From assembly GCA_945643635.1 (NCBI GenBank), contig CALZFC010000006.1, positions 5,776,001 to 5,840,000 of the forward strand: a DNA stretch of 64,000 nucleotides, read 5' to 3'. The position numbers were made by a program, and so were the translations under genes. The notes beneath the pieces are model-generated. The model ran no database searches. It was not told the DNA's origin and saw only the letters and a program-made list of their open reading frames with translations. How positions within the stretch are numbered: position 1 is the first letter of the stretch; the number at the start of each line of letters is the position of its first letter. Origin of the DNA: Allodiplogaster sudhausi (Eukaryota > Nematoda > Chromadorea > Rhabditida > Diplogasteridae). This document shows positions 1 to 64,000 of the stretch, piece by piece.

Positions 1-249
1 CGCAAAGAGCATATTAACTTATTAAAAAAAAGTCGGGAGGGATAACTCGAACAAAACAGTCAAAAATATGCTGAAAGAATACGTTTTTTTATAGTTTTAG
101 AGATCAATAAAAGAAAAATAGTTTCATACATATATACATATGCCTATACAGAAAAAAATATGAAATATTTGAGATTACGAATATTATTTACAAGAAAATG
201 TAATAAGGAACATGTTGTTTCATTAAAATCTGATAAAAAAATTTATGAC

Positions 250-620
250 CAGGCATTTCAGCTGCCCTACGCCCTCACGCGTGCTATTTTCACGCCGCGG
301 ATTTGCGCTGTCTACGAAATAGCATGAGATAATAATAGTGTTTACAGAAAAAAAATTCTAATCGGCAGTGATCATTTTTCAGTGATGGTCCTCCTTTAAT
401 AGTATGACTCTGAAAAAAAGATATTTTAAAAATATTTTTTCGCCTGACTTCCGTCATCCGTCACCGAGCGTGCGCGAGAAGTGAGCACGACGATGAGAAC
501 GACAGCGACGAGGACGGCGACGACGAGTGCGCCGATGAAGGCCACGTGCAACTTGCGCACCTTCATGGCAACCGACCCTTTCAGGTCACCGAGAGAGCCT
601 TTGACCTTGCTTTCATACAT
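250..620 (-). CDS. Partial gene: membrane-anchor exon plus a possible second exon, running off the left edge
   Basis: Unidentified. The minus-strand frame from an ATG at 620 (or 566) to about 430 is GC-rich, unlike its AT-rich surroundings, and encodes a short basic stretch (KVRKLH), then about 23 hydrophobic residues, then a polar tail. This is the layout of a single-pass signal-anchor protein. Further along the minus strand an acceptor-like TCGTAG precedes a 62-base open stretch (311 to 250) ending at a GTCATA donor, a candidate next exon; the rest would lie beyond base 1. No clear donor closes the first exon, so the join is a guess. Codon choice (GTC, CTC, GCC) matches the better-supported genes in the window. 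It could also be an isolated exon relic. Confidence 0.3.
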
Positions 621-1188
621 GTTATATATGCCTATGCATAAATATTGTGTGTTCATAAAAAAATAAAAATCGCCCGATAAATATGAGTAGATAAATATGA
701 ATAAGTGCAGATAGAAGAATCGGAGGCTAAAGAAGAGCAAAATTCAATCTTGAATTCGCGTCTTTTTGCCTGAACTAAGGACGAAAGAATATATGATTTA
801 GAGAGAAGCGAAAATGAAAAAAAGCAGAATGGAAGCATTAATATCGGGAAATATCTGACTCATGAAACGCATGAAAGTGAACACGCAACAAAAGCAAACC
901 ATGCAAAAGTGTGACTCTTCTTTTCAGGATATCAAATTTTATGAGAAGTTGAATCACTTTTAATAAGAGTAATAGAAATAGATATTATTTAGATTTTGTA
1001 TGTGCAACATGACAATTATTGTCTGTAATAAGAACAATTCGCCACGCAAGAAATTAAGCAAAAGCATCGCGGAGCCTGCCGACCGCAAAAGTGCAAGATC
1101 GCGTGAAGTCTGCGGTTAAGAGTGGGCTTATCGCAGTAGCGCCGTTTAATTACTCTCATTTTCTCTTTCTTATGTTTTCATCTCCTTC

Positions 1189-1260
1189 CCTCTCTCTCTC
1201 TCTCTTTCTCTCTTTCTCTCGTTCTCCCTCCCTCTCTCTCTCTCTCCCTCTATCTCCCTC
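1189..1260 (+). repeat. (CT)n microsatellite
   Basis: A CT-rich tract with a few interruptions. It is one of the few long pyrimidine tracts on the plus strand of this window, where nearly all arrays are GA. Confidence 0.8.
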
Positions 1261-2587
1261 TTCTCATGCCGCCGACGGTAGTCCCTCTAACCATATCTTC
1301 TCCTCTTTACGCTTCATCTCACCGCAAGAGTCAATCACCTTATCACTCCTCTCCTGGCTATATCCCGTGAACTGATAGTTTGATATCGGAAAGAAAAAAA
1401 AGAGAAAGGGCGTCAAAGGGTGCTTCCGCCACACCCCAAAAGAACGTCATTCCAAAACCGCGACATTTAAGCCACGAGCCATAAACAAAGTTCAAAAGGT
1501 CTGCAACACACTATCAGAATACTGACGTTCACACAACAAATTTTCTTCGCCTTGGGTTGAATGAACAAGAGCAACACAAAAGTTCATTTATGATCAATTT
1601 GACAATTCTATGAGGCAATCGATGATGATAAATTAATATTTGGCATAAATACACGTAAGGGCTTTTTCTCAAGTTTCCACGTAACTGGTATGAACATGAT
1701 GTTTGTAAAAAGGGGCGAACGGAATCGAAGATGCCAATGCTATGATCGGGCATGTGGGCAAATAGAAGGTCCATTGTGGTTATGCAATGGATGACTCAGG
1801 GAGCGTCTTGACAGATGCTGCCCATCTTGAGAATGCACTGACAATCACATTTTAAGACATCCATTAAATGATTCGGCGCCATTGTCCAGAGAAATCAACG
1901 TATTTGCAGAGGAGAAGGAGGAAGAGAGGAAGTAAGTGAAAACGAGAAACAGAGAATGAGACAGACGGAGAGAGAACGAGAGAACGAGAGAGAGTGAGAG
2001 AGAGACAGTTAGAGAGAGAGAGATGATAAATGAAGCCTCCATTTTACGATCAAGTTCTCGCGTCATGAGCGCAATATCAGTGATCGTCAATGTGTTGAGA
2101 GTATATATATTCTTGAAGAGAAACTAATATGCGCGATGAACAGAGAGAAATTTTTATTACATAAAACTTTTCTTATGCGCACTTTACAACGCGTACACTT
2201 CCGCTGGACGCACCCAAAAGTGGGAAGAAGAACATTAGAAGCCGAACGATGCAATCAAATAGCCTTTTTTCCACGCTGTGTTCCATATCGATATTTTCTG
2301 AAGCATCATGAATATTTTACGATTTAAAAGTATGTATGAGAACGTCTTTACTATTTCAATATTTCATTGTTTGTTAATCAATAAAACATTCCAAAATACA
2401 TTATAAATGGTAAAAAAGTGGAAGGTGTCGAAAAAGGAAAAAAAAATGGTTTCAAAAGAACGGCGGCCGATAGCAACAAAGAAAAAGAAGAAGAAAATGA
2501 AGAACGTCTATGTCCATTCATCGCGGCTCGACTGGCCCCTATCTGCCATCTTGCCATAAAACGGGCTGTATGTATGTGTGTGACGAA

Positions 2588-2634
2588 AGGAGGGCGATCA
2601 CCGAAGCTACTCTCTTAGACATTGACTAAGAGAG
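2588..2634. repeat. Terminal fragment of a TTAA-type element followed by a small hairpin
   Basis: AGGAGGGCGATCACCGAA is the same terminal sequence as the complete TTAA-flanked element at 44,576-45,071, but no TTAA precedes it and no partner end is visible, so it is a relic. Just after it lies a perfect 9-bp hairpin: CTCTCTTAG (2,610-2,618), a 7-base loop, and CTAAGAGAG (2,626-2,634). Confidence 0.45.
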
Positions 2635-4446
2635 CTTCTTCTTTTTCTTCTTCTTCTTTTTCTTCTTTTTTCTTTTTTTTGTTGTTGCGAAACTCGATGG
2701 TACCGATCAAGTAACATAGTTTTTTTTAAAATCAAGTTTTTATAAATCTCAATATTTTAACACGTTGTAATATTAACTGTTTTTTTTAAATTTACATACT
2801 ACTATTAATTTTTAAACAAATTCCACTTTCTGCGATATGAAAAGTTATTCTATAAAAAAACAACTTTGAGATAAATCATTTTACTCTCGATCGATTGAAT
2901 AAGGTCATTTCCCTTCATCTTTATCTTGTTGCTTCCGGCAGCTTATACATATCTATGTTTCGAGTCCACTGCGGCTTTTCTTGGCAGCAACAGAGGGGTT
3001 AAGACGGCTTCTTACGCTAGACAGCGTCACAGTCTCCTTTGATTCGGGCCGGAAAGAGAGAGTGGTTATGCCTGATAAGCACACTGGAGCCGCACTCTTC
3101 TTCTTCTTCTTCTCCTTCCAAGGGAAGCGGAAGAGAGATGAGGAGGGAGTGATAAGAAAATAGAGAAAGAGAGAGAGAGGGGGAAGAGAGAGGGAGCGAG
3201 AGAGAGACAAGGAGCAATAGAGAGGCTAGACAGAGAAAGAGAGGAACGAGAAAAAAACACAAGAGAGTGTCTAATAAAGGAGCTTGAAAAGAGCGAAAGA
3301 AAGATGCCGGCATTGCAAAAGCCTTGGAACGACTCTGCTAGCGCAAAAGCACAATCTTTTTTCAAACTGTCCTGCCTCCTTTGTTCCTTTGTTCTTTCTT
3401 CTTCTTCATCTCTCTCTCTCTCCTTCTTTCTCTGTCTGTTTTACTCTCACCCTCTCTCTCTCATTCCTGTCTGTCTCTTTCTCTCGGTCTCTTGTTATCA
3501 CGCGAACTAACAATAAGAGGGAGATTCCGGGGAGTCGTATACAAATGTGCTGCTTCAGTTCACATGCATTTGAAGTTGAGTTGATTTTAGTTGTCCTATC
3601 CTTTCATAATTAGCCATTTTATTATAAATTAATTAAACCTTTACTAAATATATTGATCGAAGAAATATAACATTAAAAGTACAAGTTTAGCAGTGCAATT
3701 CCCTAAAACGCATATCACAAGTAACTTTCATTCCTTAAAACTCGAAGGTTTTCGTCTCACTGACGCCTCTATTTATGCATATACATATCATACATAGAAC
3801 AATACTTATTTCGAATAAGCGCGCGAATTCAAACGTGAATAATTAGTGCCAACACGTCGCGTCAAAAGTGGTGACCCATACCATACATGCACACACATAT
3901 ACATACACACTATTTAAGAAAGGGAGAGAGAGAGAGGGAGTGCGAGAGAGAACGGCAAAGGCGGAGAGAGAGAGAGAGAGAGCGAAGAAGAAAGAGCGAA
4001 TGAAAGAAAGAGAGAAACCCGTTAGGGCATGCCGTGCCCTCGCTTTCTTCATAGTACATTTCTTCGACCAGCGCTAAACACTACTATCAGAAATGTTACG
4101 CTAGTGACAATCGTTCGATGCCGCATTCCCTCCGCATTCCGAACAATTCCTCGGGCCACTGTCGCTCCGACATTCGGCGTCCTTGAATTAGAAACATTTC
4201 GTTTAATATAATTTTAATTTAAAAAAAAACCTTGTCTCACTGTGCTTTGCGGGGGATCAGAAGGGATCTTTTCTTCGCACAATTGCTTTGATAAAAAATG
4301 TCGTATATCTAGTTTACGGTTCGGTTGCATTTCAGCAAGCAACGATTAGTTTCTAGATGGCTAATAATTCACAATAAAGACTGATGCTTATAATATCATT
4401 TAAAAATAATAATGGCGGGAAATTTAAATTTAAACAAGGAGATCAC

Positions 4447-5646
4447 CTTCTTCTTCTTGTCCTGCTCCCTGAAGAGACGCGCGCACGCGACAATGATCTG
4501 GAGGAACCAGCAGTTGATGAAGACGGTGGCCGCCGTCGGCACGGTCAGGACGGCGGCGACGATTGGGATTACTAGGAAAAGAACCAATTTTTGGCACACT
4601 AAAAATAGCGTTGAATAAATTTCCGTTGATTTCTAGAAAAAGAGCAAATTCTTGGCACACTAATAAAAAGTAAAATAACTTTGGACTGTGAAAAACTCCG
4701 TTTTATTACATACATATGTACATATGCGTATGTACAAGACGTTTGGGAACGCTAGGAAATGAACCAATTCTTGGCACACTAAATAAAGCGTTGAATATAT
4801 TTCTGTTGAGGAAAAATCCGTTAACTTCCTCCACATTTGAAGATATCTACAAGACGATTGGGATCACTGATTTTGAGGAATAGCGTCATTTTGTTAGAGC
4901 AAATTCTTGTACTCATAACAGCAAAAAACCGTCGACTAAATTTCCATTGTTGCAAAAAAAACCGTTTTCTTCTGCATTACTTAATTAACTAGAACGTTCG
5001 ATTTGCATATATTGAGCTAAGCTTTCCGAACACGGATTTTTGAATCATTGGGTTCAAGGAAAACAGCATGTTTTTTTTTGTTGCTTCGTTAGGATTAAAT
5101 GACGAAAATTACTTTTTTTAAATTTAATTTTCCCGCGCACCCGACTTTTGCTGGACGGAGAGCGACTGCGCAAAGGATTGGACGTTCTCGCGCAGCTCCA
5201 TCTCGAGGTACTCGCCAGCGTACGAGTGCGGATCCCAGACGGCTGACGCGAAGAACATCGTGAGGAGGACGAGGAAGTTTATCGTCACGATCTGACAGAG
5301 AACGAGAGTGAACGAGAGAGAGAATTGACAGCTTGAGAAAAAAAGAGGAAAAGATTAAGATAGGGAGAGAAAGAGAGCGATGAAACAAATGAGCACGAAT
5401 GAACGGGAGAAGATATATTGTCTAATGTTAAAAGAATAGAAATTAAAGTTTGTTTTTTTTGCGGAAGGAAACTACAAGTTCAAGATTACATCGCAGAATT
5501 GCAGGTTAAGATGTATCACTGAAAGTTTGAAGGTGTGTAAGAGGCAGAGTCCGTGAGTGCGAGGGTGAGATTGAAAGAAAGCGGGTAAAGGTAGAGAGAG
5601 GCAGAGAGAGAGAGGGAGAGAGCGAGAGCGAGAGAGCGAGAGAGCT

Positions 5647-5684
<38 letters not shown>

Positions 5685-6501
5685 GCTTACAGAGAGCACG
5701 ACGAATGGCTGCAGCAGCGCCGCTCGCTCTCTGCGTATGCCGTAGAAGAGGCAAGCGACAGCGACCGAGTCCACGACCAGAAAGAGCAGCTCCCAATTCC
5801 AGTCTGTGTCCGAGTAGCCGGTCGCCTTAGGAGATCAAAAATTCAAATTCAAATTTCCCGCCGAAATATTTTTGTCTTCAAATTGTCTTGTCTAATCATT
5901 TAGACATTCATATGTAGATATGAAGCATACATGCATACTTCCATGAATTTTTTAAAGAAAAATTTCGTTACATTATAAGTGATTGATTATTGATTGGTTT
6001 TGGCAACTTTAAAAAATATTTGCATTCCTCTGATATTTTAATGTTTTTTTTCTCTTTAAAATAAATATGAGTAACTAACCTTGAGAATAAGATTAATGAC
6101 TATGAGCAAAGTCGAAAAGGCGGTGACAGCATCGGCGGATTGCTAGAGCAGAAAAGGTATATATTACTTGCATTTCTTGAGCAGTCTTCGATGAGAACGA
6201 TCAGCTTGACAGTATATCCCAACAAGCAAAATATGTCGAAAGTAGTGTGAAATACACGGCATGGATAATTTTTACAGAATCTAGCAGCATGTTCTAAGCA
6301 AGTAGGACTGGGCCGTAAAATGTCTTTTCCAGTCCGATATTTGGGCCGGACCGTAAAATGTCTATTCGAGGCCGATTTTTTGTGATGTCCGGCCGGGAAA
6401 TAGACTTGCCATTTCCCCAGCAGATTCATCTAAGGTCAAAACCAAAGCCGAGCCTTAATATGGGGCGCTCGGCAGCAACATCGAAGACGAGCATCTTCCA
6501 T
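4447..6501 (-). CDS. Tetraspan membrane protein, LAPTM/DUF7027-like, up to six exons (copy 1; one in-frame TGA)
   Basis: A four-helix membrane protein of the kind found in endomembranes of nematodes and insects; its exact role is unknown. Minus-strand exons: a possible first exon from ATG 6,501 with a CCC motif; 6,293-6,168; 6,142-6,080 (helix 2); 5,825-5,691 (loop with DTDWNWE, then helix 3 and RRERAALLQPF); 5,291-5,141 (rest of helix 3 and an acidic loop with WDPHSYAGEYLEME); 4,571-4,447 (helix 4, ending FREQDKKK). Exons two to six join in consistent phases (0,0,0,1) at GT-AG sites. The long GA tract (CT on this strand) lies in an intron. The exon at 6,293-6,168 carries a TGA where the 13-kb copy has AGA, so this copy may be dead or that exon wrongly bounded. 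The link from the first exon is the weakest. More 3' exons may exist. The family call rests on helix spacing and the helix-3 motif from memory. Confidence 0.55.
5589..5683 (+). repeat. (GA)n microsatellite inside an intron of the tetraspan gene
   Basis: An almost pure GA tract filling much of the 400-bp intron between the exons at 5,825-5,691 and 5,291-5,141. On the transcribed (minus) strand it is CT, so it could act as an extended polypyrimidine tract. Confidence 0.8.
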
Positions 6502-6867
6502 AGCACGACAGAATGCGTTACGGTTGCGTGGCGGCTCTTGCTGGCATCAAAATACGGCCCTGATTGTGAGCATGAATAATGAAGAGGAAGTGCTGAGGAT
6601 AAGGAGAGGAGGTGGTGTGTGAACGGAATATTGTCTAAGCCTTGCACTGTAAGAGAACAGGAAAAAGGAGCTTACCTAGTTAATTCCAGCTCATTCCTGT
6701 AAATGGTGTAGTAGGCAGTAAAAATGGAATTCGGTCCAAAAAGTATCGATCGATCGGCTATTGTATTCGAGTGGAAGAAGGAGGAGGACGAAGCAGTGGG
6801 GGACAAGTCGTGGGGAGTTAGCCTCGGGGGAATCTTCGGCCTTGGTGCACCAGAGGCTTGCTCCCAC

Positions 6868-6873
6868 TCTTGA

Positions 6874-6948
<75 letters not shown>

Positions 6949-7395
6949 TCAGAGTGAGTGAAAGGGAGAGAATGCGAGAGTGGGAGAGAGAGAGAGAGTC
7001 AGAGTGAGTGAAAGGGAGAGAATGCGAGAGTGGGAGAGATAGATAGAGATGGAGAGAGAAAGAGAGAGTAGCAACCACTCTCTCTCCCTTCCCATCTCCT
7101 CTCTACCATCTAATCCCATGCTCAAACGCAGAGAGCCTCTGGGACTCCCCTGCGGGAGCTTCTTCGCTCACGCCTACACAACAAGAAGTACAGAAGCTAT
7201 TCTCTCCTTCTTACACTCTCTCTCTCTCTCTTTCTTCATTCATCTCTCCCTCCCTCTCTCTTTTCCCTCGTACTTCTACTACCTCTCTTTCATCACCTCT
7301 CTTCCATCACTCTCTCAGTCTCTCTCTCTCTTTCTCTCTCTCTCTATCTCTCTTTCTCTCTCTCTCTATCTCTCAATCTCCCCACTCTCTTTCAA
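6868..7395. repeat. (GA)n ... (CT)n inverted microsatellite pair around a conserved 130-bp core
   Basis: A GA tract (about 6,868-7,068) and a CT tract (about 7,205-7,380) face each other across a unique core and could pair over 100 bases or more. The core contains GCTCCC-CTGC-GGGAGC-like self-complementarity and an open plus-strand frame (LKRREPLGLPCGSFF...) kept in the paralogous copy at 14,427-14,780, where both tracts have different lengths. No gene can be assigned. Confidence 0.6.
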
Positions 7396-7739
7396 AGACT
7401 ACTCTGCCAGAGTTCAAAAAAGATCCTGTGCGGAACTCTCGCTGGCAGTGAGGCATGAATGATTGTCCTCAAGAGACGAGATTCTTGATCTCCCTTCCGA
7501 GCAATGCCTCTTTGAGATTGGAAGTAAAGCCATTACGGTGCAAATTGCATCGCTTCTTTCTAATCAGAATCTTTATCAGCAGCAAATGCAAGAATAACAA
7601 CAAAACTTTAGGCATATTATTTGTCTCAAGAACATACAGGTCATTGCAAATTACTGTAATATTATTGCATCGAGATGCTAGAGAGAGAGAGAGAGTGCGA
7701 TGAAGGGAGCCATTCATGAAACAGGAATTTTTTTTAATT

Positions 7740-8982
7740 ATTTATAAATCGAACACAGTTGACCGAAAAGCTCTAGAAATCCATAGCATTCGCTTTTATG
7801 ACGCACGCCTCGTAAGAAAACCACCGGAACGTTGAAAATGTAAATGATCTATTTTCTGTCTTTTTTAAACATTTTTTTGCCAAAAATTGTTCGTTTTTCA
7901 TGCCCAGAAAATAATCAATAATTGTTCGCTCAGTTATTTACAATCAATGATCAAATATTACAGATCAGAGGAGTCACTTGGCACCTGGTGGCGAGAATGA
8001 CTTCTCGTCCAAAGAGCGAGAGAGACAGAGTGAGAGAGAAAGATAGGGAGAGACAGAACGAAATATAGAGAGAAATAGAGACGAAAAGAGAGACGGAGAC
8101 ATAGAGAGTAAAAAAAGAGAGAGAAAGAGAGGAGAGAGACAGAGAGGCAGAGAGAAAAAGAGAGGGAAAGAGATGGAGAGAGAGAGAGCGAGGGAGTCGG
8201 AATTGATTTTTCTTACTTTCTAAACCTTAATTAGTTTATTTATATGATTTCTTCTTAGATTATAATTAAACAAAAAGAATTATAAGTTTGTCTAACGTCT
8301 GCAAACCATGGTTGAAATCGGAAATAGCGAAAAATTGAGAGAGACAGAAATATTGTCAATGAGTGAGGGAGGAAGAAAGATTGAGAGAGAGAGAGACAGA
8401 AGGTGTGAGGGAATGCAGCTTTGTATGTAGTTTGTTTTCTCTATTGGAGTTGGACGCACATTGCTGCCAAAAGAAAGCAAATGACGTTTGCGACATATTA
8501 AAACTACCGGCATGTGTAAAATGGAAGTGATCTGTTTACTTCCTTATTTTTTTAAATGCTTTTTTTTGTTGCTTAACTTGTTCTTTTTTCTAACCCAGAA
8601 AATGATCATTAATTTATGTATCAGTCGATGGTCAAAGATCAGAGATCCGAGAGGTCTCGTGGACAGCGCGTCCTCTGCGGTGCTTCTGGCTGGTCGACTT
8701 GCATGGCGAGAAAGGCCGTTGCCGAAGCCCGAGTCGGTAGCACACGTTACGTCGGTTGCATTCATTACGAGAGAGAGAGAGAGAGAAACATAGTAAGAGA
8801 GAGAGGGAGAGAGAGATAGACAGAGATACAGAGAGAGACAGAGAGAGAGAGAGAGTGCGAGGGAGGTAGGCAGAAGTAGGTGATGCATCGGGTGCTTTCA
8901 TGATTAAATGAGAGAGAGAGATAAAGAAAGAGCGTATGATAAGAAAGCGATAGAGAGACAGACAGAGACAGAGAGAAGCAGC

Positions 8983-9037
<55 letters not shown>

Positions 9038-9404
9038 AGAGAGGCAGTCATTCATAAACAGGTCTTATTTTTTTTACATTTATTTCGAGATGTCTCTCCT
9101 CCACGATCGCTGGCAAAGAATAGCAATTGCTTTTATGACGTGCAACGTACGAAATACCACCGGAAAATTGAAGATTTAAATGATATCAACTGAAAAAATT
9201 TAATTTCTTAAACTCATCCTAAAAAAAGATAATCAGCAGTTTATTAATCAGTTATATTCAGTCAGTGATCAAAGATTAGATCAGACTCGTGGGCAGCGCG
9301 TCCCTTGCAGTGCTGGTGGTCACGGCCGACTTCTCCTCCATGGAAGAAGGAAAGCTCAAGCCTGAAATGTTGGCCTTGCCTCGGTTGCATTCATGATGAG
9401 ATAT

Positions 9405-9442
<38 letters not shown>

Positions 9443-9496
9443 TCAGAGACATACAGAGAGAGAACGCGAGAGATCAAGAGAGAGAGCGAGAAAGAG

Positions 9497-9550
<54 letters not shown>

Positions 9551-11450
9551 TTGGACGGGATTCATAGGCTTTAGTTTTATTATTTAGGGATGGGAAACAC
9601 GTATCCTCGAGGATACTATTTGCATTGGGTCATTCCAATCAGAATTTGTTTAGCAAGTGCATGATTTACAACAGCTATTCTACTGCATATGAGAACACCG
9701 TTCTAGATGCTGTCTTTCGACATTTTTAAACGAAGAAAATGCAGATCAATTTAAATTACTGTAAATTATTACTATTAATACATATTTCAACGGATTATTT
9801 TGTTATTATTACAATTATGCAAATAGAATTCTTGAATGCGTCATCGGTTACAACCATTGATGAAGGCGAAAATAGAGAGATACATAGAGAGAGAACCATT
9901 TATATGCAGCGTTTTTTTGTGTTTTTTATTCTCTTTTCGTTGCGGGGCTGGTTGAATATCGGTGCCAATAGAGAACAATTGCTTTCAAGACTTTGAAAAC
10001 TACCTTAACGGTAAAAATTAAGTTATATTATTTTTTTCCGTAAAAAATTTCTTTTTCTTAAACTCTTCTCGTTTTTCAATTATAGAAAATATTCATTAAT
10101 GAATGCATCGATCTGATATTTGCAAACAGTGATCACAGATCAGAAGTAGTCACTTGGTGTCCCTTGCAATCCAGCAGGTTCTATAGTGCAGAATAGCCGA
10201 TGCCGACCTCGTCCAGCTCAGCCAAAGTAGACGATGTCTCGGTTGATACAATCAGGAATGAATGCGAAAATAGAGAGAGAGAGGGTGAGAGAGAGAGAGA
10301 TAGACAGAAATATAGATAGAAAGAGAGAGACAGAGAGAGTCCGACGGAGTGTACCACAGCTTTTTATTACCTTTTTTCATTTGGCAATTCTCCCCCTTCA
10401 AGAATCGGTTGCATGCCATAACAATAGCTTTTATGACGCAGGCAACGTAAGAAAACTTGCGGACCGTGCAAAATGAAAGTGATCTCCCTATTTGCTCTTT
10501 TTCAAAACATATATATTTTTGGTTAAACCCGATCGTTTTATACCACATGTAATAATTATCATTAATTCATCGCTTACAATTAGTTATTTTCAAATGCAAA
10601 GCAAGTTCTTTCTTTGCCATGCTGCTGGTCGCCTTGGATTGTGCGAATGACCGCATCCGAGGAAGACGTTCAGCAGAGCCAGAAGTAGTCGATGTTACAT
10701 TCAGGATGAGATGAGAGAGAGTGGGAGAGATAGAGAGAAAAAAGAGGGGGTGGGAGAGAGAAGGTGGGAGAGTGAGCTTGAGAGAGAGTGTGAGAGAGAT
10801 AGAGAAAAATAGAAAGGGTGAGAGAGAGAAGTAGAGGGTGGGAGAGAGGGCTTGAGAGAGAGTGGGAGAGAGAGAGTTTGAGAGAGAGATAGAGAGTGAG
10901 TTTGAGAGATAGAGAGAGAGTTGAAGGGGATTCATAGGCAAGACCCTTTTGCAGCTTTATTATTGCATTTAATTGCACAGTATCGCACGGTAATCGAAGC
11001 AATCGTTTTAATCACGTTTGTAACGAACGAAAACCACCGGAACGTTGCTGATTTTTTCCTGTTCTTTTTAAATAATATTTTTTTTAAATTAAAATTGTTA
11101 GTTTTTATCACAGAACATAATCAATAATTTATCCATCGGATATTATCAATCAATGATTAAAGATCAGAGATTAGTGGAGTTACTTACAAGGGAATTTTCT
11201 ATCCATAGGGTGACGGATTGCAACGAAATGTGGTTTTACTGAAAGCTGAAGTCCTAAGATTTTTGAAAAAGTGAAAATTTTTTGCCCAATCGGTCACAGA
11301 ACCCATAAATTAATCGATAAAAATCTACCTCCCGGTAAGGAAGTCAAACGTTGTCTGCAGTATATTTAATATACGAATTTGATAAAAGGATAATCTTATC
11401 GTAATCGCGACAAAGTAGTCTTTAAAAAGTAATCGAATATGAAACGCTTC
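7740..11450 (+). repeat. Field of dispersed/tandem repeat units with GA cores
   Basis: At least five units of one family lie head to tail in one orientation. An ideal unit runs: AGCAATTGCTTTTATGACG; ACTACCGGAACGT; a T-rich stretch ending in TTTTTCTATCCCAG; AAAATAATCAATAATT; TGATCAAAGATCAGAG; GCGCGTCCCTTGCAGTG; GTCGACTTGCATGGCGAG; GATGCATCGGTTGCATTCA; (GA)n; and CCATTCATAGGCAGG. Longer units carry an extra AT-rich block (9.59-10.26 kb) reaching the GA tract through AACCATTGATGAAGGCGAAA. Each block is diverged and has indels. No gene is supported. From about 9.1 kb the sequence parallels 16.85 kb onward (third partial copy of the large duplication). Confidence 0.75.
8474..9050 (+). repeat. Well-formed repeat unit of the array family
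   Basis: It shows all blocks in order: the ACTACCGG block at about 8,502, the intron-like T-rich stretch, AAAATGATCATTAATT at about 8,599, GGTCTCGTGGACAGCGCGTCC at about 8,653, CTTGCATGGCGAGAAAGG at 8,698, and two GA tracts (8,769-8,862 and 8,905-9,035) before the CATTCATAAACAGG block. Confidence 0.7.
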
Positions 11451-11526
11451 TTATTGTACAGGAGAACGTAATATGCTTATGTTGGTAGAAGATTTTGGGT
11501 TTTTTTATGTTTGGCGAAGACATTCT

Positions 11527-12070
11527 TCACAGACATCGTACGCTGCTGACATCGGCGATTTCTCCGTTCTCATCAAGGACGGCAGGCACAAATCCTACGC
11601 TGCAGCGCAGCTTCATTGTTGTTGTCGTCACTCCATTCAGCTGAAAAGTATGTACATATGTGCATGCTTAACAATGCTGTCCAGAGATCTAAAAAAAACT
11701 ACCGTAATCTTAAACAAAGACGAGTTTATCATTGTTTACATACAACGTACCGTATACGTTATGGGGCTACCGCTCGTGCAGACAAACTCGCAGTAGTTGA
11801 AAGCGGCCGAGGTGGTGAAGGTGCCCGGCGGCTGGCCGAGAGGAGTAATGCATCGATTGTCGCAGAGGGCCTTATCCGCGCATGTCAACTATAAGGAGTA
11901 TAAATACATATGTGTATTTCTACAATCGATTCAGCCTTTATAACTAAATCTCTTAAGATAAGTGAAGATCAACATCCAGAAATTTTCCTGACACGTTCAG
12001 CGAAATCGAACGTTCCTCCGGTTCCACCGTCGCATATAAGGAATTCACTTGTAAATCGAAAGTTGCCTGC
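11527..12070 (-). pseudogene. 3' fragment (exons 8-10) of the cysteine-rich repeat gene
   Basis: Three minus-strand exons match the last three exons of the intact gene at 25-28.5 kb in sequence and length: 12,070-11,993 (78 nt), 11,888-11,751 (138 nt, with CADKALCDNRC and NYCEFVC) and 11,640-11,527 (114 nt, ending VRCL and TGA). Splice sites and frames are intact. Upstream of exon 8 the similarity stops near 12,196, where array repeats begin, so exons 1-7, including the signal peptide, are missing. It is a truncated paralogue; its downstream flank also gives the empty site for the CR1 insertion found in the intact copy. Confidence 0.7.
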
Positions 12071-12540
12071 CTGTTGAAGGAAACAAGCGCAAGATTTCAA
12101 TGTTCAAATATAATTTTTGCTTAAATATGTATTAATAAGATGGTATTATTATGTATGGTTGTGCCAGCTTATTATTAAAACAAATTAACTAACGTCAATA
12201 ATTTCAATAATTTGTAGTTTTTTTTCTCTGTCGGAGTTGGACGCACATTGCTGCCAAAATAAAGCAAATGTTTTTAGATGTTTGCGACATATGAAAACTA
12301 CCGGCATGTGTAAAATGGAATTGATCTGTTTATTTCCTTAGTTTTTTTTAAATCCTTTTTTTTGTTAAACTCGTTTTTTTCTAACTCAGAAAATAATCAT
12401 TAATTTATGTATCAGTCAATGATCAGAGATCAGAGAGGTCTCGTGGACCGCGCGTCCCTTGCGGTGCTTCTGGCTGGTCGACTTGCATGGCGAGAAAGGC
12501 AGTGGCCGAAGCCTGAGCCTAATTTTCATTACGAGTAAGA

Positions 12541-12547
12541 GACAGAG

Positions 12548-12592
<45 letters not shown>

Positions 12593-12753
12593 GACAGAGA
12601 GACAGAGAGAGAGAGAGGGAACGAGAAAGAGAGAGAGAAATAGACAGAGAGACAGAGAGAGAGAGAGGGAGCGAGAAAGAGAGAGAGAAAGAAATAGACA
12701 GAGAGACAGAGAGAGGGAGAAGGAGACAGAGAGACAGAGAGAGAGAGAGAGAA
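12541..12753 (+). repeat. GA-rich minisatellite with a ~50-bp higher-order unit
   Basis: Inside the purine tract a ~50-base unit containing AATAGACAGAGAGACAG and GAACGAGAAAG (or GAGCGAGAAAG) repeats about two and a half times, so the array grew by tandem duplication of a composite unit as well as by dinucleotide slippage. Its right end butts directly into a fragment of a tetraspan exon at 12,755. Confidence 0.75.
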
Positions 12754-12754
12754 A

Positions 12755-14024
12755 GACGCGAAGAACATCGTGAGGAGGTCGAGGAAGTTTATCGTCACGA
12801 TCTGAGAGAGCAAGTTAGAGAGAGAGAAGAGAGAGAGACAGAGGGGGAGAGAGATGAGAGAGATACAGAGGGCGAGACAGAGAGGAGAGAGAGAGAGGAG
12901 AGAGAGACCTAAGGAGCACGAGAGAACGGGAGAGATTGCACTCAATGCGAATACATCATGAGGATCTAATAGCTGCAATATTGTCTGATGTTGAAAGAAT
13001 AGAATTTAAAGTCCTTTTTTGCGGAATTAGTGTGTGAAAGAGAAGGCGAATTAGTGTGAATTAGTGTGTTAGTGTGTAAGAAGGCGAATTAGTATGTGAA
13101 AGAGGGAGAGAGAGCGCGATAGATTGAGTGGGTGAGAGAGAGAGAGAGCGGACAAGAGAGTGAGAGAGAAGAGAAGCAGAAAGAGAGAGAGAGAGAGAGC
13201 GCGAGAGACTGACAGACAGCACGACGAATGGCTGCAGCAGCGCCGCTCGTTCTCTGCGTATGCCGTAGAAGAGGCAAGCGATGGCGACCGAGTCCACGAC
13301 CAGAAAGACAGCTCCCAATTCCAGTCTGTGTCCGAGTAGCCGGTCGCCTTGGGAGGTCAAAAATTGCTATTCAAATTTCCCGCCGAAAAATTGGTTCTTC
13401 AAATTGTCTTGTCTAATCATTTATTTTTTTATCAAGCATGCATGCATACATACGTGCATGAATTGTTTTTTTAAAGATCAGCGCAGTATATGTCCTATAT
13501 TGATTGGTTTTCGATTACTTACTTAAAAATATATAAATCTATTTGCATTCCACTGAAATTTTATTTATTTTTTTTCCTCTAAAATAAATATGATTAACTA
13601 ACCTTGAGAATAAGATTAATGAATATGAGCAAAGTCGAAAAGGCGGTAACAGCATCGGCGGTTTGCTAGAGTAGAAAAGGTATATATTACTTGCATTTCT
13701 CGAGCAGTCTCCGATGACAGTGATCTGGATGCTGCTAGTATTTCCCAATAAACAAATGATTCGGAAATGGCTGTGAAATCCACGGCATGGACTTTTAAAG
13801 AAGCAAGCAGCATGTTCTAAGCAAGGAGGACTGGGCCGTAAAATTTCTATTCCAGTCCGATATTTGGGCCAGACCGTAAAATGTCTTTTCGAGGCCGATT
13901 TTTTGTGATGTCCGGCCGGGAAATAGACTTGCCATTTCCCCAGCGGATTCATCTAAGGTCAAAACCAAAGCCTAGCCTTAATATGGGGCGCTCGGCAGCA
14001 ACATCGAAGACGAGCATCTTCCAT
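12755..14024 (-). pseudogene. Decayed second copy of the tetraspan membrane protein gene
   Basis: Exons matching the 4.4-6.5 kb gene: the candidate first exon from ATG 14,024; an exon around 13,690-13,815 without the TGA seen in copy 1 (a TCC AGA TCA stretch is kept); the helix-2 exon around 13,610-13,672; and the DTDWNWE exon at 13,347-13,214. The last is 134 nt instead of 135, a one-base deletion that shifts the frame before helix 3. Only 47 bases of the next exon remain (12,801-12,755); after the codons for TMFFAS the sequence becomes a GA array. The last exon is absent. Each copy is broken in a different place, so damage came after duplication. Confidence 0.65.
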
Positions 14025-14423
14025 AGCACGACACGACGCGTTGCGGTTGCGTGGCGGCTCTTGCTGGCATCAAAAGACGGCCCTGATTGTGAGCATGAAT
14101 AATGAAGAGGAAGTGCTAACCATACGGATAAAGGGGGGGGGGGTTTGTGAACGGAATATTATCTATATTTGTACAAAAAATGAAGATAACAGGAAAAGGT
14201 AACGGCATTCAAAGGAATACAGCTTACCTAGTTAATTCCGGCGCATTCCTGTAAACGGTGTAGGAGGCAGTAAAAATGGAATTCGGTCCAGAAAGTATCG
14301 ATCGATCGGCTATTGTATTCGAGTGGAAGAAGGAGGAGGACGAAGCAGTGGATACAAGTCGTGGTGAGTTAGCCTCGGGGCGAATCTTCGGCCTTGCACC
14401 AGAGGCTTGCTAACCACTCTTGC

Positions 14424-14470
<47 letters not shown>

Positions 14471-16040
14471 GGAGTAGCAACCACTCTCTCTCCGCTCCCC
14501 ATCTCCTCTCTTCCATCTAAACCTGTGCTCAAACGCAGAGAGCCTCTGGGGCTCCCCTGCGGGAGCTTCTTCGCTCACGCCTACACAACAAGAAGTACAG
14601 AAACTATTCTCTTCTTTCATCTCTCTTTCTTCCACTCTCTCTCTCTCTCTTTCTCTCTTTCTTCATCCATCTCTCTCTTCCTCTCTCTTGTCCCTCGCAC
14701 TACTTCTACTACCTCTCTGTCATCATCTCTCTCTCAGTCTCTCTCGCTGTCTCTCCTGCTCTCTCTCTCTCTCTCAATCTCCCCAATCTCTTTCAAAGAC
14801 TACTCTGCCAGAGTTCAAAAAAGATCCTGTGCGGAACTCTCGTTGGCAGTGTGGCATGAATGATTCGCCAAACGAGATTCTTCCGAATCGATTGTTCTCA
14901 AGAGACGAGATTCTTGATCTCCCTTCCAAACAATGCCTCTTTAATATTGGATGTATAGCAACTGCGGTGCAAGTTGCATCGCTTCTTTCTAATCAGAATC
15001 TTTATCAGATGCAAATGCAAGAATAACAACAAAACTTTTGGCATATTTTTTGTCTCAAGAACATACAGGTCATTGCAAATTACTGTAATATTATTGCATC
15101 GAGATGGTAGAGAGAGAGAGAGAGAGTGCGACGGAAGAAGCCATTCATGAAACAGGATTTTTTTTTAATTTTTTATAAATCGAACGACCGAGTGTGGCGT
15201 ATCACTGGCAAATCATAGCATTCGCTTTTATGACGCCTGCCTCGTAAGAAAACCACCGAAACGTTGAAAATGTAAATTATTTTCTGTCTTTACTAAAAAA
15301 AAATTTTTGCCTAAAATTGTTCGTTTTTCTTGCCCAGAATGTAATCAATAATTGATCGCTCAGTTTTACTTAATTTGTTTCCGAGATATTTACATTTTAA
15401 TAATATAACACTTTATTAACATTAATTATTTTATTTATATTATTTCTTCTTAGATTATAATTTTACAAATAGAATTCTAAGTTCGTCTAACGTCTGAAAC
15501 CATGGATGAAATCGGAAATAGCAAAAGATTGAGAGAGAAAGAAATATTGTCAATGAGAGAGAGAGGGAGGAAGAAAGATTGTGAGAGAGGCAGAAGGTGT
15601 GAGGGAGGACACCTATTTTTTCTAGTTTTTTTCCTCTTTTCGAAGTTGGAGCTCCCGAACATCGTTGACAATTGCTTTAATGACTTTTCCATCCAATGAA
15701 AACTACCGGCACGTGCAAAATGGAAGTGATCTGTTTACTTCCTTAGTTTTTTTTAATACTTTTTTTGTCGATTAACTCGTTCTTTTTTTAACTTAGAAAA
15801 TAATCATTAATTTATGTATCAGTCAATGGTCAAAGATCAGAGATCAGAGAGGTCTCGTGGACAGCGCGGCCCTTGCGGTGCTTCTGGCTGGTCGACTTGC
15901 ATGGCGAGAAAGGTCGTTGCCGAAGCCCGAGCATGTAAAACACGTTGCGTCGGTTGCATTCATTAAGAGAGAAAGAGTGAGAGAGAGAGAGAGAGAAAGA
16001 GACAAAGAGAGAGAAAGAGAGAGAGAGAGTGCGAACGAGT
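13180..16040. repeat. Segmental duplication, copy 2 (paralogous to about 5,640-9,050)
   Basis: Same block order as copy 1, including the GGCCGTAAAAT blocks (13.83-13.92 kb), the GA...CT pair (14.43-14.78 kb), the 14.8-15.1 kb block and the CCATGGATGAAATCGG block (15.5 kb). Between 14,800 and 15,023 the plus strand stays open for about 70 codons of non-repetitive residues (LPEFKKDPV..., ending LYQMQMQE). The same C-terminal frame is recognisable at 7,490-7,594 and, interrupted, at 60,300-60,390. I cannot tell whether it was ever a protein. Confidence 0.65.
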
Positions 16041-17040
16041 TAGAGGGGCTTTTTACGCAGGGCTTTTTTTTTACCTTTTTTCATTTCAAATATGACTACG
16101 TGAGCCAGCAAGAAACCGTAAGAAAACCGGAGCAAGAGACGCTTGCAACGTATGAAAACAACTGGAACGTGTAAAATGTAAGTAATCTGATTATTTTCGG
16201 TTTTTTAATCTCGTTCATTTTCTGTCCCAGAAAATAATCTACAAGTTAACGATTAGTTTTTTTTATCAAAGATCATAGGGGCTACGTGTACTGCAAGTCT
16301 TTTTCTTGGGATAGAATTTATCATGTTCCGGCCGTTCGTTTTCTATCTCATCATCAAAGATCAGCAGTGATCCATCCATCGGTGGCTGATCACAGCAATA
16401 ACTTTTATGACGCTTGTAACGCATGAAAACTACCGGAACTTCCAAAATGGAAGTGAGCAATTTTCTGTTTTTTTTATTTATTATTTTTTTGCTTAAACTC
16501 ACTCGTTTTCTATCACAAAAAAAATTATCAAAAATTAACGAATCGATCAGTTATTTCAGAGAATGATCAAAGATTAGAGATTAGAGGAGTGACCCCCTTG
16601 CAGTGCTTCGGGTCGACCTGCATGGCGAGAATGGCCGCGGCTTCGACTTCTCGTCTGTGGAAGACGTAAAACATTGCCTGAAGAAGATGATGCATCTGAT
16701 ACATTCATGAGAAATGAGAGAGAGATAAAGAGAGAGAGTTTGAGAAAGAGAGTGATAGAGAAAAAGACAGAGACAGAGAGAAACAGCGCGAGAGAGAGAG
16801 ACAGCCATTCATAAACAGGACCTATTTTTTATCCTTTTTTCCGAGAAGTACTTGCTCAGCAGCATCGCTGGCAAACAATAGCAATTGCTTTTATGCCGTG
16901 CAACGTATGAAATACCACTGAAACATTGAAGATTTAAATGATCTCAACTGAAAATTTTTTTTTGCTTAAACTCATCCGAAAATTAATCAGCAATTTATTA
17001 ATCAGTTATATTCAGTCAGTGATCAAAGATTAGAGCAATC
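15660..17040 (+). repeat. Array repeat units
   Basis: Three or four units of the same family, with ACTACCGG blocks near 15,705, 16,160 (degenerate), 16,430 and 16,910. The unit at 16,140 has AAAATGTAAGTAATC, a perfect donor-like sequence, at the edge of its T-rich stretch. No gene seen. Confidence 0.7.
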
Positions 17041-17053
17041 TAGTGGGCAACGC

Positions 17054-17170
17054 CAGGGGTGACCGGCCCAGGCGCGGCCGACCTCGGGGGCCGGGGCCGA
17101 ACACAAGGGCCGGGGCCGGGGCCTACTCTGGTGGCCGGGGCCGGATATTTTCGGCCCCCGGCCACCCCTG
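17054..17170. mobile_element. hAT-type MITE, internally deleted, with perfect 8-bp target duplication
   Basis: A 117-bp GC-rich insert starts CAGGGGTGACCGG and ends CCGGCCACCCCTG. It is flanked on both sides by GGCAACGC (17,046-17,053 and 17,171-17,178). CAGGGGTG-type inverted ends with 8-bp duplications are the hAT signature. The paralogous insertion at 41,017 sits at the same site but is 368 bp, so this copy lost internal sequence or that one gained it. Confidence 0.8.
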
Positions 17171-17603
17171 GGCAACGCGTCCCATGCAGTGCTGGTGGAT
17201 GGGGAGAATGGTCTCGGCCGACTTCTCCTCCGTGGAAGAAGTAAAGCTCGAGCCTGAAGTTGACGTTGCCTCGTTTGCATTCATGAAGAGAAATAAAGAG
17301 ACAGAGAAAAAGAGACAAAGAGAGAGAGAGAAAGAGACAGAGACATACAGAGAGAGATCGCTAGAGAGCGAGGGAGAGAGAGAGAGAGAGAAGAGAGAAG
17401 AGAGAGAGGGAGGGGATTCATATTCAAGGTTTTTTTTGTTGCTTTAGTATTATTATTTCGGGATGGCAAACACGTCTTTTCGAGGTTATTATTTGCATTG
17501 GGTCTTTCCAATCAGAATTTATCTAGCAAGTGCATGAATAACAACAGCTATTCTACTGCTCATGAGAACACCGTTCAAGATGCTTGTCTTTCGACATTTT
17601 TAA

Positions 17604-19282
17604 GAGAGCCTGTCAGTATCGTTCGATCATGGCTTGCCCTAGGAATTTTTTTTCCAATTTCTTAACCAAAATTGATTATAGTATACAACTCGACGTGATG
17701 AACAAAATAGGCTACATTTCAAAGTTGAAAAAAATTTTCCGCGTGAGACCCAGTACAGTAATCTTTTAAATTACATTGGTCATAAGTCGCTTCAAACTTA
17801 TGATTAGACAACCATCGAGCTATCATTGGATAGCTGATTGGACGGGCTTTAATTTTCGTGTTGATGATGTTTTCATAAAATTTGAATTTGGCACTAAAAG
17901 ACGGCCCTAAACACACACAAAATATTGCATTTCCCGTTCATTTCCACAAAACCGCTCCTACATATTCTTAAAGTGCTTGAAATTTGCTACAAAATATGTC
18001 TCTTTCAAAAAAATTAAGCGTCCCGGACTATGGTTCCCAAACGCTTCAACATGATCCAGTGTAAACTGTAACACCGTGCAAGCGCATTCTTCGATCCCAC
18101 AACTGCGCTCAATGTCAATATTACAAAATCGTAAGTATATCATCTAAGAGCTCTCACGGAGATCTTCAAATGTTACATACATTATTTTATTGAAAATTTT
18201 CTATTTATATTTGAAATTTCGTTATGTACAATTAGAAGGTTTAAAAAACTACTTTAAAAACATTTCCGCCTGTCGAAACATACATCATAAGAAAGAGGAT
18301 GAAATTTATTACAAGATGAACCCCTTTCAATGGAATTCCATGCATACGATCTTTTGTTATAAGCCATAAGAATAGGATAACAAGGCCTTATGGAAAAACT
18401 GTAGAAAAAAGGGATTGGAATATTCTAATTCGAATAACCTAAAATGTGAATTCTTGGGCGAAATGACAGCAACGCTACTGGCACTAATTTTATGATTTAT
18501 AACAAAAGATCGTATGCATGGAATTCCATTTAAAGGGGTTCACCTTGTACCAAATTTCATCCTCTTTCTTATGATATATGTTTTGACAGGCGAAAATGTT
18601 TTTAAAGTAGTTTTTTAAACCTTCTAATCGTACATAACGAAATTTCCCATATAAATCAAAACTTTTCAATAAAACTATGTATGTAACATTTGAAGATCTC
18701 CGTGAGAGCTTTTAGATGATATACTAACGATTTTGTAATATTGACATTGAGCGCAGTTGTGGGATCGAAGAATGCGCTTGCACGGTGTTACGGTTTACAC
18801 TGGATCATGTTGAAGCGTTTGGGAACCATAGTCCGGGACGCTTAATTTTTTTGAAAGAGACATATTTTGTAACAAATTTCAAGCACTTTAAGAATATGTA
18901 GGAGCGGTTTTGTGGAAATGAACGGGAAATGCAATATTTTGCCAAAAACTACCACCGAAAATGTTTAGGGCCGTCTTTTAGTGCCAAATTCAAATTTTAT
19001 GAAAACATCATCAACACGAAAATTAAAGCCCGTCCAATCAGCTATCCAATGATAGCTCGATGGTTGTCTAATCATAAGTTTGAAGCGACTTATGACCAAT
19101 GTAATTTAAAAGATTACTGTACTGGGTCTCACGCGGAAAATTTTTTTCAACTTTGAAATGTAGCCTATTTTGTTCATCACGTCGAGTTGTATACTGTAAT
19201 TAATTTTGGTGAAGAAATTCAAAAAAAACTTCCTAGGGCTGGTCATAATAGGGCCCTGCTCGAGTCTTACTGACACCCTCTC
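17604..19282. mobile_element. TTAA-flanked fold-back element with ~0.76-kb inverted arms
   Basis: A non-autonomous 1,679-bp element. The left arm (17,604-18,362) begins GAGAGCCTGTCAGTA; the right arm (18,498-19,282) ends TACTGACACCCTCTC; a central stretch of ~135 bp is unpaired. TTAA flanks both ends (17,600-17,603 and 19,283-19,286), and the paralogous empty sites at about 41,815 and 9,725 contain a single TTAA. TTAA targeting points to the piggyBac group, although the ends are not the usual CCCT type. Each arm holds the same ~65-codon open frame (with KARPISYPMIARWLSNHKFE), at 17,719-17,916 (minus) and 18,962-19,156 (plus). Its function is unknown, and it may only reflect a captured transposase end. 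Confidence 0.8.
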
Positions 19283-19589
19283 TTAAGCAAAGAAAATGGA
19301 GATAATTTTAAATTACTGTAAATTGTTACTATTAATAGATGGCGAGCAACTTATAATTGGAATTTGTACTTTAATTTTAGGAGCAGATAAGAAGAACTTT
19401 CTTCGGCTCGTCCGCTCGATCGATATCAACTTGAGCTTCCAGTCCGAATGAGCAGGAGCAGCAAGATGATGAAAATAGATATTTAAATTTTAAAAATATT
19501 ATATTTCTACGGATTAATTATTTCTTTATTGTTATTATAATCATACAAATAGAATTCTTGAATGCGCCAACGTCTACAACCATTGATGA

Positions 19590-19695
19590 AAGCGAAATTT
19601 GCAAACAATGATCAAGACAAACAATCATCGATCTGATATTTGCAAACAATGATCAAGACAAACAATCATCGATCTGATATTTGCAAACAATGATC
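19590..19695 (+). repeat. 42-bp tandem repeat, about 2.5 copies
   Basis: Units of about 42 bases containing TTTGCAAACAATGATCAAG and ACAATCATCGATCTGATA. The same expansion is present at about 42,135-42,235, so it arose before the large duplication; the third partial copy near 10,110 has a single unit. Confidence 0.75.
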
Positions 19696-21053
19696 AAGAT
19701 CAGTGATCAGAGGAGTCACTTGGCGTCCCTTGCAGTCCAGGTGTCTCCAGTGTAAAATGGCCGAAGCCGATCTCGCCCAGCCGAGCCAAAGTAGACGATG
19801 CCTCGGTTGTACATCCATGGATGAATGCGAAAATAGAGAGAGAGAGACAGAGAGTCCTACCGAGTGTGATACAGCTTTTTATTACCTTTTTTCATTTGGC
19901 AATTCTCCCCCTTCAACAATCGGTTGCATGCCATAACAATAGCTTTTATGACGCAGGCAACGTAAGAAAACTTGCGGGCCGTGCAAAATGAAAGTGATCT
20001 CCCTATTTTCGGTTTTTTTTTAACATTTATATTTTGGTTAAACCCGATATTTTTTATACCGCATGTAATAATCATTAATTGATCGCATATTAGTTATTTT
20101 CAAATGCAAATCAATTCCTTTGTCAAAAAAATTTGTCATGATTGGATTGTGTTAATGACCGCATCCGAGGAGGACGTTCAGCAGATCTAGAAGTAGTCGA
20201 TGTTACATTCATGATGAGATGAGAGAGAGTGGTAGAGATAGAGAAAAATAGAAAGGAGTGGAGAGAGAGATAGAGGGGGGGGGGAGAGAGAGCTTGAGAG
20301 AGATAGTGAGAGAGAGAGAGAAAAATAGAAAGGGGAAGAGAGAAATAGATGGTGGGAGAGAGAGCGTGAGAGAGAGAGAGAGAGAGAAAAATAGAATGGG
20401 GGAGAGAGAGAAATAGAAGGTGGGAGAGAAAGCTTGAGAGAGAGTGGGAGAGAGAGTGGGAGAGAGAGTGTGAGAGAGAGAGAGTGAGTTTCAGAGAGAG
20501 AGAGAGAGATAGAGTGAGAGAGTGGAAGGGGATTCATAGGCAAGACCTTTTTGCAGCTTTATTATTGCCGTTTTTATCACAGAAAATAATCAATAATTCA
20601 TCCATCGGATATTATCAATCGATGATCAAAGATCAGAGATTAGTGTAGTCACTTACAAGGGAATGGTCTATCCATAGGGTGACGGATTGCAACGGAATGT
20701 GGTTTTCCTAAAAGCTAAAGTCCTAAAATATAAGAAAAAGTGAAAGAATTTTTCCAATCGGCCTCATAACCCATAAATAAATCGATAAAAATCTACTTCC
20801 CGGTAAGGAAGTCAAACGTTGTCTGCAATATATTTAATATATGAATGTGATAAAAGGATTATCTTATCATAATCGCGACAAAGAAGTCTTTAAAAGTAAT
20901 CGAATATGAAACGCTTCTTATTGTATATATATTCTTTATCGCTTTGCCCAGCATGGGTTTAATGTGATAACATATAGTCATACAAGTGATGAAATATGGG
21001 TCAAGCAAAAGGAAAAACAAACAAAAAGAAAAAGCAAAGAAAGGGGAATGTAG

Positions 21054-23897
21054 TCATGATGTAACATTCAAGCAATAGGTACGGAAGGAAGAGAGGGAAT
21101 TTGTTGAGACATGGTGATCAAGTAGTGAGTTCCATAACCGGACTACACGATAAGATAGGCATGAGCGACGATAGCGGAGTGATCGAAGAGATGGAAATGA
21201 AAGCCTAAGAGAGTGACCACGGAGATTGGAAGAGTATCCAGTTGGGAATTGGAAGAAATGAGTGGGTTCAATTGGGGTAAGATTTCGCATAATTTTGAAA
21301 GTTGTAACTAAATCGGTAACAAGTCTGCGTTGCTCGAGCGAGGGTAATCCGAGGGTCTGTAAGCGTTGATCATATGACATAGAACGGCCAGATCTTTTAA
21401 AGATGGATCGGGTGAAACTTCTTTGGACTCTCTCAACCATATTGACATATTGAACAGCAGAAGGGTTCCAAACTTCGGATAGTGAATCAAGTATGGGCAA
21501 TACATAAATGTTATATAGGCGGGTCAAAATAGAGGGGTTGCGAGATCGGAAAGAGCGAAGAATATATGCGCATCGTGCGGACGCTTTTCTAACAATGGTC
21601 AAAATGTGCTCCCTAAATGATAGTTCGCTATCATATGTAATACCAAGGTCCTTAAAAGAAGACACAGTTGGGAGAGGTATGCCGCGCAAAGAAAACACCG
21701 GTGGGATTGGGTGGTTACCGATTGTCATGATAACAGTCTTATCCAAGGAGATAATGAGACCCCACTTATTGGCCCATAAATCGATGGCATTAAGTGCCGA
21801 TTGAAGGAGAGGCTGATCATTATACGTATATACCTTAATATCATCCGCGTAAATAGTGAAATAACAACCTGAGGGTATGCATTCAACAATGTCATTAATG
21901 TAGATAAGAAAGAGAAGAGGTCCTAAACAAGTTCCCTGATTTACACCACTGTTAATAGAATAGGGAAGAGAAGTAGAATCATTGATGATAACCGACTGGT
22001 TTCTATTAGCTAGAAATGAGTCAAAGAATCTCAGAAGGCTACCAGATATACCAATTTTGGAAAGTTTATAGAGAAGATGGGGTCGAGGAATTGAATCGAA
22101 GGCCTTGGTGAAATCAATAAAAGCAGTAGTGACATATTGGGACGAGTCTAAAGCACGATGCCATTCATTAAGAGTGGATAAAAGGGCAGTGGATACGGAG
22201 TGGCGAGGGCGAAAGCCGTATTGGAAAGGGGTGAGAATGGAATGCTCTTCAAGGTAGAGGAAAATTTGTCGGGAAATAATGCGTTCCATTACCTTAGATA
22301 GAGAACAAGTGAGAGATATAGGCCTATAATTTACACAATCTTCGCGGGATCCTTTCCGCTTGTACACGGGACGGATAAGAGCACGGGACCATATCTTGGG
22401 AATTTGGCCATACATCATTATTCGATTAAATATTATAGTAATGGGAGTAGTAATAGAGACAGCGGCCTTCTTAAGAAAAATATAAGGAATTCTATCAGGA
22501 GATGTAGAGTTTCGACTAGGGAGCTTAGACAATGCACGGGAGATGGTTTCTGAGGTAAACTCGATGTAATCTAATCGGCCAGCAGTGTAAGGGGTAGAGT
22601 CAGACGGGGGAGGAGGAGGGGAAACAGAAGTGAAATCAAAACAATCTTCAAAATAATCAGCAAATGCTTGAGCCTTGGAGGGTGCATCTGTACATATAGC
22701 ATAAGAGGTCTTAATGGGACCAATACTCGTATTATCTTTAATACAACCATTAGCATAGCGGTAAAATAATCGCATATTGACTCGAGATGATATACGATTC
22801 TCTAATTGCCTCCTATGGTGATAAAGGGCCTTCTTTAGTTTACGAGAAGCATGCAAAAAGGGTGAGAGACCAATAGAGGAACGACATTTGTATAAGGAGT
22901 CACAAGTGCGAGCTAATTTTTGGACTTGGAAAGGGAACTGTGGATGGGTACGGGAAATGGAGCGAATGGGAACGAAATTATCTATCACAAAGTGGATTTT
23001 CTCCAAGAAAACAGAATAGAGAGAGTCGACATCACTTGCGGAGCTTAGTAGATTGGTCCAATTAATCGCTAACAAAAAAGAGTTGATTAGACTCCAGTTA
23101 GCACGTTTAAAATCTCTTATTTGGAAATGTGACTGCGGTGGAAGGGAGGGAAGGGAGACGTGAAAAGCTACAGGAGAGTGGTCCAGCGAAGGCAGCGGGG
23201 GAAGGACGGAGCATGCAGATACCAATGAGCTGTCAGTAGAAAAAACTAGGTCGAGAAGCGATTGATTGCGAGTGGGTTCAGAGACGTGTTGAGATAGAGA
23301 GAGAGTGTGGCAAAGAGAAAGAAGAGATAAACAAGAGGGCGTGAGAGTGGTTGGCATAGACAACGAGAGAGGGTCATACGCGTTCCAATTGATTTCGGGG
23401 CAATTAAAATCACCGGCAATGATATGACTATGACTATAATGTTCTAGAATGGTGTCATGAATTGTATCTAAACAAGCAATGAAATCAGCTGCAGGGCAGG
23501 ATGGACTTCTATATACACAGTGGAAGACTATTTTAGAAGAGTCAAATGTAACCGCAACAGAAACCTGCTGACAGAACTTGCCAAAAGAAAGGGAATGTAC
23601 TAAATATGAGGGAAGGCAAGAGTCACTAAGTATGCAGACACCACCACCAATGCTATCACTAGAGCGATCTGATCTAAAAGCATTATAGTCGGAATTGAAA
23701 GAGAGCATTGCATCAGATACAGAATCAGCAGTGGCCCAAGTCTCAGTGAGCAGAAAGACATTAGTTTTATGGCGAAAACGAAAATGGTCTAAGATAGGGA
23801 GCTTTCTACCAATGGATCTGATGTTGATAAGAGCACAAGGTAAAGAGGAGGTGGGTGAGCAGTTTGAGACAAGAGAGGGGGCTAAATGGGGGGATAC
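21054..23897 (-). CDS. CR1-like ORF2: endonuclease and reverse transcriptase
   Basis: About 947 residues from the codon after the ORF1 stop; the first ATG is at 23,708, inside the endonuclease. The N-terminal APE-type endonuclease shows NIRSI, LLTETW, AGDFNCPE and LDHSPVAF. The reverse transcriptase follows with NYRPISLT, QYGFRPRHS, FIDFTKAFD, NQGTCLGPLLFLIYINDI and the catalytic YADD, then a C-terminal region with the SYRVVRLWNSL motif common in CR1/Jockey elements. It would copy its RNA at a nicked genomic target. Starting at 23,708 would remove the first endonuclease motifs, so the protein must begin upstream, where there is no ATG. It lies in the same frame as the tail of ORF1, with a single TAG between (23,900-23,898). 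No internal stop is seen. Confidence 0.9.
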   Translation of the reverse strand, partial: VSPHLAPSLVSNCSPTSSLPCALINIRSIGRKLPILDHFRFRHKTNVFLLTETWATADSVSDAMLSFNSDYNAFRSDRSSDSIGGGVCILSDSCLPSYLVHSLSFGKFCQQVSVAVTFDSSKIVFHCVYRSPSCPAADFIACLDTIHDTILEHYSHSHIIAGDFNCPEINWNAYDPLSLSMPTTLTPSCLSLLSLCHTLSLSQHVSEPTRNQSLLDLVFSTDSSLVSACSVLPPLPSLDHSPVAFHVSLPSLPPQSHFQIRDFKRANWSLINSFLLAINWTNLLSSASDVDSLYSVFLEKIHFVIDNFVPIRSISRTHPQFPFQVQKLARTCDSLYKCRSSIGLSPFLHASRKLKKALYHHRRQLENRISSRVNMRLFYRYANGCIKDNTSIGPIKTSYAICTDAPSKAQAFADYFEDCFDFTSVSPPPPPSDSTPYTAGRLDYIEFTSETISRALSKLPSRNSTSPDRIPYIFLKKAAVSITTPITIIFNRIMMYGQIPKIWSRALIRPVYKRKGSREDCVNYRPISLTCSLSKVMERIISRQIFLYLEEHSILTPFQYGFRPRHSVSTALLSTLNEWHRALDSSQYVTTAFIDFTKAFDSIPRPHLLYKLSKIGISGSLLRFFDSFLANRNQSVIINDSTSLPYSINSGVNQGTCLGPLLFLIYINDIVECIPSGCYFTIYADDIKVYTYNDQPLLQSALNAIDLWANKWGLIISLDKTVIMTIGNHPIPPVFSLRGIPLPTVSSFKDLGITYDSELSFREHILTIVRKASARCAYILRSFRSRNPSILTRLYNIYVLPILDSLSEVWNPSAVQYVNMVERVQRSFTRSIFKRSGRSMSYDQRLQTLGLPSLEQRRLVTDLVTTFKIMRNLTPIEPTHFFQFPTGYSSNLRGHSLRLSFPSLRSLRYRRSCLSYRVVRLWNSLLDHHVSTNSLSSFRTYCLNVTS

Positions 23898-24918
23898 CTA
23901 ATGGGTATGCTGGGCAAAGTGCTGACTGATCGATGGAGAGCCTGCACCAGATTGCGTCTGCTTGTCCGTCTGCTCCATCGGTGACCCCTCGATCGTCGCG
24001 AGCGCATCGAACCGGCCCGCCTTCGACCGCACGCAGTCGACCCGGCCGTCGTGGCCCCGCTTGCCGATGCTCGTGCTGCTACCGCCTCGGCCACGCGTCG
24101 ACGTGCGGCGCCCTTGTGAAGACGCGAGAGGGCGGCTCGCCCGGACTGCTTCCTGCTGCTGGCGCCGTTCGAGAGAGGCTCGGCTGCGTGGCGGGAGCTC
24201 GCGCGGGTTGCGTAGACGGCAGACTCTGAGATCTCGCACCACCCACTCCAGGCGGCCGGCGGCAGCGTTACGGCGGCCACAGTCGCGGCGGAGATCGGCG
24301 TCGTACTCCAGTTGCTGCTGCGGGCCGGCAGAAGACGTGGGGAGAGTGTGCCAGGTTGGGAAGGCAGCGGGACTCCTTGGCGTGGGTGAGGAAGTGGTCG
24401 CGAGTGGCCTGGTCGGCAAACTGGACCTTCAGAGGGCGAGGACGAGTGGAGCTGGGGTGGCGAATGGGGGGATGCCGATGGCAGCTCACGCCGACGAGAG
24501 AGCCGTCTTGAGCCAGGAGAGGGCGGAGAGAATCGGAGGAGGCGAGCTTGAGCATTGAGACAAGGAGAGAGTTGTCGTGCTCTGCTGTCTCGGCGTCAGT
24601 GCTCTTTTCGTCGACGCCAACGATGACAGCTCGGGTGGCCTTTTCCTGGATGAGCGGCTGAGTTTCCAGAGTACGAGTGACGGCGGAGGCGACAGCGGCG
24701 TAAGAGAGGGGGCCGCCAGATGAGGGGAATGTCCGCTGTGGGGTGACGATGTCGAGGATGGACTGCGTGAAACGCTCGAAGGCCTCCGTATGCTTGGCCA
24801 GAAGAGTGTCGATCCGCTTGTCGATGAGGGTGAAGAGGGATTCGGAAACCTTGCTGACGATGGCGGAGATGAGGTCGGGGTCAAGGGAAGAGGAAGGGTT
24901 CTTCTTGCCCCCGCCCAT
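23898..24918 (-). CDS. CR1-like ORF1 protein, frame-shifted
   Basis: ORF1 starts at ATG 24,918 (MGGGKK). It has an amphipathic region (LISAIVSKVSESLFTLI...), a Ser/Pro/Thr linker and an RRM-like stretch (KVQFADQATRDHFLTHAK), then continues in a second frame with DLRRDCGRRNAAAGRLEW and an Arg/Ser-rich tail to TAG at 23,898. The switch falls near 24,325-24,335 in a CCCGCAGCAGCAAC context, so a one-base indel (or less likely a programmed shift) separates the halves. ORF1 proteins of this type bind RNA as multimers. The tail shares its frame with ORF2. Codon use is much more GC-rich than the surroundings. Confidence 0.75.
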
Positions 24919-25055
24919 ATCGATCACAAGTCAGAGAGGGCTGAGAGAGCTGCCACACCTCACTTGACCGGGCAGTGTACAGGAGAAGGTAATATGCTTT
25001 TGTTGGTAGAAGATTTTGGTTTTTTTTATCTTTGGCGAAGACCATATGGGCTTCT

Positions 25056-28000
25056 TCACAGACATCGTACACTGCTGACATCTGCGATTTCTCCGTTCTC
25101 GTCAAGGACGGCAGGCACAAATCCTACGCTGCAGCGCAGCTTCATTGTTGTTGTCGTCACCCCACTCAGCTGAAAGGAACAAGCTTAACGAGGCTTACCA
25201 GAGATCTAAAGAAAACCACGGTAATCCTCAACAAAAGAGTATGCAGAACGAGTGACACAGACACTGAACTGCGGTAGATTTTTAAATCTCCATTGAGATC
25301 ATTTGTAAGATAAAGCCCTGTTCATGATGTTCTTCAAATTCTTTTTAAAAAAATCTTTTTAGACGACTTTCTCATTGTTTACATACAACATACCGTATAA
25401 GTTATGGGGCTACCGCTCGTGCAGACAAACTCGCAGTAGTTGAAAGCGGCCGAGGTGGTGAAGGTGCCCGGCGGCTGGCCGAGAGGAGTAATGCATCGAT
25501 TGTCGCAGAAGGCCTTATCCGCGCATGTCAACTACAAGTAATATAAATACATATGTGTATTTCTACGATCGATTCAGCCTTTATAACTAACTCTCTTAAG
25601 ATAAGTGAAGATCAACATCCAGAAAGTTTCCTGACCCGTTCAGCGAAATCGAACGTTCCTCCGGTTCCACCGTCGCATATAAGGAATTCACTTGTAAATC
25701 GAAAGTTGCCTGCCTGATGAAATAAACAAGCGCAAGATTTCAATGTTCAAATATAATTTTTCTTAAATATGCAATAATAATATGGTATTATGATGTATGG
25801 TTGTGCTAGCTTATTAAACAAAATTAACTAACGTCCTCGCCAATCAATATTCCTGAAGAGCAGGACGCGTACACAGCTGGAGCGCTATTCGGGTAGATCG
25901 CTACGAAGTACACCTCAACACAGAAGAGCGAAAGGCTATGCCCAAACATTAGTGGATTTCTCATGACAGACAGGTTATTCATGTTCAGGATGGATTTATG
26001 ATACAAATATCCAAAGAGCATGTGTTTTTTCACCTTAAACAACTGCGTCAAACATAAGAAAATGAAAAATTAGACTAAAGGTCTCCTCACATTCATTCGT
26101 AGTAACATTAAATATCAAAACAATGACCTATCGTTAGGAATGGAAAATAGTTTGTTGTTTTAAATTTCGGGACCAAATTGTGGTCATTACTAAAAAAAAT
26201 TTTTTTTTTTAATTGACATCGTGTTATATGCACATACATATGCGCATGTCTCGCAACTTTGAGATTGCCTCTCTTAAATAATCCTTATGCCCTTATAGTG
26301 AGCACCTTTTTCAACACTCCGAAATGCGATATAAATATTATTCTAATATAGCACGCATACTTAGAGTTGTTGCAATTCGTAACTATTAATATGTGCTAAC
26401 AACGTTTCTACAGCTTGTTGTAACTGATTCGAAGGATCCTTCACTGCATGGAAGAGGAGAGCAACCGAAGCTTGTCGCAAACGTTGAGACAGCTTGCGCT
26501 GCTGAAAGTTTTAATGATTGGAAACAACAAAGAAAGAATACTTTGATTGCCATGACGAACGTGACGCAATACAAGTCAATTGCTTTGCCGTTGAGCCAGT
26601 CGGAGCGTAGCGATGATTCGCTTGACAAGTCACAGTGCTCGGAAGAAGAAGCGACTGAGTCGGAGTTCCAGGGCTCTACAATGAAGCACGATTCCAAAAA
26701 CTGGTTTGAATGCTGAGAGCGCTGAGAGACTAATACAGCTTTTTCCCTCTCTTATATTTAGTTGCATACAGATACACATATGTATGTGCATACATATATC
26801 TGTAGAGCGGAACATTTCGTGTGTCGCGCTAACTTTATTCTACGCTATTTATATACTACAGAATCCGTTCATTGAATAATTAACGAATAGTATTTTTGCG
26901 AGTGGATCAATTCAAAAGGACCTTGAACTACTTCTGGTTAATTTAGGTATGAATAACAGATATGAAACGAGAAGCGATGCTCGCTACGCACCCATTGTAT
27001 GATTTGAGTCTGCGGATCACAAGTCAGGCGGCACGGGTCTGTGGCATCAATGAAGTAGCAGAGGCTGCCCGTGAGGCACGAAAATGTGTCAGCACTGTTC
27101 AACGAGCACTGACACGCTGTACAAGACGGCAGACAAAGACAACATTTATTTTAATTTTGAAAAAAGAAAATTTTCTTCTCAACGCTTCTTAAAGGAATTT
27201 TTTAAAGAAAAAAAATCTTATTTGTTTATAGAATAAGGCCATTTAAAGATTAAGAACCATATCGGCAGTAGACAGCGGGTGCATCTGGATAAACAAAGGC
27301 AGGATTCGACGTGTCAAAGTAGCCGCCACCGCCCGGCAAGCAGGACAACCCGCCCGTGTCCACGTTACCGGCTGTCTAAATTAATTAGGATTAATTAATT
27401 TAGACTTAATTATTATTTATTTATTTAGACACGTTGGCACGACTTAAGAACTAAACAATTAGACATACATATTCGTTGAACTGCTCCGACATTTAGGATA
27501 AAAGAAATTCCTTTGAAAAAGAAATGTTTGTTTTTCATTTTAAAAAATAATTTGCTAGTGAAACAGGATGGTTGACCAAGAATCAAAGAAGAAAAGCTAA
27601 CAATGACGAGAGTGGCGCCGTCGTTGCACACGACCTGCACGCACGGCATCGTCGCGACCAGAGAGAGGAGCGTCGTGTCCGTGCAGATGCTGTCCACTGG
27701 GCAGTCGGCGGGCGCGGGCGCCTGGTACACGGGTGGCGCGCACGTCTCGCATGCTGACTAGGCAGCAGCGGTGGAATAGGCGCATTTAAAGTGCCGCCAA
27801 AAAATCGAATCTTATGACGAAGTGAATTTATGCCCCAAGTTTTAACTTAGAAAGTTTAAAGGAGATCATAAGGGAAAAACTCCTACAACCAATGGCCTTG
27901 TCGGCCACGGTGTAGTTCTGCCAATTTTTTTTGAAAATGGCGGGAAAATACAATATTCACGAATTCAAAGAAAAAAAGACTGTTAATTTCCACAGAGCAG

Positions 28001-28466
28001 AGAAATTTTTGTGACTTAGGAACACTTGCAATCGAAGTTTCTAGCTCAACTTGACCAAATAAGGCGAAAAACAAGACACTAATTATTCGCCTTAGAGCTC
28101 CTTTAAAGAGAAACCGAAAAAAAACAAGAAAAAAACATGTAAGCAAAACGAGTAGCGGTGCAACTGTTTGCCATAAATAAAAAAAAATATATATATGTAT
28201 ATAAAACCGAAGCTAGCTTAACAAAAAAAACATTAACAAATTCAAAGCTAGAAATAAAAAGAAGTCTTCGTACGCGGAATGACGAACGGCAGATGCGGCA
28301 GCGTAGTAGTCGTTATAATCACAGCAGCTGTCGTCCTTGTTACTGGTAATGTTGCCGTTGCGGTAGTCGTGACTATCGGCGGGGTCGTCGGCGGAGGCGC
28401 TCGGAAGCAGCCGAGCGAGACGTGGCCGAGGAGGAGGAGCCGCAGCAGCAGCAGTGGAATTGGCAT
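25056..28466 (-). CDS. Secreted protein with four six-cysteine (C6-like) domains, ten exons, intact copy
   Basis: Exons (minus): 28,466-28,274 (signal peptide MPIPLLLLRLLLLGHVSLG and Thr-rich stalk), 27,753-27,602, 27,375-27,258, 27,116-26,992, 26,675-26,542, 26,501-26,445, 25,935-25,833, 25,713-25,636, 25,531-25,394, 25,169-25,056. All joins are phase-consistent, giving about 403 residues ending VRCL-TGA. Most of the protein is four related cysteine domains. In domains 1, 2 and 4 two exons split each domain after a CxxxC stretch (PCVQVVC, PCRLTC, YCEFVC) at a phase-0 intron. The layout recalls the nematode C6/DUF281 families; function unknown, probably extracellular. Exon 4 differs from its 47-kb paralogue mainly at synonymous sites when read on this strand. 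The start of exon 7 (25,935) is uncertain: an open frame continues up to 26,042 beside a better acceptor. The CR1 element begins 80 bp downstream. Confidence 0.7.
27860..28102. mobile_element. TTAA-flanked MITE in intron 1 of the cysteine-rich gene
   Basis: A 243-bp insert starts AGGAGATCATAAGGGAAAAA and ends CCTTAGAGCTCCT, with TTAA on both sides (27,856-27,859 and 28,103-28,106). It belongs to the same family as 32,996-33,415. The paralogue at 47,933-48,220 occupies the same site, so insertion preceded the duplication. Confidence 0.7.
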
Positions 28467-29960
28467 TTAAATTGCAGCCAAAATGCCGAATCTTATAACG
28501 ATGTGAATTTATGCCCAAGTTTTAACTAATTCTAGAAAAAAAAAAGTTTCAAGAGAGACAAAAAGACGAATTGTAGTGTGAAGGATAACGCCCAGGTTAA
28601 GCTAACCAATTCGAGATATACGAGCCATGCCTACGGGATGACGCGAGGCTACTATCACTTTCACCGCAAGCCGGTTTCAACTAGGCCGTCGCGAGTGCAA
28701 TAGACACACACATCTCTCTCTTGAAAGGAACTGACAGCTGAACGTGGAAAGGTGAATGATGATAGAGAAGTTGAAAGATGATACTGCAATAAAAAGTGGG
28801 CTTTTGATTTAACAAGAGGACTATCAGCCAAAGAGCGTGCAATTCAATGGATTATATGTACATCTTAGCTCTCCCGCGTGCGTCTGTGCTGACTGCGTGA
28901 CTCTATCGCTTGCTCTTGTTATGAGTTGAAAGATTTTCGCTGGGTATTCTACTCCTGTAAATACACACACATATATCAGTCGAAAAAAGTTTAGCGGCGG
29001 CAAGGGCGGCCTTGGATGGAGAGTCAGCAAGTGGTCAAATGTGTGCAGGTTGTCCAAGGTTAAGTTTTCACTTCCTTTGAATTACTTCCTCACCCTCTCC
29101 CTGTATGATTAATGACATAATCCCTCTATGATGAGTCATGTTTAACATTTAATTGTCAAGTCCAATTAAATTGCATCAGTGTCTCACTCTCGGTTGAAAT
29201 TAGAAATGTGAAATGCCGAAGTAGTCTGTTGGGTGAAAAAAACCTGTTTGTGAATGTCTGTATGTTTACATATCGCTGACACCGTCTTCGAAATGTTAGT
29301 ACAAAGTCATACCATAAATTTGCTGACTAGCTTGCAGTTTAGTCAGAAGAAAAATGATGTGTATGTAGTTTGAAGAAGTGAATGATGATAAAGAAAATTT
29401 GCTCAATGAGAGAGAGAGAAATAGAGCAGAGGAGAGGACGACGTTATGGAAGGAAATGGACAGTCTGCATGGGAGAGAGAAGAAAGAGAGAAAGAGGGAG
29501 GAATAGATAGTACACACAAGAAAAAGAAACATACACACGGCAAGAAAAATTTTATATCTGCTTCCCTTTGATTTCTCTTCTTTCCGTTCTCTTTCTTCCA
29601 TCCTACTCTACCTCTTCTTTCTCCCATATCTCTCAATAATTCTGCAGTTTATTCAGAAGAAACGTGTTAGTATGAAGATGTGGATGATCCTCACACAATC
29701 TCTCCCTCTTTCTCTTTCATTTTCTCTTTGTTGATGGAAAAAGTGAATGGTCAAGAAAAAGAAAGACATGCACCGCAAGCAAAATTTGTATTTGATGAAT
29801 CAACCCTGGAAATTTCATTAACTTTAATCCTAAATTCATGGAAAATAAGTATGATAAAGAATTTGTCTTGCTGTAAGTACATATATTTTCCAGATATTTT
29901 TTTTACATTTTACAAATATTATACTTTCTAAGCATTTATTTATTATGTATATATATATTA
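28467..29960. other. 5' flank of the cysteine-rich gene; no further gene supported
   Basis: Promoter and upstream region of the gene by position; no core motif can be called. It is paralogous to 48,529-49,960, with moderate divergence, small indels and a GA tract (29,408-29,500; longer and purer in copy B). Palindromic stretches of the CATATGTATG type occur in copy B. Weak open frames on either strand are not conserved between the copies. Confidence 0.45.
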
Positions 29961-32900
29961 GTACTTCTAATTGTTAAATGTTAATTCTTAAAAAAAAGTA
30001 TAATTGAGTCCGCCAACATCGATCGATAGATGAAAAGCATGTATGAATGCGAAAATAAAAGAGAGAGTGAGAAGGAGAGATTCCGAGGGAGGGAGATATT
30101 CGGCGATTTATTTTTTTTAAGCTTTTTTTTTCTTTTCTACTATAAATTCCTACACCATCGGCGGAGAACCATAGCAATTGCTTTTATGATACTTGCAGTG
30201 CACGAAAACCATTGGAATGTTAAAATTGCAAAATAATCTGTCTATTTTCCCGTTTTTATTTTATTTTAATTTTTGCTTAAACTCGCTCTTTTTTCTATTT
30301 CAGAAAAATAACCAATAATGTATCCATCAATTATATTCAACTAGTAATCAAAGATCGGAGATAAGAGTTTTCACCTGAACAGAGCGTCCCTTGCGGAACT
30401 GACAATGAGAGAAATGGAAAGGGACAGGGAGAGAGAAAGACAGAGAGAGAGAGAGAAGCAGAAAGAAAGAGAGGCAGAGAGAAATAGAAAAGAATAGAGA
30501 AAGAGAAAGGGAGAGAGAGATTGCTAGGGGATTCATAAGCAAGCCTTATTTGTAACTTTATTATTTTATCGAGATGGCAAACACGTCTTATTCGATGAAA
30601 TCACTACAATTCAATTTGGCAATTAACCAGAATTAGTAACCAGAATTTATCTAGAAAAATCAAGTCTAACAACTGCTATTCTAGCGTTTAAAAACCCGCT
30701 AAGTACTCTCGAAGTTTTTACCAAAGAACATGCAAGTCATTCTGTTTATTTCCTATCTTTAAAAAAACAATTTTTGCTTAAAGTCGTTCGATTTTTTATT
30801 CCAGAAAAAAATCACGAATTTATCGATCAGTTATTATCCAACTGATTGATAAACTCGTGATTATTTTCAGGATTTTTCCTAATTGTTGTCACATATTTAC
30901 ATTATCATACTTTTTAAACATTGATTCTTTTACTATTTTATTTATAATAATATATTTCTTCTTAGACTTTAATTATGCAAACAGAACATTGAAATGCACC
31001 ACGTCCACAATCATTTATGCATGCGAGAACAGAGAGAGACAGCGATAGCAAGAAAATCGACTGAGACAGAGAGAGAGAAAAAAAGAGAAAACGAGAGAGA
31101 AAGAGAGTTGGAGAAAGAGAGAGAGAGAGAGAGAGAGAGATAGAAAGAGAGAGAGAGATAGAGAGAGAGATATTGCGATGGAGAATGAGAGAGATAGAGG
31201 GTGGAACGGATTCATAAGTAAGGCTTTTTTGCAGCTTTATTATTATTGCCTCGGTATGGCAAGCACCATGACTCTTGTCATATACTTTTATTATCAAAGT
31301 GGACAAGACGATCTTTCTCATGCCAGTCAATTCGAGCGATATAAAAAAAATTCAAGTTCTAACGAGCAGGAGCAACGACATGGTGAAAGAGTTAATGATT
31401 TATTGATTTTGCTTTATCTTTGAGAGATATTTAATTTTGTATATATCATTTTTTATAAACACTAATTTCTTTATTTTATACTATTTCTCCTCAGATTATA
31501 ATTATACAAATAGAGAAAGACAGAAACAGGGAGGAAGAGGCAGAAAGAGAGCGAGAGAAAGAGAGAGAACTGAGTAAGAAAGAGTGAGATCGCTCTTCAT
31601 AGGCAGGGCTTTCTCACAATCAGCAGCTTTTTTTTTCGAGAAGCATTTGAAGGAAAATCAGTGGCATGATGATAGTAACTGATTTTATGACATTTGCAAT
31701 GCATGAAAACTACCGGAACGTGCAAAATGGAAGTAGAGCCATTCATACGGAGGTTTTTTTTTCCTTTTTTCAATAACAGGCTTTATGTGATCGGTAGCAG
31801 AAGACAGTAATTACTTTTATGACGCTCGCAACGTACGAAAACCACCGGAACGTTGAAAATGTAAATGACCTTCAAAATTTGTTTTTTTTTATTGCATAAA
31901 GCCAGTTCGTTTTTCTCCATCCTGGAAAATAAATAACAATTAATCGATCAGTTATTCTAAATAAATGATCAAAAATCAGAGATCAGTGGAGTCACATGGA
32001 CGGCGCATCCCTTGCAATGCTTACTTGATCGACTTGAAGCCGTGGAAGAAGTCCAGCCGAGCCAGAAGTAGATGGTGCATCGCTTGTATTCATAATAAGT
32101 TGAGACATAGAGAGATTGTAAGAGAGCGAGAGAGAGACGGAAAGAGAGAGAGAGTGAGAGAGATACAGCAAAACAGAGAGACAGAGAGAGATAGAGTGAG
32201 AGAGAGAGTGAGTGAGTGAGAGAGTTGAAGGAGGGAGAGCCATTCACAGGCATGGTTTTCTTTTTTTGCTATTCTTCTTTGAGGTTGAAGAACAAGAGAA
32301 TCTTTGAAGCCATAGCAAGTACATTTATGACGTTTGGAAACTACCGGAATGTGTAAAATATGGCAGAAAGAAAGAGCGAGAGGCATAAATAATGAAAAAA
32401 ACGAACGATCGACAGAGAGAAAGAGAGAATGGGAGGGGGACGGATAGAGAGAGATTGGGAGGGATTCATTGGCAAGGCTTTTTTGTTGCTTTATAAGCTG
32501 TTCATAAGATTGCAAACACGTTGTTCTCAAAAACAACATGCTGGTCATTTTAAATTACAGTAATTTATAATTATTCGAGATGGCGAACACCTTCGATGAC
32601 TCTTGGCATTTTTATCTTTTATGTTGAGATCGGATACGAAGAACTTCCCCTGACGCATCGATTCCATTGATATCAAAATGAGTACCGAGTCCAAGCACAG
32701 CGCGGTGGTGAAAGAGTTTGTGATTTATTGATTTGTCTTTATTTATTTTTCTGAGATATTTTCTTTCGGTCAGTACTGTAATTATAGAGAGTGAGAGAGA
32801 GTGTGGGTGTGAGAGAACTGAAAAAGGGAGACCAATCCGCTTTTATAGTTTATTTTTTATTTCGGGATAGGAAAACAAGTGACTATCATGGGCGAACCGT

Positions 32901-34285
32901 TGCGAAAGCTTTTCAACTTTTGCAACGTATGAAAACTACCGGAACGAGCAAAATGGAAGTAATCTGTTTATTTTTTTATATCTTTTGTTGCTTAAAGGAG
33001 GCCATAAGGGAAAAACTCCTACCACGAATTCCCTGACAGAATAGAAAAAAGTACGGTGTGAAGAATCCACAGAAATAGTGCCACCGCCCCTTGCCTCTCT
33101 CAACATAAACTAGTGGCTTGGACAACTGGCATGTGTGCGGACGTGTTAAGCTAAACCCGGCCAATGTTGGTTGCGCGAACCATATGTATGCTTTTTAAGG
33201 GTAGGCCCTAGTCGGCCGCATTGTTTCTCTGTCAAAATGTTTTGAAAATGGCGGGATAATAAAATATTCGCGAATTCAAAGAGGATAATATTGTTAATTT
33301 CCTCAGGGCAGAGGGATTTATGTGACTTCGGAACACTTGCAAACGAAGTTTCTAACTCAACCCGACGAAATAAGGCGAGAAAAACAAAACACTATTTATT
33401 CGCTTTAGATCTCCTTTAAACTCGTTCGTTTTTCAATTACAGAACAAATAATTAATTAGTTATTTTCAGTAACTGATTAATGATCAAAGATTAGTGGAGT
33501 CACGTGGACGCTGCGTCCTTTACAGTGCGTCTGGTCGAATGGCCGCGGCCCCGACGAAAGACGTGAAGCCTGAGCTTGAATTTGATGTTGACTCGGTTGC
33601 ATTAATGATGAGATGAGATATAGAGAAAGTGAGATTCTTATTACTGTTTTTTTTGAGAATTTTCAATCAATGGACAAAGATCAGAGAACATTGGAGGGAC
33701 AGAGAGAGAAATAGTGAGGGATAGAAAGCGAGCGAGAAAGAGATGTTTCATTTTACAAATTTTCTAGCAATTAATAAATTCGTTCACTTTTCTATCCCCG
33801 AAAATAATCAATTAGTAAATGATCAATTATTGTCTATTAATAAGCAAAGATCAAAGATCAGAGATGTCGCGCTTCTTTTTTTACACTTTTTTTTACAATA
33901 TTATATATCCCGGCTTCGTTTTCTAACACATAAAAAATTACAATTTATAAATCAGTTACATTCAATCAATCATCAGAGATGAGTAGAGATCAGAAGAGTC
34001 ACCTGGACATGTCAATCAAGTCTTATTCGATATAGCCACTAGCGTACAATTTGGCATTGCGTGAATTCATCTTAATCAAGTAAGTCCAACAGCAACTATT
34101 CTAGTGTTCATAAGAAGTTCAAAAGTCTTGGCTTTCGACATTCCCCCCCCCCAAGAACATGCAGACTTTTTAAATTAATGAAAATCATTAATATTTCGAG
34201 ATGGCGAATACATAGAAAGTGCTTTTTGTTATAGCTTAATTTTCAGTTTAAATAACGATCCGTCAAAAGGACAATCGGTGGCGTT
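29960..34285 (+). repeat. Array repeat units between the two large duplication copies
   Basis: Array-family units, several of the long form. ACTACCGG-type blocks lie near 30,210 (degenerate), 31,710, 31,845, 32,345 and 32,940; GA tracts lie at 30,420-30,520, 31,025-31,200, 31,515-31,580, 32,105-32,225 and 32,400-32,460. A poly(C) run sits at 34,144. No gene seen. Confidence 0.7.
32996..33415. mobile_element. TTAA-flanked MITE inserted in an array unit
   Basis: A 420-bp insert starts AGGAGGCCATAAGGG and ends CTTTAGATCTCCT, with TTAA at 32,992-32,995 and 33,416-33,419. It interrupts the array-family sequence GCTTAAACTCGTTCG, which is uninterrupted with a single TTAA in many other units, so the target duplication is directly demonstrated. 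No coding capacity. Confidence 0.85.
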
Positions 34286-34710
34286 CAGAGGTGGGAACGG
34301 GCCCAAAATTTTCCCGTCGGGCCCTAAGTCTCGGCCCGGCCCGGCCGGAAATTTCCGGGCCCTGTTATTTTGGGCCCGGCCCGTGGGCCCGTTTGAGCCC
34401 GATTTTCAAAAAATTCTGAAAAAAAAGTCCAACGAGTTACAATTTGTTTAGAAATTCATAATTTTTCATGCTCGTGCAACGAACATTCATTTTATTGTAT
34501 AGAAGTAAGACTTTTATAGGGAAAAAATGATCAAATATAGAAAGTTTTGCACTTATCAATGCCACCAGTCGTCCGGACTGAACGACATTGTGTGCTTATC
34601 GGGCCCAATCGGGCCTGCGGGCCGGCCCAACTTTTCTTGGGCCCGGCCCGGCCCGGGCCCTTGGGAAACTGGGCCGGCCCGGCCCGCGGGCCGGCCCATT
34701 CCCACCTCTG
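34286..34710. mobile_element. hAT-type non-autonomous element with perfect 8-bp target duplication
   Basis: A 425-bp element with ends CAGAGGTGGGAACGGGCC and GGCCCATTCCCACCTCTG, flanked by GTGGCGTT (34,278-34,285 and 34,711-34,718). The subterminal parts are dense in GGGCCCGGCCC; the middle is AT-rich and non-coding. It is absent at the paralogous place near 16,388 (ATCGGTGGCTGATCACAGC), so it inserted after the duplication or was lost there. Confidence 0.85.
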
Positions 34711-35026
34711 GTGGCGTTACCATAGCAACAACTTTTATGACGCTTCTAACGCATGAAAACTACCGGAACTTTCAAAATGGAAGTGAACAATTTTCTGTTT
34801 TTTTTTAATTTAAAATTTGTTTTGCTTAAACTCACTCGTTTTTCTATCACAGAAAATAATCAAAAATTAACGAATCGATCAGTTATTTCATTGAATGATC
34901 AAAGATTAGAGATTAGAGGAGTGACCCCCTTGCAGTGCTGCGGGTCGACCTGCATATCGAGAATGGCGAGAATGGCCGCGGCTTCGACTTCTCGTCTGTG
35001 GAAGACGTAAAACATTGCCTGAAGTA

Positions 35027-36030
35027 CAGTCCCGCCCAGGATCTTGGTACCAAGGAGGGATCGGATGCATCGGAGGGATCCAAATGCATCTTCGTTAATA
35101 ACTAATGTTCAAGAGAAAATAAAAATATTGTAAATGGTACATTAGGTTGCTTATAGAGAGCGGATGCTACTGTTAAAAAATCGATAATTTCTTATCGTTT
35201 GATAAGAAGTTATCAGTTTTTGGTTATAAAAAATTTCATTTTTAAATATTTTTCAAAAAAATTTTCCTGTACCATTATTTTGTCTCTACGCACATCCCCA
35301 AATAATAAAATATGAGATTTTATCATTGTTAGCTGAAATCGCTAAAGGAGACCTTATCACACTTGTTCATGTTATGTGAAGATTCGCCTTACGATGGCGA
35401 ATCTAAATATGAAAACTGTTTTCAAAACAAAGCATCCGTTTAAAAGAAATTTGTGATTGAGTGTATTAAAGCTCCAAGAGATGGGATTTGTAGTTCGTAT
35501 TACGTGCGTTCAGTGAATTCATGAAATACAGCATGCTAAAATACGGTCCACTGTTTTATTACACGCGGATCCTTTGGATTGCACAGAAGTTGTTTTCTTT
35601 TTTTCCGCAATCCAATTTTCCTGTTTATTTGCGTATTTTATTTCTCTATTTGCTTTTCTCTTCTAGTTTCGACCGATGACGACTCGCGCTTGCTGCCGCT
35701 GCTTTGGATGCCGCGCCGACTACATCGAAGTCGCTTAACCGCCTGCAGAACTGCGATTAGATCAGTCTTCTTTCATTTGTTTTTTGTCACGCTTATTTCG
35801 GTGTGTGGCTTGTGGGGTGTTATTTCTAGAGCACCGCGCGTGACGATGGGAAGTTGACGCTGCCTTTACTCCTGCTACTTTCGACTGCGCTCTAAGGCTC
35901 ATGCGAGGATCATCCTTCACATATGGTTTTCGTTCGTGCGACTCTTTCGTTTTATAAACTTGCAGCATTCATTACAACCTTTCTTATAAATAGTTTTGTT
36001 GAAACTTTATTGCTTTCTTATGATGAACAG
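35027..36030 (+). repeat. Left terminal inverted repeat of the two-gene transposon
   Basis: It pairs with 39,628-40,639. Near the tip there are two GGAGGGATC repeats and a GATGCATC palindrome, possible transposase sites. A 92-codon open frame (35,579-35,857) recurs in the other arm (39,815-40,087, minus) with a 6-base difference. It may be an artefact of arm symmetry. Confidence 0.85.
36006..36011 (-). terminator. Poly(A) signal of the transposase gene
   Basis: AATAAA on the minus strand, about 190 bp past the stop codon and inside the inner end of the left inverted repeat. It is the counterpart of the signal at 39,652-39,657. Confidence 0.5.
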
Positions 36031-36196
36031 TAACGCAAAAGATAGTTCCACAATACCGTAAAAAAGAGTAGATGACGAATGATGACTAATTGTCAAATAG
36101 TTCAAATTATTTAAGACGATCCTATTGTTCATCTAAAACAGGAATAATAAAAAAAGGGAGCATAGCATATACATTTCTGGTTTTCTACTTAAATTC

Positions 36197-37284
36197 TCAC
36201 TTTCCTTCCATGAAGTTGCCTCCCTGTGCCTGGACACATTTCTGCATGGCCGTCTGGACGTGCCGTATGTGCTTCTGGCAGAATTCAGTCGTCAGAGTTG
36301 TCCTCCAGAACTCAAGGATGCCATCGCGGAGTTGGTCCAATGTGTTGGTCTTTCGCTCCTCCCTGACCATGAGTATTATTTTTGTTTCTTTTTCATTTAA
36401 TAAAGAATTAGACATGACAGCAACAAGGAATTTCATCTCTGACTTGAGAAAGCGCTTCAGATCGGCCCAAACGAGTTCCACGGGATTTAGATCGGGGGAT
36501 TCGGTCGGCCATGGAAACACGTCTACCCCAAGCTCAGCCAGTCTTGCCTTTGTGTAGCGACTGGTGTGCTTGGGGTCGTTGTCCATCTGTAGCCGGCAGC
36601 AACCGCCGTAGTGCTTGTCACGGAAGGGGATGAAGACTTGTTCGACAATCCGGCAAAAGAAACGACTATCCATTCGCATCTGAATTTGTGATTTCTTTAA
36701 TTATCTTTGTAAAACCTGTTCTCTTTTTTAACTACCGTAAACAAGGACTATAATTAGATCGTACTCTGCCATCCCATATGTATATCTTAGACGGGCCGCG
36801 CCAAGAGATGCCCGCATAGACATGAAGACGGAGTGGGTACTTCGGGCGAGGGGCAAGCCGGTTGATATCTGCTGAGCTACTCACAAATTTATATCTGCCG
36901 TTATTATCTTGGCAGACTGTGCATTCGTCGCTGAAGAGTACATCAAAGAAAGTCTCTCCATTTGCAAGATTCTGTCTGCACCATTGGAGGCGCTTTGGCT
37001 TGTTTGGAGCCCTTATGTACTGGCAGTACTTGGCTGTCCTGCAACGGAACCCAGCCAGAAGCCGTAAGCGCTTAACGCTGCTCAGCGAGAAGAGCTGTCA
37101 AAGGTCACGTCTCAGCTTCTCCCGCGCTTTCTTTGCAGACAAAGAAGCGTTTTCCATGTAGTACGCAGTCATCTTCTGAGCAATTCATTCTTCGAGTGAG
37201 AGACACAGAGAGAGCGCGAAGGATAGAGAGAGAGAGAGAGATAGAGAGAGAGAGAAACTGAAGGAGAGTTAGCTGAAGGGAGAA

Positions 37285-37321
<37 letters not shown>

Positions 37322-37601
37322 GAGAGACCACGAAACGAACCTTGAGTGCACGATTCCTGAATAGAGCGAATTTGCTCCGTCGTGAGCAGGGGGCACGTCG
37401 CCTGCCCTTGAATATCTTAACAAAGCGGCGGACAGTCTTATATGCGACGTTGTCGCCCTCCAGAATGAGCTGCTTCCGAATCTGACTGGCATTCATGCCC
37501 TCCGCACCATACAGGTAGACGACGCGTTGGAAGAGAGGGTGCATTGTCGCCTGTATAATGGAAGGATATGGAGGAGAAGCTTTCGTAGGGGATGCGCCCA
37601 T
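36197..37601 (-). CDS. Tc1-like DD34E transposase, three exons, one in-frame TGA
   Basis: Exon 1 (37,601-37,341) is the helix-turn-helix DNA-binding part (MNASQIRKQLILEGDNVAYK, then a basic GRRRA). Exon 2 (37,175-36,765) carries the first catalytic Asp (LFSDEC) and HVYAGISWRGPSKIYIWDG. Exon 3 (36,679-36,197) carries the second Asp (MDNDPKHTS) and the Glu (SPDLNPVELVW), exactly 34 residues apart. Joins are phase 0 at AAG|GTTCGT...CTCAG and AGA|GTACGA...TTCAG. Total about 384 codons, slightly long for Tc1. A TGA at 37,100-37,098 interrupts exon 2 near residue 113; it may be a real lesion or a base error. A ~35-codon insert after ADLKRFL (up to VREERKT) is unlike relatives and could be an unspliced short intron ending GGTCAG. 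Intron 1 is filled with CT on this strand. Confidence 0.8.
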
Positions 37602-37796
37602 TTTCCCGCGTAAATCGTCCGCTCACCAACTGAGTCACGTGCTCGAAGCAGTCACGTGCTCGAAGCTTGAGAGAGAGAGAGAGATGCACACGGGGAGAGA
37701 GGTAGAGAAGGAAGAAGTGGAATGGTTTCATTCTTTCGCTGTTATTCATCACCCCTAATTTGCTCACCGAATTTAACCCTTTACTACCTACAGTGA
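37602..37796. promoter_or_regulatory. Shared divergent promoter region of the two-gene transposon
   Basis: 195 bp between the start codons of the transposase (minus) and BEN-like (plus) genes. It contains a duplicated CACGTGCTCGAAGC (around 37,635 and 37,652) and a short GA tract (37,670-37,683). Position and repeat suggest joint control; no core promoter motif can be named. Confidence 0.45.
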
Positions 37797-37948
37797 ATGA
37801 GTCGTTTCGCTTTGTTTGTATTCTCTGATAAGGAGAACGGCCTTCCGCAGTTCGCCGTCATCCCGGTCAGCAGCTTTAAGCGCACTGTCAAGGCAGGAGG
37901 CGAAAATTTGGTGAGACCATTCAGTTACGATTGATATTGATAGAAGCG

Positions 37949-38010
<62 letters not shown>

Positions 38011-39542
38011 GGCGAGATAGAAAGAAAGAGAGAGAGAGAGAGGGAGAGAGGAAATGGCCTTCCCATATTTCGAAGTTTTCCGAGCGCTAATAGGTCGTTT
38101 ACGAGGACGGCCAAGAGTACACAGGAAAGGTACACGTTGTCGGAAGCAAGGCATATTGTGAGAAAGAGAGCAAGAAGATCGGAAAGCCGCTGCAGAAGTC
38201 ACTGACTCCCTCTTTCTCTACAATTGCTACTAAGGCCGCAGGCAATGCACAGAAGAAGAAGCCTCGCCGTCCTAATTTGTAACTTTATCTTGCTTTCATT
38301 TATTGCATATTATTCTCCATTATCACTACTTCTGTTGTTGCTACAGCATGACACCCGTCGTGGGTCGGTCGGTGCTCTCCGAAAGTGAGGAGGATGAGGA
38401 CGATGAGCATGCTCTGCTGAGCCAGTCTCCTCCTCGGATCCACCGTGCACCATCTGCGCATAGGCCCCCTGCAATTCTTGCATCAGCTGATAGCCGCCCC
38501 GCCACGATTGCTGACATCCGCGAGATGTTCGCTGCGCACGAAGAGAAAACTAAGCAGTTGCTCACAGAGCACAAGCGAGAGGTTACACTCGAATAAAAGA
38601 ATAATAAGAATGTAGAATAAGAACTGTTGCGAATAGTAAAAAAGAATAAAAAGTCAGAAACATCTTAATAGTGTTGGCATGAAGGTCGTGGCGGCCGTGA
38701 GGGACACGATGAGATTCCTCGTGGTAGAGGTTGGTTCAACCAGAAGGACTGCACAGGCATTGTTGGAGAGGGTGGAGAAGAGCCCTGCTTCCATGGAAAA
38801 GGCCATCGAAAACTTGCCACAGATCTCCACGAAGAGTTAGAAAAAATTTTCAATCGTTTAATATCGAAAAAGGAAATAAATAGAAAAATAATTAGATTTA
38901 AAAAAAATTAATAAAATAATTAGATGTCACTATCCAGACACTTTTGTTCAATCCTTCAGGGAGAAACTTCAACTTTATCTCAATCGAGGAAGTTGCAATG
39001 CTTCGGGAGAACTACCCGAAGCCCACCTCGTTCTGTCGACAGTTAGAGTCCCAGCTCTATGCCGGAGACGACGATCGTCATGAGCCAATACAAAAGCGAA
39101 TGGATATTCGCAAGCAACAATTCTTGAAGGAGGTGGGCTGAAGTAGTAAAGAATCATTTATTATCAGAATGATTTCGAGCAAAAAATCTAGTTTTAGATG
39201 CTAGAGGCCTATTTTCCGACGTCTTCGAAGGATCAGTCGGAAGCTCAATGGGGACTAGCGAAGAAAGTTATCAACAACTACGCTGAAAAACAAAAGAAGA
39301 AGGAGACGGGAGAGGAAGCAACCAGAAGCCCTCTCACTGCTGCTTCGCAGGAGCGTAGAAACTCTGTTCCATTCCGTCGACAGCGCATCCACTCTGAACG
39401 CGCTGAGGAGGATTTCATGGCTGAAAATCAGGGCAGGCACTTGGATGAAGAAGGAGATGAGAATGAACCCCCAACGCACAACTACTATGCAAATGACACT
39501 GATAATAACAGCTCTTTTAATATCTTCGATGATATCGAATAG
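37797..39542 (+). CDS. BEN-domain-like protein carried by the Tc1-like transposon, six exons
   Basis: Exons 37,797-37,910, 38,094-38,278, 38,347-38,581, 38,658-38,835, 38,960-39,132 and 39,198-39,542 join in phases 0, 2, 0, 1, 0, giving about 409 residues without a stop. The N-terminal part (FALFVFSDKENGLPQFAVIP, then YEDGQEYTGKVHVVGSKAYC) resembles the small domain that opens many invertebrate BEN proteins. An acidic SESEEDEDDE segment and a coiled-coil-like region (KTKQLLTEHKRE; TAQALLERVEKS) follow. Next comes a helical block (RQLESQLYAGDD, QQFLKEMLEAYFP, AKKVINNYAEK) that fits the BEN DNA-binding fold, then a Lys/Glu-rich and acidic tail ending FDDIE. BEN proteins bind DNA and chromatin. 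A role in transposition or in silencing the host response is a guess. The 3-4 donor (GAG|GTTACA) is weak. A poly(A) signal lies 110 bp past the stop. Confidence 0.7.
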
Positions 39543-39627
39543 TTAGCTTGAATCCTCTTGTTTTTTCTAATGCCTCCTTTTTTTCCTTTCTCACCCAACC
39601 ATTAACCAATCGTTTAGTGTTTTAAAG

Positions 39628-40639
39628 TGTTGATGTTCATCTTATGAAAGAAATAAAGTTTCACTTGTTGCAACAAAACTATTTATAAGAAAGGTTGTAA
39701 TGAATGCTGCAAGTTTATAAAACGAAAGAGTCGCACGAACGAAAACCATATGTGTAGGATGATCCTCGCATGAGCCTTCGAGCGCAGTCGAAAGTAGCAG
39801 GAGTAAAGGCAGCGTCAACTTCCCATCGTCACGCGCGGTGCTCTAGAAATAACACCCCACAAGCCACACACCGAAATAAGCGTGACAAAAAACAAATGAA
39901 AGAAGACTGATCTAATCGCAGTTCTGCAGGCGGTTAAGCGACTGCGATGTAGTCGGCGCGGCATCCAAAGCAGCGGCAGCGAGTCGTCATCGGTCGAAAC
40001 TAGAAGAGAAAAGCAAATAGAGAAATAAAATACGCAAATAAACAGGAAAATTGGATTGCGGAAAAAAAGAAAACAACTTCTGTGCAATCCAAAGGATCCG
40101 CGTGTAATAAAACAGTGGACCGTATTTTAGCATGCTGTATTTCATGAATTCACTGAACGCACGTAACACGAACTACAAATCCCATCTCTTGCAGCTTTAA
40201 TACACTCAATCACAAATTTCTTTTAAACGGATGCTTTGTTTTGACAACAGTTTTCATATTTAGATTCGCCATCGTAAGGCGAATCTTCACATAACATGAA
40301 CAAGGGTGATAAGGTCTCCTTTAGCGATTTCAGCTAACAATGATAAAATCTCATATTTTATTATTTGGGGATGTGCGTAGAGACAAAATAATGGTACAGG
40401 AAAAATTTCTTTGAAAAATATTAAAAATGAAATTTTTTATAACCAAAAACTGATAACTTCTTATCAAATGATAAGAAATTATCGATTTTTTAACAGTAGG
40501 ATCCGCTCTCTATAAGCAACCTAATGTACCATTTAAAATATTTTTATTTTCTCTTGAACATTAGTTATTAACGAAGATGCATTTGGATCCCTCCGATGCA
40601 TCCGATCCCTCGTTGGTACCAAGATCCTGGGCGGGACTG
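39628..40639 (-). repeat. Right terminal inverted repeat of the two-gene transposon
   Basis: Inverted partner of 35,027-36,030. A few substitutions and small indels separate the arms, for example an extra CACTTGTTG-type segment near 39,662-39,670. Confidence 0.85.
39652..39657 (+). terminator. Poly(A) signal of the BEN-like gene
   Basis: AATAAA, 110 bp past the TAG stop, within the inner end of the right inverted repeat; mirrors the transposase signal in the other arm. Confidence 0.6.
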
Positions 40640-41016
40640 TATGTGATGCATCGGTTGCATTCATGATGAAATGAGAGAGAGATAAAGAAAAAGAGTGGGA
40701 GAGAGAACGCGATAGAGAGAGAAACAGAGACAGAGAGAAAAGCGAGAGAGAGAGAGAGAGAGAGAGACAGCCATTCATAAACAGGGCTTAATTTTTAACC
40801 TTTTTTTTCGAGAAGTTGTACCCCAATTATCGCTGGCAAATCAAAGCAATTGCTTTTAAAACGTGCAACGTGCGAAATACCACCGGAACGTTGAAGATTT
40901 AAATGATCTCAACTGAAAATTTTTTTGCTTAAACTCATCCGAAAATTAATCAGCAATTTATTAATCAGTTATATTCAGTAAGTGATCAAAGATTAGAGCA
41001 GTCTCGTGGGCAACGC

Positions 41017-41384
41017 CAGAGGTGACCGGCCCCGGCCCCCGGGGCCGAACACGGGGGCCGGGGGCCGTGGATAATTGAATGAAGTTCACCGCCCAGTTGA
41101 ACAACATGAGCCAATTTATGATGAAAAGTGCCCCGATTAATTTCGTATACGTTTCAGATGTTCGAATTTTCTCAATTTTGAATGAATTTTTCCTCCTACG
41201 CAGAATTTTTTTAGAAAAATTTTAAGATTTGGGGCCGGGGCCTCCTTCGGGGCCGACCCCGGGGGCCGGGGGCCGGAGCCGACCTCGGGGGCCGGGGCCG
41301 ACCTCGGGGGCCGGGGCCGAACACGGGGGCCGGGGCCTGCCCTGGGGGTCGGGGACGGATATTTTCGGCCCCCGGCCACCCCTA
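41017..41384. mobile_element. hAT-type MITE, longer allele of the 17,054 insertion
   Basis: Same insertion site as 17,054-17,170: GGCAACGC on the left, a mutated AGAACCGC on the right. Ends CAGAGGTGACCGG and CCGGCCACCCCTA. The middle keeps about 180 bp of AT-rich sequence plus repeated GGGGGCCGGGGCCGA units. No coding capacity. Confidence 0.75.
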
Positions 41385-41639
41385 AGAACCGCGTCCCATG
41401 CAGTGCTGGTGGATGGGGAGAATGGTCTCGGCCGACTTCTCCTCCGTGGAAGAAGTAAAGCTCGAGCCTGAAGTTGACGTTGCCTCGTTTGCATTCATGA
41501 AGAGAAATAAAGAGACAGAGAAAAAGAGACAAAGAGACAAAGAGAGAGAGAAAGAGACAGAGACATACAGAGAGAGATCGCTAGAGAGCGAGGGAGAGAG
41601 AGAGAGAAGAGAGAAGAGAGAGAGAGAGGGAGGCGATTC

Positions 41640-42999
41640 ATAGGCAAGGTTTTTTTTTTGCTTTAGTATTATTATTTCGGGATGGCAAACACGTCTTTTC
41701 GAGGTTACTATTTGCATTGGGTCTTTCCAATCAGCATTTATCTAGCAAGTGCATGAATAACAACAGCTATTCTACTGCTCATGAGAACACCGTTCAAGAT
41801 GCTTGTCTTTCGACATTTTTAAGCAAAGAAAATGGAGATAATTTTAAATTACTGTAAATTATTACTATTAATAGATGGCGAGCAACTTATAATTGGAATT
41901 TGTACTTTAATTTTAGGAGCAGATAAGAAGAACTTTCTTCGGCTCGTCCGCTCTATCGATATCAACTTGAGCTTCCAGTCCGAATGAGCAGGAGCAGCAA
42001 GATGATGAAAATAGATATTTAAATTTTAAAAATATTATATTTCTACGGATTAATTATTTCTTTATTGTTATTATAATCATACAAATAGAATTCTTGAATG
42101 CGCCAACGTCTACAACCATTGATGAAAGCGAAATTTGCAAACAATGATCAAGACAAACAATCATCGATCTGATATTTGCAAACAATGATCAAGACAAACA
42201 ATCATCGATCTGATATTTGCAAACAATGATCAAGATCAGTGATCAGAGGAGTCACTTGGCGTCCCTTGCAGTCCAGGTGTCTCCAGTGTAAAATGGCCGA
42301 AGCCGATCTCGCCCAGCCGAGCCAAAGTAGACGATGCCTCGGTTGTACATCCATGGATGAATGCGAAAATAGAGAGAGAGAGACAGAGAGTCCTACCGAG
42401 TGTGATACAGCTTTTTATTACCTTTTTTCATTTGGCAATTCTCCCCCTTTAACAATCGGTTCCATGCCATAACAATAGCTTTTATGACGCAGGCAACGTA
42501 AGAAAACTTGCGGGCCGTGCAAAATGAAAGTGATCTCCCTATTTTCGGTTTTTTTTTAACATTTATATTTTGGTTAAACCCGGTGGTTTTTATACCGCAT
42601 GTAATAATCATTAATTGATCGCATATTAGTTATTTTCAAATGCAAATCAATTCCTTTGTCATGATTGGATTGTGTTAATGACCGCATCCGAGGAGGACGT
42701 TCAGCAGATCTAGAAGTAGTCGATGTTACATTCATGATGAGATGAGAGAGAGTGGTAGAGATAGAAAAAAATAGAAAGGAGTGGAGAGAGAGATAGAGGG
42801 ATGGAGAGAGAGCTTGAGAGAGATAGTGAGAGAGAGAGAGAAATAGAAAGGGGGAGAGAGAAATAGATGGTGGGAGAGAGAGCGTGTGTGTGAGAGAGGT
42901 AGAGAAAAATAGAATGGGGGAGAGAGAGAAATAGAGGGTGGGAGAGAAAGCTTGAGAGAGAGTGGGAGAGAGAGTGTGAGAGAGAGATAAAGAGTGAGT

Positions 43000-43034
<35 letters not shown>

Positions 43035-43560
43035 AGGGGATTCATAGGCAAGACCTTTTTGCAGCTTTATTATTGCATGCAATTTCACAGTATCGTACGG
43101 TAATCGTAGCTATCGTTTTTATCACGTTTGCAACCAACAAAAACCACCGGAACGTTGCTGATTTTTTTCTGTTCTTTTTAAATAATTTTTAAATTTAAAA
43201 TCGTTCGTTTTTATCACAGAAAATAATCAATAATTCATCCATCGGATATTATCAATCAATGATCAAAGAGTGGAGTCACTTACAAGGGAATGGTCTATCC
43301 ATAGGATTGCAACGGAATGTGGTTTCCTGAAAGCTAAAGTCCTAAAATATAAGAAAAAGTGAAAGAATTTTTGCCCATTCGGCCTCATAACCATAAATAA
43401 ATCGATAAAAATCTACCTCCCGGTAAGGAAGTCAAACGTTGTCTGCAATATATTTAATATACGAATGTGATGAAAGGATAATATTATCGTAATCGCGACC
43501 AAGTAGTCTTTAAAAGTAATCGAATATGAAACGCTTCTTATTGTACAGGAGAACGTAATA
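41640..43560 (+). repeat. Array units and AT-rich blocks of duplication copy B
   Basis: Parallels 17,430-17,603 joined to 19,283-20,925 of copy A. It contains the empty site for the fold-back element (CATTTTTAAGCAAAG at about 41,815) and for the CR1 element (CTTATTGTACAGGAG at about 43,540), the 42-bp tandem repeat and a GA field (42,740-43,030). No gene seen. Confidence 0.75.
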
Positions 43561-43613
43561 TGCTTATGTTGGTAGAAGATTTTGGGTTTTTTTATGTTTG
43601 GCGAAGACATTCT

Positions 43614-44575
43614 TCACAGACATCGTACGCTGCTGACATCGGCGATTTCTCCGTTCTCGTCAAGGACGGCAGGCACAAATCCTACGCTGCAGCGCAGCTT
43701 CATTGTTGTTGTCGTCACTCCATTCAGCTGAAAAGTTAACAAGCTTTACGAGGCTGTCCAGAGATGCAAAAAAACTACCGTAATCCTCAACCAAAGAGAC
43801 AACAAACGAGAGACACAGACAGTGAACTGCGGTAGATTTTTTAATCTCCATTGAGATCATCTTTAAAATAAAGCTCGGTTCATGATTTTCTTCTAATCCT
43901 TATTTTTTTTAATCTTTTTTTTAGACGAGTTTCTCATTGTTTACATACAACGTACCGTATACGTTATGGGGCTTCAGCTCGTGCAGACAAATTCGCAGTA
44001 GTTGAAAGCGGCCGAGGTGGTGAAGGTGCCCGGCGGCTGGCCGAGAGGAATAATGCATCGATTGTCGCAGAGGGCCTTATCCGCGCATGTCAACTACAAG
44101 AAGTATACATTCATATGCGTCCATTTCTTCGATACAGCCCTTATCACTAAATCTTTTAAGACAAATAAAAATCAACATCCAGAAAGATTCCTGACACGTT
44201 CAGCGAAATCGAACGTTCCACCGGTTCCACCGTCGCATATAAGGAATTCACTTGTAAATCGAAAGTTGCCTGCCTGAAGAAGGAAACAGGAGCAAGATTT
44301 CAATGTTCAAATATAATTTTTGCTTAAATATGCAATAATAATATGGCATTATTATGTATGGTTGTGTCAGCTTATTAAACAAAATTAACTAACGTCCTCG
44401 CCCAGGACGCGTACATTCGGCGCTATTCGGGTAGATCGCAACGAAGTACACCTTAACGCAGAAGAGCGAAAGGCTATGCCCAAACATGATGGATTTCTCA
44501 TGATAGACAAGTTATTCATGTTCAGAATGGATTTATGATACAATTATCCAAAGAGCATGTGTTTTTTCTCCTTAA
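43614..44575 (-). pseudogene. Broken 3' part of the cysteine-rich gene (exons 7-10), copy B, first block
   Basis: Exon 10 (43,727-43,614) and exon 8 (44,273-44,196) keep their length. Exon 9 (44,093-43,956) has TGA where the intact copy reads GGT (ACG AGC TGA AGC). Exon 7 (about 44,396-44,500) has lost bases near CGTACATTCGGCG relative to 25.83-25.94 kb. A TTAA element sits just upstream. Upstream of that, part of exon 6 (about 45,430-45,510) runs directly into a piece of another exon 9. Confidence 0.65.
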
Positions 44576-45071
44576 AGGAGGGCGATCACCGAAAAGTCAT
44601 TGACGATAAATGAACCATCTTAGTTATTTTCGAATAGTCTGGGGCATGCAGAAAAAAAAATACGTATATGAAAATGTACAAGAAAGTTCCATATTCAAGT
44701 ATAATGAACTTTAAAATGCAAATTTTGAATGAATTTGTGATTGGTGTGCCAGGGAAAAAGCAGAACCCCTCGGTAGAATCCCAACTTCACGGCCACGTAC
44801 CCATCGCGGGCAAATAAAATTACAAGGATTTGAAGAAATTGTTATGGTGAATGCTTTATAACCTTTTGGTTCATTTGTTTTAGAAAATGTTTTTATAAAT
44901 TCTTGTTAAGCAAAACATTATCAAATAGGTATAACAGCAATAACAACCCGCTTCAAAAAACACACGCACATTCCTAGTCTACCGTACATTTTTGAGTAAT
45001 TAAACGGACTTCCGTTCGAAGTATTTGTACGTTTGAACGCACATTACTGTATTTTCGGTGATCGCCCTTCT
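44576..45071. mobile_element. TTAA-flanked MITE with inverted ends
   Basis: A 496-bp element starts AGGAGGGCGATCACCGAAAA and ends TTTTCGGTGATCGCCCTTCT, with TTAA at 44,572-44,575 and 45,072-45,075. The paralogous sequences at 26,030-26,045 and 46,106-46,121 read ACCTTAAACAACTGCG with one TTAA. It is a second TTAA family, distinct in its inner sequence from the AGGAG(A/G)(T/C)CATAAGGG family. Related ends occur at 2,588 and 50,212. Confidence 0.85.
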
Positions 45072-45510
45072 TTAAACAACTGCGTCAAACGTAAGAAAAT
45101 GAAAAATTAGACTAAAGGTCTCCTCACATTCATTCGTGGTAACAGGAAATATGAAAACATTGATTCTACGATTTTACCTATCGTTAGGAATGGACAATAG
45201 TTTGTTGTTTTAAATTTCGGGACCAAATTTTGGTCATTACTATAAAAAATAATTTTTTTTTTAAATTGACGTCGTGTTATATGTACATATGCGCATGTTC
45301 GCAACTTTGAGATTGCCTCTCTTAAATAATCCTTATGCGCTTATAGTGAGCACCTTTTTCAACACTCCGAAATTCGATATAAATATTATTCTAATATAGG
45401 ACGCATACTTAGAGTTGTTGCAATTCTTAACTATTAAAATGCGCTAACAACGTTTCCACAGCTCGTTGTAACTGATTCGAAGGATCCTTCACTGCATGGA
45501 AGAGGCGAGC

Positions 45511-48500
45511 AGTAGTTGAAAGCGGCCGAGGTGGTGAAGGTGCCCGGCGGCTGGCCGAGAGGAGTAATGCATCGATTGTCGCAGAGGGCCTTATCCGCGC
45601 ATGTCAACTACAAGTAATATAAATACATATGTGTATTTCTACGATCGATTCAGCCTTTATAACTAACTCTCTTAAGATAAGTGAAGATCAACATCCAGAA
45701 AGTTTCCTGACCCGTTCAGCGAAATCGAACGTTCCTCCGGTTCCACCGTCGCATATAAGGAATTCACTTGTAAATCGAAAGTTGCCTGCCTGATGAAATA
45801 AACAAGCGCAAGATTTCAATGTTCAAATATAATTTTTCTTAAATATGCAATAATAATATGGTATTATGATGTATGGTTGTGCTAGCTTATTAAACAAAAT
45901 TAACTAACGTCCTCGCCAATCAATATTCCTGAAGAGCAGGACGCGTACACAGCTGGAGCGCTATTCGGGTAGATCGCTACGAAGTACACCTCAACACAGA
46001 AGAGCGAAAGGCTATGCCCAAACATTAGTGGATTTCTCATGACAGACAGGTTATTCATGTTCAGGATGGATTTATGATACAAATATCCAAAGAGCATGTG
46101 TTTTTTCACCTTAAACAACTGCGTCAAACATAAGAAAATGAAAAATTAGACTAAAGGTCTCCTCACATTCATTCGTAGTAACATTAAATATCAAAACAAT
46201 GACCTATCGTTAGGAATGGAAAATAGTTTGTTGTTTTAAATTTCGGGACCAAATTGTGGTCATTACTAAAAAAAATTTTTTTTTAATTGACATCGTGTTA
46301 TATGCACATACATATGCGCATGTTCGCAACTTTGAGATTGCCTCTCTTAAATAATCCTTATGCGCTTATAGTGAGCACCTTTTTCAACACTCCGAAATTC
46401 GATATAAATATTATTCTAATATAGGACGCATACTTAGAGTTGTTGCAATTCTTAACTATTAAAATGCGCTAACAACGTTTCCACAGCTCGTTGTAACTGA
46501 TTCGAAGGATCCTTCACTGCATGGAAGAGGCGAGCAACCGAAGCTTGTCGCAAACGTTGAGACAGCTTGCGCTGCTGAAAGTTTATATTGATTGGAATCA
46601 ACAAAGAAAGAATACTTTGATTGCCATGACGAACGTGACGCAATACAAGTCAATTATTTTGCCGATGAGCCAGTCGGAGCGTAGCGATGATTCGCTTGAC
46701 AAGTCACAGTGCTCGGAAGAAGAAGCGACTGAGTCGGAGTTCCAGGGCTCTACAATGAAGCACGATTCCAAAAACTGGTTTGAATGCTGAGAGCGTTGAG
46801 AGACTAATACAGCTTTTTCTCTCTCCTCTATTTAGTTCCATACAGATACACATATGTATGTACATATATCTGTAGAGAGGAACATTTCGTTGTCTCGCGC
46901 TAACTTTATTCTACGCTATTTATATATTACAGAATCCGTTCATTGAATAATTAACGAATGGTATTTTTATGAGTGGATCAATTCAAAAGGACTTTGAACT
47001 ACTTCTGGTTCCTTTAGGTATAGAAAGAATAACAGATATGAAACGAGAAGCAATGCTCGCTACGCACCCATTGTATGATTTGAGTCTGCGGATCACAAGT
47101 CAGGCGGCATGGGTCCGTAGCATCAATGAAGTAGCAGAGGCTGCCCGTGAGGCAAGAAAATGTGTCAGCACTGTTCAACGAGCACTGACACGCTGCAAGA
47201 TGGCAGTCAAAGACTATTTTTATTTTTTGGTTTTGAAAACAAACAAAAACAACTTTAATCCTAAAAACTCCTTAAAAAAATTTTCTAAAGAAAAAAAAAA
47301 CATATTTTGGAGAGAATGTCATTTGAAGAAGAAGAACCATATCGGCAGTAGACAGCGGGCGAATCTGATAAACGAAAGCGGGATTCGCCGTGTCAAAGTA
47401 GCCGCCGCCGCCAGGCAGGCAGGTCAGCCCGCCCGTGTACACGTTGCCGGCTGTCTAAATTAATTAAGATTAATTAATTTAGACTTAATTATTATTTATT
47501 TATTTAGACATGTTGGCACGACTTAAGACTTAAACAATTAGACATATTCATTGAACTGCTCAGATATTTAAGTTTAAAAAAAATTCCTTTGAAAAACAAA
47601 GGTTTGTTTTTCTTTAAAAAAATATTTTGCTAGTGAAACAGGATGGCTAACCAAAAGTCAAAAAAGAAAGGCTAACAATGACGAGAGTGGCGCCGTCGTT
47701 GCACACGACCTGCACGCACGGCATCGTCGCAACCAGAGAGAGCAGCGTCGTGTCCGTGCAGATGCTGCCAAACGGGCAGTCTGCGGACGGCGGCGCCTGG
47801 TACACGGCCGGCGCGCACGTCTCGCATGCTGACTAGGCAGCAGCGGTGGAACAGGCATTCAAATTGCCGGGAAAAAATCGAATCTTATGACGATGTAAAT
47901 TTATGCCCCAAGTTTTAACTAAGAAAGTTTAAAGGAGATCATAAGGGAAAAACTCCTACAACGATCAGCTGCTCGGTAACTAAAAAGTACGGTGAAAGCA
48001 ATCCACGGAAATGGTGCTACTGCCTCTCGCTTCACTCCACAGAAAATTGTGGTTAGAACAACTGGCGTATGAGCCTATGTGTTAAGCAAAACCCGGCCAA
48101 TATGTATGCATTTGAAGTGCGGGATACGAACGGCGTTGTCGGCCACGGTGTAGTTCTGCCAACTTGACCAAATAAGGCAAAAAAAAAAACAAGACACTAA
48201 TTATTCGATTTAGAGCTCCCTTAAAGAGAAACCAAAAAAAAACGAAAAATGAATATAAACCCGAAGCTAGTTTAACAAAAAAAGCATTAACATATTCAAA
48301 GCTAGAAATAAAAGAAGGCCCCGTACGCGGAATGACAAACGGCAGATGCGGCAGCGTAGTAGTCGTTATAATCACAGCAGCTGTCGTCCTTGTTACTGGT
48401 AATGTTGTCGCTGCGGTAGTCGTGACTATCGGCGGGGTCGTCGGTGGAGGCGCTCGGAAGCAGCCGAGCGAGACGTGGCCGAGGAGGAGAAGCCGTAGCA

Positions 48501-48528
48501 GCAGCAGCAGCAGTGGTGGAATTGGCAT
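45511..48528 (-). pseudogene. Second cysteine-rich gene copy (exons 1-9), damaged, starting from a chimeric junction
   Basis: Exon 1 (from ATG 48,528; signal peptide with a longer Leu run), exon 2 (about 47,836-47,685), exon 3 (about 47,455-47,339), exon 4 (about 47,202-47,078), exon 5, exon 6 and exons 7-8 (46,011-45,909 and 45,789-45,712, identical or nearly so to copy A) are recognisable, plus part of exon 9 (45,607-45,511). Exon 3 lacks one base near its end, shifting the frame. Exon 5 has TAA where copy A has CAA. Exon 9 is fused in mid-exon to exon 6 sequence at 45,510/45,511 in the wrong frame. It cannot make the full protein. Confidence 0.65.
47933..48220. mobile_element. TTAA-flanked MITE in intron 1, paralogue of 27,860-28,102
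   Basis: Starts AGGAGATCATAAGGG, ends TTTAGAGCTCCC, with TTAA at both sides (47,929-47,932 and 48,221-48,224). It is 288 bp; extra internal sequence matches the longer family member at 32,996, so copy A lost part of its middle. Confidence 0.7.
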
Positions 48529-49554
48529 TTAAATTGCCGCCAAGATGCCGAATCTTATGACGATGTGAATTTATGCCCAAGTTTTTACTAATTCTAGAAA
48601 AAAAGAGTTTCATGAGAGACAAAAAGACGAATTGGCTTATAGAGTGTGAAGGATAACGCCCAGGTTAAGCTAACCAATTCGAGCCATACGAGCCATGCCG
48701 ACGGGAAGACGCGATGCTACTATCACTCCATCACTTTCACCGCAAGCCGGTTTCAACTAGGTCGTGTGCGAGTGCAAGGAACACACACATCTCTCTGGAC
48801 ACGTGGAAAGGTGATAGAGAAGTTGAAAGATGATACTGCAATAAAAAGTGAGCTTTTGATTTAACGAAAGGACTATCAGCAAAAGAGCGTGCAATTCAAT
48901 GGATTGTATGTATTTTAGCTCTCCCAAGTGCGTCAGTGCTGAATGCTTGACTCTATCGCTCCCTTGTGTTATGAGTAGAAAGTATTTTGCTGGGTATCCT
49001 ACTCCTCTAAATACACATACATACATATATCAGTCGACGAAAGGTTTAGCGGTGGCAAGGGCGGCCTTGGATGGAGAGTCAGCAAGTGGTGAGATGTGTG
49101 CAGGTTGTCCAAGGTTAACATTTCACTTCCTTTGAATTACTTCCTCACTCTCTCCCTGTATGATTAATGACATAATAACTCGATGATGAGTCATATTTAA
49201 CACTTAATTGTTAAGTCCAATTAAATATCATCAGTGTCTCATTCTCGGTTGAAATTACAAATGTGAAATGTAGATGAAGTCTGTTGGGCGAAAAAAAAAC
49301 TTGTTTGTGCAGGTCTGTATGCATACATATCGTATGCATTTATGTATACATACCGCTGAAACCGTCTTCGAAATGTTAGTACAAAGTCATACCTTAAATT
49401 TAGCTGACTAGCTACATAGCACTTTAGTCAGCAGAAAAATGAAAGTTTGAAGAAGTGAATGATGAGAAAGAAAATTTGCTCAACGAGAGAGAGAAATAGA
49501 GCAGAGGAGAAGACGACGTTATGGAAGGAAATGGACAGTCTGCATGGGAGAGAG

Positions 49555-49594
<40 letters not shown>

Positions 49595-50210
49595 AGGAAC
49601 AGATAGTACACACAAGAAAATGAAACATACATACATACGGCAAGAAAAATTCTTTATCAGCTTCCCTTTGATTTCTCTTCTTTCCGTTTGCTTTGTTCCT
49701 TCCTAACTCTCTTTTTTCTTTCTCCCATATCTCTCAATAATTCTGCAGTTTATTCAGAAGAAACGTGTTAGTATGAAGATGTGGATGATCCTCACACAAT
49801 CTCTCCCTCTTTCTCTTTCATTTTCTCTTTGTTGATGGAAAAAGTGAATGGTCAAGAAAAAGAAAGACATGCACCGCAAGCAAAATTTGAGTTTAAACAT
49901 GGAAATTTCATTAACTTTAATATAACTTAATTCATGGTAAATATATATGATAAACGAAAAATTAATAAAATTTTGAACGGCACTATATGTATGTATGTAC
50001 GTACATATATCCGCCTAATTAGTTTATTCGTGTGGGTGATTCTTTCCTTAATTACACTTCTACATACTATTCAATCTGCTTGACGGCATCAGGCGGTTTT
50101 CATGCTTCGGGAAGCAAATAAAAACTTCAGCAACGTTACACAAACTGTTTGATGGGCAATACCATAATCCTAAACCAACCAAACACCTACATAGATGCCT
50201 TCGCTGTTAA
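48529..50210. other. 5' flank of the second cysteine-rich copy; no gene supported
   Basis: Matches 28,467-29,960 up to about 49,960, with a GA tract at 49,555-49,592. Beyond that the copies separate; 49,980-50,210 is AT-rich with TACATATGTATG-type palindromic runs and no convincing frame. Confidence 0.45.
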
Positions 50211-50211
50211 A

Positions 50212-50790
50212 GGAGGGCGATGAGCGCAAAATTAGATGATATTTCAAATTGCCGCCGCCCTTCGCGTTCTCATACTTTTTTCCATACTCTTTTCGGTCGG
50301 TTGCGCTATTTGCTTTGGGTGACTTGCCAGTTTTGTAACTCAATGATGTTGTACGCTCCCCGCTGGGTGGCAGCTGCGGCTGCAACAGCTTCAGCTACTG
50401 AAGCTGGCAGAAAACGTTCAGCCTGCTACGTGAGCGGGGCAGCTGTTTATCTTTACTTTTTGTGTGAATTACAGTACGATTGTTAATGATATGGTGAAAG
50501 ATTGGATGTTTGAAAGAATCAATGAGCGAGTGAGGAGGCATATGATAGGGGGGGGGGGGGAGTGGCAATGTCCAATGGTGTTGCGCGCAATACTTCGGCC
50601 TCGCTGTACTATTCCGTCATACAATGAAGCTCTCTTTCTCAGAACTATCTACAGTGCTGTCAGGGTGTACTATTTAGTTGCACCGGAGATAACTAACAAA
50701 ATAGTTCGGCCTGATATTGCGGCCTCACAATACTATCTGCGCTGTGTGGAGATGGTGAAAGAGTTAGTGATTATTGAATTCTCTTAAAAT
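50212..50790 (+). other. TTAA-family element end followed by a 107-codon open frame of unknown nature
   Basis: TTAA followed by AGGAGGGCGATGAGCGC at about 50,209-50,229 resembles the end of the 44,576 element, but no matching second end is found. The plus strand is open from 50,464 to 50,787 with mixed residues (VKDWMFERINERV; VRPDIAASQYYLRCVEM). However, its last 25 codons overlap sequence of the array type (GATGGTGAAAGAGTTAGTGATT), so it is probably chance. A poly(G) run sits at 50,549-50,560. Confidence 0.3.
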
Positions 50791-50987
50791 TTTCAGGCAT
50801 ATTTGCATACATTTTTCAAATATCATGGGAGGGAAAAAGAGAAAGAGAGAGAAAGAAAGAGAAAGGGAAGGGGAAGGGAGAGAGAATGAGTGACCCAAGC
50901 GGCAGCCGATCTTGAATGGAGGTTCCTTTCCGGCCTTGATCCAGCATTCACGGCTGTCTGCCGCTTTCGTCTTTATCCCTCTCTCTT

Positions 50988-51020
<33 letters not shown>

Positions 51021-51124
51021 TTCTATCTCTGTCCCACTTCGCTTCACATTCCTGGCTAAAAGAGTATGCGATATATCATATCTCCTCGCTATCAGACCGG
51101 AGGAATATGCATACATATCAGTAA

Positions 51125-51364
51125 ATGAAAAGGGGGGAATGGGATGGTAAGAAGGTCCAGAGCGTTCCACATTACGGTTGGTGGAAGGGAGATCCACATT
51201 TCGAGGAGTTGAGGAGGGTGCCAGAAGGGGAGGATAAGGTGGATCTCTTGGGGGGATTCCGATTTCATCGACACCGTGTTGCTGATCAAGTTCCGACCAA
51301 ATATGCTACGGGTATATTTCCTCCAACCACTTTTAAACCGCGGCATGGTGTAAAATATTTCTAA
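51125..51364 (+). CDS. Unidentified 79-codon frame (HYGWWKGDPHFEE...), possible exon or gene relic
   Basis: I do not recognise it. The frame has no low complexity and looks protein-like: HYGWWKGDPHFEELRRVPEG, then FRFHRH, then KYATGIFPPTTFKPRHG, ending KYF-TAA. Diverged relatives of its second half are readable at about 58,640-58,760 (FPNKYAQCIFSPTPFKPPGW in one frame) and, shortened, at about 63,375-63,440, so this stretch belongs to a small dispersed family. The ATG has no obvious upstream support; an acceptor-like CATATCAG lies just before it, suggesting an internal or terminal exon. A strong donor-like GATGGTAAGA at 51,143-51,152 inside the frame argues for caution. Confidence 0.35.
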   Translation: MKRGEWDGKKVQSVPHYGWWKGDPHFEELRRVPEGEDKVDLLGGFRFHRHRVADQVPTKYATGIFPPTTFKPRHGVKYF

Positions 51365-51741
51365 TGGACTGTGTGATCCCAGCAGAAAAATGTGCAGGAG
51401 TGTCTTGAATCAAGCGTTTCTATTCCAATTTAAGCGTGTTCTCGCCTTGTAATTGTTAAAATGAGGCATACAAAAAAAGAAATTTCATTTTTGCTTAGTA
51501 AGTGCACGAAGAGAGTGAGATAGATAGAGAACTAGAGAGATAAAGAAAGCGAGCACGAGAGAGAGAGAGAAGATAGAGAGTGAAGGAAGAGAGAGAGATA
51601 GAGAAGAGAAAGCGAAGAGAAGATAGAGAGATCAGAGAGAGAGAGAGAGAGAAAGAAAGAGAGAGAGAGCGAAGGATAATTTGAGAAAGACGTATTGTAA
51701 GAAATTGCGAAACATTTGACGAACGAATCGGAAAGCGAGAG

Positions 51742-52190
51742 CATGCGACATCTTCACACTTTTCACTTCTATTAAAAGTGCCGGTCATCACTTTCATTGC
51801 TCAAAAATTGATTCTTTCATTTTAAAAACAAAAACAAAAATATGGTGGGAAATTAATACTTATTTTCCAGTTTCTTTTTAAATACGACTCAAAGAACTTT
51901 AGAGAGAGAGAGGGACAGAAATGCTGATAATGAGAGGGAGAGAGAGAGAGCGAGAGAGAGAGAAGGATAGAGAGTCGAAGTCGAATGAAGTAATATGTTT
52001 AGGAGAGAGAGAGAGATAAAGAAAGCGAGGACGAAGCGGAGAGAGAGGGCATGCGACATCTTCATTCAGTTCACTTCCATCAAAAGTGCCGGATCACTTT
52101 CATTGCTCACAAAGTTGATTCTCTCATTTTAACAACAAAAACAAAAACATGCTGGGATGTTAATATTTATTTTCTAATTTGTTTCACTAT
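51742..52190 (+). repeat. Tandem duplication of a ~130-bp block, ~310-bp spacing
   Basis: GCATGCGACATCTTCA through the AAACAAAAACA run and a TTATTTTC stretch occurs at about 51,742-51,870 and again at about 52,050-52,180. GA tracts (51,900-52,045) lie between them. No gene seen in 51,370-52,500. Confidence 0.65.
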
Positions 52191-52499
52191 TCAGAGCCAA
52201 AAAAATTTATCTCAATCCCATCTCAATAACTTAAATTATTCTGATGAAGTGTTGTTAAAAAGAAAAAAAGTTACAAAAAGCCCTGTCAATGACTTTCTTA
52301 TCATCTTTTAAGTATACTTCTTTCGATCTTTTCATCTTATCATCTCATTCATTAAAGAGCAGCCAAGTAATTTTCTAACTGAAATTGAAAAAAAATCTTA
52401 ATAAGTGCGCATTTTAGGAGAGAGAAAGAGAGAAACAGAGAGAGGGAGAGAGAGGGAGAGAGAGCGATAATAATAATGTTAACATTTATTTTATTACCA

Positions 52500-53699
52500 T
52501 AACCGGTTTTTTCTTAAAAAAAAAACAATAATTTATCGGCCAGTTATTTTCAATCGATAATCAAAGATCCTAGATCAGAAGAGTTACCTGGACATACCAA
52601 TTAAGGTATTCAATGTACTCACTACGGTACAATTTGCATTGCGCCTTTTCAATCAGAATTTACGTAGCACATGTATAAAAGCGAAAATAGAGAGAGAGAT
52701 AGCCTTTATGATGCATGCAACGCATGAGTACTACCGGAACGCGCAAAATAGAAGTGATATCTCTGATATCAAAAATATCTGTTTTTTTCTAATAATTTTT
52801 TTTTGGACTAAAACCTGTTAGCTTCTCGATTCCAGAACATAATCAATAATTGATCGATCAGTTATTTTCAATCATTGATAAAAGATCAGAGATCAGAGGA
52901 GACACCTGGACAGCGCATCCCTTGCAGGGCTTCTGTTCAACTTGCATGCCGAGAATGGCCACGTCCGACTTCTCGTCCGGGGAAAACATCCAGCCCGATA
53001 AGTAGTCAAGGCATCGGTTGCATTAACGATGGGATAAGACAGAGAGAAAAAGAGAAGAGGGACGGAGAGAGAGAGACGGAAGGAAATCTTCCCTGCACGT
53101 CCATTCGATCGATCTTGAGCTTCGAAATCGGTTTTATGGTTTATTGATTTTACTTAATTTGTTTCAAAGATATTTACATTTTAAAAATATAACACTCTCT
53201 AAACATTAATTATTTTAGTTGTATTATTTCTTCTTTTATAATTATACAAATAGAATTCTTGAGTGCGCCAACGTCTTAATTATTTTAGTTGTATTATTTC
53301 TTCTTAGATTATAATTATACAAATAGAATTCTTGAGTGCGCCAATGAATGCGAAAATAGAGAGTAAAAGAGATAGAGAGAGAGAGGATGGAAAGTCATTC
53401 ATAGATAAAGTTGTTTTTTTTTGTAAATTTTTCCTTTCCTTTCAACATGTGGGTTCACAGAATCGGTTGAAACCCGTAGCAATTGCCTTTGCTTGAATAC
53501 CACCGGAACGGTGAAAATTTAAATTATATATTTTCTGAGCCACCCATAGGCAGCGTTTTTTGTGCCTTCTTTTTCTTTCAGAGTTGTAATTTGCGCTATA
53601 ACGTTTAGAGAGAAAGAGAGAGAGATAGAGAGAACGAGAGAGAGAGAGAGAGAGAGAGATGGACAGAGAGATATATAGAGAGAAAGAGAGAGAGAGAGG

Positions 53700-53732
<33 letters not shown>

Positions 53733-55075
53733 TGAGAGAGGAAGTGAAAGAGGAAGAGAGAGAAAAAAGAGAGAGAGAGAAGTCGAGAGAGATAGAAAAA
53801 AGTGAAGAATACGAGGGCGGGAGCCATTCATAGACACGGCTTTTTATTACTTTTTTTCCTTCAAACTGATGATAGAATACTTTCTAAACATGAATAACAT
53901 ATTTATTTATATTATTTCAGGTAACAATTAGATTTTAGGTTACTAAATAAATATAATTCTTGAGTGCACCAATGTCTACAAACATTAATTAATGCGAAAA
54001 TGGAGAGAACGACAGAGACAGAGAGCAAGAGTTAGAATGAGTGCGATAGAGAGAAAGAAAGAAAAAAAAGCTTGGGAGAAAAAGAGAAAGATAGAAAGCG
54101 AGAGAGAAGAAGAAAGAGAATAAGAGAGAGAAAGAGAGAGAGAAAGCGAGAGAGAAGAAGAAAGAGAGGAAGAGATTGATAGAGAGAAAGAGAGAGAGAG
54201 AGATAGAGAGAGAGAAAGCGAGAGAGTAGAAGAAGAGAGAGAAAGAGAAAGAGAAAGAGAGAGGAAAGTTCGAGGCACGGCTTTCTTGGGAGAAACAGTA
54301 CCAATAACATAGCAAATGCATTTATGATGCATGCAACATATGAAAACTACCGGAACATGCAAAATAGAAGGGATCTGTTTATTATTTCTTCTGAATATAT
54401 ATTTTTTTTGCTAAAATTTGTTTTTTTTTTCTATTATAGAACAAATTCAACAATTATGAATAATTTTCAATTAAAAATAACAGAGATCAGAGATCAGTGA
54501 AGTCAAATGGATAGCGCGTCCATTGCAGTGCTTGCTTGATCGACTTGCCGTCCGTCAAAGACGTCCAACCCGAACCAGATCAGATGGGAGAGGGAGAGAG
54601 AGAGTGTGAGAGAGAGAGAGAGTAACGGACGATGAGAGAGAGAGAGAGAGACCTGAAAGAGCTTTAAACCTTCGCATGCATGTACGTTTTCTGTTTTTGC
54701 TTTATTTCCTTCTATGGAGTGGAGAATCGAAGGCAAATCATTGCAAGTGTTTTCATGACGTTGCAGCATGCGAAAACCACCGGAACGTTGAAAATGTAAA
54801 TTTCTGTCTTGAAATTTTTTTGCTTACCATTAAACTCGTTCGATCTTTCTCCAGGAAATAATCAATAATTTATAGATATTTCCAACCAATGATCGACGAT
54901 CAAAGATCAGAGATCATTGCGTTCTAACGTTGACTCGGTTGTAGTCATGGCTTGATGAAACATAGAGAGATATGGACAGAAACAGCGAGAAAGAGAGAAT
55001 GATGGAGAGAGACAAAGAGACAGAGCGAGAGAGAGAGAGAGATAGAGAGAGACAGAAAGAGAGTTGGATAGGGAC
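52500..55075 (+). repeat. Array repeat units
   Basis: Units with ACCGGAAC blocks near 52,734, 53,502, 54,349 and 54,778, each followed by the T-rich/CAG stretch and the TGATCAAAGATCAGAG block, and separated by GA tracts at 53,610-53,770, 54,000-54,265, 54,585-54,650 and 54,960-55,065. No gene supported. Confidence 0.7.
53210..53345 (+). repeat. ~70-bp tandem duplication
   Basis: TAATTATTTTAGTTGTATT through GAATTCTTGAGTGCGCCAA is repeated twice in direct contact; the second copy retains an AGATTA segment that the first lost. Confidence 0.75.
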
Positions 55076-55078
55076 TGA

Positions 55079-55864
55079 CAAGGGAAGTCTTTCGGCGGGG
55101 TGTGGCAAAACACAACATATTATACATCATTCGAAAGCTCTCAACGAGCTGATAACGTATTTGATGTTTATAGCTGCAGAAGAGAGCGCTAGAAAAACCG
55201 AAGCACAGGCGTACCTGGGTCTGGAAGGGCCCTGGCTTGTAGAGTCCCCTTCCAGACCAGGCGCCTGCAGCCGCAAAAGTTAAGAAATCGAACGGGATTT
55301 TTTTATGCGGAATGTAAGCGACTTGCTCTTACAGAGAAACAAGATTCAAATAGAAATAATACATCCGCAGTTGTTTAAGGCAAAAACATGGAAGTTTTTG
55401 AGATAGATGGACTTTTTGAGAATATGAAAATTTTACAGCGTGATTTAATATGTGAACTATAATTTTTCATGTTAAAAACGGCTTGAAAAAGAGTAATTAG
55501 TGGCTTAAAACTCAAAAATCTCTTAAGAAAAAATTTATTTTTCTCCATACAAAACAGTCCATTTTTCACCAAAGGGGGACCCCTTTGGTGAAAAATGGCC
55601 TAAAAGATTTTTTTCCCAAAAGTCATCAGAAATGAAGTTATTAATTATTATATGGCCTACTGTTACGTAAACATTAGTTTTAGAGTCCATAAAGCTATCA
55701 AATATCGTGCAAATGTTAATTTTAGGGTATTTTTCCTGCAATTTCGGCGAAAAAGAATCTCTTCTGCAGCTATAAACATCAAATACGTTATCAGCTCGTT
55801 GAGAGCTTTCGAATGATGTATAAATTGTTATGGTTTGCCACACCCCGTCGAAAGACTTCCCTTG
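55079..55864. mobile_element. Fold-back element with ~105-bp inverted ends, family unknown
   Basis: Ends CAAGGGAAGTCTTTCG and CGAAAGACTTCCCTTG continue as inverted repeats to about 55,185 and 55,763. TGA flanks both sides (55,076-55,078 and 55,865-55,867), a possible 3-bp target duplication. It sits in a GA tract. Inside are a 15-bp stem (CTGGGTCTGGAAGGG with CCCTTCCAGACCAGG, about 55,215-55,261) and a perfect 19-bp palindromic arm pair with a 2-base loop (55,559-55,598). No protein is recognisable. The 3-bp duplication would fit Harbinger/PIF-like ends but could be chance. Confidence 0.6.
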
Positions 55865-55867
55865 TGA

Positions 55868-56919
55868 GAAAGATTAAGATAAAGAGAGAAATAGTGAGAG
55901 ATAGATGGAGAGAGAAGGGAGAGGGAGTGAGAGAGAGACAGAGTCATTCATAAGCAGCTCTTTTTTGTAGTTTTTTTATTGGAGGATATCCTCCATTATA
56001 ATCGATTTCAGGCCCTAGCAGTTGCTTTTACGGCTTTTAAAAAGTACGAAATCCACCGGAACGCTGATGATGTAAAAGATCAATTTTCTGGTTTTTATTT
56101 ATTCATTTTTGGCTTAAACTCACTAGTTTTCTCTTCCAGAACATAATCTATAATTTATCGATCTGTGTGCGGGTTCTTTTCCCTCTCTGTGTTACAGACA
56201 CTGAATACGATGTGGAGACACAAGCAGGCAAGTAAACATATTTATTAGAGAAAAAGAGAAACACAACATAGAACCGAGGAAAAAAGGAAGAGACAGGATG
56301 CATTTAGGGTGAAATAGGCGGAGTCAATGGCTCCGCCTATCCTTGCTGCCAGCACAATCTGTAATTTTCACTCAATGATCAAAGATTTAAGATCAGAGAG
56401 GACACCTGGACATGTCAATCAAGTTCAATTCGATGAAGCCACAGCCGTACAATTTTCATCGCGTTTTCTTCCGATCAGACATAACAGCTTTTCTTTCACT
56501 CATAAGAACACCGTTCAAGACTCTTGACTTTTATCCAAAAAGTTCAAGACTCTTGAGTTTTTTCCACAAGAACACGCAGATCATTTTAAATTACTGAAAA
56601 CTATTATTATTTCAAGATGGTATACACCTTCTAATGACTCTCGGCAATTTACTTTTATATAATATAAGAATAACTTTGTCCGGTTCAGTCGATATCAAGA
56701 TGAAGCCGAGCGGAATATGCAGGAGCAGAGAGATGGTGAAGGAGATTATACATAGGTAGTTTCAGAGATATTTACATTTTAAATATATAATACTTTCTAA
56801 ACATTATTTTTTATATTATTTATTCTTTGATTATAATTTTACAAAAAGAATTCTTGAGTGCGTCAACGTCTACAACCATCGATGAATGCGAAAATAGAAA
56901 GAAAGGGAGAGCGAGAGAC

Positions 56920-56967
<48 letters not shown>

Positions 56968-58135
56968 GTACGGAGATAGATTGATACAGAGAGAGAAATA
57001 GTGAGAGATAGATGGGAGAGAGAGAAGGAGTGAGAAAAGGAAAGAGATAGAGAGAGACAAACAAGAGAGAGATAGAGAGACAGAGAGAGAGAGACATAGA
57101 GAGAGAGAGAGAGTGCAAGGGACTGAGAATGTGCGATTCATGAACATGTCTTTTTCACCTTCTTTTTTTTTCTTTTCAAAAATCAGATGCCTAATGATCG
57201 GTTTGAAAACAATAGCAATTGCTTTTTTAACATTTGTAACCTACGAAAACCCCCTGAACATTGAAAATGTAATTGATCTGTCTATTTTCTCTTTTTTTAT
57301 TTTTTTTTCTGCTTAAAATGGTCCGTTTTTATATCCCAGAAACTATTCAATCGTTGATCGACCAGATATTTTCAATCAGTGATCAAAGATCACTGGAGTC
57401 GCATCCCTTGCAGTGCTGCTTGTCGACATGCCTGGTAAGAATCGCTGCGGCCCGACTTCTCGTGAGAGAGAGAGAGAGAGATTGGGAGGTGATTCATGGG
57501 CAAGGCCTTTTTATGTTACTTTATTATTATTATTATTATTTCGAGATAGCAAACACTTCTTTCCGATGCAGCCATTACGGTTTAATTTGCATTGCGTCTT
57601 TCCAATGAGAATGTACATATCTCGCACAAGCTAACAACAGGTAGTCGACTGTTCAGAAGAACACCGTTCAAGACTATTGACCTTCGACTTTTTTCCCCAA
57701 GAACATGTAGATCCTTTTATGTAAATTACTGTACTACTTCCATTGAAAGAGAGAGAGAGAGAGCATGAGAAAGAGCGAAAGACAGAGAGATATATAGAAA
57801 CAGAGAGAAATAACGTGAAAATAAGAAAGAGAGATATAGAGAGAGGGAGAGACAGAGAGAAATAACGGGATACAAAGAGAGAGAGAGAGAGAGAAAGAGA
57901 CAGTGTGATTGATTGATCTATTCATAGGCATGGCATTTAAGGAAGTTTCTTTTTCTTTTCGAGCGTAGATCAACTGTAAATCGGTGACAAGACATTGCAA
58001 TTGCTTTTATGACTTTTGAAACGAATGAAAACTACCGGAACGTGCAAAACAGATGTGATCATATTTCTTTTTATAAATTAATTTTTTTTGTTTAAACCGC
58101 GTTCGATTTTCTATTCTAGAACATAAAAGCATAGA
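55868..58135 (+). repeat. Array repeat units with GA tracts
   Basis: Units with ACCGGAACG-type blocks near 56,057 and 58,036 and a degenerate block near 57,250, the long AT-rich block (56,570-56,880), and GA tracts at 56,890-57,115, 57,460-57,482 and 57,745-57,903. Apart from the solo LTR at 56,166 nothing else is supported. Confidence 0.65.
56166..56356 (-). mobile_element. Solo LTR (191 bp) with 5-bp target duplication ATCTG
   Basis: Read on the minus strand it begins TGTGCTGGCAGC, contains a 10-bp hairpin (ATAGGCGGAG...CTCCGCCTAT), has AATAAATATG as a poly(A) signal about two thirds along, and ends GAACCCGCACA. TG...CA ends and ATCTG on both sides (56,161-56,165 and 56,357-56,361) fit an LTR left by recombination. 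It interrupts an array unit. The superfamily cannot be told from the LTR alone. Confidence 0.75.
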
Positions 58136-58139
58136 GCTT

Positions 58140-58990
58140 TTGATTTTTCTTGTGTTTCAACCGAGACATTTTCACTTTACCAATATCATTCTTTCCAAGA
58201 CTTCCGAACGACCATCTCATCGATGACAGAAGTTAGGAATAGCTTTTATGACTTTTGATACCTATGAAAACTACCGGAACGGGCGAAATGGCAGTGATCT
58301 GTCCATTTCATATTTTTATTAAAATAATTAAAAATATTATATTCTAACACTCGCACATTCATCTATCCTAGAAAAAAACAATTATATCTTGACCATCTAT
58401 TTTCAATCAATGATAAAAACCCGAGATCAAAATAGTTACCTGGGCAAGCCAATTGCGTAAGTCTTATTCGATGTAGCCTCTACTGTGCAATCTGCCTCTT
58501 TTCAATCGGAAATTATCTAGCACAAGAAAGAGACCAGCTAGCTACTCTTTGAGCGGTTCTCTTTGAGAGAATATGGTAGTCAACGACCGCGTCTACTTCA
58601 CATAAATCCAATCTTAAAGATCCATTCCGATTACTCCTCCAAAGGAGAAATCTTCTCAACGATTTCCGAACAAATATGCTCAGTGTATATTTTCACCAAC
58701 CCCTTTTAAACCACCGGGATGGTATAAAGAAAGCGTTTATAATTGGCTTTTTTTATTCAAGAAGGAAATTTGCTGGATTTTTGAATCAAGCGTTTCTGTT
58801 TCAATTTCTTTCGCCATTTAAAGTAATTGTAGAATTGTTGCAAACCGAAAGAGATTAAATTTTTGTTAGATAAAATATAGGGAAGAAATTTATTTTAAAA
58901 AAAAGTTATAATACAAATTAAAAAATATAAAAACGATAAAAGAGTTTAGAGGACGTGATACTGATTGTAACGGAGGAGATCGCTGCTGTC
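58140..58990. repeat. Small segmental duplication, copy 1 (paralogous to about 62,890-63,715)
   Basis: Both copies run from an ACCATC...GACAGAAGTTAGGAATAGC block through the array-like ACTACCGGAACGGGCG block and GACCAGCTAGCTACTCTTTG to the GAGGAGATCGCTGCTGTCGA block. Indels shorten copy 2. The stretch at 58,640-58,760 is related to the open frame at 51.1-51.4 kb. Confidence 0.7.
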
Positions 58991-59008
58991 GACTGCCGTG
59001 CTCGGTCG
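58946..59008 (-). CDS. Possible terminal exon of an unidentified gene
   Basis: Minus-strand frame RPSTAVDSSDLLRYNQYHVL followed by TAA, with AATAAA about 55 bp downstream (58,889-58,894). The paralogue at 63,646-63,708 keeps the frame (RPNTAVDSSDLLRYNQHHVL), stop and poly(A) signal. The opposite strand is also open, no upstream exon is found, and the sequence before it is GA repeat, so this is a weak call. Confidence 0.25.
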   Translation of the reverse strand, partial: RPSTAVDSSDLLRYNQYHVL

Positions 59009-59009
59009 G

Positions 59010-59345
59010 AAGAGATGGAAAGAGAAAGAGAGGATGAGAGAGAAGATAAAGAGATCAGAGAGATTGAGAGACGAGCGAGAGACGAGAGAGATAGAAACGA
59101 TACAGAGAGTGAGTATAAAGAAAATGATAGAGAGTGTCTGAAGAGAGAGAGAGAGAAAGAGAGTGAGAGAGGAGATGAGAGAGGTAGAGCGCGAGAGAGA
59201 CAAGAGATGGGAGAGAGAGGGAAGAAGAGAGATTCGAAGACGATTGTAGTATGTAGGGCATTGTATGCAATTACGCGAGACTAACCAAACAAAACGGAAA
59301 GACAGAGTAGAGAGAGACAGAGAGAGACAGAGACAGAGACAGAGA

Positions 59346-59385
<40 letters not shown>

Positions 59386-62376
59386 AGAGTGCGACGGAGG
59401 GAGATCCATTCACAGACACGTTTTTTTTTTCGTAAAATTTGTTTTTCATTTGAAGAGAGAAGAGCCATCTGTATCGGCGGCAATCCATAGAAATTGAGTT
59501 TATAACAGATGCAACGTACGAAAACGACAGGGAACGTTGAAAATGTAAATGATTTACTTTCAATTTCCTTCGTAAATTTTTTTAATGCTACGCTGCCATC
59601 GGACCATCGATGGTAAAAAATGGCAATTGCTTTATGTCTTTTGCACTGTATGAAAACTACCGGAAGTGATCAGTAAATTTTCTATCTCTCTTAAAATAAT
59701 TTGAAATATTTTATTCTAAATCTCGTTCGTTCTTCTTTGCTAGAAAAGAAACAATAATACGTCGACCAGTTATTATCAATCATTGATTAAAATAGATTAA
59801 AATGGTTACTTGAATACGCCAATCAAGCCTAATTCGATTTAGGCTTGCCGTCGATTCAGCTGGAGTACAATTTAGAAGATGGCCCGAGCCAGAAGTAGAT
59901 GATGTATCGGTTGCATTTATGATAAGATGAGACAGAGGGAGAGAAGCAGAGAAAGAGAGAGAGAGAGCAAGAGAAAGAGAGAGAGCAATACAGACAAAGA
60001 AAGAATATGATGAGAGTGAGAAAGAGACAGAGAGACAGAGAGAAAGAGAAAGAGAGCGAGAGTGCATGAAATAGGTATAGAGGGACAGAATAAAGAGCGA
60101 GAAAGGGAGAGAGAGAGAAAGAGAGAGAGAGAGACAGGGAGAGAGTGAGAGATTGAGAGAGAAAGAGAAAGACTGCCAGAGTTCAAAAAAGATCCTGCGC
60201 GGAACTCTCGTTGGCATTGTGGAATGAATGACTTACCAAACGAGATTTCTCCATATTGATTGTTCTGGAGAGGAGAATATTGTTCTCTCTTCGGAACATT
60301 GCCTCTTTGAGATTGGAAGTAAAGCCATTACGGTGCAAGTTGCATCGCTTCTTTCTAATCAGAATCTTTATCTGTAGCAAATGCAAGAGTAACAACAAAA
60401 CTTTAGGCATATTTTGACTCAAGAACATACAGGTCATTGTAAATTACTGTAATATTATTACATCGAGATGGTAGAGAGAGACGGAGAGAGTTCGAGGGAG
60501 GGTACCATTCATTAGACAGGATTTTTTTTTATTTTTTTTTATTTTTTATAAGTCAAGCGCCCGTTTGAGAATCACTGGCGAATCATAGCATTAGCTTTTA
60601 AGACGCTTGCCTCTTAAGAAAACCACAGGAACGTTGAAAATGTAAGTCATCTATTCTTTTTATATTTTTTTTACCTAAACTCGTTCGTTTTTCTGGCCCA
60701 AAAAAATCAATAATTGTTAGCTCAATTATTTCAAATCAATGATTAAATATCATAGTTCAGAGAACTCACTTGGTCCCTTGCAGTGCTGTGGGAGGACTTG
60801 CATGGCGAGACTGTTTTCTTACCATTAGATTATTATTAGGCAATTGAACTGCGACCAATCGGTGGCACAAAATAGCCATTGCGTTTATGACACTTCCTTG
60901 CGGTGCTTCTGGCTGGTCAGCTTCCTCTGACCTCCTTTAAATTCGTTCGTTTTTCTTACAGAACATATTCGATACTTATCAATGAATAATTTTTGATCAA
61001 AAATAAAAGAGATCAGTGGAGTCAACTGGACAGCGCGTCCCTTGCAGTCCTTGCTTGATCGACTTGCCGTCCGTGGAAGGCGTCCAGCCCGAGCCATAAG
61101 TAGATGATGCATCGGTTGCATTCATGATGGGAGAGGGAGAGAGAGAAAGAGAGAGAAACGCAGCAAGAGAGAAAAAGAGAGAGAGAGCGAAAGAGAGAGT
61201 GAGAGAGAGAGAAACGGACGAAGAGAGGTAGAGAGAGAGAGAGAAATCTGAAAGAGGTCTATACCTTCACACTCATGCTTTTTGTTGCTTTTTTTCCTTC
61301 TTATGAGAGGAGAATCGGTGGGCAGCCGTTGCAAGTGCTTTTATGACCTTTGCAGCGTTCGTAAACCACCGGAACGTTGAAAATGTAAATTTCTGTCTTA
61401 AATTTATTTTTGCTTAAACGCATTGGTTTTTTCTTTCCCAGGAAATAATCAAATAATCAATAATTGATAGATATTTCCAACCAATGATCAACTATCAAAG
61501 ATCAGAGATCAGAGCGTTCTCACATTGACTCGGTTGCATTCATGGCTTGATGAAACATAGAGAGATAGAGAGATAGAGAGAGATATAGAGAGAAACAGTG
61601 AGAAGGAGAGAATGAGGGAGAGAGACAAAGAGACAGAGAGAGCGAGAGAGAGAGAGAGATAGAGAAGAGAGCCATTCATAGGCAGGCCTTTTTTTGTAGT
61701 ATTTTTTTATTGGTGGAGTCTTCGACAGTGATCGGTGTGAGACCATCGCAATTGCTTTTATGACTTTTAAACAGCACGAAAACCACCGGAACTTTTGTAA
61801 TGTTAGTGATCTATTTTCTGTTTTTATTTATTTATTTTTGGCTTAAACTCACTAGTTTCTCAATGCCAGAACGTAATCAATAATTTTCACTGATCAAAGA
61901 TTTAACCATAAGATCAGAGAGGACACCTTAAAGTGTCAATCAAGTTCTATTCGATGAAGCCACTGCGGTACAATTTTCAACGCGTTTTCTTCCGATCAGA
62001 CATAACAGCTTTTCTTTCAATCATAAGAAAACCGTTAAATTCTTTGACATTTTTTTCCACAAGAACATGCAGATCATCTTAAATTACTGCAAACTATTAT
62101 TATTTAATGATGTTATTCACCTTCTAATGACTCGTGCAGAGAGAAACAGAGAGAGAGACAGAGAAGATAGACAGAGAAAAAAGCGAGAGAGAGAGAGTGA
62201 TAGAGAGAGGGAAACAGCGAGATGGAGAGAGAGTAAGAGACATATATGAAGCGACAAAGACAGATAGAGACAACAAAAGAGATAGAGAAAAGAGCGAGAG
62301 AGAAGGATAGAGAGAGTGAGAGAGAGGGAAAAAGAGAAACAGAGAGAACGAGAGAAACGGGAATAAAGAGAGAGAA

Positions 62377-62424
<48 letters not shown>

Positions 62425-62890
62425 GTAGTGCTACTCATATGCAGGGCTTTCATTTCAGATTTTTTTTTTCAAGAAGGCCTGTTCGGAGAATCGATGGAAT
62501 CGGTGGAAAATGATAGCATTTGATTTAATGACCTTTGGAACGTATGAAACTACAGGAAAATGCAAAATGTAAGTGGTCATCCTATTTTCTATTCTTTTAA
62601 AATAATTTAAAATATTTTGATTTAAAAACCATTGTTTTCCATTCAAGAAATAATCAATAATTGCTCGATCAGTTATTTGCAATCAATGTTCCGAGACCTC
62701 GTTCATTTACTATTACAGAACATTTTTAATAATATTTTTATCCAATGAGAAAAAAGATTAAAGATCAGAACTCTCCTAGGAGACTCCTTGAGACGCAGCG
62801 AGAAAGAAAGAGAACGACATAGAGTGAGATAAAGGGAAAGAAGGGGGAGAGGAGAGGGGAGAGTGGGAAGTGCTTTTTTCAGGCTGTAAT
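59010..62890 (+). repeat. Array repeat units with GA tracts
   Basis: ACCGG-type blocks near 59,655, 61,370 and 61,785, with degenerate ones near 59,525, 60,623 and 62,550. GA tracts lie at 59,020-59,230, 59,310-59,395, 59,935-60,165, 61,135-61,245, 61,555-61,665 and 62,140-62,424. 60,180-60,480 is a third copy of the block at 7.4-7.7 and 14.8-15.1 kb. A TTAA-element right end (CTCCTTTAAATTCG) is stranded at about 60,932. No gene supported. Confidence 0.65.
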
Positions 62891-63715
62891 ATCATTTCGA
62901 GATGACAGACAGCACAAGCGTAGAGTTAATAATTTTTTCTTATTTTTCAACCGGGATGACTTCCGAGCGACCATCGATGGCAGAAGTTAGGAATAGCTTT
63001 TATGACGTTTGATACGCATGAAAACTACCGGAACGGGCGAAATGGAAGTGATTTTATATCTCTATTAAAATATTCTAAGACTCGTACGTTCATCTATCCT
63101 AGAAAAAAAAACAATAATGAGTTGACCATCTATTTTCAATCAATGATAAAAACCCGAGATCAAAATAGTTACCTGGGTAAGTCTTGTTCGATGTAGCATT
63201 TACTGTACAATCTGCCTTGCGTCTTTTCAATCGCAAATGATCTAGTACAAGAAAGAGACCAGCTAGCTACTCTTTGAGCGGTTCTCTTTGAGGGAATATG
63301 GTAGTCTACGACAGCGTCTACTTCACACAAATCTATTTTTAAAGATCTATTCTGATTGCACCTTCTCAGCGATTTCAGAACAAATATGCTCCATATACCA
63401 ACCCCTTTTAAACCACCGGAATGGCATAAAGAAAGCGTTTATAAATGATTTTATTTTTATTTTTGCATGACTGTTGAATCAAGCGTTTCTGTTTCAATTT
63501 CTTTCACCATTTAAAGTAATTGTTGAATTGTGGCAAACTAAAAGAGATTAAATTTTTGTTAGATAAAATATAGGGAAGAAATTTATTTTTTTTTTAAGTT
63601 ATAAGACAGATTAAAATATATAACAACAATAAAAGAGTTTAGAGGACGTGATGCTGATTGTAACGGAGGAGATCGCTGCTGTCGACTGCAGTGTTCGGTC
63701 GGAATTCGAACCAGT
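62890..63715. repeat. Small segmental duplication, copy 2
   Basis: Paralogue of 58,140-58,990, with the same orientation and block order and about 100 bp of net deletions between 63,300 and 63,460. Confidence 0.7.
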
Positions 63716-64000
63716 CAGGAGAGCGAGAGATAGGGGGAGAGAGAGAGAGTGCGAAGGAGGGAGCCATTAATTGACAAGGCTCTCTTTGTAACGTTTCTTT
63801 TTTTTTGTCAATATCGTACGGAATTCGTAGCAATTGTTTTATAAGATTTTCGACCAACGAAAACCACGGGAATGTGATAGTGAGAGAGAGACATAGGAAA
63901 AGATAGAAAGAGAGAGAAGGCAGAGAGAGAAAAAAAGAGAGTGAGAAAAAGATAGACGAAATAGAGTGAGCTTGAGAGAGAGGGGAGAGAAATGGATGAA
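63716..64000 (+). repeat. Array repeat unit and GA-rich tracts to the window edge
   Basis: Contains a CCATTAATTGACAAGG block, a degenerate ACCACGGGAATG block and GA-rich sequence from 63,880. No gene seen. Confidence 0.6.

What the first reader, a model, noticed from the sequence alone, without database searches (positions are those of the whole stretch)
35027..40639. A Tc1-like transposon that carries a BEN-domain-like second gene between ~1-kb inverted repeats
Seen: TA-flanked CAGTCCCGCC ends, ~1-kb near-identical arms, a three-exon DD34E transposase on one strand and a six-exon, ~409-codon open gene on the other, in divergent arrangement with poly(A) signals in the arms. Known: Tc1/mariner elements are usually short, with one gene and short ends. 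Inferred: the second protein has a BEN-like fold with an N-terminal chromatin-type domain and could act as an accessory factor, repressor or host-chromatin adaptor. Near-identical arms, consistent splice phases and an open second gene argue for a recent, organised element rather than chance nesting.
Basis: partly seen in the sequence, partly recalled or inferred. Interest (0 to 1): 0.88.

Follow-up and report, generated by a model that had tools for sequence, protein, structure and literature searches.

The report
Two-gene Tc1 transposons with BEN-like partner
A family of cut-and-paste jumping genes in this genome carries, beside its transposase, a second conserved gene predicted to make a BEN-like DNA-binding helper protein, and the two genes have stayed paired head to head through many diverged lineages, which is unusual for this group of elements.

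Summary
35027-40639 is a TA-flanked Tc1/mariner (DD34E) element with 1-kb arms (21 mismatches, 15 gap columns in 1012) and two divergent genes; a host repeat at 16381-16834 shows the empty site. Corrections: gene 2 encodes 400 residues in six exons; the transposase has four exons and, in this copy, an in-frame stop.

It is not a chance nesting. Sister copies at about 78% DNA identity (L039, L040) keep both genes and gene 2's splice sites, and gene 2 evolved under purifying selection (dN/dS 0.17). A far relative (L053: 2-kb arms, transposase exons 33-50%, gene 2 about 30-40% identical) keeps the ends, the orientation and the phases of all five shared introns. Genome-wide, 43 of 57 related transposase loci have a divergent gene-2-like locus within 8 kb, against 0 of 10 more distant Tc1-like loci and 0.17 expected.

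"BEN-like" is plausible but unproven: Pfam BEN at E 0.002 in one subfamily, below its cut-off, and no hit in the other members scanned.

Most likely mechanism (inferred): gene 2 is an arm-binding accessory factor of the transposase, as the Myb-like protein is in Harbinger. New variant of a known kind.

The parts
35027..40639 (.). whole element, 5613 bp, subfamily A
   Evidence: empty site
35025..35026 (.). TA target-site duplication, left
40640..40641 (.). TA target-site duplication, right
35027..36029 (+). left arm (inverted repeat, 1003 bp)
39634..40639 (-). right arm (inverted repeat, 1006 bp)
35043..35054 (.). 12-bp palindrome CTTGGTACCAAG at bases 17-28 of the end, also in subfamilies B and C; one mismatch in the right arm
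35055..35101 (.). subterminal zone with 9-bp period (degenerate here, clear in subfamily B, L054 and D2)
35183..35214 (.). internal near-palindrome in the arm
35380..35404 (.). internal near-palindrome AGATTCGCC..GGCGAATCT in the arm
37341..37601 (-). transposase exon 1 (from ATG)
   Evidence: boundary
36765..37175 (-). transposase exon 2 (first catalytic D)
37098..37100 (-). in-frame TGA in this copy; sense codon in the seven other copies that hold this exon in the alignment
36444..36679 (-). transposase exon 3 (second D and E)
36197..36362 (-). transposase exon 4 with stop
37602..37796 (.). 195-bp gap between the two start codons; presumed shared promoter (inferred)
37797..37910 (+). gene 2 exon 1 (N-terminal module, first half)
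38094..38278 (+). gene 2 exon 2 (N-terminal module, second half, and basic linker)
38347..38581 (+). gene 2 exon 3 (acidic and proline-rich linker)
38685..38835 (+). gene 2 exon 4 (predicted coiled coil; only a sub-threshold TRIM_CC match in the subfamily B protein)
38960..39132 (+). gene 2 exon 5 (first half of the BEN-like domain)
39198..39542 (+). gene 2 exon 6 (second half of the BEN-like domain, tail ending FNIFDDIE, stop)
39652..39657 (+). poly(A) signal of gene 2, inside the right arm
36006..36011 (-). poly(A) signal of the transposase gene, inside the left arm
16381..16834 (+). uninterrupted copy of the host repeat = empty site

Best explanation
This is one copy of a Tc1/mariner transposon clade that carries two divergent genes between long inverted repeats, a DD34E transposase and a conserved six-exon gene whose product is predicted to be a BEN-like DNA-binding protein that likely binds the arms and assists or regulates the transposase. 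Shown: the anatomy, the pairing across diverged families, the conserved intron phases, purifying selection on both genes between subfamilies, and shared ends. Inferred: the C-terminal domain is BEN-like; the protein is nuclear and multimerises through a coiled coil; it reads the subterminal 9-bp repeats and palindromes of the 1- to 2-kb arms and loads or positions the transposase there (or tunes its dose), as the Myb-like protein does in Harbinger. The window's copy can no longer make full-length transposase, so it could only move with enzyme from elsewhere.
For: Other copies with both genes between the same ends: L034 (96.5% over the whole element), L040 and L039 (about 77.5%), L035 (one end truncated). 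Gene 2's splice sites are kept and the frame is open in win, L034, L039, L040; exon length changes between A and B are multiples of 3. dN/dS A versus B: gene 2 0.17, transposase 0.065-0.114. Distant family D2 (L052, L053): ends TACAGTCCCGCT, ~1.99-kb arms 98.9% identical, transposase 33% (exon 1) and 45-50% (exons 2-4) identical, gene-2 homologue 30% over its matched stretch and 40% in the BEN-like region, divergent; its gene is open in two copies and its introns have phases 0,2,0,1,0(2) against 0,2,0,1,0 in the window. Pairing: 43 of 57 related transposase loci have a divergent gene-2-like locus within 8 kb, none has only a neighbour in another orientation, 0 of 10 more distant Tc1-like loci, 0.17 expected. 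Distances of the two proteins correlate, r 0.97, 24 of 5040 permutations as high. BEN: Pfam E 0.0023 in subfamily B; against an HMM of four solved BEN domains the nine members' scores are equalled by 0 to 57 of 500 shuffles, and the window's longer stretch by 3 of 2000. 9-bp subterminal repeats in A, B, C, L054, D2.
Against: BEN similarity stays below Pfam's cut-off and is absent in scans of 8 of 9 members. hhalign gave 2-3% probability, pairwise comparison with BEND5 (recalled sequence) was at chance, and a PDB search with the family profile listed no BEN chain. No expression, binding or transposition data. 14 of 57 related transposase loci showed no partner; of the two of these that I fetched, L057 did hold a diverged fragment and L054 is a deletion derivative. 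25 of 67 gene-2-like loci lack a detected divergent transposase and were mostly not examined. Small elements with only the arms exist, so gene 2 in cis is not needed for mobility. Codon usage of gene 2 favours the right frame only slightly over one reverse frame (0.171 against 0.154 bits).
Confidence: 0.6

Rival explanations
1. Gene 2 is a self-limiting regulator (repressor or chromatin silencer of the element's own divergent promoter), not a helper of transposition.
For: Several BEN proteins act in repression or mark chromatin boundaries (PMC11472053, passages); the two start codons are 195 bp apart, so a shared promoter is likely; gene 2 is open in 4 of 5 copies with both genes, the transposase in 0 of 5, one-sided Fisher 0.024, small and uncorrected.
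Against: A repressor lowers its own copy number and would not be expected to persist through so many families unless it also helps; no binding data. Within subfamilies gene 2 drifts near-neutrally.
Confidence: 0.22
2. Gene 2 is a host-directed factor (for instance anti-silencing or a chromatin adaptor that picks integration sites or counters host defence), not acting on the arms.
For: Conserved N-terminal module and a similar acidic C-terminal end in several families; faster evolution of gene 2 than of the transposase between A and B.
Against: No family match for the N-terminal module; no target known.
Confidence: 0.14
3. Gene 2 is a captured host gene or a chance nesting in one copy.
For: None beyond the 25 of 67 gene-2-like loci without a detected divergent transposase.
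Against: 43 of 57 pairing in divergent orientation; conserved intron phases at 30-40% protein identity; congruent distances.
Confidence: 0.02

Closest known systems
PIF/Harbinger transposons (transposase plus Myb-like protein)
   Same: Two genes per element; the second is a fast-evolving protein with a DNA-binding domain; congruent histories of the two proteins suggest one origin of the pair (PMC9179366, passages read).
   Different: Different transposase superfamily: here DDE_3/DD34E, TA duplication; second protein not Myb-like but BEN-like at best; in Harbinger the helper's role has been shown (as that paper reports), here it is inferred.
Ciliate Tc1/mariner elements with extra genes (Tec, TBE, Sardine, Thon, Anchois)
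   Same: Tc1/mariner superfamily with additional ORFs; Sardine and Thon have long, palindromic arms of 425 and ~700 bp (PMC3464196, passages; TBE: PMC4724952, passages).
   Different: Their extra genes are a tyrosine recombinase, a zinc-finger/kinase ORF or ORFs of unknown function; no such domain was found in the frames scanned here.
Ordinary Tc1-like elements (DD34E)
   Same: TA target, DD34E transposase with DDE_3 domain; top protein hit is from Mytilus coruscus, 40% identity over 59% of the query.
   Different: Usually one gene and 1.3-2.4 kb (recalled); here 5.6-7.6 kb with a second gene.
BEN-domain chromatin factors (BEND5, Insensitive, BANP, NACC1)
   Same: Predicted coiled coil followed by a C-terminal helical region with helices in the order of the BEN domain; subfamily B reaches Pfam BEN at E 0.0023.
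   Different: Below the Pfam cut-off; shorter loop between the second helix and the next long one (my reading of the alignment); encoded by a transposon.

Membership tests
Tc1/mariner superfamily (DD34E) | TA target-site duplication | tested here: met
   also the flanks of L034, L036, L031, L038, L040
Tc1/mariner superfamily (DD34E) | DDE_3 transposase with 34 residues between second D and E | tested here: met
   Pfam DDE_3 E 1.8e-9; spacing 34
Tc1/mariner superfamily (DD34E) | terminal inverted repeats | tested here: met
BEN domain family (Pfam PF10523) | score above the curated cut-off | tested here: not met
   best natural sequence 18.5 bits against 23.2; window protein no hit
BEN domain family (Pfam PF10523) | five-helix BEN fold with recognition helix 5 | tested here: inconclusive
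BEN domain family (Pfam PF10523) | sequence-specific DNA binding | not testable with these tools
PIF/Harbinger | Harbinger-type transposase and 3-bp target duplication (recalled) | tested here: not met
   DDE_3 and TA
PIF/Harbinger | Myb-like second protein | tested here: not met
   no Myb family in the Pfam scans
Ciliate Tec/Sardine type | tyrosine recombinase or the ciliate accessory ORFs | tested here: inconclusive
   no such family among the frames and proteins of the element scanned with Pfam; not every frame was scanned, and the ciliate ORFs themselves were not compared

The most novel reading that the evidence does not exclude
A whole clade of animal-type Tc1/mariner transposons has become a two-protein system: a fast-evolving BEN-like partner, inherited as a head-to-head pair with the transposase since the clade's origin, reads 9-bp subterminal repeats in arms stretched to 1-2 kb and is required for, or sets the dose of, transposition. 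Tc1/mariner would then have converged on the Harbinger design, and transposons would be a home, possibly a source, of BEN-type chromatin proteins.
Probability: 0.39. Interest if true: 0.87.

Novelty: new variant of a known kind. Interest (0 to 1): 0.76.

Why it matters
Tc1/mariner transposases are the textbook case of an enzyme that moves its DNA alone, and the vectors built from them rely on that. A clade that keeps a second gene, under selection and in fixed orientation through deep divergence, says that some members depend on or are governed by a partner. It gives a natural set of families in which arm sequence, partner and transposase have changed together, so that who reads what in the arms can be tested directly. 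If the BEN reading holds, it also ties a class of animal chromatin and boundary factors to mobile DNA.

Tried and rejected
Chance nesting or one-off capture: rejected. A frameshift that I suspected in transposase exon 1: rejected, since L034, L035 and L039 keep the window's frame at that place. Codon-usage test trained on the window's LINE: no signal; trained on the transposase exons: gene 2 0.171 bits per codon in frame (other forward frames about 0; best reverse frame 0.154) against 0.014 for the 95th percentile and 0.418 for the maximum of 436 random windows, best of six frames. Pairwise alignment to BEND5 and solved BEN domains: BEND5 203 and 232 of 500 shuffles as high, BEND6 31, NAC1 80, Insv 131, Bsg25A 297. 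hhalign of the family to BEN: 2% probability, yet 0 of 200 column shuffles as high with four PDB sequences and 2 of 200 with BEND5 added. Scoring four BEN sequences with the family HMM: BEND6 5, Bsg25A 9, NAC1 130, Insv 221 of 500 shuffles as high. Shared k-mers in the arms as binding sites: little beyond GTACCA and TAAAATA. BEN family search in the host genome: no match, and its controls were silent too, so it shows nothing. Homologues in 5.8 billion proteins (word-based, limited sensitivity): none at E 10 for A or D2 residues 1-320; viral contigs: none. Literature: no Tc1/mariner element with a BEN gene in the listings (5 papers; 1; 4; 12 of 69 listed), nor a two-gene animal Tc1 (2; 12 of 43 listed); the library holds open-licence papers only, and I saw listings, not those papers, except one passage of PMC5704228. 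The paper cited there that described the BEN domain is not held.

Choices to know: the split into '57 related' and '10 distant' transposase loci was made after seeing the identities (50% or more; all but four hits at 27-34%). The gene-2 side of the count uses 69 anchor hits that I picked by hand, one or a few per locus, from the 206 rows; one row (C51:1104413) was left out, and lies in the same cluster as a row that was kept. Two of the 43 transposase loci (both on C66) share one gene-2 locus. L034 and L036 have identical 12-base flanks on both sides, so I treat them as one insertion. L042 keeps all six exons but is off frame in exon 1; it was left out of the five-copy comparison (with it, gene 2 is intact in 4 of 6). 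Transposase exons were there judged on aligned cores.
Full report
What is there. The element runs from 35027 to 40639 (5613 bp) and is flanked by TA on both sides. Its arms, 35027-36029 and 39634-40639, align over 1012 columns with 21 mismatches and 15 gap columns. The flanks, joined, match an uninterrupted copy of the same host repeat at 16381-16834 at 87% across the junction (478 columns, 26 gap positions), so the boundaries fit and the insertion is real; that copy reads AA where the site reads TA. A BLAST of the element finds no second copy in the window.

Gene 1 is a Tc1-like transposase on the minus strand: Pfam DDE_3 at E 1.8e-9 for the frame with the second D and E, 34 residues between D255 and E290, best relatives by protein search a Mytilus coruscus protein (40% over 59% of the query) and three unnamed ones at 32-36%. 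Alignment to these relatives and to other copies gives four exons, not three. This copy has an in-frame TGA at 37098-37100 where six other copies have glycine and L039 arginine.

Gene 2 is on the plus strand, six exons, 37797-39542, 400 residues, all introns GT..AG. Exons have 47-59% G+C; four of the five introns have 21-31%, and the first, which holds a GA tract, 46%. Its G+C by codon position (0.555, 0.403, 0.58) resembles that of the transposase (0.537, 0.435, 0.613); a codon-usage score trained on the transposase is above the 95th percentile of random windows, but one reverse frame scores nearly as high. Both genes have an AATAAA in the inner end of the neighbouring arm.

Other copies. The host genome is held as an unnamed assembly of 352 Mb in 382 contigs. 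The first 300 bases of the arm match at least 40 places (40 scored of 1318 candidates), and eight pairs of these lie 0.7-1.2 kb apart in inverted order, i.e. small elements made of the arms (my count on the table). Gene 2 gives 89 exon matches. Sixteen stretches around such matches were fetched. L034 carries the whole element at 96.5%; L040 and L039 carry both genes between the same ends at about 77.5% (subfamily B); L035 lacks part of one end; L031, L036 and L038 have internal deletions; L042 is a third, decayed subfamily; the other fetched loci are partial. In win, L034, L039 and L040 the six-exon model is open with all splice sites; L035 has one stop; L042 is off frame in exon 1. Exon length changes between A and B are multiples of three; introns differ by 12, 3, 10, 44 and 0 bases, and are 68-81% identical against 80-85% for the exons.

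Selection. Between A and B, gene 2 has dN 0.114, dS 0.66, ratio 0.17; the transposase 0.065 to 0.114 depending on the copies. Between copies of one subfamily the ratio is higher (gene 2: win-L035 0.48; win-L034 2.8 and L040-L039 1.7 on very few changes; transposase: win-L034 0.61, win-L031 0.42), as expected for copies that drift after insertion. So both proteins were kept working in the moving lineage. Among five copies with both genes, gene 2 is open in four and the transposase in none (one-sided Fisher 0.024); this is a small sample, L039 and L040 are near-identical, and I put little weight on it.

Distant relatives. Weak matches of gene 2 (32-42%) led to loci L047-L051. L047, L048 and L049 show a Tc1-like transposase in the opposite, divergent direction within the 3 kb fetched; in L050 and L051 no transposase was seen in the 3 kb, but one search has one 3.3 and 3.5 kb away. 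The D2 family was fetched more fully: in L053 it spans 62-7695 with arms of about 1.99 kb at 98.9% identity, ends TACAGTCCCGCT, transposase segments 33% (exon 1) and 45-50% (the others) identical to the window's, gene-2 homologue 30% over residues 207-321 and 40% in the BEN-like region. The D2 gene has seven exons, is open in two copies, and its first five introns have the phases 0,2,0,1,0, the same as in the window, with a first exon of 114 bases in both. L055 and L056, fetched because of their transposase (64% and 63% over part of exon 3), also hold a divergent gene-2 homologue.

Pairing across the genome. Transposase searches with two queries (126 rows) and gene-2 searches with two queries (206 rows, of which I used 69 as anchors) were combined. 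Of 57 clustered transposase loci of this clade, 43 have a divergent gene-2-like locus within 8 kb; no locus has only a neighbour in another orientation; 14 have none. Of 10 more distant Tc1-like loci none has one. Uniform scatter would give 0.17. One of the 14, L057, does hold a diverged fragment of gene 2 in the expected place and direction; another, L054, is a 2.8-kb deletion derivative; the other 12 were not read. Of 67 clustered gene-2-like loci, 42 have a divergent transposase and 25 do not; most of the 25 were not read. Over seven families, distances in a transposase segment and in the BEN-like region correlate at 0.97, matched by 24 of 5040 label permutations. One origin of the pair with joint descent is the simplest account.

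Is it BEN? The C-terminal region has a strict family pattern, with 15 invariant columns in nine members at 34-88% identity to the window's sequence. Pfam scans: nothing for the window's protein; the subfamily B region (L040) reaches BEN at E 0.0023 over profile positions 7-74 of 76 and within the whole B protein E 0.03; a composite of L044 exon 5 and L040 exon 6 gives 0.002, which is not independent; 1 of 9 members. The cut-off (23.2 bits) is not reached. Against an HMM of four solved BEN domains the nine members' scores (A, B, C, D1, D2, D3, D4, L055, L056) are equalled by 0, 1, 5, 10, 48, 13, 39, 32 and 57 of 500 shuffles: consistently high, individually weak. In the reverse test two of four BEN sequences stand out (BEND6 5, Bsg25A 9 of 500) and two do not. 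The family profile lists no BEN chain in the PDB. AlphaFold of exons 5 and 6 apart, without relatives, gives helices at 8-17, 23-33, 43-56 and 11-36, in the order of BEN helices 1, 2, 4, 5 as I read them, at low confidence. My estimate is about 0.6 for a true, diverged BEN domain. The N-terminal 70 residues form a second conserved module (G15, V21, Y41, S56, C60 invariant in seven members) with no Pfam match.

The arms. Subfamilies A, B and C share the 12-bp palindrome CTTGGTACCAAG at bases 17-28, followed by direct repeats with a 9-bp period at bases 29-75: three units GGACGCATC-like in B, GGAGGGGTC in L054, degenerate in A and C, and ATATTAATA units in D2; period-9 matches reach 0.61 (B), 0.58 (L054), 0.45 (A), 0.42 (C) and 0.95 (D2), with 0, 0, 3, 25 and 0 of 2000 shuffles as high. 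The period was chosen after looking at the sequences. The unit changes between families while the period stays, which is what one would expect of sites read by a changing DNA-binding protein; D2's units are AT-rich and also raise periods 6 and 12.

Mechanism, inferred. A divergent promoter would make both proteins together. Gene 2 has the parts of a nuclear DNA-binding factor: basic stretch, predicted coiled coil, BEN-like domain, acidic tail. BEN domains read DNA mainly through helix 5, and BANP, which oligomerises through a coiled coil and a second domain, sits as two molecules on one palindromic site (PMC11472053, passages). The simplest use in a transposon is to bind the long arms and bring in, place or limit the transposase, as the Myb-like protein of Harbinger interacts with its transposase, enters the nucleus with it and binds the repeats (PMC9179366, passages). 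In that superfamily too the second protein evolves faster and its tree follows that of the transposase. A regulator and a host-directed factor are the main rivals.

Known kinds. Two-gene DNA transposons are known (Harbinger), and Tc1/mariner elements with extra genes are known from ciliates, with a tyrosine recombinase or other ORFs (PMC3464196 and PMC4724952, passages). I saw no report of a Tc1/mariner element with a BEN-like or other conserved partner in animals in the listings, which show part of the hits and open-licence papers only. I therefore rate it a new variant of a known kind.

Noticed in passing
window 34700-35026 plus 40642-40800, and 16381-16834, 52705-53072, 8873-9009 and others: The element sits inside a dispersed host repeat with many copies in the window.
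   Followed up: partly
window 21057-23897 (-): A 947-codon open frame with endonuclease and reverse transcriptase domains (Pfam): a non-LTR retrotransposon, open over that stretch.
   Followed up: no
window, throughout: Purine excess on the plus strand with very many (GA)n tracts (GC skew positive in 31 of 32 and AT skew in 30 of 32 steps of 2 kb).
   Followed up: no
L034 and L036 (same contig, 534 kb apart): The two copies have identical 12-base flanks on both sides but differ by an internal deletion: perhaps a segmental duplication or an unmerged haplotype in the assembly.
   Followed up: no
flanks of L034, L031, L040: Insertion sites look palindromic around the TA (ATA|TATGT), a possible target preference; few sites seen.
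   Followed up: no
host contig C43:872500-872871 (-) with gene-2-like C43:874306-874494 (+): A clade transposase match lies in an 1810-codon open frame, unusually long, with a divergent gene-2-like match about 1.7 kb away.
   Followed up: no
L052 right end, 6644-8001: The right arm of this D2 copy is repeated in tandem.
   Followed up: no
25 gene-2-like loci without a detected divergent transposase, e.g. C131:574354, C322:3414133, C299:601785: Possible remnants or host-adopted genes of the family.
   Followed up: no
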